A stretch of DNA of 58,345 nt from an uncultured Pedobacter sp. (lineage in GTDB: Bacteria; Bacteroidota; Bacteroidia; Sphingobacteriales; Sphingobacteriaceae), in NCBI GenBank assembly GCA_946478755.1, contig CAMLDJ010000004.1, forward strand, positions 1 through 58,345. Reading direction: 5' to 3'. Position numbers and translations under genes: made by a program. How positions within the stretch are numbered: the stretch's first letter is position 1; every line of letters begins with the position of its first letter. Below, in pieces: positions 1 to 58,345 of this stretch. Under the pieces are notes generated by a model, which saw only the letters and a program-made list of their open reading frames with translations, had not been told where the DNA came from and did no database searches.

Positions 1-1413
1 CAAACAGGCCTCAACCAATACTTTAGCCCGGATGGTTAGCGATATCGCATTTAAAAGCGAGCTTACGCCGGTGGAATAAAAAATCTGCGTGAGGGTAAAG
101 CGGCCAAATAGATTACAAAAGGTGGCAATGATGGCAAAGCCAACATAGATAAAACCCGTGGTGAGGATCATTCTGTATCTTTTGGTTTTCTCATCGAGCA
201 TTTTCCATACCATAATGCCATAGGCAACGGAGCTGGTGGTTAAGAACAGCAGCAGCCAGCGCTGGTATCTTGGCGGCATACCCAAAAGGCGTAAGAAAAC
301 CGGAGCAAGAAGAAGTACTACAAATATGCACCAATAGTAAAATAACTTTGTGCCTAGCTTTTTACGGAAAAATACAGTGAGCAAAATGGCCAGAATAATC
401 TCTACAGCTTCTATGTAAAGTGCGGGCGCCCTCAGATCGAATATAGGGGCCAATGCAAAGAGCATGATAAAAGTAATTAAATAAGGCTGCGGACTGACCA
501 TTGAAAAACCATCAAGGGTTTCTAAACGGCCCCGCTGTTTTACGCTTCTAAAATTGAAGAATACCCAAAAGAAGAATATGGTACAGGTAAAAAGTAATAA
601 CAACCGGCTGCTCCTGGTGTACACAAAATAATAGCCAGATATTTCTTGTTCTCCCTTAATAAACCTACGGAAGCCCATGCTTTTATTAGCCCGTCTGTTT
701 ACCGTTTCCCATAAATAACGGCGCTCTTTACCAAAAGCTTTAATGCTTACGGCATCGAGCTGACTATCGGTAAGGTACATCAACTCTTTAATATTGATGA
801 GGTTAGAAGAGGTTCTGGCCTGAAGGTTATTAATGGATAAAGTAGTCGTTTTTAGTAGACTATCCATCACAATACGTTTCTTCTTTAACTCTGCAAACTG
901 CTCTTTAAACATAGCCTGTATGGCAGGTTCCGTAAATACTTTAATCAGTACAGTATCTTTACGCAGGTTAAGAATTTCTGTTTTTAAAGCCCACAACTCC
1001 TTTTCATATTCATCAAGGTCTGATAAACAATCTTTATTATTGCTCTGTAGTTCTTCCAGTAGAGTTTCGTCCATCAGCAGATTTTGCAGGTTAGGCGATC
1101 TGTCACTTTGCGTTAACCGGCTTTTGAGCAGCGTCAGTGCAGCTTCATCCTGCGTTAAATGTGCTTCTATTGGCTTAAGTTTTTTAAATGAGCCAATAGT
1201 AACCGGAACTTTATTTATGGTTTCAAATACTTTTTCGAGGTGCGCAAGATAATCGCCTTTGGTCAATGTAGCAGAGTCGGATAGAATAGATACATCCTGA
1301 CCCTTATCTACAGGTTTATCTTTCTGCGCAAACACATGGCCAGAAAAAAATAGGATAAGAAGTAAAGATATTAAGTTCCGTATGGCTGGGTAAAAAGAAT
1401 TTCGTGTTATCAT
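1..1413 (-). CDS. MscS-like mechanosensitive channel, N-terminal part (runs off the window)
   Basis: An open frame without stops runs from an ATG at 1413 to the left edge, giving 471 residues; the stop lies outside the window. It opens with a signal peptide (about 29 residues, ending VFAQ), then a periplasmic, partly helical region of about 200 residues rich in Leu, Lys and Glu, then at least five or six hydrophobic segments in the visible second half. A long periplasmic domain followed by several membrane helices is the usual front half of large MscS-family channels, whose pore domain would be off the window. The family call is therefore an inference from architecture; another multi-pass envelope protein is possible. 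It is transcribed away from the rest of the window. Confidence 0.55.
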   Translation of the reverse strand, partial: MITRNSFYPAIRNLISLLLILFFSGHVFAQKDKPVDKGQDVSILSDSATLTKGDYLAHLEKVFETINKVPVTIGSFKKLKPIEAHLTQDEAALTLLKSRLTQSDRSPNLQNLLMDETLLEELQSNNKDCLSDLDEYEKELWALKTEILNLRKDTVLIKVFTEPAIQAMFKEQFAELKKKRIVMDSLLKTTTLSINNLQARTSSNLINIKELMYLTDSQLDAVSIKAFGKERRYLWETVNRRANKSMGFRRFIKGEQEISGYYFVYTRSSRLLLLFTCTIFFFWVFFNFRSVKQRGRLETLDGFSMVSPQPYLITFIMLFALAPIFDLRAPALYIEAVEIILAILLTVFFRKKLGTKLFYYWCIFVVLLLAPVFLRLLGMPPRYQRWLLLFLTTSSVAYGIMVWKMLDEKTKRYRMILTTGFIYVGFAIIATFCNLFGRFTLTQIFYSTGVSSLLNAISLTIRAKVLVEACL

Positions 1414-1449
1414 TGAGCTTAAGCAGTATTGGGAGATATCCTTTTTTAA

Positions 1450-1623
1450 GGATATAGGTTGCCAAAAATAAGGATTAGAATTGATTTTACAGCCAGTGGC
1501 CGCGAAACCAGGTACCGTTTTATAGATAACGAACTTGTTTTTACTTATATGGAAACGTTAACGCGGGTGCAGGACAGCAAACCAGGGCAAGCTATGATGT
1601 TTAAAGCGAAAGGTAACGGTTGA
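1450..1623 (+). pseudogene. Short orphan coding fragment in the gap 1414-1727
   Basis: Between two minus-strand genes, the plus strand has a stop-free stretch (stop TAA at 1447-1449, end TGA at 1621-1623) encoding about 57 residues with normal protein composition, ending in TYMETLTRVQDSKPGQ and a short KAKGNG tail. There is no ATG near its front and no signal peptide. It may be the C-terminal remnant of a deleted gene. A second short protein-like stretch follows at about 1645-1705 in another frame. Nothing else was recognised in this gap. Confidence 0.3.
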
Positions 1624-1727
1624 AGATATTAATACCTGAAAGAGGATATGCCTGCTGCAGTTGGCCATGGTACTTTGCCACAACGCGCGCCTTATCTTTT
1701 TAAATGTTAAACAGAGGATGATTAGTT

Positions 1728-2180
1728 TTATTCCTTTGTGAGGTAGATATTCATCACGCCTCTTGCTGCAATTTGGTTAGTTTCATAAATAAGCGATTGT
1801 TTATCCGTTACGTCAGCACTAATCCACATGTACTGATCAGTCTGTGCCGCAATGCTCCAATCAGTCTGTGCGGCAAAATTAGGATTGCTAAAAGTGAGGA
1901 TACGGTTATCTGCATTTCGTCTCAGAATATAGTCTGAAAACTTTACCGATGTATTAATGTCAGTAGAAACTTTTACCTGTTTATCATCGAATGTCCAGTA
2001 CGATTTTACGGCATCTGCCACGATATGACTAACTATGATTCCCGAAGAATTATAAAGCTCGAGGTCATACCCACCTGTCGACCATTTGCCATTCAGGGTT
2101 TCATTCGTAGTATGATCAGTGTCTTTTTTGCAACCCGATATATTGACTATGATACATAACAAAAATAAAATATGTTTCAT
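1728..2180 (-). CDS. Small lipoprotein, lipocalin-like
   Basis: A 150-residue protein. The N-terminus is a short lipoprotein signal with lipobox NISGC (Cys17) followed by KK, typical of Bacteroidota lipoproteins. After a short linker comes LNGKWS, the opening seen in many lipocalin-like (DUF-type) lipoproteins, and then a sequence with alternating beta-strand character (YWTFDDKQVKVS, ILTFSNPN, SLIYETN). It would be anchored in the membrane facing the periplasm or cell surface. No catalytic residues are recognisable. The neighbouring plus-strand gene at 2355 is also a small lipoprotein but not a clear paralogue. The function is unknown. Confidence 0.6.
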   Translation of the reverse strand: MKHILFLLCIIVNISGCKKDTDHTTNETLNGKWSTGGYDLELYNSSGIIVSHIVADAVKSYWTFDDKQVKVSTDINTSVKFSDYILRRNADNRILTFSNPNFAAQTDWSIAAQTDQYMWISADVTDKQSLIYETNQIAARGVMNIYLTKE

Positions 2181-2354
2181 ACCTGGCCTTTAGATGATTG
2201 AAGTTAAATAAACCAAAACGAATCCGCAAATCTAATATATGCGTTAGCCTATCTGTAATCTGTAGTTGAATTGGCACATTTAAGTTTATTTACCTCGGCT
2301 TGTAGCAAGTAACGCTATATACACGTTTATACCTTAAATTAACACTAGGCATTA

Positions 2355-3023
2355 ATGAAAAAAATCTTACCAATTTTGCTCGTATTATTTTGCATCGCCG
2401 GATGTAAAAAGGAAAAACAGGGAAATTATTCTGAAACCATAACCAAAGGAGAAAAATGGGGAATAAAGATAGGCAGCTCACATGCTGAAGTATACACCCA
2501 ACTGCAAAAGGCAGGATCAAGCCTCGACTTTCAGCATGTAGCAATTTTTGGCCACAAGCCTTATAGTTCGCCAGAAAGCCTGGGCCAACTTCTTCCTTAT
2601 TATTATGCGCTTACTGTTTATAACAATACCGGAACTTTAGACCGTGTAGTGCTGTTTTTTAGCGGAGATAAAGTGCAGCAGATTGCCACGGGCGGTGGCC
2701 TCACCACACCAGTAAGCAAATGGCCAGAAAATGTGACTGATGATACCGCAATAAAAGTTGATGACCCTGTTTCAGGTTTAACAGCAAAGCTGATCAAAAT
2801 CCATCAGTTACCAGCCTATGCAACTTATGGATTTGTACTTTCCGATAAACCATTAAACAAACCCTACGATCCGGATATGAATAATCACGATGACTGGCAG
2901 TTTGGTTTTTCAAACTTTGTAAGTGCAAGCACCAGCGGATCTTCAACAGTAGCCCTTCATTTCAAGGCAAGTAAGCTGGAAAGTATAGACCACGATTATC
3001 GCGAGGGGCAAATATTTAATTGA
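2355..3023 (+). CDS. Hypothetical lipoprotein
   Basis: A 222-residue protein starting at ATG 2355 with a lipoprotein signal peptide: hydrophobic core, lipobox CIAGC with the lipidated Cys at residue 17, followed by KKEKQ. The mature part has a compact globular composition with GIKIGSSHAEVYTQLQ near its start, which resembles the SmpA/BamE-like or SH3-like 'how it binds' repeats only loosely. No assignment is made. It is divergent from the lipoprotein gene at 1728-2180, and the 174-bp AT-rich gap between them probably holds both promoters. The function is unknown. Confidence 0.6.
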   Translation: MKKILPILLVLFCIAGCKKEKQGNYSETITKGEKWGIKIGSSHAEVYTQLQKAGSSLDFQHVAIFGHKPYSSPESLGQLLPYYYALTVYNNTGTLDRVVLFFSGDKVQQIATGGGLTTPVSKWPENVTDDTAIKVDDPVSGLTAKLIKIHQLPAYATYGFVLSDKPLNKPYDPDMNNHDDWQFGFSNFVSASTSGSSTVALHFKASKLESIDHDYREGQIFN

Positions 3024-3032
3024 TTCGAAAGT

Positions 3033-3157
3033 ATCGTCATCCCGATCCCGAAGATTCGGGAAGAGATCTTTAAATTTGATTTCAATAACATGGTTCAAAG
3101 ATCTCTCCTCCGAAGGAGTTCCTTTGGAACACTCCGCAGTGTTTCGGAGATGACGAT
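3033..3157. repeat. Extragenic inverted-repeat element, 125 bp
   Basis: The gap 3024-3345 contains an element whose ends are perfect inverted repeats, ATCGTCAT (3033-3040) and ATGACGAT (3150-3157). Inside are small hairpins such as TCCCGAAGATTCGGGA. A core of about 43 bp around 3096-3138 (AAGATCTCTCCTCCGAAGGA and onward) recurs nearly unchanged in the element at 56580-56684. No ORF is present. The rest of the gap up to 3345 holds no recognisable gene. Confidence 0.75.
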
Positions 3158-3345
3158 CATTCCATTGGAGTCTGTTGATGGTCGCTTGTCGCAGGGCTTA
3201 AGCTGTTTCGATAAGCTCTCCGTAGGAGTCCTTTGGACAACATAACATCGTCTGAGGTGAAACGCCTTTATGGTACAACCTCGTTTTTTTTAATATAAAT
3301 TATACTAGCGATGCATGTGCATCATTTATAAATTTAACGTATCCA

Positions 3346-3855
3346 TTAAATTAACGGGTCGGAATCCTGATTGCGGGGATTGTGCTCTGGAAAACTATTC
3401 TTATCGAAATGATGGTGACGGTAAAAGTTTGCACGGTCAACCTCTACAATTTCATCTTCCATCCGCAACGCCGCCGGACTTCCAATTACGCTGCGGATCT
3501 GGTTCTCCAATTCAGGGGTAACCTCACCAATAATATATCTCGGCATTGCCCTGAACTGATCTTGGTGGATATCGGGTAAAATAACTTCTTTTTTCTCTTC
3601 GCCTAAATTTGCGAGCCCGATGGGTATCAGCACAGCCTTTTCCTCCAAATCTTCGCCCATATCGGCAAGCTCCACAATAACGTAGCGTATCGTATTTTGC
3701 TCGGGATCAAATAGGAGGTCGCGCACCTTTCCAACCGAATCGCCGGCTTCATTTCTTACTGGCCAACCTTTAATGTCTGCCTCGCCGGCTGTTAATTGAT
3801 AACTACTTTTTGAGAGCTCTTCTAAATTGCTGTATACAATAGTTCCTGAATCCAT
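3346..3855 (-). CDS. PRC-barrel domain protein
   Basis: A 169-residue soluble protein starting at ATG 3855. Residues about 20-75 contain a PRC-barrel-like strand pattern: DIKGWPVRNEAGDSVGKVRD, then NTIRYVIVELADMG and AVLIPIGLANLG, matching the beta-barrel fold found in ribosome maturation protein RimM and photosystem H subunits. In soil Bacteroidota, free-standing PRC-barrel proteins of this size are common near stress genes, where they are thought to bind partner proteins. The C-terminus is His/Asp-rich (YRHHHFDKNSFPEHNPRNQD). There is no signal peptide, so it is cytoplasmic. The role is not known. Confidence 0.75.
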   Translation of the reverse strand: MDSGTIVYSNLEELSKSSYQLTAGEADIKGWPVRNEAGDSVGKVRDLLFDPEQNTIRYVIVELADMGEDLEEKAVLIPIGLANLGEEKKEVILPDIHQDQFRAMPRYIIGEVTPELENQIRSVIGSPAALRMEDEIVEVDRANFYRHHHFDKNSFPEHNPRNQDSDPLI

Positions 3856-4141
3856 AATTGCTTTTTTTAAAGGGGCTATTAATAACGATGCCCACTTTTA
3901 CAACAAGTTTTTCAGGAGATGGTTTTTATGCTAAGACGCCAGGGTACAAAAATAGGGCGGCTAAAACAAATAGCGTAAAGTAGGTAATTAATGGTAAATA
4001 TTTGTGATCTAGTGTTTTGTGTTGACATTAAAAGATGTGGAAAGCAACAAAAATATTAATCGAAAATATTTTTTTTATCAGGCGGCAAGCATACTGTTTA
4101 ACGATTATTTTGTATAATCGTTAAAATAGAATCAGAAGTTA

Positions 4142-4432
4142 ATGAAGAATATAGCTGAATTTAGAATGTCATTAAAAGAAGATAGACCCGATAGTAACAT
4201 GTCGGTTCAATTGCGCGCACTCTGGTACGATGCAAAAGGAGACTGGCATACGGCACATCACCAGGTCGACCATTTGGGCGATGTTGCCTCTGCCCGCATC
4301 CATGCTTACCTGCACCGCAAAGAAGGCGATATTTGGAATGCCGATTATTGGTATACTAAAGCTGGCGAAAAAAGGCCACAATTAACATTAGATCAGGAAT
4401 GGGAAGAATTGGTACAGCGTTTTTTATCATGA
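4142..4432 (+). CDS. Small conserved helical protein
   Basis: A 96-residue protein starting at ATG 4142. It is rich in Trp, His, Asp and Ala with a pattern like a helical hairpin repeat (LWYDAKGDWHTAHHQVDHLG, then ARIHAYLHRKEGDIWNADYW). This HAYLHR-EGD-NA-YWY signature is familiar from small conserved proteins of unknown function in Bacteroidota. There is no signal peptide or membrane segment. It is preceded by an AT-rich stretch of about 290 bp likely to carry its promoter. The function is unknown. Confidence 0.65.
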   Translation: MKNIAEFRMSLKEDRPDSNMSVQLRALWYDAKGDWHTAHHQVDHLGDVASARIHAYLHRKEGDIWNADYWYTKAGEKRPQLTLDQEWEELVQRFLS

Positions 4433-4534
4433 TGGGTGTAAATTACCTATCATTTAGCTCAGGCCATAACTAATGGTAAGCTGGGGAGATAATACCTGAA
4501 AACAATATTAATCTCCCAAAATCTCCAGTCATTT

Positions 4535-6808
4535 TTATTTCGCAGGCATTTTAAATGATGGGGGAAGCGACGCTTCATCCGCTGCCCATAGTTTATTCGG
4601 ACGTTTGCCCATTACCAGCTCCAATTTGCCCCCTTTCATCAAATCTTCGTGAGCAAACCACGATTTATTCCATACTTGTCCGTTCAGTTTAGCCGATTGA
4701 ATGTATTTATTTCCAGGAGAATAGTTTATACAGTTCAACTCAAACTTTTTGCCATTTCCCAGATCAAGTTTTACGTTGGCAAAAGTGGGGCTGCCAATTA
4801 CATACATGGGTAAGCCTGGGGTTATCGGGTAAAAACCCATCTGCGAAAACACTACAAAAGAAGTAAGGCCGCCGCCATCTTCATCGCCAGGAATACCCAT
4901 TAAATCGTTACGGAACCACTGACTTAATAAACTCCTTACCCTTTTTTGCGTGCGCCAGGGCTGTCCCGCATAATTGTACAGATAAGGAATATGCATGGCA
5001 GGTTCATTACCCATAGAAAACTGTCCAACATTACCCGTATGATCGGGCAACTGCGAATAAAAATCAAACCTGCTTTTCCCAAGCGGTGTATTATACATTT
5101 TCTCCAGTTCATCAACAAAAGCCTGCTTGCCGCCAATCATATTTACCAAATCGCCCAGGTTGTGCAATACATCCCATCGGTAAAGCCAGCCATTGTTTTC
5201 GTCGTAAGTTTCTCTGGCACCAAGTCCGCCCGAAAAGCGGTAATCCAGCGGTTTAATAAATTTACCTTCCGCATCTTTCGGATGAAAAAATCTGGTGTCC
5301 GGATTAAACACCGTATGGTAGCTGCTACTTTTATCTAAAAAGTATTTGGCTTCGTCGGTTTTACCCAATTGCTGAGCAATATTGCCCAGGCACCATTCAT
5401 CATAAACCGTACCCAGGGTAACAGCTATCGGTTGGCGTTTTTCAAAACCATGAACTTCTGCTGCAGTTTCTTTTTCGCCTTCAGGTAAAGCAGGGAAATA
5501 GCCCTTGTCTTTAAAAAACTGATCTAAAACACCTGCTTTTTTTGAAGACCACGGGGCCAGGGTTTTTTCGGTAATGGCTGCTTTACAATACTGATAAGCT
5601 TCATTAAGATTAAAATTTCTCAAACCCTTGTTATAAGCATCAATTACGGTGGCCACGCCATGATTGCTGTTCATCCTCCGGCTATCACCAGTTACCTCCG
5701 GAAAAGTTGGCATCCAATGGTCTTTCATCTGTTGTGCCATTCGCAGGTAGGAATTAATCATATCGCCTTCCATTTTTGGCTCAATAATCACACGGAGTGG
5801 ATGTGTTGCCCGGTAGGTATCCCAAATCCAGTCATCAGTAAAAAATGGCATGCCATTATCATTGTGCACTTTTCCGTCGAAGGCACTAAAATACTTTCCA
5901 TCTTCAGATAAGCTGATCATTCTTTCGTAAGTGCGATAAAGGGATGTGTAAAATATGGTTTTGGCTGTTTCATCGGTGCCTGTTACCATGATCTTTCCAA
6001 GTGTGGCATTCCAGATATTCTTTCCTGTCTGCGCCACCTGGTTCAGGTTATAATCTTTGATTTCTCGACGGAGATTGTGTTTTGCCTGTTCTTCACTGAT
6101 AAATGATATGCCATAACGTGCTTTAATCTGCTTGGTTTGAGCGGGAAATTTTAAAATAAGATAAGCATCACGGCCGGAAGCAGACTGTTCCCTAGCATCA
6201 ATTTTGGTTCCATCATGCTTGCCTGATTCAACGGGTGTTAAATCAGTTTCGAAGTAGAGGTAAACTTTGGTATTATTGTCTAGTTTCTGAAAACCACTTA
6301 CCACATTTTGGCTCACCTTTAGCGCCCCGTTTCTGGTGTTTAAAACGAGGTAAGCCGGAGCATTTGCCTGCGAAAAGTTGAGCGCATATATCCCCGCTTG
6401 GTGAGATGGCGCAAATTGTACATTTATCCCAAAATCATCGAGGTCAACCTCGTAATAATAAGGTTTAATCACCTCATTGTCGTAGCCATAAGAAATTACG
6501 TTACCCACATTTTTGAGGTCGCCCTGAAAAGGACTCAGATTAAAGGCCGAGCTGCCCCGGTGGCTGGTAATCACAATAGGTAAACCAGCTATCGTATTGC
6601 TGGTAAAATTATCACGCTCCGGATAAACCCGCAATAAGCTGTTAGGTAAATGAACAGTAGGATAAGTGGGTACAAGTAAATGGCTAATGTTACCAATGTA
6701 TGGATTAACATAGTCTACGGGTTGTTTTTTAGCTTGTGCATGTGCAAAATTGATACAAGCTATTAGCAAAAATATTGTGCTCAATAAACAATATGTATAT
6801 TTTTTCAT
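4535..6808 (-). CDS. GH92 family glycoside hydrolase (alpha-mannosidase-like), secreted
   Basis: A 757-residue protein from the ATG at 6808. An in-frame start 36 bp further up would place 12 extra residues before the signal peptide and is rejected. The signal peptide ends AHAQ. Mature sequence starts with VDYVNPYIGN, the N-terminal beta-sandwich signature of GH92, and the C-terminal part holds the classical block GIPGDEDGGGLTSFVVFSQM, GFYPITPGLPMYVIGSP and an HxD region before GGKLELVMG. GH92 enzymes are Ca2+-dependent exo-alpha-mannosidases that release mannose from glycans. Usual catalytic residues (a Glu near the middle and the Asp pair in GDED) appear present. It stands alone rather than in a susC/susD locus. 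The exact linkage specificity cannot be told. Confidence 0.88.
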   Translation of the reverse strand: MKKYTYCLLSTIFLLIACINFAHAQAKKQPVDYVNPYIGNISHLLVPTYPTVHLPNSLLRVYPERDNFTSNTIAGLPIVITSHRGSSAFNLSPFQGDLKNVGNVISYGYDNEVIKPYYYEVDLDDFGINVQFAPSHQAGIYALNFSQANAPAYLVLNTRNGALKVSQNVVSGFQKLDNNTKVYLYFETDLTPVESGKHDGTKIDAREQSASGRDAYLILKFPAQTKQIKARYGISFISEEQAKHNLRREIKDYNLNQVAQTGKNIWNATLGKIMVTGTDETAKTIFYTSLYRTYERMISLSEDGKYFSAFDGKVHNDNGMPFFTDDWIWDTYRATHPLRVIIEPKMEGDMINSYLRMAQQMKDHWMPTFPEVTGDSRRMNSNHGVATVIDAYNKGLRNFNLNEAYQYCKAAITEKTLAPWSSKKAGVLDQFFKDKGYFPALPEGEKETAAEVHGFEKRQPIAVTLGTVYDEWCLGNIAQQLGKTDEAKYFLDKSSSYHTVFNPDTRFFHPKDAEGKFIKPLDYRFSGGLGARETYDENNGWLYRWDVLHNLGDLVNMIGGKQAFVDELEKMYNTPLGKSRFDFYSQLPDHTGNVGQFSMGNEPAMHIPYLYNYAGQPWRTQKRVRSLLSQWFRNDLMGIPGDEDGGGLTSFVVFSQMGFYPITPGLPMYVIGSPTFANVKLDLGNGKKFELNCINYSPGNKYIQSAKLNGQVWNKSWFAHEDLMKGGKLELVMGKRPNKLWAADEASLPPSFKMPAK

Positions 6809-7086
6809 TTCAAGAATTTCGATTAGATGTGACAAACATAACATTTTTCAAAAACGATATTTAACGCTGACGAGTTGCCGACTGTATCATTAATGATGTA
6901 AATCTTTTTAATCTGCTTATAACAGTAAAACGATTTATCAAATCTAAAGGAAATGATCAGTTTACCAAAAAAGCAAAAACAGAAAATGCCCTTTACTATT
7001 TGGCCTGTTTGCATTTTATTAGGTTAATTACAATGCCTGGTGCCAAAAAAATAGGTTATGGCTTAAGCATAAGTAGAGGTATAAAC

Positions 7087-7119
7087 AAAAAAGAGCGATG
7101 AATAGATTTCATCGCTCTT
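7087..7119 (-). terminator. Rho-independent terminator of the GIN-domain gene
   Basis: On the minus strand a stem of 11 bp (AAGAGCGATGA against TCATCGCTCTT, loop about 7 nt) is followed by a run of T. It lies just downstream of the stop at 7141. The rest of the gap 6809-7140 is AT-rich and shows no gene. Confidence 0.8.
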
Positions 7120-7140
7120 CGAATGTTGGATTTTTATTTA

Positions 7141-7740
7141 TTATTTTGCTAATGAAGCAGTTTGTTCTGTACCAGTTACTGGTGAGCTCATTTGTGTTTT
7201 CATTGCTGCAAATCTGTCTAGGTTCAATTTTGGTGTGCTTCCCATTACTAAGATATGCTCTCCGGTAGCTCCGCTTAATTTTAAATCTGCACGGTCTTCA
7301 ATTACCGTATATAAACTTTCTGTATCTGAATCGATTTCGGCAACCGCATTTCCTTTTAAGAATAACTGAAGATATTTAGCATCTAATTTGCCTGCTGTTT
7401 TTACTACGGCATTTTCAGAAGCCTGTACTCTGGAAATATGGTTTACATAAACTGTAATCTTAGCCGTATTTCTATCTGCCGAAGTGATTTTTAATGCATG
7501 TCCATCTTGGATCACTTTTACTTTACCGGTATTATCCTCATTGTAGCTTACACTTTCTTTTTCTCCTTGTATCAATGTAATTTCTACATTTCCGCTTACA
7601 ATAACCTGGCTGATGTTTTTAGGTGCCGACATTTTGATTGGCTGTTTCTCTCCCGCCATTACACTTGTTGAGAAAATAGAAGAAGTTAAAACGATAGCTG
7701 CTAATACTGATTTTGTTAGGGTTTTGATTGAGGTTTTCAT
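7141..7740 (-). CDS. GIN-domain (DUF2807-type) exported protein
   Basis: A 199-residue protein with a clear signal peptide (ending SVMAG, about 30 residues). The mature part begins with ISQVIVSGNVEITLIQGE, the typical opening of the GIN/DUF2807 'head' domain: short beta strands with alternating V/I and G/D/N, here continuing as VQASENAVVKTAGKLDAKYLQ. Such domains form a right-handed beta helix and are found in Bacteroidota surface or periplasmic proteins. The ligand is unknown. The protein is shorter than the usual 230-250 residues, and the last 20 residues are low-complexity. It has its own terminator, so it is probably monocistronic. Confidence 0.75.
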   Translation of the reverse strand: MKTSIKTLTKSVLAAIVLTSSIFSTSVMAGEKQPIKMSAPKNISQVIVSGNVEITLIQGEKESVSYNEDNTGKVKVIQDGHALKITSADRNTAKITVYVNHISRVQASENAVVKTAGKLDAKYLQLFLKGNAVAEIDSDTESLYTVIEDRADLKLSGATGEHILVMGSTPKLNLDRFAAMKTQMSSPVTGTEQTASLAK

Positions 7741-8076
7741 AATGCTGTTATTTATATTTTTTAATTAATATTTTGTGATTGTTTTGTAGATAAGACACCA
7801 CCATGGCCAAAACGTTGCAGCAGAAAACCCTCAATTATACCAACACAGCTTAATTCTCGACCAACGGGTTTAAAAATCGGGCGAAAAGGAGTTCATTTTA
7901 TGGATGAATCTGTGACTTAATTCTAAATACGGCATTACTGTTAACAAGCTTTAAATTAAAATTACCATACAGATACAGATAGATCTTTTTGAGGGATAAT
8001 TTATTTCATAAAAATCAATATTAGTGATAGGATTTTTATGCAATGATGGGATGCGAAGAATCGTCATCCGATAGCT
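7741..8076. other. AT-rich gap upstream of the GIN gene
   Basis: This gap of about 330 bp has no convincing ORF or RNA. It holds the probable promoter of the minus-strand GIN-domain gene on its left. On its right it holds the left half of an extragenic repeat (ATCGTCAT at 8060-8067) that is cut by the IS starting at 8077. Confidence 0.5.
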
Positions 8077-9709
8077 CCTAAAATCCGCATGTCTGTCGTA
8101 ATCTGAATATTACTAGTTCTAAAAATGAATATCACCTGATTTTATTCCGCGATAATTATATTTATAGGCGGAAGTTCATTTTTGATTGGCATTTCTGAAC
8201 AGATTTGGGGTCGAAATTTTATTTTAGGCATAAAAATGAAATAGACATCCCCTCCTGGCTATATTTCAGGTAACATATTAGCGCTAAGTATTTCTTTTAG
8301 TGATCCTGATGCTATGGGTAGCCATGATCTATTGAGTAAATTCTTAATTTCAGCTGTCTGCCCTGCCTAACCCACCTGGCTGGCCGGATGATGAATCTAA
8401 AAAGAAACTTTTTTAGTCTGAAACACGGCTTCAGCGTTTTTACCTTTTGTGAAAAATAATCAATGATTTTATTATATATGTTTCTGCAGACCGCTGTAAA
8501 ATATAGGAAAACCAGGTTTTTGTTCAGTGTAGAGAAAGGCATGTTATTCCATCCAAAATCATTTTTAAGGATATCAAATTGCCGCTCCATCGTCCCTCTC
8601 TGGTTATAAAAATGGACAAGGGCAACAACATCCGTTTCGAAGTTGTTAGTTAGGATCCCCCTGTATTCATAGGCATCCTGGGTAATCAAATCTACCTGGC
8701 CATCTTTTTTCAATCTCCGTTTGGCAATTAGCCTATATGTCTGTGGCTGTTGATTTTGTTCCCTGGCCTGGTTTATAAAGGGAAGAATGTCCGTGTACCC
8801 TACTTCCACTAGGCCATTTTTGTCCTCCATCACTTTCCAGTTGCAAATTTGCGGAAAATATTTCTCGACATAGCTGTTTCTGCATCCTATGTAAAAGTGT
8901 TCTACCTTCTGTTGTAGGAAAGTAACCACCTCATACTGGTAGGATGCTGCATCTGCCCGAAAGTTTTTAATCTTTTTTACTTTCTTTGTTTCAAGCAGAT
9001 TAAAAATTCTTTCGAGCGTATCCCTTTGAAATGACTTTGCATCAGAATTTCCATTTCTGTTTTCGATATAAAGTACAAATTGCTCATTGACGGTACAAAC
9101 ACCTGGCTGATAGCCATAATCTCTTTTGTAGGTCATTTTACTGTCCTGTTTTTCATTAAAAATGATCGTGTTATCATAATCAAGGGTAAGTTCCTGGGAA
9201 TCAAGAACCCCGATCTTTTTGAGGACTTCCAGATTAAAGTTCTCAAGGGTCCGGTTGGTACAATATTGATGTGTAGCCACACCCCGCTTGGTTACACAGG
9301 TTTTTGTTTCTGCGGCAAGCCCGGAGAGTCTTCTCAAAACAGTATCGGGGCTTGCCAGTCTAAGATAGGGATTGTCGACAAAATGACTTTTTAAGTGGGT
9401 ATGGAGATCTTCAACACTATCGCCGCCACAGAGAAAAACAGATTTAAGGGAGTAGAAAACATCCTTCCAGGAATACTTGCTTTGGGCAGCAACGCAGGGC
9501 AGATGTGCATGGCAAAGTTTATCGATTTCTAATTTGTTTAAGTAGTCAAAAACAAAATTTATGCCTCCGAAAGAGGATATTGGATTTGAATTTATTATTT
9601 TCACAGCAGTAATATTGGTCAACACTAATTTAAGTGAATATTACCTTGCTGCAAAACATTATTTATCAAGGTTTTGCAGCATTTTTTTTTATAACATGCG
9701 GACATTAGG
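8077..9709 (-). mobile_element. IS1380-family insertion sequence, complete, 1633 bp
   Basis: The ends are imperfect inverted repeats: CCTAAAATCCGCATG at 8077-8091 and the complement of CCTAATGTCCGCATG at 9695-9709 (13 of 15 match). Both are flanked by the 4-bp direct repeat AGCT (8073-8076 and 9710-9713). Ends beginning with CC, a 4-bp target duplication, the length and a single transposase ORF agree with the IS1380 family. The target duplication is intact, consistent with a simple insertion without later rearrangement. Confidence 0.9.
8312..9625 (-). CDS. IS1380-family DDE transposase
   Basis: A 437-residue transposase filling most of the IS. It starts at GTG 9625 (or the adjacent TTG), since no early ATG exists. 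The order is the IS1380 one: an N-terminal segment ISSFGGINFVFDYLNKL, a catalytic core with LTLDYDNTIIF (first Asp region), NFRADAASYQ (second Asp) and, in the C-terminal part, HFYNQRGTMERQFDILKNDF carrying the final Glu, followed by the basic C-terminus KKFLFRFIIRPARW. The frame is uninterrupted, so the protein may be active. It catalyses excision and integration of the surrounding element. Confidence 0.88.
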   Translation of the reverse strand: MLTNITAVKIINSNPISSFGGINFVFDYLNKLEIDKLCHAHLPCVAAQSKYSWKDVFYSLKSVFLCGGDSVEDLHTHLKSHFVDNPYLRLASPDTVLRRLSGLAAETKTCVTKRGVATHQYCTNRTLENFNLEVLKKIGVLDSQELTLDYDNTIIFNEKQDSKMTYKRDYGYQPGVCTVNEQFVLYIENRNGNSDAKSFQRDTLERIFNLLETKKVKKIKNFRADAASYQYEVVTFLQQKVEHFYIGCRNSYVEKYFPQICNWKVMEDKNGLVEVGYTDILPFINQAREQNQQPQTYRLIAKRRLKKDGQVDLITQDAYEYRGILTNNFETDVVALVHFYNQRGTMERQFDILKNDFGWNNMPFSTLNKNLVFLYFTAVCRNIYNKIIDYFSQKVKTLKPCFRLKKFLFRFIIRPARWVRQGRQLKLRIYSIDHGYP

Positions 9710-9877
9710 AGCTATCGGATGCCAGAAGGCTTTTTCAGCCGACAGCCTGTCCCGACCTTTCGTTAAAGCGATCTTAATGCGCTGGCAAATAGCGGTAGTT
9801 GTAGGATTGCTTCGTCGTGCCTCCTCACAATGACGACCTTTCTTATGGGGATCTGTCAATGGGAGGAAGATTGAAAA

Positions 9878-10579
9878 TCAATTTTTTTTGTTGTCATCCG
9901 ATACTATTTCCCGTAGGTATGAAGCGTCTAATATTTCGATCCTTTTTCTCTGGGCACCAATCTTCCCCGCATTCATGAATTCTGTGAAAATTTTGAAAAG
10001 CGTTTCGTAGGTGGTTCCTGAGTAAGAAGCAATATCCTGACGGGATATATCGAGATTTATTGCGCCATTGTTATCAACGCCGAATTGCGACTGTAAGGAA
10101 AGAAGCGCATTTGAAATCCTGCCTTTTACCGACATATGCGCCAGATTGCGCATCCGTTCGTGCGACTCCTGAAGCTCGGAAGCAAAAAAATCCATTAGCT
10201 GATGAGTAAGGCCGGGATTTACCGTTAAGCTTGATCTAAAAAACTCCAGGTCGATAAAGCATACGGTTGCATTTTCAAGTGCAGTTGCAGAAACGGGGTA
10301 GGTGGGATTTTTTCCCAGACCAAGATGGCCGATCACATCTCCTGGCCTTGCAAATCTTATAATGAGTTCCTTTTCATTGTCCCACTTTTTATGAACTTTG
10401 ATTGTTCCTGAAAAGACGAAAAATATGCCGCCCACAGGTTGAGCTTCAGTGAATAATTGTTCTCCCTTTTTTAACTGAAAATTCTTTTTTTTATGAGAAA
10501 CGGCAGGTAGCCAGTCCGCTATTACACGGCTGCATAAATAGCAGCTTTTTACATCACACACATTATTACACTCTTTCAT
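9878..10579 (-). CDS. Crp/Fnr family transcription regulator with N-terminal Cys cluster
   Basis: A 233-residue regulator from ATG 10579. Residues about 25-140 form the cyclic-nucleotide-binding-like beta roll (FQLKKGEQLFTEAQPVGGIF, FARPGDVIGHLGLG), followed by a dimer helix and a C-terminal winged helix-turn-helix (ISRQDIASYSGTTYETLFKI). Before the beta roll lie four cysteines, C4, C8, C13 and C16, in the spacing C-x3-C-x4-C-x2-C. Such a cluster could hold an iron-sulfur centre or sense redox state; this is inference. It is divergent from the ClC channel gene across a 189-bp AT-rich gap and may control it or itself. It lacks the cAMP-binding signature of Crp. Confidence 0.85.
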   Translation of the reverse strand: MKECNNVCDVKSCYLCSRVIADWLPAVSHKKKNFQLKKGEQLFTEAQPVGGIFFVFSGTIKVHKKWDNEKELIIRFARPGDVIGHLGLGKNPTYPVSATALENATVCFIDLEFFRSSLTVNPGLTHQLMDFFASELQESHERMRNLAHMSVKGRISNALLSLQSQFGVDNNGAINLDISRQDIASYSGTTYETLFKIFTEFMNAGKIGAQRKRIEILDASYLREIVSDDNKKN

Positions 10580-10741
10580 TGGATAGGTCTTACTTGCGGC
10601 AAAAATACAACTAATATTTAAATACTGGATTTGATTAGTTAATATTGTTTAAAATATATTATATATAAATAAATTGGTTTATTTTGTTAAAATAGTATTG
10701 TTTGAAATATATTTATAATTTCATTTTTTGTTTTTTATTCT

Positions 10742-10749
10742 TACTTTTG
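10742..10749 (+). promoter_or_regulatory. Putative -7 element for the ClC operon
   Basis: TACTTTTG matches the Bacteroidota -7 consensus TAnnTTTG and lies 20 bp before the ATG at 10769. No well-spaced -33 TTTG was found, so this is tentative. The surrounding 189-bp gap is extremely AT-rich and separates two divergent genes. Confidence 0.35.
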
Positions 10750-10768
10750 CTTCATTCTAAAAAGAAAA

Positions 10769-12640
10769 ATGAGGAACACAAAAAATGTAATACCAATAGC
10801 CCCGTCGCTGGGCATTTTCGGTAAATTTAAATTAGGGAGGAACAAAGAGAAAAGTTCGAAGAAGCGTCTTTTATTTATTTCCACGTTGTCGGTAGGCGTT
10901 GCGATAGGGATTTCCCTGATCGCAAAGGTTCTCGTGTCTCTGATCAATCTGGTAACAAACATTTCTTTCTATCAGCAGTTCGAATTTGGTTTCCATAGCC
11001 CTGCAGATAATCATTTAGGTTTAATGGTAATTGTTGTTCCTATTATCGGCGGTGTTATAGTTGGGCTGATGGCGCTTTATGGTTCCAAAGCGATCAGGGG
11101 GCATGGGATTCCGGAGGCAATGGAGCAGGTACTGACCAATCAGAGCAGGATCAAACCTTCAATAGCCATATTAAAACCCGTTTCTTCAGCGATTGCTATA
11201 GGTACCGGTGGTCCTTTTGGTGCAGAAGGCCCCATTATTGCAACAGGCGGTGCACTGGGTTCAACCCTTGGGCAGCTATTTACCGTAAGTTCCAATGAAC
11301 GCAAGATCATCCTTGCAGCAGGAGCAACAGCGGGGATGTCGGCCATATTCGGTACGCCGTTGGCAGCAGTTTTTTTGGCCATTGAGCTGCTATTGTTTGA
11401 GTTTTCTCCCAAATCGATTATTCCAGTAGCATTGGCCTGTATTACCGGTGCTGCGGGACATCATCTTCTTTTCGAACAGGGGCCGGTTTTTCCGATGCCA
11501 GCACTTTTGGCTCCCTCAAATGCAGCCCTTGGCATATATAGCCTCATCGGTATATTGGTCGGTTTTGCATCACTCGCGCTGACCAAGATTGTGTATTTTA
11601 TTGAGGATGCCTTTGAGAAACTCCCAGTTCACTGGATGTGGTGGCCAGCCATGGGCGGACTAGCGGTTGGTATAGTCGGTTATTTCGCACCCCGTACCCT
11701 CGGGGTAGGATATGATAATATTATTTCGCTTTTAAGTGGACAACTTTCCATTTCGGTCATCCTTTCCTTATGCCTCTTTAAATTTATTTCCTGGGCCATT
11801 GCCCTGGGCAGTGGAACCTCTGGCGGGACACTGGCACCCTTGATGACCATTGGCGGAGCCAGCGGTGCTGCGATGGGATATTTATTACATTCCTTTTTCC
11901 CCGGGCTCGATATCAGTATACCAATGTCGGCACTGGTGGGAATGTCTGCTATGTTTGCAGGAGCCTCGAGGGCTTATCTTACCAGTATCCTTTTTGCGCT
12001 CGAATCTACCCATCAGATCCATGGACTGCTTCCGCTTCTGGGTGCCTGCTCTGGAGCATATCTCATTTCTGTGTTTTTTATGAAAAATACCATCATGACA
12101 GAAAAGATTGCACGCAGGGGGGTACATACACCTGATAGCTACGAACCTGACCTATTGTTAAAACTACGGGTTTCAGAGGTAATGGATCATGATCAGGTCT
12201 TTATCAGCCCTTATAACACCATTGCTGAGGTAAGAGAATATTTTGCGAAAAATCCTCCGGTGGAAAACCAGTATGCGGTTAAAGCGCCTAAAGGGGATTG
12301 CCTGGGAACGGTTTCTATGCTGGATCTTTTCCTGCCTTCACTAGATACAGCAAAAGAAATCACGGCAATTACCAAGACTGTAAATGGCCGGGTTAAAACT
12401 AACGACTACTTAAAAAAGGCAGTGGAGCTGATGTCTCAAAACGAGAACGATTTTTTGATGGTATTTAGCAGTAAGGGTGAAAACGCTTTTGCAGGACTGC
12501 TAAGCTATAAGGAGGTGGTTAAAGCCTATCATGTAAATCATGAAAAGGAAAGTTCGGTCGGCAGGAACCTCTCGCTGGACAGGCAAGCGAAAAAAATCAT
12601 TGTTAGGGGCAAAAGGATAATGGCCGATAGAAGGCTTTAA
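10769..12640 (+). CDS. ClC family chloride channel/transporter with CBS domains
   Basis: A 623-residue inner-membrane protein. The ClC core spans about residues 35-440, with the filter motifs in order: GHGIPEA (111-117, in the place of the usual GSGIP), GAEGPIIATG (151-160) with the gating glutamate E153, and GTSGGTLAP (349-357) corresponding to GxFxP. The cytoplasmic tail from about 468 contains a CBS pair (VSEVMDHDQVFISPYNTIAE; TNDYLKKAVELMSQNENDFL), which usually binds adenine nucleotides. The His in place of the first filter Ser is seen in one ClC branch and may alter anion preference. The gene heads a likely three-gene unit with the small genes at 12665 and 12927. Confidence 0.9.
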   Translation: MRNTKNVIPIAPSLGIFGKFKLGRNKEKSSKKRLLFISTLSVGVAIGISLIAKVLVSLINLVTNISFYQQFEFGFHSPADNHLGLMVIVVPIIGGVIVGLMALYGSKAIRGHGIPEAMEQVLTNQSRIKPSIAILKPVSSAIAIGTGGPFGAEGPIIATGGALGSTLGQLFTVSSNERKIILAAGATAGMSAIFGTPLAAVFLAIELLLFEFSPKSIIPVALACITGAAGHHLLFEQGPVFPMPALLAPSNAALGIYSLIGILVGFASLALTKIVYFIEDAFEKLPVHWMWWPAMGGLAVGIVGYFAPRTLGVGYDNIISLLSGQLSISVILSLCLFKFISWAIALGSGTSGGTLAPLMTIGGASGAAMGYLLHSFFPGLDISIPMSALVGMSAMFAGASRAYLTSILFALESTHQIHGLLPLLGACSGAYLISVFFMKNTIMTEKIARRGVHTPDSYEPDLLLKLRVSEVMDHDQVFISPYNTIAEVREYFAKNPPVENQYAVKAPKGDCLGTVSMLDLFLPSLDTAKEITAITKTVNGRVKTNDYLKKAVELMSQNENDFLMVFSSKGENAFAGLLSYKEVVKAYHVNHEKESSVGRNLSLDRQAKKIIVRGKRIMADRRL

Positions 12641-12664
12641 ACATATTTATTAAAAATCAATGTT

Positions 12665-12898
12665 ATGAAAAATGCAAGTTATTGTATGATGATTGCCGGT
12701 ATAATTGTGCTGGTTATCGCTTTCTCTACCACCGGACATCTCAATTCGGTAAATCCCGTGGATTCTCACCCCTGGACCATTAATATCAATGGGATACGTT
12801 CGTTTGCCTGGCCAGAATTCTGTGGCGGGCTTCTGATTGCCTTGGGCGGAATTTTCAATATTGCCACATGGCACCAAAAGAAATACCGAATGGACTGA
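12665..12898 (+). CDS. Small two-helix membrane protein
   Basis: A 77-residue protein 24 bp after the ClC stop, same strand. It has two hydrophobic segments: residues about 5-23 (CMMIAGIIVLVIAFSTTG) and 53-70 (FCGGLLIALGGIFNIATW), joined by an extracytoplasmic-looking loop with HPWTININGIRSFAWPEF. The C-terminus is basic (HQKKYR). The close spacing suggests co-transcription with the channel. It matches no family I recognise and could be a channel accessory peptide, though this is only a guess from position. Confidence 0.6.
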   Translation: MKNASYCMMIAGIIVLVIAFSTTGHLNSVNPVDSHPWTININGIRSFAWPEFCGGLLIALGGIFNIATWHQKKYRMD

Positions 12899-12926
12899 TT
12901 TCCGTATGTTATCATTACTATAGAAC

Positions 12927-13352
12927 ATGAAAACGGTGAAAATCGATAAAGAGAAAATAAGTGCCACGTATGATATCAATCTCACATCCGGTCAACATCT
13001 GAATAAACTTCACAATGTAATGGAGGCAAGCCAGGTTGATGAGGTGATAGCGCTTTTAAAAGCTAAGGGATATACGCTTACATTTAATCCCGAAGATTCC
13101 AGTGCCGCCTCATGGGGCGTATCCGGTCCCTGGCCATCAGATATCGAATTTGAAATAGATGAGGTAATTACCTGTAAAGGTCCTGATAATGCGCGGCTTA
13201 AGGTTCTGGCAATAACCACAAAGCCTTTTGGTTTAAAAGGAATAAGGATATCATCTGCTGAAGAACAGAAGTATTGGACGGTGGAAGAAGTACTGGCAGG
13301 TTTCAGAAAAATAGTTAAGTCAATTTTGTTTTCCCTGTTTAAACGGCATTAA
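12927..13352 (+). CDS. Hypothetical soluble protein downstream of the ClC gene
   Basis: A 141-residue protein from ATG 12927, 28 bp after the small membrane protein gene. There is no signal peptide or membrane helix. Residues 30-60 (VMEASQVDEVIALLKAKGYT) look like a helix-turn-helix-free alpha/beta start, then a Pro/Trp-containing loop (SSAASWGVSGPWPSDIEFE) and beta-strand-like sequence; the tail is basic (KIVKSILFSLFKRH). It probably ends the ClC transcription unit, converging on the minus-strand gene at 13403. The family was not recognised. Confidence 0.6.
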   Translation: MKTVKIDKEKISATYDINLTSGQHLNKLHNVMEASQVDEVIALLKAKGYTLTFNPEDSSAASWGVSGPWPSDIEFEIDEVITCKGPDNARLKVLAITTKPFGLKGIRISSAEEQKYWTVEEVLAGFRKIVKSILFSLFKRH

Positions 13353-13402
13353 AAATTATTGGGAAACTAACTGTCAGTACTTCCAATCCCTGCGAAGGAA
13401 GA

Positions 13403-14158
13403 TTAAAATTTAATCGATAGTTTTTCGGAAACAAGAACGTTGTTTTTATAGTACTCGAAGAACCAACTTCCATTCTTTTTTAAAACTACACCGTTCGCGT
13501 TCGCATTGTTCGAAATATAACAATCCTCTACAGAGGTTTTTAGTAAGGTCATTACAATTTTAGGGGTTGCATCTATCAGTTGGTAGCCATTGCTTATGGC
13601 TTGGGTATACAATAACCCCTCTTGTTGTTCTGTTTTGGCGACGATTGGTTGATTAACCGGTACGGGCACTGTTTTAGCCGCTACGTTTGCCGGGGCAGGT
13701 GTTGGTGTTGGATTGGTGGCCGCCGTTGGGTTGCCTGCTACATACTTAAAATCGTTAAAGGAAGTAAATGCATCTTTCAATGCCAAATTGTAAGAAGTCT
13801 CATATTCTTTCTCTCTGCTTTTACCTGCCTTGCTTTTTATCACTACAGCTCCCTTACAATCTTTAAGTAAAAGGGTAAGATTGGTAACGAACATACTATT
13901 GTTTTCCTGCACTTCTGCTACCAGGGCCCTGCATCTGTCTGTTGCAATTTCTTCTGGTATTTCAGCATTATCAAAATAAACCGTGAAGCCCTTCTCCTCA
14001 AAAAAAGCCTTGGTAAGGGTATTTAAGCCATATTGATTAATCTGTTTGAGAAAACTAAATTTCTCGGGCACAATGATGTATTTGTAATTGGCAGCATTAG
14101 ACTGTGCCTGTACAGAAAAAGAGATTGCTAAAAAGAGAATAAAAAGATACCTTTTCAT
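13403..14158 (-). CDS. Exported hypothetical protein with Pro/Ala-rich linker
   Basis: A 251-residue protein from the ATG at 14158, chosen because it opens directly with a signal peptide (MKRYLFILFLAISFSVQAQ). The upstream in-frame start would add 21 residues in front of the signal and is rejected. The mature part has an N-terminal domain of about 140 residues (YIIVPEKFSFLKQINQYGLN), a Pro/Thr/Ala/Val linker (about residues 145-178), and a C-terminal beta-rich domain of about 70 residues ending in WFFEYYKNNVLVSEKLSIKF. Periplasmic location is likely. Similar two-part exported proteins are widespread in Sphingobacteria, but the function is unknown. Confidence 0.7.
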   Translation of the reverse strand: MKRYLFILFLAISFSVQAQSNAANYKYIIVPEKFSFLKQINQYGLNTLTKAFFEEKGFTVYFDNAEIPEEIATDRCRALVAEVQENNSMFVTNLTLLLKDCKGAVVIKSKAGKSREKEYETSYNLALKDAFTSFNDFKYVAGNPTAATNPTPTPAPANVAAKTVPVPVNQPIVAKTEQQEGLLYTQAISNGYQLIDATPKIVMTLLKTSVEDCYISNNANANGVVLKKNGSWFFEYYKNNVLVSEKLSIKF

Positions 14159-14395
14159 AACGGTTAATGGAGCTTGGATAAGATTCCGCCTCAATTTATA
14201 GAATGAAACGGAGAAAATCAAATTTATCGTTCAGCAACACGATCCATATTAATCAATTACCTACGGTAGGCATCGCAAATGGAATATATCAGATCGCACA
14301 AGCGAAAAAAGAACAACTATTTATCACAAAAATTTCTAAATTTAGAAAAAAACCTTTTTTTTATTCCAAAATTAAAACCAATATAAACCAAACAT

Positions 14396-15667
14396 ATGCT
14401 TAACATTCAAAACACCAAACTATTCTGGGCAAGCTGCCTGGCGTTATTGGTTACCTCTCTTTCCTTCGGCATCCGCGCCGGGATAATGAACCAGCTCGGG
14501 ATCGATTTTCAACTGAGTACCTCCCAATTGGGCACCATTACGGCTGCTGCCTTCTGGGGATTTCCACTGGCTATTGTGGTCGGAGGATTTGTAGTCGATA
14601 TGATCGGCATGAAACGTTTGCTGGTAATGGCCTTTATCTTCCATCTGGCCGGAATCGTGCTTACCATTTTTGCTCAGGGCTACTGGAGCCTGTTTTTATC
14701 TACCCTGTTAATCGGGATTGCCAACGGTACAGTAGAGGCCGCATGTAATCCATTGGTGGCCGCTTTATACCCCGAAAATAAGACCACCCGCTTAAATCAT
14801 TTTCACCTATGGTTTCCAGGGGGCATTGTGATCGGCACCTTGTTGGTTACCTTGTTTGTTCAGCTTGGACTGGGCTGGAAGGTACAGGTGGCCATGATGA
14901 TTATTCCTACTCTAATTTACGGATACCTGTTTTCAAAGTTGGATTTTCCGGTTACCGAAAGGGTATCATCCGGTTACTCCAGTTCGGATATGTATAAAGC
15001 AGTACTTTCTCCTTTGTTTATCTTTATGTTCATCTGTATGTTCGGTACGGCAATTACCGAGTTATTTACCGGTCAATGGATAGGTTTATTACTGAAAAAT
15101 GTAACGGATAATGCCATTTTATTGCTCACGCTTACTACTGGGATTATGGTAATTGGCCGGGGTTTTGCCGAACCCGTGGTTCACCGTCTTGCTCCTCAGG
15201 GCGTATTGCTCTTATCTGCAATATTTGCTGCAGCCGGACTTTACATGCTGAGCACCTTTACCGGGAATTCTATTTTCTTCGCTGCAATCATTTTCGGCAT
15301 AGGCGTTTGTTATTTCTGGCCAACTATGATCGGTTTTGTGGCGGAAAACGTTCCTAAATCCGGAGCACTTGGACTAAACTTAATGGGGGGTGCAGGGATG
15401 TTTGCTGTTTCTATTTACACCATGTTTATGGGGAGCTTTTACGATAACCTGATTGTTAAACATTTACCTGCTGGTGCCTCATTAGGCGCTTATTTAAAAG
15501 CTCCGGAAAATTCAGCACCAGCGCAGGCGCTTGCCAATGCCAAAAATCTGGCCGGTCCTGAAATTCTGCAGGCTACACTGATTATCCCTATCATATTGAT
15601 TGTGGCGTTCGGCGGATTGGTTATCTACCTGCGTTCACGAAAAAAGAGCGGGTCTGTAGCTTTGTAA
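14396..15667 (+). CDS. MFS transporter
   Basis: A 423-residue inner-membrane protein from ATG 14396 with about 12 hydrophobic segments. Typical MFS signatures are visible: GGFVVDMIGMKRLLVMAF after the second helix (the D-x-x-G-x-K/R loop motif) and the LLIGIANGTVEAACNPLVAA helix, which resembles the fucose/nucleoside-type H+ symporter branch. It ends with the basic tail LRSRKKSG. The substrate cannot be told; a sugar or a related small molecule is likely from the branch. The upstream gap has a few TTT-rich stretches and no clear regulator site. Confidence 0.85.
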   Translation: MLNIQNTKLFWASCLALLVTSLSFGIRAGIMNQLGIDFQLSTSQLGTITAAAFWGFPLAIVVGGFVVDMIGMKRLLVMAFIFHLAGIVLTIFAQGYWSLFLSTLLIGIANGTVEAACNPLVAALYPENKTTRLNHFHLWFPGGIVIGTLLVTLFVQLGLGWKVQVAMMIIPTLIYGYLFSKLDFPVTERVSSGYSSSDMYKAVLSPLFIFMFICMFGTAITELFTGQWIGLLLKNVTDNAILLLTLTTGIMVIGRGFAEPVVHRLAPQGVLLLSAIFAAAGLYMLSTFTGNSIFFAAIIFGIGVCYFWPTMIGFVAENVPKSGALGLNLMGGAGMFAVSIYTMFMGSFYDNLIVKHLPAGASLGAYLKAPENSAPAQALANAKNLAGPEILQATLIIPIILIVAFGGLVIYLRSRKKSGSVAL

Positions 15668-15717
15668 CTACGATGGCTTTATAGATTATACGCCATAATA
15701 CATTAAATGAATAATAT

Positions 15718-15755
15718 CTACAAGTTCATGATGCTAAATCCATCATAACTTGTAG
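15718..15755. terminator. Long hairpin between convergent genes
   Basis: CTACAAGTT (15718-15726) pairs with AACTTGTAG (15747-15755), and the inner part (CATGATG against CATCAT) pairs imperfectly. The hairpin lies between the convergent MFS gene (stop 15667) and pepE (stop 15806) and is followed on the plus strand by a T-rich stretch. It is a likely terminator, possibly for both directions. Confidence 0.6.
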
Positions 15756-15805
15756 CTATTTATGGTTTATTTTTTTGATCACTGCATTGCGCTTCAATAA
15801 ATTAA

Positions 15806-16501
15806 TTATAACAAAGAACTGCCTGGCGAGAGCTCGTATGGGGCTTTGCCTGCTTCAAAAATCCTTGTCGCTTCGCTCCCCTGCGTGGTGATTTTATTAT
15901 CTAATACCCTAATCCAATTGCCTTCGCGCAGCCCTACTATCTTTATGTTATTCTGCGTTAGAAATTCCATGATCCTGGTTTCCCTTGTTTCTCCGTTATG
16001 TTTTAACTCCGGATTTGGGTCGAGATAATGGGGATTAAGGTTAAAAGGAACCAGTTCCATGCAATCAAAAGAGGACGGATACACAATAGGCATATCATTG
16101 GTGGTTTTCATATTCATACCAGCAATATTGCTTCCGGCGCTACAGCCCAGATAAGCTTTCCCCGCTTTGATATTTTCACTTAAGGGTTTCATTAGTCCCA
16201 GCTCATGAAGTGTTTTTACCAGAAGAAAAGTATTGCCTCCCCCCGTAAAAAAACCTTTGGCAGTATGGATCGCCTCAATGGGGTTGTTAAATTCGTGCAG
16301 GCCTTTAACGCTGATATTTAGCTGTGAGAAAAAATCGCGGGCTTTGGCCGTATATTCTTCATGCGAAATGCCTCCTGGCCTTGCAAAAGGGATAAATATA
16401 ATTTCATCTATCCCGGCAAAGAGCGTAATGAGCTCATCTTTCAGGTATTCCAGATAATTACCGCCAAACAGCGTAGAAGTAGAGGCCAGGATAACATTCA
16501 T
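15806..16501 (-). CDS. pepE: Dipeptidase E (peptidase E, S51 family)
   Basis: A 231-residue cytoplasmic serine peptidase, the usual length for the family. The catalytic triad is visible: Ser121 in GCSAGSN, Asp136 (TTNDMP) and His158 in NLNPHYLDPN, with the substrate-binding GGGN loop at 87-90. PepE cleaves dipeptides with an N-terminal aspartate and helps recycle peptides. It stands alone on the minus strand, converging with the MFS gene. The start ATG at 16501 is the only reasonable one. Confidence 0.93.
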   Translation of the reverse strand: MNVILASTSTLFGGNYLEYLKDELITLFAGIDEIIFIPFARPGGISHEEYTAKARDFFSQLNISVKGLHEFNNPIEAIHTAKGFFTGGGNTFLLVKTLHELGLMKPLSENIKAGKAYLGCSAGSNIAGMNMKTTNDMPIVYPSSFDCMELVPFNLNPHYLDPNPELKHNGETRETRIMEFLTQNNIKIVGLREGNWIRVLDNKITTQGSEATRIFEAGKAPYELSPGSSLL

Positions 16502-16699
16502 TTTATTTTGCTTTCAGCAATTATACCGTTTTTCGTTGAAATAATTATTGTGCAGAGCCAGTAGAAAGATTGGCCATTTTCTAGTTAATGAGAAACGGCA
16601 AACTGAAGGTTTTTTCAGAAATGAAGATCCGTTTTTCCTTTAAAAACCTGAGCTTGATAATTAAATACTGATTTGATTATCTAAACTCAGTTTAAGTCG

Positions 16700-16770
16700 G
16701 TCGTCACCCTGAATTTATTTCAGGGTCTTTCCTGCCAAAAAAGATGCTGAAACAAGTTCAGCATGACGAT
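16700..16770. repeat. Extragenic repeat element, 71 bp
   Basis: Bounded by GTCGTCA (16700-16706) and ATGACGAT (16763-16770). Inside is CACCCTGAATTTATTTCAGG with hairpin CCTGAA-TTTA-TTCAGG and a second one, GCTGAA-ACAAG-TTCAGC. It is of the same general type as the elements at 3033 and 56580, but with different internal sequence. Confidence 0.65.
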
Positions 16771-16840
16771 GAGATTAGGAATAAAACTTGTCTGATAGCA
16801 GGTTTTAAAACATGTTTTCTTTATGCCTTTCAGAAAAAAA

Positions 16841-17287
16841 CTAATGCTGGGCGTTGGATACCCTGGCTGCAGAAAGATATTTCCTTCGCTCATTTATCCA
16901 CTCTTTTAACTTTGGGAAAATATACAGGATTGCAAAAGCCAATATGGAAATAACTGCTTGTAAAGAGAGGTTTATTTTGGTCACCGGATTAATGTCAACA
17001 TCACCCATTACAACATATAGGCGGTATATGCTCCTTATAATAATGAGCATCAATAAGTATTTGCTCCATCCGAACCTGCGTTTGATCAGGATAAAAAGAA
17101 GATAACGTGTGATCAGGATCAATATAAAAATAACCAGTTCCTGCGTACTCTTGTAATCGTAGAAAAACAGATTTACTATCCCGATTAAAAAAGTAATTAA
17201 AATAAGATTAGAAGATAAGGAATACTTATTCTTTATTAATTTAAAATTTACCAACTTAAATAGGTTAATGACGACCAGACGATGCAA
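16841..17287 (-). CDS. Small multi-pass membrane protein
   Basis: A 148-residue protein with four hydrophobic segments (ILITFLIGIVNLFFYDY; LVIFILILITRYLLFIL; YLLMLIIIRSIYRLYVV; AVISILAFAILYIFP) and a basic C-terminus (WINERRKYLSAAR). The only available start is TTG at 17287 (MHRLVVINLF); translation may begin further in. No domain was recognised. It is separated from the polysaccharide operon by that operon's terminator and belongs to a separate unit. The function is unknown. Confidence 0.55.
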   Translation of the reverse strand: MHRLVVINLFKLVNFKLIKNKYSLSSNLILITFLIGIVNLFFYDYKSTQELVIFILILITRYLLFILIKRRFGWSKYLLMLIIIRSIYRLYVVMGDVDINPVTKINLSLQAVISILAFAILYIFPKLKEWINERRKYLSAARVSNAQH

Positions 17288-17375
17288 ATGTCCTGATAAT
17301 TTTTTATATCAGGTAATTTCTTGGCTAAAGAAATGTAAACCTGTTGATATTTATCAATACCTATGAGCCGATGGT

Positions 17376-17410
17376 AAAAAAAAGCGGATTGCCAAACAGC
17401 AATCCGCTTT
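17376..17410 (-). terminator. Strong terminator at the end of the exopolysaccharide operon
   Basis: A perfect 12-bp stem, AAAGCGGATTGC (17381-17392) against GCAATCCGCTTT (17399-17410), with a 6-nt loop, is followed on the minus strand by eight T. It lies 23 bp after the last gene of the operon (stop at 17434), marking the 3' end of the 34-kb transcription unit. Confidence 0.92.
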
Positions 17411-17433
17411 ATATCTCTAGTCTAAATTTTGTA

Positions 17434-17988
17434 TTACGCTTTCATTATACGGTCTTTAACCTTCATAGCAGGGTTACCCTGATAAATAACATAAGGCAAT
17501 AAGTCTTTAGTAGCCACACTTCCCATCGTTAAAACTGCATGACTATGCAGGGTTACACCAGGACCAACTGTAGCTGCGGCACCAATCCAAGCCCCATCTT
17601 CCAGCACAATGGGACCGGTCATTAAGTCGAAATTTGTGAGGCTATAATTGTGATTTCCGGTAATGAGAACAGCCTGTTGCGAGATACAGCAGTTTTTTCC
17701 AATTTTTACCTGGTCCAAATTGTCTACATAACAATCAGCGAGCCAGCTATAATCGCCGATTTCCATTTTCCATGGATATTTAATGTGGATGCCTGGTTTT
17801 ATGCGCACCTCTTTGCCAATCCTGCTACCGAATAACCGTAACAGAGCAACCAGTACCGAACTGACGGGCATCAAACGGCTCTTAAAAAAAATAACATCGG
17901 TAAAGTACCATAAAACCTGCTTGAGGATGGGCGCACCAACCTTAAAATTGCCAGTATCAAAATTCTTGTGTAGCTGGGTTTTTGTCAA
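17434..17988 (-). CDS. WcaF-like acetyltransferase (left-handed beta-helix, exopolysaccharide)
   Basis: A 184-residue protein when started at the TTG at 17988 (TKTQLHKNFDTGNF follows), 10 nt after the exosortase stop. A longer frame reaching into the exosortase gene is rejected as an overlap artefact. The N-terminal part LKQVLWYFTDVIFFKSRLMP is characteristic of the WcaF/colanic-acid acetyltransferase group, followed by hexapeptide repeats (VRIKPGIHIKYPWKMEIGDY, VKIGKNCCIS, VLEDGAWIGAAATVGPGVTL) and the catalytic His in TGNHNY. It probably O-acetylates a sugar of the polymer using acetyl-CoA in the cytoplasm. It is the last gene of the operon. Confidence 0.85.
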   Translation of the reverse strand: MTKTQLHKNFDTGNFKVGAPILKQVLWYFTDVIFFKSRLMPVSSVLVALLRLFGSRIGKEVRIKPGIHIKYPWKMEIGDYSWLADCYVDNLDQVKIGKNCCISQQAVLITGNHNYSLTNFDLMTGPIVLEDGAWIGAAATVGPGVTLHSHAVLTMGSVATKDLLPYVIYQGNPAMKVKDRIMKA

Positions 17989-17998
17989 ATTTTCCGCT

Positions 17999-18595
17999 TT
18001 ATTTGTTGTTGGCAATGGTGTGATTTTTAACTGATTTATTGCTTTTCTTGATCCAAAAATATAACATCGCGAAAATGCAGATGTATACAATGATATTAAA
18101 TATTTCGTGGTGATAGGTAAAATTGTTCCGCTGCGATTTAAAGAATCCCAGTAATACGCCCAAACCTGCAATACGCAATACATTCAGAACATAGATAGCA
18201 ATAAAACCGATAATCAGCATTTTAAAAGTAGATTTCCATGGCGCAGGAAATGCCAGTACAAAAGCGGCCAAAAAACTCATTACGCCAAGGCCAAGGCAGG
18301 AATAATTCACACGCAGATAAGGGCCGGCTACTACCATAACGTCCATTTCGTTATGAATGGCATAAAAGCCAAAAGCCTTAATAATCCATACCGCAGGTAC
18401 AATTAATGCTGTTTTTAAACCTTGAATATAATCAAAGTGATCAGCAATATAGGCATTATAAAATCTGGAACCGGGTGTCATCACGCTATTCATAAACAGA
18501 TTACCCTGGCTAAACAGGATGTATAATATAAACAGGGCAACCACAAATTTGATGGCCTTTTTATTCGCTTCCTTTTTTGCTTCTTCTGGGGTCAT
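17999..18595 (-). CDS. xrtY: Exosortase (XrtY-type), membrane transpeptidase
   Basis: A 198-residue multi-pass protein, the usual length for a short exosortase. The three catalytic residues of the family are visible: Cys100 in NYSCLGLGVMSF, Arg141 in YVLNVLRIAGL and a His at 162/163 in NFTYHHEIFN. The N-terminus is a charged cytoplasmic tail, then about six helices. Exosortases recognise C-terminal sorting tails, cleave them and are thought to attach the protein to a surface polymer. The XrtY label rests on the neighbours (Wzy-like protein and GT4 just upstream) and remembered family context. Candidate substrates are the five small proteins at 51673-55320. Confidence 0.85.
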   Translation of the reverse strand: MTPEEAKKEANKKAIKFVVALFILYILFSQGNLFMNSVMTPGSRFYNAYIADHFDYIQGLKTALIVPAVWIIKAFGFYAIHNEMDVMVVAGPYLRVNYSCLGLGVMSFLAAFVLAFPAPWKSTFKMLIIGFIAIYVLNVLRIAGLGVLLGFFKSQRNNFTYHHEIFNIIVYICIFAMLYFWIKKSNKSVKNHTIANNK

Positions 18596-18616
18596 ATATT
18601 ATCGGCATTTGTAAAT

Positions 18617-19471
18617 TTAACTTCTGTTTTTTTGAATGACTTTAATTTTTTTATCTACCAGTTTTCTAAACCAGAAACCCTGTAGATAATGGAATTTAAT
18701 TCCCGTGGAGCCCTCAAATATACCGAGTTTAAAAAACATGCGGTAGCCAAAGTAAAGATAGGGACGAAATCCAAGCGGAAGTTTCCACCACAATTGTTTT
18801 AACCATGCCCGCTTTTCATCAGGACTGCCCAATAAGTTAGGTTTTAAACTTTGGAACCGTAGTTTTAACATCCTTTCTACCTCTTCTTGCGCAACAAGAT
18901 CACTATAACGCTCGTGTTTGGCTTTCCAAAAGGCTATATCATTCTCTTTTAGGTTTTCTTCCAAAATCCAGCCTTTCTTCCAGATTTTGGTCTTGCCCGG
19001 TACAATAAAACGGTGATCCATATTCTCGTTCAGATCAGAAAAACCGATCCCTGTCCTGAACATTTTTAAAAGGTAAAAAGGATAGAAGGTACCAAACCTG
19101 ATCCAGCTTCCCTGAAAGAAATTTTTGCGGTTAAAGTAAATGCCGTTAATATCGAGGTGGTCTTCATATTTAAAATTGGCCAGCATTTCGAACAGCTCGG
19201 GTGTAACGGTTTGATCTGCATCGAGGCCGATTATCCAGGGTGTTTCTACTTTAAAGTTTTTTAAAGCGAAATCCCATTGTTTCGGATGGTTTATAAAAGG
19301 GTTTTGTTTTACCTCCGCACCATAGCGATCTGCAATTTTCAAGGTTTCGTCGGTACTTCCGCTGTCCAAAATGAATATCCGGGCATTTAGCGCTTTAATA
19401 GATTCCAGTAATCTGGGCAGATGGATCTGCTCATTAAAGGTTAAAATGATAAAGCTAAAATTTCGGTTCAT
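18617..19471 (-). CDS. GT2 glycosyltransferase (WaaE/LgtF-like)
   Basis: A 284-residue protein from ATG 19471. The GT-A fold starts at FSFIILTFNEQIHLPRLLES with LDSGSTDETLKIA, and the metal-binding motif is DAD at 84-86 (IIGLDADQTV). The later part (ENMDHRFIVPGKTKIWKKGW, then FWKAKHERYSDLVAQEEVER) is the pattern of glucosyl/heptosyl-adding enzymes such as WaaE. It would transfer a sugar from a nucleotide donor to the growing lipid-linked unit at the inner face of the membrane. It lies just upstream of the exosortase in transcription. Confidence 0.85.
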   Translation of the reverse strand: MNRNFSFIILTFNEQIHLPRLLESIKALNARIFILDSGSTDETLKIADRYGAEVKQNPFINHPKQWDFALKNFKVETPWIIGLDADQTVTPELFEMLANFKYEDHLDINGIYFNRKNFFQGSWIRFGTFYPFYLLKMFRTGIGFSDLNENMDHRFIVPGKTKIWKKGWILEENLKENDIAFWKAKHERYSDLVAQEEVERMLKLRFQSLKPNLLGSPDEKRAWLKQLWWKLPLGFRPYLYFGYRMFFKLGIFEGSTGIKFHYLQGFWFRKLVDKKIKVIQKNRS

Positions 19472-19478
19472 ATCAGGG

Positions 19479-20714
19479 TTAAAGTGCTGTTGGGCTGGCT
19501 AGAATTTCTTTGTAAAGTTCAACATATTGTTTAACCAATGTATCATCGTTAAAATCAGCATTGATTTGCAATGGAGCAGCAGTTCTGATTTCTTTTCTTT
19601 TTTCAACATCCTGATAAGCCTGAATTATTCCAGTTTTGATCTCTTCAATGTTTAATCCAGTAACCAATCCCAGGTTCTTATCAGCCACATAATCGGCAAG
19701 ACCAACAAATTTACTGATGAGTACTGGTGTACCCACACTTAAACTTTCAACTACTACATTAGCGAAATTTTCGTTGTAAGAGGTGAGGACTGTTAGATCA
19801 TGCCTTGCCATTAAGTTAAACTTATGCTCGTTACCTACCTGTCCAACCCAATTAATTCGATTGTTTAGTGCTAAATGCTCAGCTTTATATTTTAAACTTT
19901 GTACATATTCTTCCTTACCTGTACCACCAATGGTTAACTGCCAGGGAATATTAACAAGTGTTAAAGCTTCAAAAAGCAATTCAAGCCCTTTCTTCTCTTC
20001 GATGCGGGAAAGAAAAATTAAACGAAATGGAGAATCATCAACCGCTAATGATTCGTGAGATACAGCCAACTGCGAATTGAAAACTGGTAACTGAGAATTA
20101 ACTAAATTGGATATTACAGTAATACTTTTTGGCGTAATTATCCTGAGTATGTCCTGCTTCTCTTGTTCACTGGTGGCATGAATATGGCAATATTTTAATA
20201 AAGTTTCACCCATTAATTTATGGATGATTCTTTTTGAAAAAGAATTCCGGTTACCAAACGTATAAGAGGTGAGCATTCCCCGTGGGGACAAAACAACGGG
20301 TATTTTATACCACTTGGCAACCAAACAGCTTAATACCGAAACTAAATTCCACCAGGCATGGATGTGTACAACCAGTTTGTCATCCTTATCACTTATCTTG
20401 TCACCCTGAATGCAATGAAGGATCTCTTTCCGTAAATTCAATAACAGCCCAGGTGAAAAATGACTATGGTCTTTAGTCCAGCGTTTAAAATAGCTAACTT
20501 TTACTCCATCGACTAAAGTAGTTTTGCCTATGGCTACGTCTAGCTCAGATGTTCCGTTTGCTGTAGTCGTTAAAACATGTAAGTCAACTTCGCTTTCCGC
20601 CTCACGCTTGTCGCTTAGCGCTGCCAATGCTTCGCACAATTTCGAAACGCTCTGAATAGGTCCGCCATAGGTGTAGGCTGGTTTGTAAGAAGCAGTGATG
20701 TGAATAATTTTCAA
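19479..20714 (-). CDS. GT4 glycosyltransferase, exosortase-associated type, with in-frame repeat insertions
   Basis: A 411-residue GT-B enzyme. N-terminal half: IIHITASYKPAYTYGGPIQS, HIHAWWNL and VLSPRGMLTSYTFG. C-terminal half: LIFLSRIEEKKGLELLFEAL and the donor-binding NFANVVVESLSVGTPVLIS. The start is TTG at 20714, with no ATG nearby. Its place beside the Wzy-like and exosortase genes fits the GT4 that accompanies XrtY systems. It has three unusual inserts compared with the family layout: SDKREAESEV after CEALAAL, a charged ILHCIQGDKISDKDDKL segment before VHIHAWWNL, and a SQLPVFNSQLAVSHESLAV segment before the LSRIEEKKG block. Each corresponds at DNA level to a repeat-like sequence. Confidence 0.85.
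   Translation of the reverse strand: MKIIHITASYKPAYTYGGPIQSVSKLCEALAALSDKREAESEVDLHVLTTTANGTSELDVAIGKTTLVDGVKVSYFKRWTKDHSHFSPGLLLNLRKEILHCIQGDKISDKDDKLVVHIHAWWNLVSVLSCLVAKWYKIPVVLSPRGMLTSYTFGNRNSFSKRIIHKLMGETLLKYCHIHATSEQEKQDILRIITPKSITVISNLVNSQLPVFNSQLAVSHESLAVDDSPFRLIFLSRIEEKKGLELLFEALTLVNIPWQLTIGGTGKEEYVQSLKYKAEHLALNNRINWVGQVGNEHKFNLMARHDLTVLTSYNENFANVVVESLSVGTPVLISKFVGLADYVADKNLGLVTGLNIEEIKTGIIQAYQDVEKRKEIRTAAPLQINADFNDDTLVKQYVELYKEILASPTAL
20040..20110. repeat. Repeat-like tract encoding SQLPVFNSQLAV inside a GT4 gene
   Basis: On the coding strand this reads AATTCTCAGTTACCAGTTTT then CAATTCGCAGTTGGC, built of related CAGTT/CAATT words. It adds about 20 residues to the GT4 at 19479-20714 between the two Rossmann halves. 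Confidence 0.6.
20385..20430. repeat. Repeat fragment (GTCACCCTGAATGCAATGAA) inside a GT4 gene
   Basis: Plus strand CTTATCTTGTCACCCTGAAT then GCAATGAAGGATCTCTTTCC; its start resembles GTCACCCTGAATTTATTTCA at 16703-16722. It adds an in-frame charged segment to the glycosyltransferase at 19479-20714. Confidence 0.6.
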
Positions 20715-20721
20715 TATAAAT

Positions 20722-20768
20722 TCTCTAAAACAACTAACCGGCTAAACACTAACCCCCTAAACCCCATC
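20722..20768. repeat. Telomere-like CTAAACACTAACCCC tract
   Basis: Between two operon genes the plus strand reads CTAACCGGCTAAACACTAAC, CCCCTAAACCCCATCC and similar. The same C-rich CTAAAC/TAACCC style recurs at 43425-43508 and about 48001-48100, and in the opposite orientation at 42933-42990. It lies at the end of the Wzy-like gene. Confidence 0.6.
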
Positions 20769-20771
20769 CAG

Positions 20772-22184
20772 CTAATCAAACACAGGTTTAAGTACTTTTA
20801 TGGTTCTGAGCAGATAAAATAGGAACCACATAATTACATAACCCCAAAAAATATTGTTGAACATAAATTCGAAGTTATTTCCTCTCCAAAGACCTTGGAA
20901 AATACTATTGAACATAATCACACAGCCTAGCTCGTACCCCCCAAATATTTCTTCAGCTTTATCTGATAGGTGTTGTACCAGCATTCCATAGAGTAACATA
21001 AAGAAGAAAACCCCTGGAATACCGAAGCTTAAATAAGCATCAACTACAGGGCGGGTTTTAGCAGAAACTGCCGACATTTTATGCGCCACACCGGCATCAT
21101 AAACCCGTTGCATCGAAACGGTTTCCATATTGGGCTTTCCTGACCAAAAAATTCTGGGTATAAGCCCTTCTAAGGAGTTTTCTACAATCTCCCAGTCGTA
21201 ATAGGGATGATGATCAGGTACAAAGTCTACAAATTGCGTAAACATTTCTATTTCACTCAGTCGTTTGGTAAGGAAACCCCAGTTGGTATCTTCAATCTGT
21301 TCTTCATTTTTTGAATCTAAATTTTCAAACGCCTGGTTTTGTGCCTCTTCAGCACTTACCTCACCGCTCCAACTTTGCCGAACGGTATTGTTATAGGTTG
21401 GCAAGAAATAAAGTAACACATAAGCTACTGGGATTGTCAAGTAAAGGATCAACTTCTTGTAATAAGGAAAAAATACACAGGCAATAACAATAATATTGAT
21501 GATAATAGGTTCTTTATAGCCCGATAACGAAGCATGGATAAAGTTAAGAATGAAAATTGTGGCGCCTATGCCCAGGTATTTAATGTTTTTGGTATTAAAT
21601 CCCTTAACAAATAATACAGCTGCACAAGATATTCCGACCAAAGTAAGTGGGAGGGCAATTTGGCTAAGCCCTGAAAAACGTTGAGCCAGTGAACCAATAC
21701 CAAACACAATAATGCTCAGCCAGATCAAAAAATCATCACCCTCAAAAGCTTTTACACTTTTAATTTTTATAGTATTCTTTTGTACTAATAGCATGCCTGT
21801 AACTAGTGTAGCATGAGCCAATAAACTCATTCGTTGGCAACTGGCAATCAATGCAGTTTGTTCACTTTCTTTAAACTGTGCCCCATAATTAACTTCCGTT
21901 AAATACCGGTAACCCAAATGATCCATAAAATAAAATATGGAAGTGGTGCACATAAATCCAGCAAAAATAAGCTGTGTAAGAAATATGGGCCGCATAATCT
22001 GCTTATGGATAGGTAAATCCTGCTTAATAATAGCAGCTGGCGACAGTATAGTGGTGTAAAAGATAAAGAGCGAGCCAAACCAAGCAACAAAATAAGATAT
22101 GATGGGGCTATTGATTAATAAATAGGAAACCAGAACAGGAACGTAAAGTGTTAAAATAAGTCTTGTAGGGGTATTATTTTGCAT
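20772..22184 (-). CDS. Wzy-like polymerase/ligase, exosortase-associated
   Basis: A 470-residue inner-membrane protein with about 12 hydrophobic segments, a large loop around residues 245-330 (TYNNTVRQSWSGEVSAEEAQ, then acidic sequence) and conserved-looking ends (GIPGVFFFMLLYGMLVQHLS; GLWRGNNFEFMFNNIFWGYV). Segment number, length and the long periplasmic loop agree with Wzy polymerases and O-antigen ligases. Such Wzy-like proteins accompany XrtY exosortases, where they may polymerise or ligate the repeat unit. It overlaps the upstream GT4 by 11 bp. Confidence 0.75.
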   Translation of the reverse strand: MQNNTPTRLILTLYVPVLVSYLLINSPIISYFVAWFGSLFIFYTTILSPAAIIKQDLPIHKQIMRPIFLTQLIFAGFMCTTSIFYFMDHLGYRYLTEVNYGAQFKESEQTALIASCQRMSLLAHATLVTGMLLVQKNTIKIKSVKAFEGDDFLIWLSIIVFGIGSLAQRFSGLSQIALPLTLVGISCAAVLFVKGFNTKNIKYLGIGATIFILNFIHASLSGYKEPIIINIIVIACVFFPYYKKLILYLTIPVAYVLLYFLPTYNNTVRQSWSGEVSAEEAQNQAFENLDSKNEEQIEDTNWGFLTKRLSEIEMFTQFVDFVPDHHPYYDWEIVENSLEGLIPRIFWSGKPNMETVSMQRVYDAGVAHKMSAVSAKTRPVVDAYLSFGIPGVFFFMLLYGMLVQHLSDKAEEIFGGYELGCVIMFNSIFQGLWRGNNFEFMFNNIFWGYVIMWFLFYLLRTIKVLKPVFD

Positions 22185-23376
22185 CTTTATTATAAATAGT
22201 ATCTACAATTACTTCTACTTGCTTTTCAAATGACCAGTTTTGAATGATCTGTTGGGATTGGATGCCCATTTTTGTTAATTTTTCTTTACTGCCTGTTAGT
22301 TCTCTTAATTTTTGCATGAGATCATCTAAGTCATTTGATCTAAATACTTCTCCATTAATCCCAGGCTTAACAAGATCTACGGCACAGCCAACTTTTGTGG
22401 AAACCAAAGCCGCTTTACCTGCTGCCATAGCCTCGTTCACAGCCAAACCCCAGGTTTCTCCTGGCCCCTTTGATGGTAAACAAAAGAGATCGCAGGCCTG
22501 ATACACAACAGGCATTTCTGTTTGATTCTGAAAATCCATAAAATGAATTCTCTTTTTTATACTGTCATCCTGAGCGTAGTCGAAGGATCTCTTCGTTCCT
22601 AAACCCTCAACCTTCCTTTTCAAATTCCCCTCTAATACGCCATTTCCAACAAAAAGTAAATGAATATACTCCAAATCTAGGCTTACAATTGCATCCAATA
22701 AAAGTTCAGGATTTTTTTTGGGTTCCAGTTTTCCTGCAAACAGGACTAGGATTTCATCATCTTTTATATCTAGCTGTGCTCTTAACCAATTCGACTTTGT
22801 AGCGCTATCTTTCGAAAATCTATCATTATCAATAGCATGAGATGCAAAATGCAATTGCCGATCTTTTAATCCATATTTCTTGAAGTAGTTTTTATTTGCC
22901 TCTCCAACATAAAATGCTATATCAATATGGCTATAAACCCAGTTTAGGAATATTTTCTTAGATAGCTGTTTTATTAAAGGGATCTTATCTAACAAGTTAG
23001 AGTCACCTCTAAAATAAATCGGTATTTTATTTTTGAAAGTCCGAAGTACTTTTAGGTGACTTGAATAAGCCCACCCATAAATTAAAATTGCATTAGGATT
23101 GAAGATTTTTATTTGCGTATTCAAATCGGGGTTAATAATTCCCTTAAAGTGATGCGTTCCAGGTGTTTTAGAAACATTTTTTACAAACTGATAATTATAT
23201 CCATCTAATAAAGGTAAGTCCCATTCAATATATTTTTTAAAACCCTCATCATACCTGTTTAAAGAACTATCACCCGTGTAATATACCTTTATCTCTATTT
23301 TTTTAGCCAATAACTGGAATATCGGAGCATAGTATTGGATTGGATGGGTAGAAATTATGGCAAGCTTTTTATTCAT
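22174..23376 (-). CDS. GT4 glycosyltransferase with in-frame repeat insert
   Basis: A 400-residue GT-B enzyme from ATG 23376. It begins LAIISTHPIQYYAPIFQLLA, has the nucleotide-binding start ILVLFAGKLEPKKNPELLLD in the second half, and the donor motif ETWGLAVNEAMAAGKAALVS near residue 320. An unusual stretch, LGTKRSFDYAQDDSIKKR (about residues 264-281), interrupts the usual link between VEGLG and IHFMDF. Its DNA contains GTCATCCTGAGCGTAGTCGA, a known repeat style of this phylum. It overlaps its neighbours on both sides by a few bp. Confidence 0.87.
   Translation of the reverse strand: MNKKLAIISTHPIQYYAPIFQLLAKKIEIKVYYTGDSSLNRYDEGFKKYIEWDLPLLDGYNYQFVKNVSKTPGTHHFKGIINPDLNTQIKIFNPNAILIYGWAYSSHLKVLRTFKNKIPIYFRGDSNLLDKIPLIKQLSKKIFLNWVYSHIDIAFYVGEANKNYFKKYGLKDRQLHFASHAIDNDRFSKDSATKSNWLRAQLDIKDDEILVLFAGKLEPKKNPELLLDAIVSLDLEYIHLLFVGNGVLEGNLKRKVEGLGTKRSFDYAQDDSIKKRIHFMDFQNQTEMPVVYQACDLFCLPSKGPGETWGLAVNEAMAAGKAALVSTKVGCAVDLVKPGINGEVFRSNDLDDLMQKLRELTGSKEKLTKMGIQSQQIIQNWSFEKQVEVIVDTIYNKDAK
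22561..22600. repeat. GTCATCCTGAGCG-type repeat fragment inside a GT4 gene
   Basis: Plus-strand sequence ACTGTCATCCTGAGCGTAGT followed by CGAAGGATCTCTTCG. It resembles fragments of the extragenic elements in this window and lies in frame in the glycosyltransferase at 22174-23376, adding about 13 residues. Confidence 0.65.
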
Positions 23377-24187
23377 GAGGAGATGCTAAGATATTTCCAG
23401 AGATAAGTTTATTAAAACTCTCAATTTTTTGTAGACCATTTCTGCTAATATATTGATATCTATATCCCTGTGTAGCTAATAAAGTGAAAATGTAATTTTC
23501 TGATCGACCTGTTTTTTGATGATAATGTTTATCGTACTCAAATATGATTTTGGGTTTGTGTATTTTAATTGTTTCTAGCAAGCCATCAATCACAAAGCTT
23601 TCATATCCTTCTACATCTATTTTAATAAAATCTACTTTCTGATTGCCAATTATATCATCACCAATGTGACATTCTATTTGAGTATGCCCACCTTTTTCAA
23701 ACAAATTATATGATCCTGGATTTTTGCTATTTATATCAACATCAATTGTCACTTTTTCTTTTTTATTACTCAAGGCTATATTTAGGGCTTTTATATGGAG
23801 AAAGCCGTTTAAGTTAATATTAATATTTAAGGCTAAATAATTGTGAGGGACAGGTTCGAATGATGTAACTAAACCTTCGTTTCCAACCAGTTGTGCAAAA
23901 AATAAAGTATGAAAGCCAATATTTGCCCCAACATCGAGAACATGATCTCCTTTTTTAATTATGGATTTGAAAATCTTTTTAAGTTCAGGTTCATAATCGC
24001 CGGCATATACAATTTTGCTTCCAATCCAGGTAGAGGTATCGCAGCAGATGTTAAAATCACCTTCAATTGGTTTTACTACAATAGCTTCTTTTTTAAATTT
24101 ATTGCGTGTAAACAGATAGTTAAATATCCGATCCTGTCCTCTAAAAAAAGTCCTTCTTAAGATAAGTTTATAAATTGTTTGCATCAT
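23369..24187 (-). CDS. FkbM family methyltransferase
   Basis: A 272-residue SAM-dependent methyltransferase. Motif I is DVGANIGFHTLFFAQLVG and the FkbM signature FIKIDVEGYESFVIDGLLE follows, with FEYDKHYHQ further on. FkbM proteins O-methylate small molecules or sugars. In a polysaccharide operon the likely acceptor is a sugar hydroxyl (inference). The start is ATG 24187, overlapping the upstream stop in an ATGA arrangement. An N-terminal basic segment (RRTFFRGQDRIFNYLFTRNK) precedes the core. Confidence 0.85.
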   Translation of the reverse strand: MMQTIYKLILRRTFFRGQDRIFNYLFTRNKFKKEAIVVKPIEGDFNICCDTSTWIGSKIVYAGDYEPELKKIFKSIIKKGDHVLDVGANIGFHTLFFAQLVGNEGLVTSFEPVPHNYLALNININLNGFLHIKALNIALSNKKEKVTIDVDINSKNPGSYNLFEKGGHTQIECHIGDDIIGNQKVDFIKIDVEGYESFVIDGLLETIKIHKPKIIFEYDKHYHQKTGRSENYIFTLLATQGYRYQYISRNGLQKIESFNKLISGNILASPHE

Positions 24188-25473
24188 AACTCACAAACTC
24201 TTTTAAATAATTCTACTTGTTTTTCAGCCATATAAATTGCTGTATAAGGTTTAAATGCATCCCAGTTTGTAGATGGCATGATATTATTTTGAATGGATTC
24301 CAGATAAGTACATATTTGATTATATGCAGTATCTATTGAGACATCAATCCCCAAAAGGAATCCAGCATTGCATTCATTTAAAAATTTTGCAGCTTTACTA
24401 TCGCTATTCAAAATGGCCAATAGTGGTTTTTTAGCTAAAACATATGGGTACAATTTTGATGCATTATATGCTGTTTCATCTGATCCGATCACGATTAAGC
24501 CATCTGCCTTTTGCAGATTTTTCAAACTCTGATAAAAACCGATTCTGTTAGTATATTCGGTAACATAACCATTCAAATCGAATAGATTAGCTATAGGTGA
24601 CACGGTAGGTTTTCCTTTTCCATGAGGGGCATAGCTGGTACCAATAAAATGCATTCTGAATTTATTAAATACTTTGGGGTTATTTTCAAGCCCTTTCTTA
24701 AAAGCCGAAAACAATGTTACTAAAGCAGGCTTCATATCATGACCGCCTCTACCAATGTATATCAGATTAATATATTTATCAACATTGTCGAAACTCAAAG
24801 CCAGTTTTAAGTCGTTCTCTTTGGCAATTTTAAAATCATTATCAAATGCACCAAATGTAATTACTGCTGTTGGCTTTGATTTTAACTGGGGATATCGGTC
24901 TTGTAGGATTTGGATATAATCTGTAGAAACACTGATTAATCCATCTGCGCTTTTCATGGCAATAGGTTCCAAGAACTTATTTAGCTGGTAGGAGAACCAA
25001 TATTTTTTAGGACGTTCTGCTCTTGGTTTACCTTTGTAATAATCGGTATGCCAAGGATCTTGAATGTCTATTACATATGGGATGCCAAACTTTTTTTTCC
25101 AGTAAGCACCGAGAATACAAACTGGAAATTGGGTAGTTGAAAAATAGATCAGATCAAAATTTTTGTGCTTCAACAGTTGATTGCCTTTCTTGCGAAAGTA
25201 CCACAGAGCGCGCAGTGCGATGCTTCCCAAACCAAATTTGCTAGTCCATTTTTTAGCTAAGGCTTTAACCTTATGTATGGAGATATCTTGAGGTACGGTT
25301 GTCAGTAATAAAGGATCTTTAATCATGTCTACATAACTTTCGTGAACCATGATTACTTCTGCTTCCCAGCCTAATTCCTTAAAATAAGGCAAGCTCATTC
25401 TGATTCGCTGCATATCTGCTGCATTGCAGGGTGGGAAATAAGGTGAAATAATTAGAAGTTTTTTACTCACCAA
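24184..25473 (-). CDS. GT4-like glycosyltransferase
   Basis: A 429-residue GT-B enzyme. The N-terminal Rossmann begins LLIISPYFPPCNAADMQRIR, with YVIDIQDPWHTDYY in the middle. The C-terminal half has YINLIYIGRGGHDMKPALVT, then ADGLIVIGSDETAYNASKLY. That last block replaces the usual ExGxxxxE and is typical of a GT4 subgroup that keeps only a partial donor motif. There is no ATG at the front: the start is TTG at 25473 or GTG at 25470, overlapping the end of the upstream gene. It probably adds one sugar to the repeat unit. Confidence 0.8.
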   Translation of the reverse strand: MVSKKLLIISPYFPPCNAADMQRIRMSLPYFKELGWEAEVIMVHESYVDMIKDPLLLTTVPQDISIHKVKALAKKWTSKFGLGSIALRALWYFRKKGNQLLKHKNFDLIYFSTTQFPVCILGAYWKKKFGIPYVIDIQDPWHTDYYKGKPRAERPKKYWFSYQLNKFLEPIAMKSADGLISVSTDYIQILQDRYPQLKSKPTAVITFGAFDNDFKIAKENDLKLALSFDNVDKYINLIYIGRGGHDMKPALVTLFSAFKKGLENNPKVFNKFRMHFIGTSYAPHGKGKPTVSPIANLFDLNGYVTEYTNRIGFYQSLKNLQKADGLIVIGSDETAYNASKLYPYVLAKKPLLAILNSDSKAAKFLNECNAGFLLGIDVSIDTAYNQICTYLESIQNNIMPSTNWDAFKPYTAIYMAEKQVELFKRVCEL

Positions 25474-26692
25474 TAGTATCTGTTATAATTTTTATAAATT
25501 TTTGTTCCTCTTGTTCCCAGTTTAGTTGATATTTAGCATATTCCAAAGCTTGAGCTTGATGCTCCTCTAGTAAGTTTGGATTTGATAAATAATTCTGAAT
25601 GATATTCGTTAACTGGTAAGCCTTAGACTTATTATAAATAAAGCCCATTTTGGAATATTTTTTCAGAAGCCTTTTTTGAGCAGAAGTATCAGATGCAATT
25701 ACAGCTTGGCCCGCTTGTATATAAGTAAATATTTTGTTTGTCAAGCAGATATCTCGATTTAACGGGAATCCTGTTTCTGTAGCCAAACCAATATCAAATT
25801 GAGAAGCAAATTTTATGATTTTGTTTGAAGAAATAGGGGGATAGTAATAGATATTTTCAGATCGAAAAGAAACTTGTTCTGCCAGTTTCTTGAAATACTC
25901 CTTGGTTGATGTAGTGCTAAAGCCAAGCAAGTGCAATTCTACATTTTCTTGATAGGCTAAAGAACTTATTACTCCTTCTAACCCTCTGTTTTTTCCAATA
26001 TTTTGAGAGAACCAAAATAATTTGAGTTTTTCTTTCACCTTTTTTAAGATTTTTTTTTCAGATGGAAAAACATTCAGAATCGTTTTCGGATTGATTGTTG
26101 GGTATAGCTTTTTATAAGCTTCACTGATTAAAGGACTGGCAGTAGTCAGGTAATCTACCTCTGGCAGGTATTTGTCCTCAATAATTTTTTTGAGCTTAAA
26201 ATCTCTTGAATTGTAATCGTTAGTAACTTCTTGCCTATGGAAATCCTCTGCATCAAAGCCACATTTAACATGGTTAGTTTTAGCGGCTAAAACAACTGCA
26301 GGTAATGCACCTAAATTATGTGCTATGTATAAATCTGCCGTCAATTTTTTAGCTTTACATATGAGATTCCGGCTGCCTCTTGCAATGCTATGTTCAGCTA
26401 GGTCAAAACGATAACCAAATTTAGATGCCAATATATTGGCAAGTTTATGTCTTGCTCTACTCAGCAAATATATCCATTTGTTATTTTTTGGATTGCCTCC
26501 AACGCGAATTTGTTTCCATTTTTTTTCCGCTAGTAATTGTTTATCTAATTCAGTTCCCCAATTGTTCCAATATAGATATATAACCGTAACATCGTACCCT
26601 GCTTCAAATAAACTATCTGCTTCTTTCACCAAACGAGGATTTAGTGAAGGCTGACCGGATGTAACAAGTACTATTTTCCCCCTTAGGCCCAC
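25463..26692 (-). CDS. GT4-like glycosyltransferase
   Basis: A 409-residue GT-B enzyme from GTG 26692 (the only plausible start, overlapping the FkbM gene by 10 bp). It opens IVLVTSGQPSLNPRLVKEAD with LYIAHNLGALPAVVLAA, and the second half has LKLFWFSQNIGKNRGLEGVI and LATETGFPLNRDICLTNKIF. Sequence around LTNKIFTYIQAGQAVIASDT is the donor-side region. No family-specific acceptor can be predicted. It is in the same unit as two other glycosyltransferases and two FkbM methyltransferases. Confidence 0.8.
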   Translation of the reverse strand: MGLRGKIVLVTSGQPSLNPRLVKEADSLFEAGYDVTVIYLYWNNWGTELDKQLLAEKKWKQIRVGGNPKNNKWIYLLSRARHKLANILASKFGYRFDLAEHSIARGSRNLICKAKKLTADLYIAHNLGALPAVVLAAKTNHVKCGFDAEDFHRQEVTNDYNSRDFKLKKIIEDKYLPEVDYLTTASPLISEAYKKLYPTINPKTILNVFPSEKKILKKVKEKLKLFWFSQNIGKNRGLEGVISSLAYQENVELHLLGFSTTSTKEYFKKLAEQVSFRSENIYYYPPISSNKIIKFASQFDIGLATETGFPLNRDICLTNKIFTYIQAGQAVIASDTSAQKRLLKKYSKMGFIYNKSKAYQLTNIIQNYLSNPNLLEEHQAQALEYAKYQLNWEQEEQKFIKIITDTIGE

Positions 26693-27405
26693 CTCGTTGA
26701 TGATCTCAGGTTAAAATCTTTCTGTAAAAAGAGAAAGTCTGATTGAAATAATGCATTATCATAAGGACGCCTCATCAAAGAACAAATGTCATAAACTACG
26801 AAATTGTTTTTTTCCATAAAGGCAATCACTTCGGCGACTAAAGGTGCGCCTTTATAAATATTCAGGAATGATACTTCCAAAAGAACGGCCTTGGCAGACT
26901 GGAGAGTTTTTGCGGCACCTTTTAATATTTCAAGTTCAAAGCCCTGGGTATCTATCTTGATGAAATCTGGTTTGCAAAAAGCATTAGTTAATAAGATATC
27001 ATCTAAGAGTTGTAGTTCCATTTCTTCGATCGAAGCTCCCGTTTCGTTATCTTCTTTATAAACCGAACTGGCCGTATCATAAATGTTGAAGTCAATCGTC
27101 TTATTTTCGGCTCCTAACAGTGCAATTTTGACTTCTGAATCAGGCAGCAGTTTTTTCTTTTGCAGCAGTATTTCTTGTTTTTGCTGCTGACCCTCGATCA
27201 TCATGATTTTCGACTCGGGAAATATTTGATTGAATTCTATTGCCCAGTTGCCTTCGTAAGCACCGATGTCGAGTACATAATTAGGAGAAAACCCTAGCTT
27301 TTTGAGCGCCTCTAAACTTTTTCGCTGCGAAGGCACACCTAAATCATCCCTTAGCCTTTGGATAAATTTAGCAGGTATAAATTTAGATGCGAGTTTTTTA
27401 AACAT
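26683..27405 (-). CDS. FkbM family methyltransferase
   Basis: A 240-residue protein from ATG 27405, one base after the upstream stop. Motif I is YVLDIGAYEGNWAIEFNQ and the family signature is FIKIDTQGFELEILKGAA, followed by AVLLEVSFLNIYKGAPLVAE, the characteristic FkbM C-terminal strand. It is only distantly similar to the FkbM gene at 23369 (different N-terminus, DTQG rather than DVEG), so the two may methylate different positions. It probably uses SAM to methylate a sugar of the polymer. Confidence 0.87.
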   Translation of the reverse strand: MFKKLASKFIPAKFIQRLRDDLGVPSQRKSLEALKKLGFSPNYVLDIGAYEGNWAIEFNQIFPESKIMMIEGQQQKQEILLQKKKLLPDSEVKIALLGAENKTIDFNIYDTASSVYKEDNETGASIEEMELQLLDDILLTNAFCKPDFIKIDTQGFELEILKGAAKTLQSAKAVLLEVSFLNIYKGAPLVAEVIAFMEKNNFVVYDICSLMRRPYDNALFQSDFLFLQKDFNLRSSTRWA

Positions 27406-27406
27406 C

Positions 27407-28420
27407 TTATAGATTTAGGTAGTGTTTAGTAATAATTGAGACATCGAATTTGCTAAAGGCAAATGCCCTGCAAGCGGGTCGGTCAACTGTTGTAATTTTT
27501 TGTAGGGCTTGGATCATACCTTCTTTATTTTCGACAATAAGACCATTTTTGCCATCGGTGATTACCTCTGGTACTGCCCCCCTTTTGAATCCGATCACCG
27601 GAGTGCCGCAGGCCATAGATTCTATCATCACCATGCCAAAAGGCTCGTCCCATTCAATGGGGAATAAGAGCGCCTTTGTCTGGCTCAGATAATGATTTTT
27701 CTGTCTATCGTCTAGTGGACCAAGATAAATAATCTGCTTGCCATCAAATTTCGGTTCGATCTGTTCTTTAAAGTACCTCAAATTGTCAGCAGTGTCAGGA
27801 ATGTTCCCGCCAATTAAAAGCCTATGTCCTGTTTCAAGTGCAACTTCTATGGCAGTATGCAAACCTTTTATCTTGTCCATTCTGCCTAAGAACATCAGTG
27901 AGGCATCAGGTTTCATGTGATTGACCAGATCATACTTTGAAAAATCAATAGCATTATAAACAGTTTCCCAATGGCCTGAAACATTTCCTGTGGAAACGCA
28001 ATAATCGCTGCATGCGGTAAAAATTAGATTTTTATTCGGAAGAGTAGTTACTATTTTGATCCCTTTTTTAGAAACCGGTCTCCCATATGTCATGAGTTTT
28101 TTTGTAGGACTGCTTAAAATGGGAATCAGATAAGCTAAGCGGCCAAAATTATGGATCAGGTCGAAATCTCTTTTTTTTGTTAGTAAAAACTTCCAGACTA
28201 ATAATAGCTCTTTTATTTTTTGCCAGCTTGACCTTTTCAGGTTGTTTTTTCCGAAAGCATACACCCGTCCGGAAATATGGGATTCGGGCCCTGCCAATAA
28301 GCTCACCTCGTGACCTAGCCGAGCATATTCTTCTGCAAACATATAAACCAGGCGCTCATGGCCACCATATTGCGGTGGTGGAATAGGGATGCCAGGATCC
28401 ATTATTAAGAGGATTTTCAT
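27407..28420 (-). CDS. GT4 glycosyltransferase
   Basis: A 337-residue GT-B enzyme, from ATG 28420 with a 4-bp ATGA-type overlap with its neighbour. It has an ordered set of family landmarks: ILLIMDPGIPIPPPQYGGHE at the front (glycine-rich acceptor loop), ASLMFLGRMDKIKGLHTAIE at the start of the donor domain, and FPIEWDEPFGMVMIESMACG with EPFGMVMIE as the donor Glu pair, then VPEVITDGKNGLIV. It is shorter than the usual 370-400 residues but apparently complete. Confidence 0.9.
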   Translation of the reverse strand: MKILLIMDPGIPIPPPQYGGHERLVYMFAEEYARLGHEVSLLAGPESHISGRVYAFGKNNLKRSSWQKIKELLLVWKFLLTKKRDFDLIHNFGRLAYLIPILSSPTKKLMTYGRPVSKKGIKIVTTLPNKNLIFTACSDYCVSTGNVSGHWETVYNAIDFSKYDLVNHMKPDASLMFLGRMDKIKGLHTAIEVALETGHRLLIGGNIPDTADNLRYFKEQIEPKFDGKQIIYLGPLDDRQKNHYLSQTKALLFPIEWDEPFGMVMIESMACGTPVIGFKRGAVPEVITDGKNGLIVENKEGMIQALQKITTVDRPACRAFAFSKFDVSIITKHYLNL

Positions 28421-29415
28421 TTTATTGTTCTGGCTATAATACTATTGGTGAGCTGAACATATGCCATAGCTTGCGATTTGAGCGTTAAATTTTCTACAAT
28501 ATAACTTCTTGGTGTATAACTTCTTTCTACAATACGAGTTAAAAACAGATCTAAACGATCATTAAATTCTTTTAAATTTTTAAACTTCTCACCGCAACGT
28601 TTATCCCAGTATGGTACTGAACTCACCCCTTCAAAGCTTACAACATCTGGAAAATAGTTAGGGTCTTGCCAAAAGCCGCCTCTGTCCCAAGCTAATATTG
28701 GAGTGTTTGTGGATAAAGCTTGTTGATACGCAAAACCTTGAGTTTCATGCTCGCATAAAAAAATCATTCCATCAACTTTACTTAATAATTTATGGTATTC
28801 CTCCTCCTTATAATTACCATATTTGATATATTCTATCGTGACTTGTTTTTGATCTAAAGCATTTAATATGGGTTTTAAAAAGGTAGATTCTAAATAATTA
28901 TAATCCCATCTTATTTTATCATAGACTAGAATTCTCGATCTATCTCCAATTTTTTTTTTTGTTGGCATCCATTTTTCTGTATCAATACCGCTTGGCCATA
29001 CTGATATGTTTTTTTTATTCGGTAAATCTCGTTCATAGAGTGTTTTCATCCATTCACATGGTGCCAGAAGGTGTTTTAGGTTGCTATAGTCCCAGAAATC
29101 GTTATCAGTAGGATGTGACGGTAATGCTGGACCATAAATTATCGATGTGTGTGTTGGTATTTTGTCTATTACATGTGGCCTTCCAACTACTAATGCCCAT
29201 TTCGTAGGGTCCTTTCTTAATGTCCGGTAGTTATTAATTTCATATGGATGTCCAATTTTATCTAAACCGTGAATTAAATTTACAAACCATCTTTTTACTC
29301 CGCTTACTGGTGCTTTTCCACGTATTAATCTTCTAATTATTGAACGCGGATAACGATCATATTTTATCCACCTATCTGCTTGTATTTCTTCGTAAAAAAT
29401 ATGCAATTTATTCAT
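28417..29415 (-). CDS. Glycosyltransferase, GT-B type, family uncertain
   Basis: A 332-residue protein from ATG 29415. The C-terminal half resembles a GT-B donor domain: SRILVYDKIRWDYNYLESTF and GMIFLCEHETQGFAYQQALS, where CEHETQGFAYQQALS stands in for ExGxxxxE. The N-terminal half (LHIFYEEIQADRWIKYDRYP, then WALVVGRPHVID) is less typical. It overlaps the neighbouring genes on both sides by 4-8 bp. It is most likely one of the sugar transferases of the repeat unit, but the donor and acceptor are not clear. Confidence 0.7.
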   Translation of the reverse strand: MNKLHIFYEEIQADRWIKYDRYPRSIIRRLIRGKAPVSGVKRWFVNLIHGLDKIGHPYEINNYRTLRKDPTKWALVVGRPHVIDKIPTHTSIIYGPALPSHPTDNDFWDYSNLKHLLAPCEWMKTLYERDLPNKKNISVWPSGIDTEKWMPTKKKIGDRSRILVYDKIRWDYNYLESTFLKPILNALDQKQVTIEYIKYGNYKEEEYHKLLSKVDGMIFLCEHETQGFAYQQALSTNTPILAWDRGGFWQDPNYFPDVVSFEGVSSVPYWDKRCGEKFKNLKEFNDRLDLFLTRIVERSYTPRSYIVENLTLKSQAMAYVQLTNSIIARTIK

Positions 29416-30109
29416 TGATCATTTTTAGTTTGTCATCAGGATTACCTGAAATGCCTGCTATGTACAGCTTTTTAAGGTTTTGGGTATTTAGAGATAGCAT
29501 ATGTATAGCTTCGCCCATAGCACGTTCAATAGAGATTGTTGGGCAAAAAACATTATCTTTAGGGCTTAGATTTATTGCGTTTTTTAAAACGCTAATGAAG
29601 CTTCTAGGACCAACAATTCTTGAAGAATAGGCATACATAAAGTTCAGTGCGCAAATCAAAACTTCGTGAAGAATATTTTTGTTCCTGAAGTAATACGCTC
29701 GGGTAGAAATGGTTTTTGGACCATCGAACTTTCCAACAAAATCAAAATCTCTTAAATTTTTAAAATCCCATTGCTCAGTCAAAATATATCTGCCAGAAAT
29801 TTTGAAAATAGGTACATTATCCGGTAGGTTTCTAATCCCGAGTAATAACAAATAAATTTCTGAAAGACCTTTATTTTGATAGGGAAACACATCTATTGAC
29901 CATAACTTGGCTGGTTTTAATATATCTTTTTCCCTTTCTGATATAGAGGGAAAAGAATTGTCAAAAACATAAATATTGGTGAATTCTTTTAGAGAATTTA
30001 TTGTTGCTTCAGTCTGTTTCAGTCGTTGATCATTAGAAATGAAGTTTCGATATTTGGTTTCCGAAGTAGCTGCAGGAGGAACTAGCGTAGAGCTTACTAT
30101 TGCAATCAT
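29408..30109 (-). CDS. Hypothetical protein of the exopolysaccharide operon, possible glycosyltransferase
   Basis: A 233-residue protein from ATG 30109. No signal peptide. The front IAIVSSTLVPPAATSETKYR and YVFDNSFPSI resemble the first strands of a GT-A fold, and FKISGRYILTEQWDFKNLRD recalls WelK/WaeI-like uncharacterised sugar transferases. It lacks an evident DxD. The tail is YIAGISGNPDDKLKMINE. Its overlap with the gene at 28417 and 3-nt gap from 30113 show it is a genuine member of the operon. The function is not recognised. Confidence 0.6.
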   Translation of the reverse strand: MIAIVSSTLVPPAATSETKYRNFISNDQRLKQTEATINSLKEFTNIYVFDNSFPSISEREKDILKPAKLWSIDVFPYQNKGLSEIYLLLLGIRNLPDNVPIFKISGRYILTEQWDFKNLRDFDFVGKFDGPKTISTRAYYFRNKNILHEVLICALNFMYAYSSRIVGPRSFISVLKNAINLSPKDNVFCPTISIERAMGEAIHMLSLNTQNLKKLYIAGISGNPDDKLKMINE

Positions 30110-30112
30110 TAA

Positions 30113-31102
30113 TTACGAAATATACTTTTGTTTGAGGTATTGTAGGTTTCGAGCCAGCTTCCAGTGAAGTTGATTTGCTATAAAATCAAAAAAGTGATTT
30201 CCAATATAAAGTTTTGGTATACGTTTTTCTCCAAGAATTTTAAGCGCATATTTAATACTTGCCTTACTGAGGTCTTTAAATTCCGGATACGCCCTTACAG
30301 CCAATTGCCAAAATGCATCCGAAATCATCATCTTAAATTCCATGTCATTGGGGTAATAGCCTATCAAAGTCTCTGCTTTGCAGTTTACACTTTTTATCGA
30401 TGCGGTAATATTTTTTCTTCCATTAGCATTAGAAAGACTTCCAAATTCATGTTTGCGGTAGTATACTAAACTTTCTGGAACATATATTACCTTTTTAGTC
30501 TTTAAAATCACGCGAAGAAAAAAATCTCCATCATCATCAACACTTAAAGTTTCATTCCATCTTCCTGCACTCTCAATAATGTTTTTTGGACATAACCAAG
30601 AATGGATTTCTACCATACCGGCTGGAAGATTATCTATTACTCCATAAAGTTTTTTGACAAAATTTTCAGGAGTTTCAATAAATTTAATTTTACGTGCAAT
30701 ATGGCTATTTATAATGTTATGTTTAGCGGTTGGCGATATTTTAAAGTTAATACAGTCGCCGAAAGAAATAGAGTTGGGATGTTTTAATAATTCGCGCATC
30801 TGCAATTCAATTTTATTCTCTGCCAACAAATCGTCTGCATCTAAAAACTGAATGTATGTACCGTTAGCATTTTTAAGCCCAAAGTTTCTAGCTGCACTGG
30901 CTCCTTTATTAATCTGTTTGAAAACTTTAACCCCGAGCTTTACATATCTTTGTGCAAGTTCAAAAGAGTTGTCTTCAGAACCATCATCTACAACAATAAC
31001 TTCGATATATGGATAAGATTGATTAAGAGCTGATTTTATACATGCCTCTATAAAATTTGCTGAATTAAAGGCGGGGATAATAATGGATACAAGTTGGGGC
31101 AT
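30113..31102 (-). CDS. GT2 glycosyltransferase
   Basis: A 329-residue protein from the ATG at 31102, which overlaps the stop of the acyltransferase gene as TGATG; an in-frame TTG one codon earlier is not needed. GT-A landmarks: LVSIIIPAFNSANFIEACIK, VIVVDDGSEDNSFELA and the metal site LDADD (IQFLDADDLLAE). The downstream half (LSVDDDGDFFLRVILKTKKV, then VYYRKHEFGSLS) is the usual acceptor-side region of family 2. It transfers one sugar at the cytoplasmic side. Confidence 0.9.
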   Translation of the reverse strand: MPQLVSIIIPAFNSANFIEACIKSALNQSYPYIEVIVVDDGSEDNSFELAQRYVKLGVKVFKQINKGASAARNFGLKNANGTYIQFLDADDLLAENKIELQMRELLKHPNSISFGDCINFKISPTAKHNIINSHIARKIKFIETPENFVKKLYGVIDNLPAGMVEIHSWLCPKNIIESAGRWNETLSVDDDGDFFLRVILKTKKVIYVPESLVYYRKHEFGSLSNANGRKNITASIKSVNCKAETLIGYYPNDMEFKMMISDAFWQLAVRAYPEFKDLSKASIKYALKILGEKRIPKLYIGNHFFDFIANQLHWKLARNLQYLKQKYIS

Positions 31103-32079
31103 CAAGCAGAGAAATTAATTTTTTTCGACAGCTTTATTGATGGGCGTTCAACAATCAAAAAAAATATTGATGCAGCTGCTATTGCCACTATTACATTGAG
31201 TAGCAATGTCCAAATTTCAAAATGAAGTAAAGAAGGCCACACCTTTTTAATAATACCATTTGAATAAATCAGAATTAATGGGTGTGTAAGGTAGAGTGAG
31301 TAAGATATTTTACCCAGATAATCTAAATAAATATTTTTCTTATGGGTATACAAAGCTACCAGAATTGAAAGTACTATAAGAAGTCCTAAAAGCCATCCGC
31401 TTATGTATATAATCATTCCTAAAAAAAGGGCTATTAATAATAGAAAAATTTTGTTTTGGCCAAACTGATATTGAAAGGTTGCCATTCCAATCGAAAAATA
31501 CAGGGCGTAGGTATTTATAAGGTAATAATCATTTGTAAAATTTAAAAAACAACTTAACCCAAAAATACATAGAAACCAGGCTTTGTAATATTCAGATTTA
31601 TTTAGGAAATAAAATAACCCAATTAGGATATAAAATTGAAATTCTATAGACAGTGTCCAAAACACGTGGTTATAATATTCATACTTTGTAAAAGGTACAT
31701 AGTAAAAGATATGTGCTAGAAACTGAAAAATATTAAAAGGGATAACTTTACCATTAAATAGTGAAAATCTATTTAATAAACTAAATGTTATTAGTGTTAA
31801 TATAATTACTGTAATGTAAACAATATCTATCCGTATAGATCTTCGGAAAATAAATTTAGGAAATAATGTCGTGCGATAATTTAACTTCTGCATAGAAAGG
31901 AGAATAACATAGCCGCTGATAAAAAAAAAGACTTGTACCCCCAACTGACCATAGTTGAATAACTTTTTCAGGCTTTGGTGTTGGCTTAGCATCATACTGT
32001 AATGGCAAAGAACAACACTAATTGCCGCAATACCTCTTAAATATTGGATACCAAAGTTAAATTTAGTGGCTAACTCCAT
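31102..32079 (-). CDS. OafA/YrhL-type acyltransferase (Acyltransferase_3)
   Basis: A 325-residue integral membrane protein with about ten hydrophobic segments. The family start is clear: IQYLRGIAAISVVLCHYSMM, with the catalytic His in CHYS, then LGVQVFFFISGYVILLS. Later regions NHVFWTLSIEFQFYILIGLF and LGKISYSLYLTHPLILIYSN also match. Such proteins move acetyl or other acyl groups across the membrane and decorate exported sugars. It overlaps the GT10 gene by 17 bp. Together with the WcaF-like enzyme it suggests an acylated polymer. Confidence 0.9.
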   Translation of the reverse strand: MELATKFNFGIQYLRGIAAISVVLCHYSMMLSQHQSLKKLFNYGQLGVQVFFFISGYVILLSMQKLNYRTTLFPKFIFRRSIRIDIVYITVIILTLITFSLLNRFSLFNGKVIPFNIFQFLAHIFYYVPFTKYEYYNHVFWTLSIEFQFYILIGLFYFLNKSEYYKAWFLCIFGLSCFLNFTNDYYLINTYALYFSIGMATFQYQFGQNKIFLLLIALFLGMIIYISGWLLGLLIVLSILVALYTHKKNIYLDYLGKISYSLYLTHPLILIYSNGIIKKVWPSLLHFEIWTLLLNVIVAIAAASIFFLIVERPSIKLSKKINFSA

Positions 32080-33076
32080 TAAAAATTTTTAACCATCTTT
32101 TATGGTTTGTTGTATCTTCAGGAACCCTGTTGTTTTTAAACCATGGTTCCATTAGATAAGCTTGATACAAATGTGGGTCGTTATCGATTTCAATAATTCG
32201 ATCAATTAATGGAGAGAAATCAAGTTGATTGGTTTGTAGTGCCATTTTTAATTGCCTGCCCCAGCTCTTCACTTTTCGTCTTAATCTTATTGGCAAGCTT
32301 TTGTAAAACTGTGGACGAATATCTACAAAGTTTTGCTGTGCTTTTTTTTCCAAAAAACTAATTATTCTACTGTCTTTAAAATTTAAATATTCTGAAGCAT
32401 TTATGAAACTTTTGGTATTGAATATTTCGCCAATATTAGGATCGCCAAGGTAGATAGGTATACTGCCTGTTTGCATAGTGTCGTAAAGTTTTTCAGTTTG
32501 ATATCCTGGGTACATATAATTTTCAAAAGCAATTGTAAACTTATATGGTGTTAGAAATTGACGCTTCCTTTCCCAGATATCCCCTTTATACATTTCATCA
32601 ATCGGTGCCATATTATTCATTGATTTGCCTGGAGCGTCTATGTGTTTGTATGTTGACAATTGTTTGAAGAAACTCTCTCGATATTTTACTGGATTTGAAT
32701 AAAGGAAGTTGCAAAATTTAGTTTTTGATTTAATCAGTTTGGCAAAGTCCTCGTTATCGCTTTTTATCAGAATTTGCGGGTCAAGGCCATGCCATTGAAT
32801 TCGCTTATATCGTGCGTCCCCGATTTCCTTCTCTTCAGGAATTCCGAAAGCCCATTCACAAACAGACAAATCTGGAATAATGTTCTCACAGAAATAACCA
32901 ATTCTAGTATAGTCTCCTTTTGCCGGGAGATCATTTCCATATGGGCCAAAAAGTATAAAATCGGGTTTTTCGGAATGGATAAATTCAAATTCATTGAGTA
33001 ATTCTGAAAAGATTTCTTTCTTTGCTGTTTGAAGATTAATTCCGTTTTGACACTTTATGTAAATTTTTTTTTTCAA
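32063..33076 (-). CDS. GT10 fucosyltransferase-like enzyme
   Basis: A 337-residue protein. The GT10 C-terminal donor block is complete: FTIAFENYMYPGYQTEKLYD followed by QTGSIPIYLGDPNIGEIFN, i.e. the FxxAFEN, YxTEK and IPIYxG motifs of alpha-1,3/1,4-fucosyltransferases that use GDP-fucose. N-terminal IGYFCENIIPDLSVCEWAFG is the acceptor part. No ATG is present; the start is TTG at 33076, abutting the upstream stop at 33077. GDP-fucose synthesis genes are not in the window, so the sugar may be made elsewhere or be a related GDP-sugar. Confidence 0.88.
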   Translation of the reverse strand: MKKKIYIKCQNGINLQTAKKEIFSELLNEFEFIHSEKPDFILFGPYGNDLPAKGDYTRIGYFCENIIPDLSVCEWAFGIPEEKEIGDARYKRIQWHGLDPQILIKSDNEDFAKLIKSKTKFCNFLYSNPVKYRESFFKQLSTYKHIDAPGKSMNNMAPIDEMYKGDIWERKRQFLTPYKFTIAFENYMYPGYQTEKLYDTMQTGSIPIYLGDPNIGEIFNTKSFINASEYLNFKDSRIISFLEKKAQQNFVDIRPQFYKSLPIRLRRKVKSWGRQLKMALQTNQLDFSPLIDRIIEIDNDPHLYQAYLMEPWFKNNRVPEDTTNHKRWLKIFNGVSH

Positions 33077-33961
33077 TCAATAATATTTTGGGGCCTTAAT
33101 TATACCCATTTTATGGGCAAGAAGTTTAATGCAAAAGTGTAAAACCTTCAAGAGAGAAGTATTAACCAGGAATTTATAGCCAAAAAATACTTTTATAATT
33201 TTTAATGGTGGATAGCCAAGGATATTCATTCGAAAAAACAGAATCTTTCTGTTTCGCCATTCTATATCATTTTGTTGTTTTTTAGAGAGATTGCCAAGTG
33301 GTAATAAATGTTTCCATTTGTCGGCATATTTTAACGAATACTCTACCCAATCTTTATTAAGCTGTCCTGAAGAAAAGTGTTCAATTAATACACCAGTACA
33401 AACGAAAATTTTGTGTTTTTCACCTACTTGGGTACAAAAGTCTAAATCATAAAGATGAAATTTATCGAAATTTTCCTGGTCGAAAGGATGCTTTTCCCAA
33501 ACTCTTTTAGGGCAACAAAGTAAAACGCCATCCAATGTTTTAACCTCGTTCCAAGTGCTAGGATAATCTGGCGTAATGATAGATCTACCTGTTTTATAAT
33601 GTTGAATAATATTTAGATAATCAGTTTGGTGAAGCCCTTGTGCCCAAATACTTGGCACCAACGATTTAAATGTAGAACCAGCAATTCCAATTAAGCCTAC
33701 TTTATTATTCTCTTGAATATATTTACTTATTATTTTGCCCCATTGTTTGCTATGAAAACGAATATCTTCATGTAAAAAACAAAATATGTCATATTTGGCT
33801 TGTGCTGCACCTAAATTGTAAGCGCTGCTTGTACCGTGTTCTCCGGTAGAATTATCAATTTTGATAATTTCATAAGGTACCCCCCCAATGCTCTCTTCTA
33901 TATTCCTTGAAACTTGAGTAAAGTAAGACTGGTTAATAGAGCAAATAATTATGGATAGCAA
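33077..33961 (-). CDS. GT2-type glycosyltransferase (StrF-like)
   Basis: A 294-residue protein starting at TTG 33961, two bases after the upstream stop. LSIIICSINQSYFTQVSRNI and YEIIKIDNSTGEHGTSSAYN followed by YDIFCFLHEDIRFHSKQWGK are the first GT-A motifs of the StrF-like branch of family 2, with HED in the metal position. The middle part LDGVLLCCPKRVWEKHPFDQ and FHLYDLDFCTQVGEKHKIFV is also typical. A basic C-terminal tail contains KTSLLKVLHF-like hydrophobic sequence. It probably adds one sugar to the repeat unit. Confidence 0.82.
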   Translation of the reverse strand: MLSIIICSINQSYFTQVSRNIEESIGGVPYEIIKIDNSTGEHGTSSAYNLGAAQAKYDIFCFLHEDIRFHSKQWGKIISKYIQENNKVGLIGIAGSTFKSLVPSIWAQGLHQTDYLNIIQHYKTGRSIITPDYPSTWNEVKTLDGVLLCCPKRVWEKHPFDQENFDKFHLYDLDFCTQVGEKHKIFVCTGVLIEHFSSGQLNKDWVEYSLKYADKWKHLLPLGNLSKKQQNDIEWRNRKILFFRMNILGYPPLKIIKVFFGYKFLVNTSLLKVLHFCIKLLAHKMGIIKAPKYY

Positions 33962-33963
33962 GT

Positions 33964-34731
33964 TTAAGTCAATTGCTTTTTACGTAAATTAAAAAAAAAT
34001 ACCTTCGATTTGTATCGAATTATATCAATCAGATAAAAAAAATAATTGTGGTGTACCCATTTATACTTAAAATATGCATAACCGTGAAGCATTAATGCGT
34101 TGGCTGTACTTATTTTTTCAGTGCTAAGTGTTTGGCTGCCAATATGAGTAACTTTTGAAGATTTTACCATTACATTTTTTAAACCATGCTTTTGCAGTGT
34201 TAGTCTGTAGTCGTCGTCACAATACCAAAAAACCAAACTTTCATCAAATGGCCCTGTGATACTAAAGTTGGAACGCTTTGTTAAAAAACACCATCCTGTA
34301 AAATGCGTGCCATTATTGTACCCACGGTTTAATTGAACAAACTCGTTCTTATGATTTCCGTGAAAAATAGGACAAAATGAGTTTAGGCAAGCAAGATCAG
34401 GTTCTGATTTTAAAACAGCTAAATGTTCAGTTGCCCAGCCAGTATGAAATAATAAATCGTTATTGCAAAAACAAATTAACTCACTTGTACCCGCCTTTAA
34501 TCCAATATTTAAATATTTGTGAAAACCGAACTCTTCCTCTGGATATATAGTTTTAGTATTTTTATATTCGTAAGGAGTCAAACTTCTATTTGACTCTATT
34601 ACAAATACTTTAAAGTTGATTTTACTTTCCTTTTCTGATTTGAAAAGTGATTCTATAGTTTGCTTTGTAACTGTCTGAAGCTTTTCATTTTTTGCATTAC
34701 TTAAAATTACAATATCGATATTATGGATCAT
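33964..34731 (-). CDS. GT2 glycosyltransferase
   Basis: A 255-residue protein from ATG 34731. The fold is GT-A: DIVILSNAKNEKLQTVTKQT, VFVIESNRSLTPY, and the metal site FCNNDLLFHTGW. The second half has FDESLVFWYCDDDYRLTLQK with the acidic catalytic cluster, and ends in the basic FNLRKKQ. It is 3 bp from the next gene but has a 163-bp AT-rich gap on its upstream side (34732-34894), the largest gap inside this half of the operon, where an internal promoter could lie. Confidence 0.82.
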   Translation of the reverse strand: MIHNIDIVILSNAKNEKLQTVTKQTIESLFKSEKESKINFKVFVIESNRSLTPYEYKNTKTIYPEEEFGFHKYLNIGLKAGTSELICFCNNDLLFHTGWATEHLAVLKSEPDLACLNSFCPIFHGNHKNEFVQLNRGYNNGTHFTGWCFLTKRSNFSITGPFDESLVFWYCDDDYRLTLQKHGLKNVMVKSSKVTHIGSQTLSTEKISTANALMLHGYAYFKYKWVHHNYFFYLIDIIRYKSKVFFFNLRKKQLT

Positions 34732-34894
34732 TGGGCTTTACTACAGTAGCTAATCACTAATAATTAGCATTTAAAAATTTCGTTAAAAAGATAAAGCCAA
34801 ATTCAACGAGATATAATAACTTATAACATCCCATCTCTTTGGTGTTAATAACAATTAAGCGATTTAATTCTACAGTTCTTTCTATTTGCGATTG

Positions 34895-35761
34895 TTATAA
34901 AAAGATTCCGTTTGCGGTTTGGTCTGCCTGGCTCAGAATATCATACAGATCTGGATAATTTGAGCTTATATCTTTAGAATTATCGTTAGTTTTTATTTTA
35001 AATAAAGTTTTACCAATTGCTATTTTAATTTTACTATATAGCGATATGTTTTTTGAGTCGCCAGGATATTCATATAATAGCCTGCCTATTTTTCCCTCAT
35101 TTTTTAGAGTTTGTTTTGAAACTGCTGATGTTATATTTTGAGGAGTATCTACACCCATGGCCATATAGCCGGTGTAGTATGCAATTTCACACTGGTGATA
35201 ACTTGCCCGCAAAGAATATTCCCAATCCAACATAACAAAATTTGTATTATATAAACCAATTTTGGGCAGAACTGAACGTCTCATCAAAAGGTATACATCG
35301 CTAAAACTAAAAGATTTTGTAATACCTTTTTTCCATTTTTCGAAATCAACAAGCCTTGAGTTTAAGGATATATTTAACGATGGTGAAAAGCTAGCTGTTA
35401 ATGAATTGGAAATGCAAAGATCTGTTTCAGGATTTTTAAGCATATAATCGGCACATTTTCTGATGGCCTCATAACTAAATATATCGTCATCAATAATTTT
35501 TTTTATTAAAGTCCCCTTTGCCATCATCATGGCCTTGTTCCAACCATGCGCTTGATTTTTATCAGCCTCTGATAAAAATTGGTGTATTTTCCCTGCCTTA
35601 TATAGCGCCTCTAGATATTCTTTGGTTCCGTCATTGCTATTCCCATCAACAACCACAATTTCTTCTCCTGAATTAAGGCTTTCAATAAGTTTTACAAGCG
35701 TAATTTTTAAGAAATCTAAACGGTTTCTTGTGGATATTATAAAGGAAAGGTTAACTTCCAT
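34895..35761 (-). CDS. GT2 glycosyltransferase
   Basis: A 288-residue protein from ATG 35761, overlapping the upstream GT2 by 11 bp. LSFIISTRNRLDFLKITLVK, EIVVVDGNSNDGTKEYLEAL and KKIIDDDIFSYEAIRKC are the ordered GT-A motifs, DDD being the metal site. The sequence LMRRSVLPKIGLYNTNFVML follows. There is no membrane segment apart from a hydrophobic patch near the middle. It is similar in layout to the neighbour at 35751 but not a close copy. Donor sugar unknown. Confidence 0.85.
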   Translation of the reverse strand: MEVNLSFIISTRNRLDFLKITLVKLIESLNSGEEIVVVDGNSNDGTKEYLEALYKAGKIHQFLSEADKNQAHGWNKAMMMAKGTLIKKIIDDDIFSYEAIRKCADYMLKNPETDLCISNSLTASFSPSLNISLNSRLVDFEKWKKGITKSFSFSDVYLLMRRSVLPKIGLYNTNFVMLDWEYSLRASYHQCEIAYYTGYMAMGVDTPQNITSAVSKQTLKNEGKIGRLLYEYPGDSKNISLYSKIKIAIGKTLFKIKTNDNSKDISSNYPDLYDILSQADQTANGIFL

Positions 35762-36632
35762 TGCTGATTCTATATTTGTCTAGGTGTTCATCATAAGTAA
35801 TCAATGGTGTAGCCTCATATAATTTTAAAATTGTCTTTTTTATATATTCTGTATTTCTTAGACCTGGTATTTTCATAAGAAAAGTATTTATGAAATTTAT
35901 TTTCTTTTGTTTCTGCACAAGTTTTTTTGGATAGTTTCTATCTTTAATTATCTCTTTAACTTCATCTATATACTGATCAAAAAAATTAACATGAAGTTGA
36001 TTTTTATGAAATCTGATTGCACTAAAAATACTGTTAGTAGAATACAATTTTTTATATAGAAAAAAATGACTAAAAAGTTCAAAATCTCCGGCCAACCTGT
36101 ACTTTGAATTTATCTTAGAACCAATTTCTTCCCACAGAGTTCGTCTCCAAAATGTTCCATCTTGACCTATCCATTTTGATTTTTCATCCATATAATCAAA
36201 AACCGACGAACGGCTTAAATGCCCCGGAGATGTTATAAAACTTTTATGGTTTATGGTTATGGATCTTCCTTGTATCCAATCTACTTCCTTCAAATCTGAA
36301 AACATCTGGGCAATTGCAAATAGACTCTTTGGCATCAATATATCATCAGAATTAATGTAAGTCATTATTTCACCTGTTGACAAATTAAAACCTTTATTTA
36401 TGGCATCGTACATACCATTATCTTTTTCGGATACAAAATAAAAGATGTCCTTTTCGAATTTTTTTATGATTTCAATTGAAGCATCAGTACTTCCACCATC
36501 AATAATAATATATTCTAAATTTGGATATTTCTGACTGATTACTGAATTAATAGTTTCTTCTAAATATTTGACTCCATTATAGTTAGGGGTAACAATCGAG
36601 ATTTTGGGATACATTATAATAGGCTCTCTCAT
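35751..36632 (-). CDS. GT2 glycosyltransferase (WcaE-like branch)
   Basis: A 293-residue protein; ATG 36632 lies 3 nt after the upstream stop, while the internal ATG at 36614 (MYPKISIVTPNYNGVKYLEE) is an alternative start typical of the family. Motifs: IIIDGGSTDASIEIIKKFEK, FYFVSEKDNGMYDAINKGFN and ITYINSDDIL-like MTYINSDDILMPKSL (metal site SDD). The combination GGSTD, SEKDxGxYDAINKG and NSDD is shared with the GT2 at 55432, so these two belong to one subgroup. It probably adds one sugar to the repeat unit. Confidence 0.87.
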   Translation of the reverse strand: MREPIIMYPKISIVTPNYNGVKYLEETINSVISQKYPNLEYIIIDGGSTDASIEIIKKFEKDIFYFVSEKDNGMYDAINKGFNLSTGEIMTYINSDDILMPKSLFAIAQMFSDLKEVDWIQGRSITINHKSFITSPGHLSRSSVFDYMDEKSKWIGQDGTFWRRTLWEEIGSKINSKYRLAGDFELFSHFFLYKKLYSTNSIFSAIRFHKNQLHVNFFDQYIDEVKEIIKDRNYPKKLVQKQKKINFINTFLMKIPGLRNTEYIKKTILKLYEATPLITYDEHLDKYRISNGS

Positions 36633-36635
36633 CTG

Positions 36636-37814
36636 CTAAATATTTTGTCCCCAAGTTCTTCTAATGGGAATAGTTTGAATTATAATATTCTCCAGGCCAA
36701 TTAAAACTTCATTAAAGTTATCTGGTTGCGATGGTGTTTTTTCAGTCTTTTGCGCGAGAGAAATTAATGAATCGCAGATTTCAGACATGTTGCTTGGATC
36801 AAAATAAATTGCGTTATTCTCCAATAGTTCTACATGTCCTGGTATTCTCGAGCAGGCTACATTACAGCCTAAGTTTAAAGCTTCCAACAATGGCATATTC
36901 GTTGGGCCTAAGAATGAGGGGAAGATTAGTCCAACGGCATTTTGGTATAGCCACTTAAGCTCTTCATTTTTAATAAAGCCTGTTATAATTACTTCATTTT
37001 GAATTCCAAGTTCTATTATTGTTTGATTAATATATGAAAGATTTCCTTGGTCACTACCTGGAAGTATTAGTTTATAGTTTTTGAAATCGTTAAGGGTAAT
37101 AAACTTAAAAAATGCCTTTACAAGGTTATAATGATTTTTATGCGGCCAGAATTGTGCAGGATAAATAAAGAAACTTGTTTTTTCTTTAATAAATCTTGGC
37201 TGAAAAGGTATCACAGATTGATCAATTATCTTTCCAGCGAACATTGGTAAAACTTTAATTCTTTCAGGGTTGATTTTAAAATAATTTACCACTTCCTGTT
37301 TTCCTGTTTCTGATTCGCAACAGATAATTAAAGCTTGATTAAATAATTCGCTATAACGCTTTTGTCTAAAATTAAACTCGTTATTCGTGCTAAGTTCTGG
37401 AAAAGCATATGTGGTTTTATGCCCTAAATCCCAGTTAACGAATCCATATGGGAAGTTTTTAATTATAAAGAATGGATTAGGGTAGAAAACCATCTCAATT
37501 TGATAGTCATTTAGTATCTTCTTAGCTTCAATATTTATTTTTTGATTTTCGGGCTGTCTTAAATCAATTGAAAAGAATTTGTGAAAAAAATTATTCTTTT
37601 TTGTTTGAAAGAAATTTCGTTTATACGGTATGTTTATTATTGGTTTTTGATATATCGAACTAAGATTAAATCCTACAAAATACACCTCTATTTTTTTACT
37701 AAAAAGGCTCTCGTTAATCCCTTGGAGTAATCTGTCTGTATATGAAAAACCTCCGCCTATCTCATTAAAATCATTATTATCTATCCAGATACCAATCTTA
37801 AAAGGTTTATCCAT
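36636..37814 (-). CDS. GT4 glycosyltransferase
   Basis: A 392-residue GT-B enzyme. The ATG at 37814 (MDKPFKIGIWIDNNDFNEIG) overlaps the aminotransferase stop by 8 bp as ATGGATAA and is preferred over the TTG 12 bp further up. Donor-domain landmarks: SFFIYPAQFWPHKNHYNLVK, then VIITGFIKNEELKWLYQNAV, and LIFPSFLGPTNMPLLEALNL with GPTNMPLLE in the ExGxxxxE position, followed by VACSRIPGHVELL. The pattern is that of mannosyl-type GT4s, but the sugar cannot be assigned. Confidence 0.87.
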   Translation of the reverse strand: MDKPFKIGIWIDNNDFNEIGGGFSYTDRLLQGINESLFSKKIEVYFVGFNLSSIYQKPIINIPYKRNFFQTKKNNFFHKFFSIDLRQPENQKINIEAKKILNDYQIEMVFYPNPFFIIKNFPYGFVNWDLGHKTTYAFPELSTNNEFNFRQKRYSELFNQALIICCESETGKQEVVNYFKINPERIKVLPMFAGKIIDQSVIPFQPRFIKEKTSFFIYPAQFWPHKNHYNLVKAFFKFITLNDFKNYKLILPGSDQGNLSYINQTIIELGIQNEVIITGFIKNEELKWLYQNAVGLIFPSFLGPTNMPLLEALNLGCNVACSRIPGHVELLENNAIYFDPSNMSEICDSLISLAQKTEKTPSQPDNFNEVLIGLENIIIQTIPIRRTWGQNI

Positions 37815-38916
37815 TAATTGCTTCAATTACTTTTTGTTGATTGTTTAAATTTAGTCCCAAACCGCTGGGTACATAAAATCCGTTTCTTGCCAGTTTCTCT
37901 GCAACTGGATAAGATTCGTTTTTAAATAATCCCATTTTCTGAAATACAGGCTGTTCATGCATGCACCAAAAGAAAGGGCGGGTACCGATTTTTTGATCAG
38001 TTAGATAATTTATCATATTTTCTTTTTCCTCTTGCGTTGGTGCTACTAAGCCAAATACCCAATAAATATTCTCGCTATAAGCGGTATTGGCCAACGGTAA
38101 TTGGTATGCCCTATTTTTTAAAGGCATTAATCCTACCTGATAAGCTTTCCCCATAGCTCTTTTTTTCTCAACAAAACTATCAATCTGCTCTAATTGTGCT
38201 ACGCCCAAGGCGGCTTGTAAATTGGTCATGCGGTAATTCCAGCCAAGTTCATAATGAACGAACCGCGGGCCATTTGGCTCAAAACAAAGATTTCTTAGTT
38301 TCTTACACCTTTCGGCCAACTCACTATTATTGGTTAATAAGATACCGCCTTCACCTGTAGTAATATGCTTGTTCGGATAAAAACTAAAAATGCTGATATC
38401 GCCAAAACTGCCACACATTTTGCCTTTATAGGTTTGGCCGTGCATTTCGGCAGCATCTTCGATTATCTTTAGCTTATATTTTTTGGCTAATTCAATTATA
38501 GGATCCATATCTACTGGTAATCCATAAATGTGGACTACTAAAATGGCTTTTGTCCTGATTGTTATCTTTGCTTCAATTTGGGTAATATCCATATTCCAGG
38601 TCAATGGATCACTATCTACTAAAACTGGCAATGCACCAGCAGTAACCACAGATTGCGCTGGAGAGATAATAGTGAATGTAGGCATGATTACTTCGTCTCC
38701 AGGGCCAATATTTAAAGCTTTAATCGCAATATCTAAGGCTGCAGAACCGCTACTAACCGCAATGCCGTACGAACTACCAATATATTTACTAAACTGTTCC
38801 TCAAATTTATTAATAAAAGGCCCTTCGCTACTGATCCAGCCTGTTTCAATACACTCAGTTAGGTATTTTAATTCATTGCCACTAAGTAGGGGAGTGTTAA
38901 CGGGAATCGGATGCAT
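37807..38916 (-). CDS. DegT/DnrJ/EryC1/StrS aminotransferase (perosamine synthetase-like)
   Basis: A 369-residue PLP enzyme from the ATG at 38916, which overlaps the upstream stop as TAATG; a start 24 bp upstream is less likely. Motifs in order: TGWISSEGPFINKFEEQFSK, SSGSAALDIAIKALNIGPGD, IIEDAAEMHGQTYKGKMCGS and SFYPNKHITTGEGG, with the PLP-binding Lys at about residue 183. The front and spacing resemble GDP-perosamine synthase, which converts GDP-4-keto-6-deoxymannose to GDP-perosamine. The exact sugar is an inference. It provides an amino sugar for the polymer in the cytoplasm. Confidence 0.88.
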   Translation of the reverse strand: MHPIPVNTPLLSGNELKYLTECIETGWISSEGPFINKFEEQFSKYIGSSYGIAVSSGSAALDIAIKALNIGPGDEVIMPTFTIISPAQSVVTAGALPVLVDSDPLTWNMDITQIEAKITIRTKAILVVHIYGLPVDMDPIIELAKKYKLKIIEDAAEMHGQTYKGKMCGSFGDISIFSFYPNKHITTGEGGILLTNNSELAERCKKLRNLCFEPNGPRFVHYELGWNYRMTNLQAALGVAQLEQIDSFVEKKRAMGKAYQVGLMPLKNRAYQLPLANTAYSENIYWVFGLVAPTQEEKENMINYLTDQKIGTRPFFWCMHEQPVFQKMGLFKNESYPVAEKLARNGFYVPSGLGLNLNNQQKVIEAING

Positions 38917-39668
38917 TATAATTTTTTTAAAATATAACACACGCCCCAGGTTTCGCCTGTGGGTGTGTTCTTGCTTAGAAATTCTTCGCTGTGGATAAGT
39001 TCAAATCCTGTTGCATAAGCTAGTAGCTCTATTTCTGGTCTGCTGAAATGCCGCATTGGATGCTGCTCTTGAAAGAAATGGGTCGAACCGTCGCTAAGGT
39101 TTTTTACTGTAATATCATAATTGACCTCAACAATATTTAATTCGTGATGTATCACTGGATTTGCATTTCTAGTAACTTCTATATTTTGATCCTGAAGTAT
39201 TTTGATTCGCTTTTCCGGAACTTGAAAGTTTACTGCTACGCTATGCCAAACATCAAAAATAAAGAGACCGCCGGAATTTAAATGACGATGTACATTTTTA
39301 AATGTATCAACTAAGCTTTGATTGTTGGTTAAATAACTGATAACGTGAAAGAGTGACAAAGCAATATCAAAGAATTGGCCAATTTCGAAATTGGTAATAT
39401 CTGCTACTTTAAAGTCAACATTAATTGCTTTTGAACGATTCGCAATATCAACCATCTCCGGACTGCGCTCTAAGCCAAGAATCTGATAACCTCTTGCTGA
39501 TAGCAGGTTTGCATGTTTGCCTGTTCCTGAACCTAATTCTATGATTTTTTTACTTTCAAAACTGTATTGTTTAATCAGGTCATCCAAATAATCAACTTCT
39601 GCTTTATAGTTTTTGTCTTTATAAAGAAGGTCGTAATACCGACTGTAAAGTTTAAAGTTTTCGCTCAT
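38916..39668 (-). CDS. SAM-dependent methyltransferase (class I)
   Basis: A 250-residue protein from ATG 39668. Motif I is IIELGSGTGKHANLLSARGY and the following acidic motif VDFKVADITNFE fits class I methyltransferases, with IALSLFHVISYLTNNQSLVD as motif IV and SGGLFIFDVWHS further on. It sits between the cupin and the aminotransferase, sharing 1 bp with each neighbour. Its likely target is the amino sugar made by the aminotransferase, for example N-methylation, but this rests on position only. Confidence 0.85.
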   Translation of the reverse strand: MSENFKLYSRYYDLLYKDKNYKAEVDYLDDLIKQYSFESKKIIELGSGTGKHANLLSARGYQILGLERSPEMVDIANRSKAINVDFKVADITNFEIGQFFDIALSLFHVISYLTNNQSLVDTFKNVHRHLNSGGLFIFDVWHSVAVNFQVPEKRIKILQDQNIEVTRNANPVIHHELNIVEVNYDITVKNLSDGSTHFFQEQHPMRHFSRPEIELLAYATGFELIHSEEFLSKNTPTGETWGVCYILKKL

Positions 39669-40087
39669 TATTTGATGTTTTTAGGAATAGGGTCGAAACG
39701 CACCTTGTCTTCATCGCCGCAGTACGGACCTTGTTTAATTTCTATGAGCTCTGATGATTCTAACATTTCAAAGCCGTGCCCACCCGCCGCAAGTAAAATT
39801 ACATCTCCCGTTTCCACTATCCTGCTTTCAAGATAAACCTGGTCATCATTATAAAAATCTACACGTACTTTGCCTGATTTAACGTATAACACTTCCTGTG
39901 TAAGGGTTACTTTTCGTTCTACAAGCTTATGCACATGCGGCGGTATAATATAACCTTTAGGCCGGTTCATGTACCCCAACTGTTGCGAATAATCTTGCGG
40001 GGTGAAGAAAGTTATCCCTTCCTTTTTGTAATTGGCTCTAATGATGATTGCGAGTAATTTTTCCTGAAAAGATACTTGTTCGATCAT
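39668..40087 (-). CDS. Cupin-domain protein of the sugar pathway
   Basis: A 139-residue protein from the ATG at 40087 (MIEQVSFQEKLLAIII), 4 nt after the upstream gene's stop. A longer frame starting inside that gene is rejected. The cupin signature is visible: PPHVHKLVERKV (metal-type His pair region), TQEVLYVKSGKVRVDFYNDD and ETGDVILLAAGGHGFEMLES. Proteins of this WxcM-like type accompany aminosugar synthesis and may be isomerases or act in NDP-sugar handling. It is a beta-barrel, cytoplasmic and without a signal. The exact reaction is not known. Confidence 0.75.
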   Translation of the reverse strand: MIEQVSFQEKLLAIIIRANYKKEGITFFTPQDYSQQLGYMNRPKGYIIPPHVHKLVERKVTLTQEVLYVKSGKVRVDFYNDDQVYLESRIVETGDVILLAAGGHGFEMLESSELIEIKQGPYCGDEDKVRFDPIPKNIK

Positions 40088-40091
40088 TTTA

Positions 40092-40982
40092 TTAATTTGT
40101 AATTGCTCGTTTGATTTTTCTAACAAATAGCAGAAGTATTATTTTATTGATGGCTATAAATTCTGTGCCGCTAAAAGGAAATTTGTTATGGGATGGCTTA
40201 ACAAAAAAAAATATGCCTTTTATATAACACTTTAGGCCAGATAAAAATCTGTTACAATTAAAATATTGTACCGCAACATTTAATATATGCCTCGAGAATG
40301 ATTTTGCTCCACAAAGCTTTAAAATGTCCTTTTTATAGTCATTAAATAAAAAGTCCCAGCCTTGGGCTACCTTAACCATGTTTCTTGTCATGGAATCTGT
40401 TGATCCATGTACTTCTGCAAGTTGTTTTCTGATAACGCAAAAAGAATAACGTTGGGCCAATCTAAAACAAAAATCATCGTCCTGACAGATTGTATACCGC
40501 ATATCAAAGCCGTTTATATTAACAACTGCACTTTTTTTTGCCGTGATACTAATCATAGAAGAAAGAAAACCCTGATTTAATACATCAGCATATTTATTTT
40601 CTCCTTCTAGCGTCCAAAGTGGTCCGTTAATCAGGCTACAGTAAGCAAAAGCAACATTTGGATTACTAACATAAGCTTTTTGCATTTCTTGTAAGTAGTT
40701 TGGTAGCCATACATCATCACTGTCCAGAAAAGCAAGATACTCGAATTTGGAAGCTTGAACACCGCTGTTTAATGCTGCATTTTGCCCTTTGTTTACTAGA
40801 TGTTTTATAATTTTGATTCTTGGATCTTTGATGGCTTTAATTCGTGCTACACTTTTATCTTCGGAGCAATCATCTACTACAATAATTTCAAAATTCTGAA
40901 AGGTTTGGTTAATGATACTGTTAATCGAATTTTCAATTACCTGTTCTCTATTATAGCATGTAATGATACAAGAAAAATACAT
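40092..40982 (-). CDS. GT2 glycosyltransferase
   Basis: A 296-residue protein from ATG 40982, next to the methyltransferase at 40985. FSCIITCYNREQVIENSINS, IIVVDDCSEDKSVARIK and FLDSDDVWLPNYLQE give the full GT-A set with DSDD as metal site, and ICQDDDFCFRLAQRYSFCVI is the catalytic-side block. Tail rich in aromatic and basic residues (IFFFVKPSHNKFPF). It probably adds an amino sugar, given the neighbouring aminotransferase and cupin genes, but that is inference. Confidence 0.87.
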   Translation of the reverse strand: MYFSCIITCYNREQVIENSINSIINQTFQNFEIIVVDDCSEDKSVARIKAIKDPRIKIIKHLVNKGQNAALNSGVQASKFEYLAFLDSDDVWLPNYLQEMQKAYVSNPNVAFAYCSLINGPLWTLEGENKYADVLNQGFLSSMISITAKKSAVVNINGFDMRYTICQDDDFCFRLAQRYSFCVIRKQLAEVHGSTDSMTRNMVKVAQGWDFLFNDYKKDILKLCGAKSFSRHILNVAVQYFNCNRFLSGLKCYIKGIFFFVKPSHNKFPFSGTEFIAINKIILLLFVRKIKRAITN

Positions 40983-40984
40983 TC

Positions 40985-41653
40985 CTATAAATTTTCAGAA
41001 GGAGTACAAATTAATAACTGGGTCGTGTGCTCAACATGTGTAATTTGATGGGAAATAATATTAAAGTATTCACCTACGAACCGACGGAACTCGTGTGCAT
41101 TCCATTCTCTAACATGTGTTGGGTTATCAGGAGGGCCATAATTTTGAATACCGTATAACATGTCTCTTTCCGGTGTACTTAAAAAGAGGTACTTGAATTT
41201 AATTTTCTTAATCATTTCCAATAATTCATCAGGCTTCAATACATGCTCAACAACATCTGCACAAATAACAATATCTACCTCTTTAGGTATAGAGGAATTA
41301 TCTAGTTCTGCATTAATCCAAGTACGATCAGGAAATGTTTTCTTTAAATAATCGAAGGTTGGATTAACGTCCATTCCTATCGTTTGATAATCTCCAAAAT
41401 ATGATATCAATTTGAAGCCCGAACCACAGCCAATATCTAAAACTTTACTGAAATTATTTTCCAATAAGTAGTTTTTAGCTAATTGATATACTTCTTTTTG
41501 ATATTCATCTCGATATGAAGTATCATCATCATAATTGTAAGACTCTCTGTGGCGATAGCCAGTTTTAATGTAATACTTCTGTTCAAGAAACTGACCGCTG
41601 ATTTTTCCTGCAGTCAATTTTGCTATGAATCGGAGATAATTTAGGCCTTTCAT
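40985..41653 (-). CDS. SAM-dependent methyltransferase (class I)
   Basis: A 222-residue protein from ATG 41653. Motif I is VLDIGCGSGFKLISYFGDYQ, then TIGMDVNPTFDYLKKTFPD and DIVICADVVEHVLKPDELLE (motif IV with VxEH, found in many sugar and quinone methyltransferases), and YLFLSTPERDMLYGIQNYGP. The N-terminal 55 residues with KYYIKTGYRHRESYNYDDDT may bind the acceptor. The gene starts 48 bp after the Wzt stop. In Wzm/Wzt systems a methyltransferase may cap the polymer end and control its length, which would fit this place but is inference. Confidence 0.82.
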   Translation of the reverse strand: MKGLNYLRFIAKLTAGKISGQFLEQKYYIKTGYRHRESYNYDDDTSYRDEYQKEVYQLAKNYLLENNFSKVLDIGCGSGFKLISYFGDYQTIGMDVNPTFDYLKKTFPDRTWINAELDNSSIPKEVDIVICADVVEHVLKPDELLEMIKKIKFKYLFLSTPERDMLYGIQNYGPPDNPTHVREWNAHEFRRFVGEYFNIISHQITHVEHTTQLLICTPSENL

Positions 41654-41701
41654 TTAATTTAAATTTCTAATTTTTTTACAGAAGTTTAATTTCATTTGTG
41701 G

Positions 41702-42928
41702 TTAGCTTATTATTTGTTCCCAATCTACTGAAGCCGATACTGGTCCCATATCTGATGCATCCGTTTCGGTATCATACTTGACCATATCAAAAACTTCAAA
41801 TATTAATATATTCTCTTCTGAAAAAAAGTCAACGGAACCGTCTCCGAACCAAATTGATAAGTTGTACTTTCCGTTTAATAGTTTTGGACTTTCTATAGAT
41901 ACTTTTAGTGTACCACTAGCTGAATTAACAATTTTATTTTTTGGTATCTGTAATTTTGGATTTGTTCCAAAAATTTTATTGCTATTTATTTCACTTATTA
42001 CAAAACCCAAACATGGGAATAGAAAATCCTTACAATTATGATAATGGAGTTCCAATATAATCTTATTTACCTGTTGATAAATTTTCAGCTTTGCTATGTG
42101 AGTGCTTAAATTATTAAGTTCACCTAAAATTGTGGCGCTCTGGTTATATTTTTGAATGATATGTCTGGTAGACCCAAATTGAATGACCTTACCTTGGGAT
42201 AGTAACAAAGTATTATTGCATAATCTACTAACTGAATCCATATTATGACTCACAAAAAGTACAGTCCTTCCTTCTCCCTTGCTTACTTCGCCCATCTTGC
42301 CCAAACACTTCTTCTGAAATTCGGCATCACCAACAGCCAATACTTCATCTACAATCAATATTTCGCTTTCTAAATGTGCTGCAACAGCAAAAGCTAGGCG
42401 AACATACATACCCGAACTATATCTTTTAACCGGCGTATCTAAGTAACGTTCTATCCCAGCAAAATCTACAATTTCATCCAGCTTGCGCTGGATTTCCTTT
42501 TTACGCATGCCCAAAATAGCACCATTTAAAAAAATATTTTCTCTACCGCTCAACTCCGGGTGGAAACCAGTCCCTACTTCCAATAAACTTGCAATTCTGC
42601 CTTTACCTGATATTTTTCCGGTAGTAGGGGCAGTTACTTTACTTAATATTTTAAGTAGCGTACTTTTTCCGGCGCCATTTCTACCTATAATGCCAACGGC
42701 ATCGCCCTGTTCAATTTCAAAATTAATATCTTTCAAACTCCATACCACATCGCTTTCACTTTTGGTATTCTGATTATTGCTTTCGCCAATGCGCAGAAAG
42801 GGGTCTTCTTTGCCTCGAATACGAGCATACCAACGTTCCAGATCGCGACTAATGGTGCCTGTGCCAATTTGACCCAATTGATAGGCTTTACTTAGATTTT
42901 CTACTTTAATTGCAATATTTTTTGACAA
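41702..42928 (-). CDS. wzt: ABC transporter ATP-binding subunit, Wzt type
   Basis: A 408-residue protein. The ATPase part has Walker A GRNGAGKST (82-90), the signature YSSGM (170-174), Walker B ILIVDEVLAVGDAEF (190-204) and the H-loop HNM (about 228). A C-terminal extension of about 150 residues with beta-strand character (ILELHYHNCKDFLFPCLGFV) matches the carbohydrate-binding domain of Wzt proteins, which read the polymer end. The start is TTG at 42928. With Wzm it exports polysaccharide across the inner membrane using ATP. It is separated from Wzm by the four-helix-bundle gene. Confidence 0.9.
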   Translation of the reverse strand: MSKNIAIKVENLSKAYQLGQIGTGTISRDLERWYARIRGKEDPFLRIGESNNQNTKSESDVVWSLKDINFEIEQGDAVGIIGRNGAGKSTLLKILSKVTAPTTGKISGKGRIASLLEVGTGFHPELSGRENIFLNGAILGMRKKEIQRKLDEIVDFAGIERYLDTPVKRYSSGMYVRLAFAVAAHLESEILIVDEVLAVGDAEFQKKCLGKMGEVSKGEGRTVLFVSHNMDSVSRLCNNTLLLSQGKVIQFGSTRHIIQKYNQSATILGELNNLSTHIAKLKIYQQVNKIILELHYHNCKDFLFPCLGFVISEINSNKIFGTNPKLQIPKNKIVNSASGTLKVSIESPKLLNGKYNLSIWFGDGSVDFFSEENILIFEVFDMVKYDTETDASDMGPVSASVDWEQIIS

Positions 42929-42932
42929 TGTT

Positions 42933-42990
42933 TAGCGGTTAGAATTTAGAAGGTTATAAGAAAAAGGTTAGGGTTTAGAGTTTAGTTCTT
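42933..42990. repeat. G-rich telomere-like tract left of the four-helix-bundle gene
   Basis: Plus strand GGTTAGAATTTAGAAGGTTA ... AAAGGTTAGGGTTTAGAGTT. It is the inverse complement in style of the C-rich tract at 43425-43508, so the gene between is flanked by inverted repeats. Confidence 0.6.
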
Positions 42991-42999
42991 GAAAAACGT

Positions 43000-43359
43000 T
43001 TAGATAAGCTGTGACTTTCTCAATGCACTAAGTTTAGTTGTAATAATTTCGATCTTACTTCTTGATGTTAAATAGTCTTGTTCAGAAATATAATCTAAAT
43101 CCATTGCAGCGATTAAATGATTTAAGGTTTCGAGTGTTGTAGTATAAGCCATGTTGGTATAATGCGCTTTATCTTTCTGCGTAATTTTTCCTGATCCTTC
43201 AGCTAAACAAGCACCAATGCTGCTTGCTGACCTTTTAATTTGGCTAATTAATCCAAATGTTTCTTCTTTCGGAAACTTAAGTGTTAATTGATAAATATCT
43301 TTTCTGAAAGATCTGGATAATTGCCAGACTTCTAGTTTTTCAAATGAGTAGGTGTGCAT
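43000..43359 (-). CDS. Four-helix bundle protein (S23/IVP type)
   Basis: A 119-residue helical protein from ATG 43359. YSFEKLEVWQLSRSFRKDIY, SQIKRSASSIGACLAEGSGK and TLETLNHLIAAMDLDYISEQ are the standard four-helix-bundle landmarks of the 23S-intervening-sequence/S23 family. Its function is unknown; in Bacteroidota such genes often turn up as single inserts within polysaccharide loci. It separates wzt from wzm, which normally adjoin. The flanks are mutually inverted CTAAAC/TTAGGG-type tracts, which suggests it came as a cassette. Confidence 0.85.
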   Translation of the reverse strand: MHTYSFEKLEVWQLSRSFRKDIYQLTLKFPKEETFGLISQIKRSASSIGACLAEGSGKITQKDKAHYTNMAYTTTLETLNHLIAAMDLDYISEQDYLTSRSKIEIITTKLSALRKSQLI

Positions 43360-43424
43360 ATTCCTTATTTTTTATAGATGAAGTAAATAAGGGATGATTG
43401 TTATGAATATATGAAAGTTTCGTT

Positions 43425-43508
43425 AAAACTAAACACTAACCCCTAAACATTACACACTAAACCCTAACTCTTAATCCTCTAACCTCTCCACCTTAACCTC
43501 TAACCTCC
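43425..43508. repeat. C-rich telomere-like tract right of the four-helix-bundle gene
   Basis: Plus strand includes AAACACTAACCCCTAAACAT, ACACTAAACCCTAACTCTTA and TAACCTCTCCACCTTAACCT. It lies between the permease gene wzm (stop 43509) and the four-helix gene, opposite in orientation to the tract at 42933-42990. Confidence 0.65.
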
Positions 43509-44369
43509 TTACACCGTGTCGACGAAATTCCGCTCTACCTTATTAAAAACAATTGTACCCAGTAGCATTAATAGTATTGTAACAAATGTTGCATAACCTA
43601 AACTGCCCCAGCTAAAACTTCCCTGTCCTAAAAAGCCATATCTAAAAGTTTCAATAATAGGAGTCATCGGGTTATACTCAATTATCCAGGCATATGCAGG
43701 ATATTTCTTAATAGCTTCAGATAGGGGATAAATTACTGTTGTTGCGTACATCAAAAGCTGCACGCCAAAACCGATCAGGAAAGCTAGATCCCTATATTTC
43801 GTTGTCATGGCAGAAATAATCATGCCTGCACCCAAACCCAATAAAGCCATTAGTATTACAATTGCCGGGAATAGACAAATTGCCCAGCTGACGTTAAAAT
43901 TGGCACCAGAGAAATAATAATAGGCCATTAAGATTAAAAACAGGAGCATTTGTACGCCAAAGCGAACCAGATTACTCACTACTATACTTAATGGCATAAT
44001 TAACCTTGGGAAATATACTTTGCCAAAAATGCCTGCATTATCTTTAAAAACGGAGGAGGTTTTGGTTAAACAATCTGCGAAATAATTCCATGCTGTAATG
44101 CCAGCCATGTAAAATAGGGGTTTTGGTAAACCATCAGTTGATATGCCTGCAAGGTTGCCAAAAATAAAGGTAAAGATGATCGTTGTAAATAATGGTTGAA
44201 TAAAAAACCAGAGCGGGCCTAAAATGGTTTGTTTGTAGAATGAAACAAAATCTCTCCTGACCAATAGTACCAACAAATCCCGATAGGCCCAAACTTCATG
44301 CAGTTTTAGGTCGAACAAGGATGATTTTGCCTCAATGGTCCACTGCTCTTCTTCCTTAACCATAGCCAT
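43509..44369 (-). CDS. wzm: ABC transporter permease, Wzm type
   Basis: A 286-residue inner-membrane permease with about six hydrophobic segments. Typical ABC-2 features: LLVLLVRRDFVSFYKQTILG near the N-terminus, GPLWFFIQPLFTTIIFTFIF, and the NPMTPIIETFRYGFLGQG loop near the C-terminus, seen in polysaccharide exporters of the Wzm/KpsM type. It forms the channel with Wzt. ATG 44369 and the second ATG two codons later are both possible. It overlaps the upstream GT4 by 14 bp. Confidence 0.9.
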   Translation of the reverse strand: MAMVKEEEQWTIEAKSSLFDLKLHEVWAYRDLLVLLVRRDFVSFYKQTILGPLWFFIQPLFTTIIFTFIFGNLAGISTDGLPKPLFYMAGITAWNYFADCLTKTSSVFKDNAGIFGKVYFPRLIMPLSIVVSNLVRFGVQMLLFLILMAYYYFSGANFNVSWAICLFPAIVILMALLGLGAGMIISAMTTKYRDLAFLIGFGVQLLMYATTVIYPLSEAIKKYPAYAWIIEYNPMTPIIETFRYGFLGQGSFSWGSLGYATFVTILLMLLGTIVFNKVERNFVDTV

Positions 44370-45546
44370 TAAGTTTGTTTAACTGCATGTTTTGTTGATC
44401 CTTATTGATTTCTGTACGATTAATTGAGCCATTTACAATCAAGTTTTTGACCGATTGAAGATAGTGTGTATATCCAAATGCTTGTATACATTTTTCCTGA
44501 AGACTCTTTTTCTCATTTTCATTTTGGCTATGCTTTAGCAGTATAGATATGCTGCGTAGCATTTCTTGCTGATCGTCAGGATCAACCAATACACCAAGCG
44601 CCCCGTTTTGAAGTGCATCTACACTGCCATCTTTATTGCCGGCAATTACCCTGAGGCCACTGGCGAGGGCTTCGATGAATACAATGCCGAAACCTTCTTT
44701 TTTACTTGGTAAAATAAAAAGATCAGACAATAGGAAATGCCCGGTAAGTTCAGCTTCATCAATAAAACCGACCATTCTGATGTGATCTTGAATTTGGTTT
44801 TTTGCAATTAGATCTTCCAATCGTTTTTTTTCTACAGCATCCCATTTGCCACCCAATAGGTAAACCAGATTCGGGTATTTCTCCAAGAGCTGTGGCAAAA
44901 GCTCAATGGTGTGGTCGTATCCTTTGTACTTTTCTGAAGACGATAAACGGGACAGCGAAAACAACACTAAGTTTTCGCGATTTAAATGGTAGCGATCCAA
45001 TAAACGCTGTGGTTTTTCGAACTGGATAGGTAGATAATAAAAGGGATCAAGACAATTGTTTAATACTTCAATGCGATTGGCAGGAATGTGATGCATTTCC
45101 ATAATTTTATCTGCAGTAAAATGACTTACACAAATAATCTTATCCAACTGGTTTAACATTTTAAGCTTGGAATCGGAGAGCTTTTTCCAAATTTCTATGC
45201 CATGTGCCAATAAATAGATTCTTTTATGGGGATGTATTTTCTTGATGAAATAGACAATATTGATCAAATGGATATGGCTTAACAAAATCACATCAGCTTT
45301 TAATCCACTTAAAAAAGATTGCACCACGAAGCGTTCTTTATTTCCATTAAAACCTTGAAACTGTTGTTTGCTGAGGTACCTGGAATCGCGGTCGGTATTT
45401 TTATCATACATGGAATATACTGTCGATTGAACAAGTTCTTCCTCGCTTAAATCGTATAACACACGGGATAAACTTCTACAAACCTTTTCAATGCCACCAG
45501 TAAAACTAAAAGTTTTAAGCGTTAAAAATAAAACCTTAATCGGCAT
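44356..45546 (-). CDS. GT4 glycosyltransferase
   Basis: A 396-residue GT-B enzyme, from ATG 45546, overlapping the AsnB gene by 11 bp. VLFLTLKTFSFTGGIEKVCR opens the acceptor domain; KIICVSHFTADKIMEMH is the typical mid-domain; LVLFSLSRLSSSEKYKGYDH opens the donor domain and KKEGFGIVFIEALASGLRVI holds the donor Glu pair. It is a strong family 4 match but without sugar assignment. Its position just before the ABC exporter suggests an early role in the chain or in an adaptor region. Confidence 0.88.
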   Translation of the reverse strand: MPIKVLFLTLKTFSFTGGIEKVCRSLSRVLYDLSEEELVQSTVYSMYDKNTDRDSRYLSKQQFQGFNGNKERFVVQSFLSGLKADVILLSHIHLINIVYFIKKIHPHKRIYLLAHGIEIWKKLSDSKLKMLNQLDKIICVSHFTADKIMEMHHIPANRIEVLNNCLDPFYYLPIQFEKPQRLLDRYHLNRENLVLFSLSRLSSSEKYKGYDHTIELLPQLLEKYPNLVYLLGGKWDAVEKKRLEDLIAKNQIQDHIRMVGFIDEAELTGHFLLSDLFILPSKKEGFGIVFIEALASGLRVIAGNKDGSVDALQNGALGVLVDPDDQQEMLRSISILLKHSQNENEKKSLQEKCIQAFGYTHYLQSVKNLIVNGSINRTEINKDQQNMQLNKLNGYG

Positions 45547-47323
45547 GATATATTCTGTATAAGGCTAAGGCAGAACTCCAGTGCAATTTGTTTTTACCAA
45601 AGTTTTGTATGAGCGATTTTGCCCGTTTATTTGCATATCGGGATGGATCGGCAATGTCGCAGCTTTTTCTCATCCACTCCTGAAATGGAAAAGTAAAACC
45701 CATTTTCCGTCTTTTCCAGGTTTCTATTGGCAGATCTTCTTTGTAAGCCTCTACCAGGAGTTTTTTTTTCTGTTCGTAACTAAACTTTATTTCGGTTGAG
45801 ATGGAAAAAACCAGATCGACAAAATTACGGTCTAGAAAAGGAACCCTCACTTCAACGCCATGACTCATGCTCATAAAATCGGTATCTTTTAACAACTGAT
45901 TTTGCATATACATGTTAAATTCGAACCAACTCGCTCTTGTTTCGTTACTGGTTTTTTTTATCCCGGGGTGAAGCGGGATATCTTCCAGACAATCGATAAC
46001 CGTTTTCATATCGATATTCAATAGTTCTGCAATTACATCAGGCGAGTAAACGCCCCGCAAGCACAGGTATTCGCCAATGGGGGAGTTTAAGCTAAGGTAA
46101 TATAACCGTTTAAATTTGGTGTTATTGGAGAAACGCATGCTCCGTAGAACGCTTTTACTCAGCCAATTTAGGTTTTGTATTTTATGGATCCGATCAAAAG
46201 AAGGGTATCCTCCAAAAAGCTCATCGGCACCTAAACCCGATAGCAACACTTTTATACCATGCTCTTTTGCTGTTTTGCACACAAACCAGGTATTAATGCC
46301 ATCATTTGTAGGTTGATCCATATCAGCTAAAACGGTTTCGAAATTCTGTACGAAATCGCGATAGGTAATAAGTTGTTCAATTTTTTGAATATTTATTTTT
46401 TGAAGCAGGCTGTTCCGTTGTTTTTTTTCGGAAAAATCTATCTCATTAAAATTGGCAGAAATACTGGATAACTGTTTGTTATTATGTTGATTGGCCAGTA
46501 CCGTAATGATGCTCGAATCGAGGCCACCACTGAATAGTACACCTATATTGACATCAGAAATCATCTGCTGTTTGATAGAATGGCCAAGTTGTTCGCGGAT
46601 TCTTTCTATCGCGTAGCTTTCATTATTAATGAAAGATGTGCTTTCAAACTCATGGTACGATTGGATATGATGCTCAGCGCTTCTGATGTTATATTTCAGA
46701 AAGCAGCCTTTGCCCAGGCTACATACATTTTTAAGGGTAGTATAAGGTTCGGGGATATGGCCAAAGGCAAGGTAGTAAATTCGCCAATTATCATTTTCCT
46801 GGTAGATATCAGCATGTTTGAATGCCTTCACTTCTGATGCAAAAGTTAAAGTTTGCTTAGCAAAATGATAGTAAAGTGGTTTTATCCCGTTTTGATCCCG
46901 AACCAGGTACACACATTGTTCCCGTTTATCAAAAATGCAGCATGCAAAAATGCCATCTAGTTTTTCGAAAGCTTTTTCTCGCCAATGCTGATAAGCGTAA
47001 AGGATTACCTCTGTATCTGTTTGTGTTTTAAAAATATAGCCTAAATTAATTAATTCAGTCCTGATTTGCTTATAATTATAAATTTCGCCATTATAAGTAA
47101 TCACCAGGTCTTCTTTATGGCTCACCATCGGTTGATGTCCACTTGAGCTCAAATCTAAAATAGCCAGCCTGCGGTTACCTAAACATAGAGGTGTTTTTTT
47201 AGTAGCGTAAATACCATGATCATCTGGTCCGCCATGCTGCATACTATCGCACATGGCTTTCACTTGTTGATTGACCTTTTCGAAAGAATTTTTGCTATTG
47301 ATGATGCCTGCTATGCGACACAT
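45536..47323 (-). CDS. asnB: Asparagine synthetase-like glutamine amidotransferase (AsnB type)
   Basis: A 595-residue enzyme. Cys2 (MCRIAGI) is the glutaminase nucleophile, the N-terminal nucleophile domain continues with QHGGPDDHGIY and LVITYNGEIYNYKQIR, and the synthetase domain has the ATP pyrophosphatase loop VLFSGGLDSSIITVLANQHN and LLSGLGADELFGGYPSFDRI. AsnB-type proteins in polysaccharide loci are thought to amidate uronic acids of the polymer rather than aspartate. In the exosortase A system, AsnB-like amidotransferases are also linked to the exopolysaccharide, an instructive parallel. Confidence 0.88.
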   Translation of the reverse strand: MCRIAGIINSKNSFEKVNQQVKAMCDSMQHGGPDDHGIYATKKTPLCLGNRRLAILDLSSSGHQPMVSHKEDLVITYNGEIYNYKQIRTELINLGYIFKTQTDTEVILYAYQHWREKAFEKLDGIFACCIFDKREQCVYLVRDQNGIKPLYYHFAKQTLTFASEVKAFKHADIYQENDNWRIYYLAFGHIPEPYTTLKNVCSLGKGCFLKYNIRSAEHHIQSYHEFESTSFINNESYAIERIREQLGHSIKQQMISDVNIGVLFSGGLDSSIITVLANQHNNKQLSSISANFNEIDFSEKKQRNSLLQKINIQKIEQLITYRDFVQNFETVLADMDQPTNDGINTWFVCKTAKEHGIKVLLSGLGADELFGGYPSFDRIHKIQNLNWLSKSVLRSMRFSNNTKFKRLYYLSLNSPIGEYLCLRGVYSPDVIAELLNIDMKTVIDCLEDIPLHPGIKKTSNETRASWFEFNMYMQNQLLKDTDFMSMSHGVEVRVPFLDRNFVDLVFSISTEIKFSYEQKKKLLVEAYKEDLPIETWKRRKMGFTFPFQEWMRKSCDIADPSRYANKRAKSLIQNFGKNKLHWSSALALYRIYHAD

Positions 47324-47439
47324 TGTTTTTTATTGAACAAAATTTAGACTATTTATTGTGGACCGGATACAGCTTCGCCACCTCAGTCACATCTTATTTT
47401 CAAAAATGAACCGATTATTTTTTATATATCTTGCTGAGC

Positions 47440-47476
47440 CCTCTCTCAAATCTCAGGTCTCAAATCTCACGTCTCC
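47440..47476. repeat. Short CTCAAATCTCA tandem
   Basis: Plus strand CTCTCAAATCTCAGGTCTCA then AATCTCACGTCTCCC: repeated CTCAAATCTCAGGT/CTCAAATCTCACGT units (period 14) next to the UpxY stop. Confidence 0.55.
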
Positions 47477-47980
47477 CTAAAGCGGTTCTATAAAAGCTAC
47501 CGATGTATTAATATTTATCGAATAACCCATGTTTTGTAAACGTAAAATAATACGCTGTTTATTGTGCACAGATACCAATTCGGCAATTATGCCTTTAAAA
47601 GGTCCGGCTTTAATCAATACGCTTTCACCTGGTTTAATGTCGTAATCAATGAGTTCCAGATCGGCGTCTGTAGCGAGCAAGAGCTTAAGGTCATGGATTT
47701 GTTGGTCAGGAATAGAAGCGACTTGGCTGGAGAAATAAATAAATCTGGCAACACCATTGGTCATCAAAACTTCTGCATATTCTCTCGCCGAAATATACGC
47801 AAATAGATAAGAATTAATCAAGGGCTCTTCGACGATTTTTTTACGGTCACTCCATTGCTTAACTGCCTTTTTAAGAGGTAAATAAGTTTGGATTCCTTTC
47901 CTGTTCAATTCTTCATTCGCTTTTTTTTCTGCTCTCGAACGTGTATAAACCGGATACCATCTGTAATTTTGATCTATCAT
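47477..47980 (-). CDS. UpxY/NusG-like transcription antiterminator
   Basis: A 167-residue NusG-family protein from ATG 47980. The NGN domain is clear: YRWYPVYTRSRAEKKANEEL, GIQTYLPLKKAVKQWSDRKK, PLINSYLFAYIS, followed by the KOW-like C-terminal part PGESVLIKAGPFKGIIAELV. UpxY proteins in Bacteroides act in cis on their own capsule operon, letting RNA polymerase read through terminators. Here it stands third in a 34-kb operon, so it probably supports transcription of the distal genes. Usually it is first in capsule loci. Confidence 0.87.
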   Translation of the reverse strand: MIDQNYRWYPVYTRSRAEKKANEELNRKGIQTYLPLKKAVKQWSDRKKIVEEPLINSYLFAYISAREYAEVLMTNGVARFIYFSSQVASIPDQQIHDLKLLLATDADLELIDYDIKPGESVLIKAGPFKGIIAELVSVHNKQRIILRLQNMGYSININTSVAFIEPL

Positions 47981-48000
47981 TATACTATATCAATGATTAA

Positions 48001-48100
48001 ACTCCATCTTCTAAATTAACCAATCTAAACGGTTAAGCGATTAACCCTTTCCGTCTTCCATTTCTAACCACTAATCCCTACCCCCTAAACCAATTAACCC
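48001..48100. repeat. CTAACC/TAAACC-rich intergenic tract
   Basis: Gap 47981-48093 contains TCTAAACGGTTAAGCGATTA, ACCCTTTCCGTCTTCC and CTAACCACTAATCCCTACCC; same style as the tracts at 20722, 42933 and 43425. No ORF. Confidence 0.55.
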
Positions 48101-50502
48101 TTTCTTTTCCAAAATTCCCACCAGCTCTTCTCATCATCGTAATAGCCACTTTTTCCATAACCTGTGTAATTAGAATAGTAGTATGTTCCGGTATTACTAT
48201 GGGCATAATTGGTGGTATAAATGTTTGCATGTAACTTCTCATCGCCAAATGAATTTAAAATAATGGCAATATTGTTAAGCCCATATTCTTTTGATAAACG
48301 ATCAGGAATGGTGGCAGCTCTGAATTTAGAAACGCCTGATCGGATAATAAATAGATTAATATCAGCCTTTCTAATAAGTGGTACAGAATCTGAAACCAGG
48401 CCTACAGGAGCGGTATCAATAATAATATATTCATAACTTTCCTTAAGCTTTTCAATAAGGACTGACATCGATTTGTGATGCAGCAATTCTGAAGGGTTTG
48501 GAGGCACTGGGCCAGAAGTGATGTAGTCGATATTGTGCCTTTCATCGGTAAAGATAATATCGGCTAAATCGGCCTGTTTTGATAAATAACTACTTAAACC
48601 AATGTGGTTGTCAGAACCAAAGGCAAGGTGAAGTTTAGATTTTCGTAAATCTGCGGCAACCAGAATCACTTTCTTATCTATGATGGATAGGGTTCCTGCA
48701 AGATTTAAACTTACGAACGATTTTCCTTCACCAGAAATTTCAGAAGTGATACAGATTACTTTAGTGTCCTGATCACTCGCCATAAAGCTCAGATTCGTTC
48801 TCACCGATCTAACCGATTCAGCAAATATTGATTTTGGCCGTTCTATCGACAAAACACTTTGGCCTGGTTGAACTTTTTTGGGATATTTTAAAATTACGCC
48901 AATAATTGGGGTTGCGGTTAGACCCTCGATGGTTTCGATATCGTAGAGATAAGGATTTAATATCCTGACCAATAGAATTAAGCCCAGCCCCGAAAACAAA
49001 CCCATAAATAAATAAGAAGAATAAATTTTCTTGGGCACGGGAGAAATCGGGAAAAAAGAAGGCTGTGCTGCGCTAATAATTGTAGCACCCGAAATTACGG
49101 CTGCTGAGCTGATCTGTGCGGAGAGTTTTCGTTCAAATAACATCGAAAACATACGTTGGTTGATATCGAAATTACTCTGCAATTTTGCAAAATCATTTTG
49201 TTTGGCCGGTATGCTGCCCAATGCCTGATTTGCCTGGCCAATCTGTTCATTAATGTAACTGATTGTTTTTTGGTTACGCTCATGTAATAAACGGATATTG
49301 GTTACAATGGCCTGCTTTACTTCATTAATCTGCCGGTTAATATCCTGAATGGGCTGAGCATCGGCATTAAAATTCTGTAACTTATTTTCTCTATTAATGA
49401 TAAGCCCATTAAGCTGTGTAATTAAACCGGTTAAGAGGGTACTATTAGTGCCTTCCAGGTTAAGATTAAGTTGTATTTTATCTTTATTGTTTTTTACCTG
49501 GGTTTCTAATTGTTGGATACCAAGTTCTTGTAATTGTAATTCTGCAATCTGGTTTTGCAGACTGCTCAGCTTCGAATTTCCCAGTTGCCGGTCGCTCGCT
49601 GGATCGATTAATTTATTATCGCTTTGAAAGCTAGAAAGTTTGTTGCCCGATTTATTCACCTGTGCATCTAAAAATGCGATCTGGCTATCCAGGTAATCTA
49701 TAGTTTGTTTGGCCGACCTTTTCTTAAGCGTTGCATCGTTTTTTACATATTGTTTAATGATCTCATTGAGCACATCGGCAGAGAAAACAGGATTGCTATC
49801 CGTGTGGGTAACACCCATAATATTGGTGTTTTTCTCCTGTTCGAATACATTTAATCCCCCTGCAGCTCTGCCATACAAATCTCTGATCCCGTTGAATTTA
49901 AAACTGTAATTGCCGGTGGACGGAATTTCGGTTTTAACCGTAAATACCATATTTCCAGCATTAATCGCTTGCCCATAACGGTACTTTTTTGAACTCTTGT
50001 TATTGTCGTCGCTACTCGATAATTCAAAGGTTTTACTATCAACCGGCTTAGCAGAATAGGTAGCTCTACTGAAATTAACAGAATCCTGGGTTAAAATATC
50101 AACTTGAAAAGGCTGTTTCGGATAAAGTTCAGTCACCCGTACCCTTCCTTCTAAATAGTAGCTAATTTTATAGTCAAGATTCTTTAATGCGTTTAAAATT
50201 ACGTCTTCCGAACGCATAATGATTCCCTCAGTCTGAATCTGGTTTTGATTAAAGGGGCGATAATTTACAGGCGAGCCTGGAAGTGGAGCCATTTGCTGCT
50301 GCTGATCGCCATCTAACTTTAGCGAAGCAGAAGTAATATAAATAGGGGTAATGCTGCGTACATATAACCAGGCCATCACAAAACTGATCAATACCGTTCC
50401 GGCAACCCAATACCACCTGCTTAGAAAAATCAACGCGATTTTCCAATAGTTAATGGTCTGGTTAGCTAACTTCTTATTTTCGGTTGGTGTAGTATTATCC
50501 AT
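48094..50502 (-). CDS. wzc: Polysaccharide co-polymerase/tyrosine autokinase, Wzc type
   Basis: An 802-residue inner-membrane protein. N-terminal Wzz domain with the first helix at about residues 31-50, a long periplasmic coiled part, the second helix at about 494-515, then a BY-kinase domain: Walker A in TSEISGEGKSF (K594), Walker A' VILVAADLRKSKL (D618) and Walker B YIIIDTAPVGLVSD (692-705). The C-terminus holds a tyrosine cluster (Y774-776, 779, 782, 787, 788), the site of autophosphorylation. It controls chain length and export together with Wza. It overlaps the wza stop as TAATG. Confidence 0.92.
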   Translation of the reverse strand: MDNTTPTENKKLANQTINYWKIALIFLSRWYWVAGTVLISFVMAWLYVRSITPIYITSASLKLDGDQQQQMAPLPGSPVNYRPFNQNQIQTEGIIMRSEDVILNALKNLDYKISYYLEGRVRVTELYPKQPFQVDILTQDSVNFSRATYSAKPVDSKTFELSSSDDNNKSSKKYRYGQAINAGNMVFTVKTEIPSTGNYSFKFNGIRDLYGRAAGGLNVFEQEKNTNIMGVTHTDSNPVFSADVLNEIIKQYVKNDATLKKRSAKQTIDYLDSQIAFLDAQVNKSGNKLSSFQSDNKLIDPASDRQLGNSKLSSLQNQIAELQLQELGIQQLETQVKNNKDKIQLNLNLEGTNSTLLTGLITQLNGLIINRENKLQNFNADAQPIQDINRQINEVKQAIVTNIRLLHERNQKTISYINEQIGQANQALGSIPAKQNDFAKLQSNFDINQRMFSMLFERKLSAQISSAAVISGATIISAAQPSFFPISPVPKKIYSSYLFMGLFSGLGLILLVRILNPYLYDIETIEGLTATPIIGVILKYPKKVQPGQSVLSIERPKSIFAESVRSVRTNLSFMASDQDTKVICITSEISGEGKSFVSLNLAGTLSIIDKKVILVAADLRKSKLHLAFGSDNHIGLSSYLSKQADLADIIFTDERHNIDYITSGPVPPNPSELLHHKSMSVLIEKLKESYEYIIIDTAPVGLVSDSVPLIRKADINLFIIRSGVSKFRAATIPDRLSKEYGLNNIAIILNSFGDEKLHANIYTTNYAHSNTGTYYYSNYTGYGKSGYYDDEKSWWEFWKRKG

Positions 50503-51317
50503 TAGCGGGTTAAGGTAAAGATTAATACAGCCAGATTGACTACCACAAGCAGCGGTTGTACGATATTATTAACACTTGTTAGCTTTTCGCTCAATGCCGA
50601 GCTTTTGGTTTGCTGCAGTACAATAATGTCATTATTCTGAAGAACCAATTTTTTACTGGCCAAACTGTTGATATCATTCAGGTTGACATAAATAATTTCC
50701 GGATGGCTTCTATCGCCACGGATAATTTTCAGGGTCTTAGGGTCTGCGGTTTTGTTAATTCCTCCTGCTTCACCAATAATATCAATTAAGGTAGTGTTTT
50801 CGCGTTCCAGTAAAAAATTTCCTTGTTTACTGAATTCTCCCAATAAGGTAACCTTTAAATTTACCACACTAAGCTCAATAATTGGATCGCGCAGTAATTG
50901 TTTGGCATATAAATCCTGAATTTTAATGGCAGCATCCCGCCTGCTAAGGCCTAATACCTCCACTTTTCCGATGGCTGGAAGGTTTACTTTCCCATCGGTA
51001 TCTACTAAGTAAGAAAGGGTATTATTGATGGATCCACTTGCTGTTTGGTTACCGCTTGTACTACTGTTGGCAGAGGCCGTGGCACCAAATTCTTTATTTT
51101 GCAGGTTTCGGATGGCCAACTGATCATTCACCTTTATTTTATAGTAGGCATCACTAATGCCCTGATCGTTTACCACATATACCTGTTTAATGGTATCGGT
51201 AACTACATCACTCGGGGCGTTAAACAGACTATGCTCTTTTCTGGAAGCACAACCTACAAAAATTGAGCAAATGAATAAAATACAGACAGATTTTAATATT
51301 GCTTTTGTTGGGATCAT
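50502..51317 (-). CDS. wza: Outer-membrane polysaccharide export lipoprotein, Wza type
   Basis: A 271-residue lipoprotein from the ATG at 51317 (MIPTKAILKSVCILFICSIF, lipobox FVGC, lipidated Cys23); a start 30 bp upstream would add an unneeded extension. The polysaccharide export domain follows (AYYKIKVNDQLAIRNLQNKE), then LVDTDGKVNLPAIGKVEVLG and an SLBB domain (VNLKVTLLGEFSKQGNFLLE). A C-terminal hydrophobic helix (LLVVVNLAVLIFTLTR) takes the place of the Wza outer-membrane helix. It is the first gene of the operon. Confidence 0.9.
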   Translation of the reverse strand: MIPTKAILKSVCILFICSIFVGCASRKEHSLFNAPSDVVTDTIKQVYVVNDQGISDAYYKIKVNDQLAIRNLQNKEFGATASANSSTSGNQTASGSINNTLSYLVDTDGKVNLPAIGKVEVLGLSRRDAAIKIQDLYAKQLLRDPIIELSVVNLKVTLLGEFSKQGNFLLERENTTLIDIIGEAGGINKTADPKTLKIIRGDRSHPEIIYVNLNDINSLASKKLVLQNNDIIVLQQTKSSALSEKLTSVNNIVQPLLVVVNLAVLIFTLTR

Positions 51318-51348
51318 AATTTGGGATGAGGAAATAGGTTTGTGCAAT

Positions 51349-51672
51349 GGCTTACACGCAAAATACGGTTAAAGATGCTTAAAATATGGTTAAAGATGCT
51401 TAAAAAAAAATAAACTGAAAAGTAAGATTTACTTATTGTCTTCTATGGAGGCGATGAATAATGCATAGTTTCATTTTCCATTATATTCGTTGTCATTAGT
51501 ATGTATCTAATTAACAACGGTTTTTAACGCCATTTGTTTAAAATCGGCCAACAATAAATACGTAGTTAGTTTTTGATGCATTATTTTTATATTGACAAAA
51601 ATCATCATAAATATGTGTTTATGTATAATTACTACTACCATTTAAGGTTAGTTTTGTTTAAAACTAAATGTT
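51349..51672. promoter_or_regulatory. Divergent promoter region of the exopolysaccharide operon and the first tail protein
   Basis: A 324-bp AT-rich gap between the wza start (minus) and the plus-strand gene at 51673. It holds the tandem repeats at 51367-51405. On the plus side TAGTTTTG at 51649-51656 matches TAnnTTTG 17 bp before the ATG at 51673. No ORF of note. This is an inference from position and motif only. Confidence 0.5.
51367..51405. repeat. Two direct 18-bp repeats, period 21 bp, upstream of wza
   Basis: GGTTAAAGATGCTTAAAA occurs at 51367-51384 and again at 51388-51405. The 21-bp period is two helical turns. Position is 50-88 bp before the wza ATG, upstream of a TATTTTGC sequence that may be part of the -7 element. 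A regulator binding site is possible. Confidence 0.6.
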
Positions 51673-52026
51673 ATGGCCAAGTTTGTTTTTCTACTGTTGT
51701 CGATTATGTTTTGTTGGTCGAAAGTCGATGCTGATACCGGTTGTTCTTACAATGGATACGTTTATACCAGAGCGCCATATATCCTCAATTGGTATTGGTC
51801 TGTTCCAATTCAGGATAACTGCCCTTCAGGTGCGCTCCATTCTACCCAATACGCAAATGTTTCTGCCACTTCTGCAACTCCTTGTTCTGTCGGACTTTTC
51901 GCATGGGGAGTGCAAGTCAATTATGCAATTGATTTTTGTCCTTTGGATGATTTTATTTGGTTAGTGGCCATTATAAGTGGATTTTTTGGTTATGTGTTTA
52001 TCCACAAGAAAACTCATTTTTATTAA
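51673..52026 (+). CDS. Small four-Cys secreted protein with exosortase-type sorting tail (copy 1)
   Basis: A 117-residue protein from ATG 51673. Signal peptide to about residue 20 (VDA|DTGC). The mature part has exactly four Cys: C24, C50, C71 and C89. The start DTGCSYNGYVYT resembles DTGCKLPNGKIY of the copy at 54898. The tail is FCPLDD (88-93), then one hydrophobic helix (FIWLVAIISGFFGYVFI) and basic HKK. This layout, motif then helix then positive end, is that of exosortase sorting signals such as PEP-CTERM. It is monocistronic, with its own hairpin at 52034. Molecular role unknown. Confidence 0.8.
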   Translation: MAKFVFLLLSIMFCWSKVDADTGCSYNGYVYTRAPYILNWYWSVPIQDNCPSGALHSTQYANVSATSATPCSVGLFAWGVQVNYAIDFCPLDDFIWLVAIISGFFGYVFIHKKTHFY

Positions 52027-52033
52027 CTTTTTC

Positions 52034-52062
52034 ATCTTTGTTTAATACATAAACAAAGAGAT
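52034..52062 (+). terminator. Hairpin after copy 1
   Basis: TCTTTGTTTA (52035-52044) pairs perfectly with TAAACAAAGA (52050-52059), loop 5 nt, beginning 8 bp after the stop of the gene at 51673. It is AT-rich and has no strong T-run, so termination is likely but not certain. The rest of gap 52063-52421 shows no gene. Confidence 0.45.
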
Positions 52063-52421
52063 AGTTATTTCTACGGCTCAAGTAGAATGCTATCAGGACT
52101 TTCAGATGGGGCTATACTTTAAATGGTTCTACAAAAACCGGGAAAAGTTTATACGATTTCAACTGCCTGAAATTTGCTGTGGTTTTCTCTTGCGCTGTTC
52201 TACAGCTATTTCTTAGCGCAATTATGCATTTAGGCTTCACAATAGGCAATTTGTTTTTGATACAAATAAATATTAAAATGTTGTTGATAGCATACATGTT
52301 GATTCATCAACATGCAAGTGTTTAAACCGTTGGTGTCTGGAACTACCGGATTTAATTCTTAAGCGCTTTTATCAAACAAAAAATGTTATTGACCTATTTA
52401 TTGATTTAATCAGATCCAGGT

Positions 52422-52904
52422 TCAATTTTCGGCAGAACAGCCAATAATATTTTTATTTTTTCTTTTAAAATGAAAAAAAACAAGCATTGAAGAGGAGAGG
52501 AGTAGTAGGTAAATGTTTGTATCTAAAGGACATACTATAGTAAAGTTTACTTTAGATGGATTGTGTACAGTTGATGCGTAGTCGAACTTATTAATGTCGC
52601 AGCCAATCGCAACTGTACCAGAGCCATTGGGGCTCGGCCCAATAAAATCGTTACCACCACTTACACACCCTGAGGGAACAGAGGTATCATCGCTAAATAT
52701 ATACCGGTATTCTGTGATGTAACCTGAGTTATTTGGATCGTAAACATATACGTTTCTAATCCACCTGGTATACATTCTGCCACCTACGAGGCAACCATTT
52801 GGTGGACTAGGGACTGAACTGATAGGGATTGAGGCGAAACAGCTTACACTGCACAACAGACCCATACAAATTATTGTAACGGCTAAACCGATAAATTTAC
52901 GCAT
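52422..52904 (-). CDS. Small four-Cys secreted protein with exosortase-type sorting tail (copy 2)
   Basis: A 160-residue protein from ATG 52904, opposite in direction to the other copies. Signal peptide to about residue 24 (CFA|SIP). Four Cys in the mature part before the tail: C38 (NGCLVGGRMYT), C80 (SGCVSGG), C102 (IGCDIN) and C125. The tail is CPLDT (125-129), a helix of about 16 residues (IYLLLLSSSMLVFFHF) and KRKNK, then ten more residues with one extra Cys after the helix. It is the longest tail of the set. Same layout as the neighbours but with little sequence identity outside the tail and GC-G-YT start. Confidence 0.75.
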   Translation of the reverse strand: MRKFIGLAVTIICMGLLCSVSCFASIPISSVPSPPNGCLVGGRMYTRWIRNVYVYDPNNSGYITEYRYIFSDDTSVPSGCVSGGNDFIGPSPNGSGTVAIGCDINKFDYASTVHNPSKVNFTIVCPLDTNIYLLLLSSSMLVFFHFKRKNKNIIGCSAEN

Positions 52905-53119
52905 CTTCTAGAAATAAATGACTAAGGGTGCAAATATAAGCTTTTATAAGGCTAAGCCGTAAGATTTTATAACCGAAAAACTATCATTAATTACTTTTTA
53001 ATGGTTTGCTAGGCTCATTGGCAAGGTTATAATTCATGTTTTAAAGTGCTTCTAGAGAATCAATTACTACGTGCGCGGCTGTGCACTTTTCGTTTTGTAT
53101 TATCCCTAGCTATACGGAG

Positions 53120-53227
53120 TAAAACTACATTGTAGATTGTCCGATAGACGATTACGCTTGGTCTCTAATTTTTTCCGCGGGATTATTTAGGGTATATTTC
53201 ATTCGAAACAGCAAAAAATTCTTATAA
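53120..53227 (+). pseudogene. Decayed sixth four-Cys tail gene (tail only)
   Basis: In one frame the plus strand encodes, from a stop at 53120-53122 to the stop TAA at 53225-53227, NYIVDCPIDDYAWSLIFS then AGLFRVYFIRNSKKFL. This is a complete sorting tail (CPIDD, helix, basic end) most like copies 1 and 5. Just upstream another frame reads YGVKL, matching WGVQVNY before the tail of copy 1, so a frameshift and stops have destroyed the gene. No signal peptide is left. A hairpin (GCCTGATT/AATCAGGC, 53253-53276) follows. Nothing else was seen in gap 52905-53487. Confidence 0.6.
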
Positions 53228-53434
53228 GGATTTCTTAATTCATTCTATTTCTGCCTGATTCTTTTCCAAATCAGGCACATTTGTGTAAAATCTCCTCCAT
53301 GGTCGGTGGCTCACAGATCACAACTTAATACCTCCATTTGGGTTATTTTTTATCAAAAAAATCCTTTTCATTACTTATCAATAAGTATATAAGATCGTTA
53401 ATCATGTATGATTAAATTGATTTATAGGTATTAT

Positions 53435-53456
53435 TAACTTTGTTTTGTTATATTTG
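53435..53456 (+). promoter_or_regulatory. Two overlapping TAnnTTTG-type cores before copy 3
   Basis: TAACTTTG (53435-53442) and TATATTTG (53449-53456) both match the -7 consensus of Bacteroidota; the ATG is at 53488. No clear -33 TTTG was found. Tentative. Confidence 0.35.
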
Positions 53457-53487
53457 TACTACGTAATCATCCCGCCGTCGTCTATGT

Positions 53488-53934
53488 ATGTTATTAAAGG
53501 TTAAGAATTTATTGCTTTTCATTTTTGTTCTATTTTCCTTTTCGGCTATTGCACAAACTAATCCAACAGGATGTATAATTGTATTCCCTTATGGCGCGGT
53601 TGCTGCATTCCCAAGGGTTTACACAACGCTAACAAGTTACTCGGTGCCTACAACAGAGAGCGCTGATATTCAGGGTCTTCCTGTTTATGATGGTTTGGGT
53701 GCTGGTGTAACTGTCAGTTATTCCTGTTATAGAGATCCAATACCCAATTCAACAAGACAATGTGTTGTAAGGGGGACTTCTACTCAATGGTATGGAGGGG
53801 TGTTAGCTCAAAACTTTTATCAGTGTCCCATAGATGATTATATACCCTATATTCTATTGGCAATGGCCGCATTAGGCTTTTCTATAATCAGAAAACAGGC
53901 AGTACGTGGGTTAAGTAATTATAGCTTGTCTTAA
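53488..53934 (+). CDS. Small four-Cys secreted protein with exosortase-type sorting tail (copy 3)
   Basis: A 148-residue protein from ATG 53488. Signal peptide to residue 23 (AIAQ). Four mature Cys: C29 (PTGCIIVFPYG), C80 (YSCYRDP), C92 (RQCVVRG) and C113. The tail is QCPIDDYI (112-119), a helix (PYILLAMAALGFSIIRK) and basic ends, then RGLSNYSLS. The ectodomain has many Thr, Ser, Tyr and Val residues with beta-strand character. It is probably monocistronic; no partner gene within 250 bp. An exosortase substrate is inferred from the tail and context. Confidence 0.78.
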   Translation: MLLKVKNLLLFIFVLFSFSAIAQTNPTGCIIVFPYGAVAAFPRVYTTLTSYSVPTTESADIQGLPVYDGLGAGVTVSYSCYRDPIPNSTRQCVVRGTSTQWYGGVLAQNFYQCPIDDYIPYILLAMAALGFSIIRKQAVRGLSNYSLS

Positions 53935-54212
53935 ATCTTTTTTCTAACCGACATTGAACTCGTCTTATTCATTTTGTTCATGATAATTGTCAATAGGTCG
54001 ATTGTTGGCAGTTATAACCTCTATTTTCCAAAAGATCCCTCTAAGCATCATTAGGTTAGCTTTTTAATCAAATTAGGATCGACAATAGCTCGACCAATTA
54101 TTTATTTAATGTCTTTTTTTAAAAACCAAATTAAAAGGTATGGCGTGCACCCTCTTTTTATTTGCAATATTTGCATTTAATGTAGTTTTAAAGCTACTGA
54201 TTTTTGGTTTTT

Positions 54213-54794
54213 ATGAAGTTTTTGTTGTCTATTTCTATCCTTGTTTTAGGTTCTTTTTTTAATTTATTATTTGCTCAAACCACTGGAAGAGGATGTAATC
54301 TTGGTAGTAGCGTTGCCACTGAATATTTGGGAATGGCTACTTATAATGGAAGTGCTGATCAAAAGGTTTATGTATATAGCTCTTCCTCCTCAACAATTAT
54401 CGGCATTGCATTTGGGCAGGGCTATAGCGGTTATAGGTGTGGATACATTAATATATATGATGGAGGAGCAAGGTGGGATTCCGCTACTCAGCAGAGTATA
54501 CCTTACCAGGCCGTAAACGAAATAATAAATAATTATGCAAACGATGAATCACATAGATGTGTTACGGCTTTATCGCTTAGCCAGAACTTCGTAAGTGGTC
54601 AGGGCGGAGAGGGTTATGAGGCAGATTACAGTTATAATAATCCTGCTTATTATTCAAATAACGACCCTAACTATCCTTGCAATACACCCCCTAACAATCT
54701 TCCGGTAGATCAAAATGTTATATTTATGCTTTTACCATTAGGCCTTTTCGGCTTTTGGAAAGTTAGAAAGAAATCTGAAAGCTATCTGGTTTAA
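54213..54794 (+). CDS. Small four-Cys secreted protein with divergent sorting tail (copy 4)
   Basis: A 193-residue protein from the ATG at 54213; an in-frame TTG 9 bp earlier adds MVF and is not preferred. Signal peptide to about residue 22 (LFAQ). Four mature Cys: C28 (GRGCNLG), C76 (YRCGYI), C116 (HRCVTA) and C156 (YPCNTPP). Here the last Cys is seven residues before the tail motif PVDQN (164-168) rather than next to it. The helix FMLLPLGLFGFWKV and RKK follow. The ectodomain is longer and rich in Tyr, Ser, Asn and Gly (NNPAYYSNNDPNYP). It is the most divergent copy. Confidence 0.75.
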   Translation: MKFLLSISILVLGSFFNLLFAQTTGRGCNLGSSVATEYLGMATYNGSADQKVYVYSSSSSTIIGIAFGQGYSGYRCGYINIYDGGARWDSATQQSIPYQAVNEIINNYANDESHRCVTALSLSQNFVSGQGGEGYEADYSYNNPAYYSNNDPNYPCNTPPNNLPVDQNVIFMLLPLGLFGFWKVRKKSESYLV

Positions 54795-54897
54795 GCTAGA
54801 TAGGGTAGTTGGGTGTAAATCTTAAAGCATCATTATTGAACAAAACGAACGTAGTTTGTAGTTCATTACAGTAGTAACTTCGCATAACAATGCGGAG

Positions 54898-55320
54898 ATG
54901 TACTACATGAAATACTTTTTTATAGGTCTTTTTTTGTTGTCTTGTAATCTTGAAGCTAGTGCGGATACAGGATGCAAGTTGCCTAATGGTAAGATCTACG
55001 GGCCACAAACGGGAACCGCTTTGCTTGGAGCTACATTAATCCCTCTGAATTTGGGTATTTTAGTTCCTCTTTACAATTCACCCGAGATTTCACAAATTCC
55101 GGGCGCATGCCCTGGGTATGCAAATACTCCTGTAAGCCTTGGAACTCCTTGTACTACATCTGCACTAACCATACTGGGTTTGGGGCTTGTTGCACAAAAT
55201 GAGGGAGTGGAATTTTCTTACTCGTTTGTGAACTGTAATTTAGATGATTACACTTGGGCCCTTGGTGCCGCCGCGGGTCTATTCGGCGTATTCATCATCA
55301 AAAGAAGAAACAAACTATAA
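54898..55320 (+). CDS. Small four-Cys secreted protein with exosortase-type sorting tail (copy 5)
   Basis: A 140-residue protein from ATG 54898 or the in-frame ATG at 54907. Signal peptide to about residue 22 (EASA|DTGC). Four mature Cys: C26, C71, C85 and C113. The start DTGCKLPNGKIYG and the later TPCTTS block match copy 1 (DTGCSYNGYVYT, TPCSVG), so copies 1 and 5 are close paralogues. The tail is NCNLDDYTW (112-120), helix ALGAAAGLFGVFII and KRRNK. Asn replaces Pro in the tail motif. It lies 111 bp before the GT2 gene at 55432, same strand. Confidence 0.8.
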   Translation: MYYMKYFFIGLFLLSCNLEASADTGCKLPNGKIYGPQTGTALLGATLIPLNLGILVPLYNSPEISQIPGACPGYANTPVSLGTPCTTSALTILGLGLVAQNEGVEFSYSFVNCNLDDYTWALGAAAGLFGVFIIKRRNKL

Positions 55321-55431
55321 ATCATCTTTGTCGGCTCGGATAGGAAACTATTCGGCATATGTAAAGCTATTCTTTATCTTTACCACAGTTTTCTGCTTAA
55401 AAAAAAGCCGGAGCATCGCTGTTTGGTAACC

Positions 55432-56172
55432 ATGAAGATATCCCTTATTACAGTCGTTTACAATGGAGAAACATTCTTGCAAGCGTGTTTTAATTCGGTA
55501 ATGGCGCAAACCTATCTAGATGTAGAATACCTGGTGATTGATGGGGGATCGACAGACCGGACGTTGAGTATTATTCAGGAGAACCAATCTGCCATTGATT
55601 ATTTTGTTTCAGAAGAAGATAAAGGTTTGTACGATGCTATTAATAAAGGGATCCAGAGGGCAACAGGTGAGGTGATCGGGATTTTAAATGCCGATGATTT
55701 ATTTGCACACCCTGATGTGTTGGCATTAGTAGCCAAAACCTTTATCGATCAGCCGAAAATAGATGGGCTTTATGGCGACCTCAATTACATCCATCCCACA
55801 ACACATAAAACGATCAGGACGTGGAAGTCATGGCAAAATACCTTTCAGGATCTTAAAAAAGGCTGGATGCCCGCGCACCCCACACTGTATTTGAAAAAAT
55901 CGTTGTTTGAAAAAAATGGCGATTATGCCTTAGATATGGGCACCGCTGCCGATTACGAATTAATAATACGTTACTTTTATACCCACAAAATAGAAGCGGT
56001 TTATCTGCCTATTTTAATGGTGAATATGCGCATGGGAGGGGTAAGCAACCAATCTGTGATGAGCAGGGTCTCTGCCTTTATTAATGATTATAAAGCCTTA
56101 AAAAGGAATAAGATGCCTTTGCCTTTTTGGGTATTGCTAAAGAAAAAATTAAGCAAACTCAGCCAATTTTAA
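55432..56172 (+). CDS. GT2 glycosyltransferase (WcaE-like branch)
   Basis: A 246-residue protein from the ATG at 55432 (MKISLITVVYNGETFLQACF); the TTG three codons upstream is not needed. Motifs: YLVIDGGSTDRTLSIIQENQ, YFVSEEDKGLYDAINKGIQR and GILNADDLFAHPDVLALVAK with NADD as metal site. It belongs to the same subgroup as the GT2 at 35751, and probably adds a sugar to the same polymer. It is the first gene after the tail-protein cluster and ends before a repeat block. Confidence 0.9.
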   Translation: MKISLITVVYNGETFLQACFNSVMAQTYLDVEYLVIDGGSTDRTLSIIQENQSAIDYFVSEEDKGLYDAINKGIQRATGEVIGILNADDLFAHPDVLALVAKTFIDQPKIDGLYGDLNYIHPTTHKTIRTWKSWQNTFQDLKKGWMPAHPTLYLKKSLFEKNGDYALDMGTAADYELIIRYFYTHKIEAVYLPILMVNMRMGGVSNQSVMSRVSAFINDYKALKRNKMPLPFWVLLKKKLSKLSQF

Positions 56173-56220
56173 TTCTTTTCCGAAGAAGAATTTAAAAGAT
56201 AAATCTCCTCAGATTATCAT

Positions 56221-56240
56221 CATCCGATCGCTATCGGATG
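56221..56240. repeat. Palindrome CATCCGATCGCTATCGGATG, intact homologue of the IS target
   Basis: A near-perfect 20-bp palindrome followed by CGATAAGGCTTTTTCAGCCG. It matches the reconstructed site at 8065-9721 where the IS1380 element inserted (CATCCGATAGCTATCGGATG), so this copy shows the uninterrupted arrangement. Confidence 0.75.
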
Positions 56241-56344
56241 CGATAAGGCTTTTTCAGCCGATGAAACGATCCTACAACGATCGCTAGGCATGTGGTTAAG
56301 GTTCCCGCCTGCACCTATCGAGTGGACACAATTTCATTCATCTT

Positions 56345-56442
56345 GCGTCATTCCCGTGAAAACGGGAATCTTAAAGCTTCAGATATTGCTCATTAACCTT
56401 TCTTGTTGCATTAAGATTGCCAGTCAAGCTGGCAATGACGAT
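56345..56442. repeat. Extragenic repeat element, 98 bp
   Basis: Bounded by GCGTCATT (56345-56352) and AATGACGAT (56434-56442). It contains the hairpins ATTCCCGTGAAAACGGGAAT and GCCAGTCAAGCTGGC. Confidence 0.65.
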
Positions 56443-56579
56443 CAATGCTAAGGATATTGCAAAAGATGTGTCTACACGGTAGGCCTGCGGGGAAAGACGA
56501 CTACGCTATTGGAATGTGTGAATGGTAGAAGTTAGTATTTAGCCAAAAACAAATAAGCTGGATGACAGGTTTATAATGA

Positions 56580-56684
56580 ATCGTCATCTCGATCGCAATA
56601 GAGAGATCTCTTAAACATAGTCCAAAGATCTCTCCTCCGAAGGAGTTCCTTTGGAACACTCCGCGTTGCTCCGGAGATGACGAC
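56580..56684. repeat. Extragenic repeat element, 105 bp, close relative of 3033-3157
   Basis: Bounded by ATCGTCAT (56580-56587) and ATGACGAC (56677-56684). The core AAGATCTCTCCTCCGAAGGA and the following GTTCCTTTGGAACACTCCGC are identical to the copy at 3096-3138. Confidence 0.78.
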
Positions 56685-56826
56685 CCCTCTGAGGTAATCT
56701 GATGTTCGATAAGCAAAACACCATTATAAATCCACTTCACATTTGATTTATGTCATGTCAAACATTTTACATCACAATTTTGTTTAAATTAGTATGGTTA
56801 CATTTGCTTGCAAGTCTCTATAAGTT

Positions 56827-57906
56827 TTGCTAAAAGATATTCTGAATACCAGCCCTGACTATTTCTGTATAGCCATATTTATTTTGGCCTTTTCAATCGT
56901 AATTATTAGTATTCCAAGTATAATCTATACTTCTTTAAAATATGGCCTTTTTGATAAGAACGACCTGTACCGTAAAAACCATAAACGTAATATTTCGCGT
57001 TTAGGCGGCTTGGCCATTGTAGGTAGTTTTACCGTATGTATCTTGCTTTTTTCGGCCATTATTAATTTTAAAGAAGCTAATTTCTTAATTGCATCGTGCA
57101 TCATCCTTGCGGCACTTGGCCTAAAAGACGATGTTTATGGCACCAATACCAGTACAAAATTTATTCTGCAGATCGTAGTGGCCTTTATCCTGGTTTTTTT
57201 TGGTGCTTTCCGTTTAACAAGTTTGTATGGTGTATTGGGCATAGGAGATATGGCGCCTTTATGGGGAAGCTTTTTTTCGATTGCATTGATTATTTTCCTG
57301 AATAATGCATTTAATTTAATAGATGGCATTGACGGATTGGCAGGTGGGATCGGCATTTTAACGAGCCTGGCTTTCGGTATTTTGTTTTCTTTGATGGGAC
57401 AAGTACCCTATGCATTTATAGCCTTTGCACTGGCAGGTGCTATAGCAGGCTTTTTAAAATACAATTGGTTTCCTGCAAAAATATTTATGGGCGATACGGG
57501 TGCACTGATCATCGGGCTTATTTCTGCTGCCCTGGCCATTAAGTTTATAGAACTCAATAAGTTTACCGGAGGAAATAAGCCAGCCTTTTATTCGGCCCCG
57601 GCAATAGCTGTTGCCATCCTTATTGTACCGATATTCGATTCTTTAAGGGTTTTTATCATCCGTATTTTAAAAGGAGGTTCTCCGTTTAAAGGCGACCGCA
57701 ACCATATCCACCACCGTTTAGAGCAGTTGGGTTTTAAACCAAGCTTGATCGTAATTTCTACTGCCGGGTTTAACCTGGCTACAATAGCTGCTACTGTTAT
57801 TCTTCAGCATCTTGGTAATTTCGTGCTGATTTTGCTCATTATTGGTCTCTGCATTGCGTTCAATACCATACTCACCTTAAGTCTGCTTAAAAAGAAAGGC
57901 AGGTAA
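56827..57906 (+). CDS. WecA/MraY-type phosphoglycosyltransferase (initiating enzyme)
   Basis: A 359-residue inner-membrane protein with about ten hydrophobic segments. No early ATG exists; TTG 56827 follows a stop at 56821. Family landmarks: RKNHKRNISRLGGLAIVGSF, GLKDDVYGTNTSTKFILQ (the DD pair), NNAFNLIDGIDGLAGGIG (catalytic NxxNxxDGxDGL), KIFMGDTGALIIGLI and the WecA-like DRNHIHHRLEQLG (HIHH). WecA-type enzymes put the first sugar phosphate, usually GlcNAc-1-P, on undecaprenyl phosphate, which starts polysaccharide synthesis. No such enzyme is in the main operon, so this could be the initiator. Confidence 0.9.
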   Translation: MLKDILNTSPDYFCIAIFILAFSIVIISIPSIIYTSLKYGLFDKNDLYRKNHKRNISRLGGLAIVGSFTVCILLFSAIINFKEANFLIASCIILAALGLKDDVYGTNTSTKFILQIVVAFILVFFGAFRLTSLYGVLGIGDMAPLWGSFFSIALIIFLNNAFNLIDGIDGLAGGIGILTSLAFGILFSLMGQVPYAFIAFALAGAIAGFLKYNWFPAKIFMGDTGALIIGLISAALAIKFIELNKFTGGNKPAFYSAPAIAVAILIVPIFDSLRVFIIRILKGGSPFKGDRNHIHHRLEQLGFKPSLIVISTAGFNLATIAATVILQHLGNFVLILLIIGLCIAFNTILTLSLLKKKGR

Positions 57907-57931
57907 ACTTAGTTTAGCTATTTTCCTTCGC

Positions 57932-58000
57932 TTCAGAAAATTTCGCTTTTTTTAGTAAAGCTAATGTAGTGCCTATCGGTTGGGGCAGTCCTTCTTTCCG
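57932..58000. repeat. 69-bp direct repeat, copy A
   Basis: From TTCAGAAAATTTCGCTTTTT to GGGGCAGTCCTTCTTTCCG. It is repeated at 58277-58345 with one mismatch visible (TTTCGC against TTTCAC). The intervening sequence contains low-complexity repeats of the style AGCGCAGCGCAGGGATATAG and CGAAGAACGGGAAC, but no gene. Confidence 0.75.
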
Positions 58001-58276
58001 CTCCTATCTTTTTGTGATGGTAAGTGGTCATTGTAGTTTAGTGCAACAAAAAGGATAGCCGCTAAAATAAGGTTTATTTAACCAGGGCTTGTAGGACAAA
58101 ACCAGGGCCGATTTGTATCGCTTTCCTTGCAAAAAGGATGTTTATAGCCCCGGTCGCAGCGGCATCCCTGGAGCGCAGCGCAGGGATATAGCGAAGAACG
58201 GGAACAAGCCTTAATAGCTGTACTGGCTCTGCGCTCCTAAAAAAGAACCTCATTGTTTAAGCAGATGACTTTGCGG

Positions 58277-58345
58277 TTCAGAAAATTTCACTTTTTTTAG
58301 TAAAGCTAATGTAGTGCCTATCGGTTGGGGCAGTCCTTCTTTCCG
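58277..58345. repeat. 69-bp direct repeat, copy B (touches window edge)
   Basis: Second copy of the sequence at 57932-58000, period 345 bp. Because it ends exactly at the window edge, the repeat may be longer. The gap 57907-58345 holds no recognised gene. Confidence 0.75.

Follow-up and report, generated by a model that had tools for sequence, protein, structure and literature searches.

Five small exported proteins encoded beside an exopolysaccharide (EPS) operon of Pedobacter appear to be clients of the exosortase XrtY and to belong to a client island of variable content, a reading to which we assign a probability of about 0.8. They lie in a stretch of 58,345 nucleotides, referred to here as the window (Table 1). 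Since their C-terminal tail is almost confined to genomes possessing XrtY, the proteins are likely XrtY clients, and their assignment as substrates of this enzyme, put forward by the first-pass annotation, is supported both by co-occurrence and by conserved linkage.

Table 1. Features of the window, with positions, strand and basis of assignment
Feature	Position	Strand	Description	Basis
Tail protein 1	51673..52026	+	117 aa; ectodomain type A (GCSYNGYVYTRAP...); tail CPLDDFIW..IHKK	ORF
Tail protein 2	52422..52904	-	160 aa; type B (GCLVGGRMYTR...); tail CPLDT..KRK	ORF, 15 homologues aligned
Decayed sixth tail	53123..53224	+	NYIVDCPIDDYAWSLIFSAGLFRVYFIRNSKKFL	tail profile E=5.6e-10 on stop-to-stop frames, translation
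Tail protein 3	53488..53934	+	148 aa; type C (GCIIVFPYGAVA...); tail CPIDDYIPYILL..IRK	ORF, 11 homologues aligned
Tail protein 4	54213..54794	+	193 aa; type D (RGCNLGSSVATEYLG...); tail LPVDQNVIFMLL..VRKK	ORF, 12 homologues aligned
Tail protein 5	54898..55320	+	140 aa; paralog adjoining GT2; tail CNLDDYTWALGAAAGLFGVFIIKRRNKL	ORF
Exosortase XrtY	17999..18595	-	putative processing enzyme	NF046083, 246 bits (cut-off 160)
GT2 glycosyltransferase	18617..19471	-	adjoining XrtY	PF00535, 58.3 bits (cut-off 23.3)
XYAG1	19479..20714	-	XrtY-associated glycosyltransferase	NF046085, 608.9 bits (cut-off 400)
Wzy-like protein	20772..22184	-	XrtY-associated	NF046084, 645.2 bits (cut-off 420)
UpxY antiterminator	47477..47980	-	near EPS operon 5' end	NF033644, 153.3 bits (cut-off 100)
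Wzc-like protein	48094..50502	-	presumed chain-length protein/tyrosine kinase	ORF; same order beside wza in 41/41 loci
Wza-type protein	50502..51347	-	polysaccharide export; island left boundary	polysaccharide export models match below cut-off
GT2-like glycosyltransferase	55423..56172	+	presumed; island right boundary	ORF; after last tail protein in 39/41 loci
MraY/WecA-like protein	56827..57906	+	presumed glycosyl-1-phosphate transferase; right flank	ORF; same order in 39 loci showing GT2

The tail and the cysteines of the putative client proteins

All five open reading frames between 51673 and 55320 are present, and each product starts with a hydrophobic N-terminus. Their tails had been described as CPLDD, CPLDT, CPIDD, PVDQN and CNLDD, each followed by one helix and basic residues, and exactly this layout is found; within the window it can be written as [P/N]-[LIV]-D-[DTQ], one helix and a basic C-terminus. 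From the proposed GC...G..YT start, the GC near the mature start is shared while the YT occurs in some only. No Pfam or NCBIfam family fits them: in an NCBIfam search up to E=1 four proteins remained without match and the frame 54204-54794 gave one unrelated weak match. The latter frame is tail protein 4, whose 193 residues are counted from an ATG, the TTG start of the ORF tool at 54204 leading to 196 aa.

Our survey comprises 41 inspected loci with two to seven tail genes each, encoding 165 proteins, 158 of which were selected by a hydrophobicity heuristic for the N-terminal signal and seven added by eye. In these 165 tails motif, helix and basic end stand at the extreme C-terminus, a layout which was also a selection criterion. 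The column counts reveal Cys at the first motif position in 121 tails, Pro in 121, Asp in all 165, as required by the motif search, and a further Asp at the next position in 122. Among the matches listed, client open frames reach up to 212 aa with the tail-only profile and up to 217 aa in the genus-wide protein search.

The individual proteins differ in their distribution. The ectodomain of tail protein 1 has counterparts in the loci L088 (96%) and L091 (79%), and a relative of tail protein 3 is encoded in a Mucilaginibacter genome (G005, L174:10655-11080). Some homologues of tail protein 4 carry LPIDDY tails on the type D ectodomain. The type represented by tail protein 5, recognisable by C[NDG][LIF]D, is present once per locus in 31 of the 41 loci, in 27 of which no other tail protein stands between it and the GT2; across loci the median identity amounts to 57% for its tails and 28% for its ectodomains. 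Tail protein 2, encoded on the strand opposite to the other four, is among only six of the 165 tail proteins which point towards the EPS operon, and TATATTTG is located about 34 nt 5' of its start. The motif TAnnTTTG occurs within 120 nt upstream of 65 of the 165 mechanical starts, compared to a mean of 21 and a maximum of 32 after base shuffling and to 9 on the opposite strand, an excess suggesting that the tail protein genes may possess promoters of their own.

The first-pass annotation had claimed exactly four cysteines before each tail. This number holds for the window provided that the motif Cys of CPLDD, CPLDT, CPIDD and CNLDD is counted: in these four proteins the fourth Cys is the first motif residue, while in the PVDQN protein it lies seven residues upstream of the motif, and the homologues follow this pattern. 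It is, however, not a rule for the family, as the mature Cys number is even but varied in 158 of the 165 proteins when the signal peptide is defined by an explicit (-3,-1) rule (four Cys in 107 proteins, six in 45, eight in five, two in one and an odd number in seven). The odd counts depend on the chosen boundary, as a crude signal-peptide cut yields 24 of them, a cut at the first xC pair 13 and the (-3,-1) rule seven. Inspection by eye traced four of these seven to a misplaced cut and two to truncated or wrongly started frames, and only L105:5922-6296 looks genuinely odd.

A Cys in the first motif position of 121 tails could also mean that this residue is lipidated and the tail then cut, with XrtY merely trimming a lipoprotein; for myxosortase, the accessible part of the MYXO-CTERM study (PMC11980579) proposes that an invariant Cys receives a lipid prior to cleavage. 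We consider this unlikely. The 44 motifs which lack the first-position Cys all belong to proteins with an even total of two or four mature Cys, the last of which is found two to eight residues upstream of the motif (in one case 21). Hence, the motif Cys behaves like a residue that forms a disulfide with the ectodomain. For two ectodomain types AlphaFold gave poor models (mean pLDDT 46.9 and 52.5), and PDB sequence searches returned nothing with A3 and A6 and one chance match with A5.

Co-occurrence of tails with XrtY

The assignment of the frame at 17999-18595 as an XrtY-type exosortase is borne out by its score well over the curated NF046083 cut-off. Five of its residues (C100, R141, R156, H162 and H163), which we take to be the conserved exosortase Cys, Arg and His residues with a catalytic role, are invariant in 20 aligned sequences. 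A PDB sequence search with XrtY gave two weak matches only (E=0.05).

Co-occurrence, suggested by the annotation as a check, was determined at three taxonomic levels; since the genomes are related, the counts are not independent. Within 145 genomes of the genus, tail proteins are present in 63 of 63 genomes with XrtY above 205 bits compared to 6 of 82 others, a split chosen after having seen the gap between 200.8 and 209.7 bits; at the curated cut-off of 160 bits the figures are 63 of 86 and 6 of 59. A tail-only profile, itself built from XrtY genomes, retrieves at E<=1e-3 precisely these 63 and six genomes, with 19 further genomes at E-values of 0.002 to 0.1. In the family sample, tails occur in 64 of 113 genomes with XrtY over the cut-off versus 4 of 172 others, and in 3 of 16 with weak XrtY matches. 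In the phylum sample of 148 genomes, tails at E<=1e-3 are found in 3 of 5 XrtY genomes versus 0 of 143; all three tail genomes have XrtY over the cut-off, and three more genomes score between E 0.008 and 0.009. This rarity in the phylum sample (3 of 148 genomes) indicates that the tails are more than a chance pattern.

Tail-bearing proteins independent of an exosortase, named beforehand as evidence against the assignment, were encountered to a small extent. G026, a single contig of 5.43 Mb, G049 and G121 encode one tail protein each and possess neither an XrtY match nor an XrtY-type Wzy nor an exosortase over the TIGR04178 cut-off. Furthermore, several tail proteins persist despite an interrupted XrtY frame in G029, one of the 63 genomes, and in G056, which is not among them. 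Thus tails nearly always accompany XrtY, while the converse fails, many XrtY genomes being tail-free. In the family sample, 49 of the 113 genomes with XrtY over the cut-off lack a tail at E<=1e-3; G016 contains both XrtY and an XrtY-type Wzy and lacks tails at the same threshold. For XrtY loci lacking an island, no clients were recognised in stretches upstream of XrtY from G016, G122, G337, G228 and G333 or in seven XrtY loci. A wza gene is seen upstream of XrtY in G016, G337, G228 and G333, but not in G122.

The tail-free genomes would also suit bitopic membrane proteins fixed permanently in the inner membrane by their helix, the EPS linkage being historical and XrtY acting elsewhere, and different-looking small proteins with P[LI]DD tails indeed adjoin XrtY in L047 and L182. 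A plain anchor, however, needs no motif, whereas Pro and the second Asp recur in most of the 165 tails beside the Asp imposed by the search, and the tails track XrtY. We therefore regard a plain anchor as quite improbable.

A variable island between wza and GT2

The cluster had been placed next to an exosortase/EPS operon. It does adjoin wza, the gene at the operon's 5' end; XrtY, however, stands at the 3' end, at a distance of about 33 kb. The host is a soil-type bacterium in which genes for small exported proteins stand beside those for a slime polymer. A regular-expression search detected clients within 10 kb of XrtY in 2 of 54 loci only, which is why the search was turned upstream. Where linked, tail proteins are encoded 24-48 kb upstream of XrtY, between wza, the first EPS gene, and a GT2 gene distinct from that beside XrtY. 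Among the 148 matches listed, 99 lie on one contig with XrtY at a distance of up to 60 kb (48 genomes), 98 of them upstream (median 34 kb); 43 are on contigs other than that of XrtY and six more over 60 kb away. A tail protein adjoins wza in all 41 inspected loci, GT2 follows the last one in 39 and a GAPDH gene is found farther on in 38. The linkage between tail proteins and XrtY is conserved where it is visible. Additional tail proteins suggested within islands by the regular expression alone (61 ORFs) were rejected as noise-like, being mainly antisense ORFs and GAPDH.

Between these fixed flanks, as the comparison of loci shows, whole genes have been gained, lost or replaced, and the set of ectodomains has changed with them. 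In loci whose flanks are at least 90% identical, 88 of 137 ectodomains lack a counterpart (these counts replaced a single-linkage clustering into families, which merged 107 of 165 ectodomains and was useless), and three relatives have an almost empty wza-GT2 site of 113-245 bp. The tail profile detected 14 relic tails; the relic of the window is devoid of an ectodomain and of an upstream start. In addition, L086:9757-10251 appears to be a client without the motif Asp and L115:7752-8039 a client fragment.

Due to this exchange of whole genes close relatives would show different surface proteins. The island might, as a tentative proposal, be a surface-diversification locus in which one exosortase, sometimes GT2-fused, displays exchangeable disulfide-stapled proteins on the polymer, whole-gene swaps changing the surface identity of near-identical strains. 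If so, identity could shift against phage or predators, or for kin recognition; what selects variable surface proteins tied to EPS is a question separate from that of processing. Small Cys-rich genes exchanged at a swap locus with relics would also be expected of secreted antagonistic peptides, with variability arising from strain competition and the tail serving transport. Each cassette, however, lacks a partner gene, as the 31 other ORFs of at least 90 aa between the outermost clients are confined to ten of the 41 loci and include at least the two client-like frames just named (L086 and L115), and no named Pfam or NCBIfam family is matched, making antagonism very unlikely.

Proposed processing and related systems

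In our best reading, the proteins are XrtY clients, stapled by disulfides and variable as a set, which would be delivered to the surface together with EPS. Judged from sequence, a client would be exported by Sec and lose its signal peptide. Its ectodomain, in keeping with the even Cys numbers, would form two to four disulfides on folding, and its last Cys is found at or just before the motif. The C-terminal helix would anchor the client in the inner membrane, leaving the motif [C/L/V]-[P/N/S/D]-[L/I]-D-D-Y outside. XrtY, the partner indicated by co-occurrence and linkage, would then recognise the motif, cut and pass the client to an acceptor. The latter is probably a saccharide or lipid carrier from the GT2 which neighbours XrtY and is fused with it as one gene in L169, L170, L171, L179, L180 and L182. 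Finally, the client may reach the surface with the polymer of the adjacent EPS operon. The Pedobacter set offers a defined enzyme-client pair, complete with copies broken in nature and near-empty sites, so that small proteins could serve to study cleavage by the exosortase and the moiety it attaches.

Of the features of an exosortase-type sorting signal, an N-terminal signal, a motif-helix-basic end and correlation with a cognate exosortase are found, and removal of the tail by the exosortase is predicted. As far as the available part of the PEP-CTERM/EpsH description extends (Haft et al. 2006, PMC1569441), the two systems agree in that a genome encodes several dissimilar proteins, mostly as single-gene units, each with a signal peptide and a motif-helix-basic tail, and in that their occurrence is linked with a single exosortase family and with EPS loci. 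In contrast to that description, the Pedobacter clients lack the PEP motif, are small and Cys-rich as far as found, and many of them are packed into one island between fixed EPS genes, where they are swapped whole. The five proteins match neither the Pro-Glu-Pro motif nor an NCBIfam PEP-CTERM model, and their tails alone gave one weak Loki-CTERM match below its cut-off in NCBIfam. MYXO-CTERM tails, according to the accessible part of PMC11980579, are likewise tripartite and often have Cys in the motif; the Pedobacter motif Cys, however, is not invariant, and myxosortase is treated there as a CPBP-type protease whereas the Pedobacter enzyme is an exosortase.

The window contains XrtY, the XrtY-associated Wzy and XYAG1 (NF046083-NF046085), all far above cut-off, but the five client tails are recognised by no model of NCBIfam release 20.0. 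A literature search for exosortase XrtY, covering mostly open-access papers, revealed neither a paper on XrtY nor a named XrtY client.

PID-CTERM (NF046080) resembles the client tails in its P-I-D motif, helix and basic end, but its tail APIDGGLSLLAAAGGAYAIKKLRDK is carried by small proteins whose ectodomain is short (ten were read, with mechanically called lengths of 49-136 aa, seven of them below 90 aa). At its cut-off of 26 bits it matches none of the window proteins or tails and none of five XrtY genomes; the best client tail seen, in G135, reaches 18.1 bits. Each of the 30 genomes of the phylum sample that exceed the PID-CTERM cut-off also yields an XrtY-model match at E<=1e-3, in most cases a weak one, and these genomes thus have an exosortase as well.

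Pairing of tail proteins with the exosortase XrtY

The ORF listing of the window contains all five reading frames of the small exported tail proteins (probable clients) which the first-pass annotation had proposed as four-Cys substrates of a neighbouring exosortase, and this enzyme is, as claimed, of the XrtY type (246 bits with the curated model NF046083, cut-off 160 bits). XYAG1 and an XrtY-type Wzy adjoin it. A sixth tail, devoid of ectodomain and start, had gone unmentioned. Comparison of the five clients with Pfam and NCBIfam yields no family above chance (one sub-cut-off hit per library), and none of their tails reaches the cut-off of a curated sorting signal. A profile of the five retrieves 46 out of 5.8 billion proteins at E ≤ 1; the seven bearing an organism name are all from Pedobacter, as are 20 of the 22 named XrtY relatives among the matches listed. 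The latter place the window in Pedobacter or a near relative of it. The client profile A3, built from the window proteins and 35 homologues, finds 36 proteins, two of them not in the first set. A type C relative is present in a Mucilaginibacter genome (L174), and two genomes beyond the genus set (L172, L175) possess tail proteins with different ectodomains.

Within the genus sample of 145 genomes, NF046083 matches 98 at E ≤ 1e-3, 86 of them over the cut-off, and A3 matches 69 at E ≤ 0.01. The XrtY bit scores leave a gap between 200.8 and 209.7. Clients occur in 63 of 63 genomes above this gap and in 6 of 82 below it or without match, a split picked post hoc which at the curated cut-off becomes 63/86 versus 6/59. 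The tail-only profile A8 recovers the identical 63 + 6 genomes at E ≤ 1e-3 and 19 further ones at 0.002-0.1. With respect to the six, XrtY is present as two overlapping pieces in G056, while in G108 its match comprises just 23 residues, yet an XrtY-type Wzy scores over cut-off. In G096 five tails lie on a contig numbered 646, indicating a fragmented assembly. G026, G049 and G121 harbour one tail each, and neither an exosortase over the TIGR04178 cut-off nor an XrtY-type Wzy is found in them; as G026 consists of a single 5.43 Mb contig, the absence is credible there. These three genomes of the genus sample only weakly approach the frequent tails without exosortase that, according to the annotation, would refute its proposal.

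In the family sample (301 genomes), tails at E ≤ 1e-3 are present in 64 of 113 genomes with XrtY over cut-off, in 3 of 16 with a weaker match and in 4 of 172 with none or less than 50 bits. Among the XrtY-over-cut-off genomes beyond the genus set the proportion is 22/62, falling to just 5/62 at E ≤ 1e-5. The phylum sample (148 genomes) contains three genomes with tails at E ≤ 1e-3, all within the five having XrtY over cut-off, and three more with E = 0.008-0.009. The anticipated co-occurrence is therefore one-sided: tails nearly always imply XrtY, but the reverse implication fails. Since many genomes with XrtY lack these tails, other XrtY branches must carry other clients, or few.

Two genomes retain tail proteins despite an interrupted XrtY frame (see table), representing either natural broken copies or assembly errors.

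Locations of the features discussed
Feature	Location	Remark
Five clients	window 51673-55320	
Sixth tail	window 53123-53224	
XrtY	window 17999-18595 (-)	
GT2 and adjoining XrtY	window 17999-19471	
Acetyltransferase ORF	window 17434-18183	
Interrupted XrtY frame	G029:C30:19591-20102	five tails
Interrupted XrtY frame	G056:C29:155509-156025	eight tails
PID-CTERM-like protein	L047:11129-11365	78 aa
PID-CTERM-like protein	L182:8241-8534	97 aa
Near-empty client island	L206, L211, L215 (and L212/L213)	wza and GT2 matches 113-245 bp apart

Linkage and variability of the putative client island

Genus genomes having an XrtY match contain at least 148 A3 matches. Among those listed, 99 (48 genomes) share a contig with XrtY at a distance of at most 60 kb, and 98 of these are found 24-48 kb upstream; another 43 are on other contigs and six are farther than 60 kb away. 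The cluster with its surroundings (20 kb) was taken from 40 of these 48 genomes and compared together with the window. In 41 of 41 loci the left flank consists of upxY, wzc and wza, running leftward, followed by a client, and in 39 a GT2 and an MraY-like gene succeed the last client, with GAPDH beyond in 38. The island thus delimited holds 165 clients in total (two to seven per locus), 159 of which are oriented away from the EPS operon. From the first to the last client, 53% of the DNA is taken up by clients; the 31 other ORFs of at least 90 aa found there are confined to ten loci. Upstream of 65 of the 165 clients, within 120 nt, we find TAnnTTTG, a promoter motif of the Bacteroidota type (base-shuffled mean 21; opposite strand 9). 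By this count, many clients have such a promoter. The additional genes seen in the islands of L102, L104 and L105, by eye including repressor-like and small lipoprotein-like ORFs, are possibly a mobile element.

In 17 pairs of loci the four flanking proteins average at least 90% identity. Of the 137 ectodomains compared in these pairs, 88 lack a counterpart that can be aligned over 60% of their length, and for 30 there is one at ≥70%. Window and L091 are 98% alike in wza and wzc, yet just two of the window's five clients are common to both; the two shared with L088 are 94-96% alike, on par with the flanks. Missing counterparts, together with retained clients as alike as their flanks, show that clients change mainly by replacement of whole genes and not by fast point substitution. 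The 41 islands also contain 14 relic tails. Three genomes (G016, G337 and G333) have XrtY but no recognised tails; their wza and GT2 matches are separated by just 245, 131 and 113 bp, respectively, and MraY-like and GAPDH genes follow GT2; in G228 the gap is below about 0.5 kb, wza crossing the edge of the fetched stretch. Such a short gap is the client-island site in a nearly empty state, due to either loss or gain.

Anatomy of tail and cysteines

In the tails of the 165 clients the first Asp is invariant (165/165, as demanded by the motif search), preceded by Pro in 121 and followed by a second Asp in 122 and then Tyr in 100; Cys occupies motif position one in 121. The claim of four cysteines suits the first homologues, 43 of 46 having exactly four between the first GC and the tail (of the others, one is N-terminally truncated and two, with the motif CSIDD or CAIDD, also have four Cys but escaped the regex). 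It does not extend to all island clients, whose mature Cys count is even in 158 of 165: four in 107, six in 45, eight in five and two in one. Where the motif Cys is missing, the count is even in 44 of 44, and the last Cys mostly resides 2-8 residues upstream. Based on these even counts, the motif Cys seems to belong to the ectodomain, as its final disulfide partner, and not to the sorting code, which refines the motif initially proposed. This likely role counts against the MYXO-CTERM route via a lipidated Cys, as outlined in PMC11980579.

One paralog, recognisable by its C[NDG][LIF]D tail, is present as a single copy in each of 31 loci, being the final client in 27; its median identity is 57% in the tail and 28% in the ectodomain. 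The type D ectodomain is found with two tail kinds, LPVDQN and LPIDDY (P0130 versus P0146), suggesting tail exchange or drift between clients.

Related sorting systems and putative mechanism

According to Haft 2006 (PMC1569441), PEP-CTERM is borne by diverse proteins encoded mainly in single-gene operons, co-occurs with EpsH and is tied to EPS loci, one species having a few tails but no enzyme. The Pedobacter clients follow the same logic of diverse proteins, enzyme co-occurrence and EPS loci; they belong to this broad kind, yet are not PEP-CTERM. The nearest system is PID-CTERM (model NF046080; fetched example APIDGGLSLLAAAGGAYAIKKLRDK), whose proteins, among ten read (L184-L195), mostly extend scarcely beyond signal peptide and tail. 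A client tail of G135 attains 18.1 bits with this model, under its 26-bit cut-off. Each of the 30 genomes that exceed this threshold has a match to the XrtY model as well, in most cases a weak one. Small PID-CTERM-like proteins with a P[LI]DD tail and hardly any ectodomain are encoded at most about 1 kb from XrtY in two loci. Titles and abstract openings revealed no description of XrtY clients, which may nonetheless exist as most subscription journals lie outside the coverage.

A GT2 gene adjoins XrtY in the window, and in 22 of the 113 family genomes XrtY lies inside an open frame of 473-514 aa. Six such long frames (L169, L170, L171, L179, L180 and L182; five from the family sample) proved on inspection to be GT2-XrtY fusions, their GT2 part being 57-73% identical to that of the window. 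Such fusions point to a role of the transferase in supplying or modifying the acceptor. Going beyond the pairing, linkage and variability shown here to cleavage, acceptor and location, we infer that the client would be exported, its ectodomain folding with disulfides while the tail helix keeps it in the membrane; P-[LI]-D-D would then be recognised, and the client would be cleaved, passed to a saccharide or lipid acceptor and carried to the surface along with EPS.

The overlap of the acetyltransferase ORF with XrtY arises solely from a mechanical upstream start; alignment to the family sets in at residue 73, so that the true start is probably internal.
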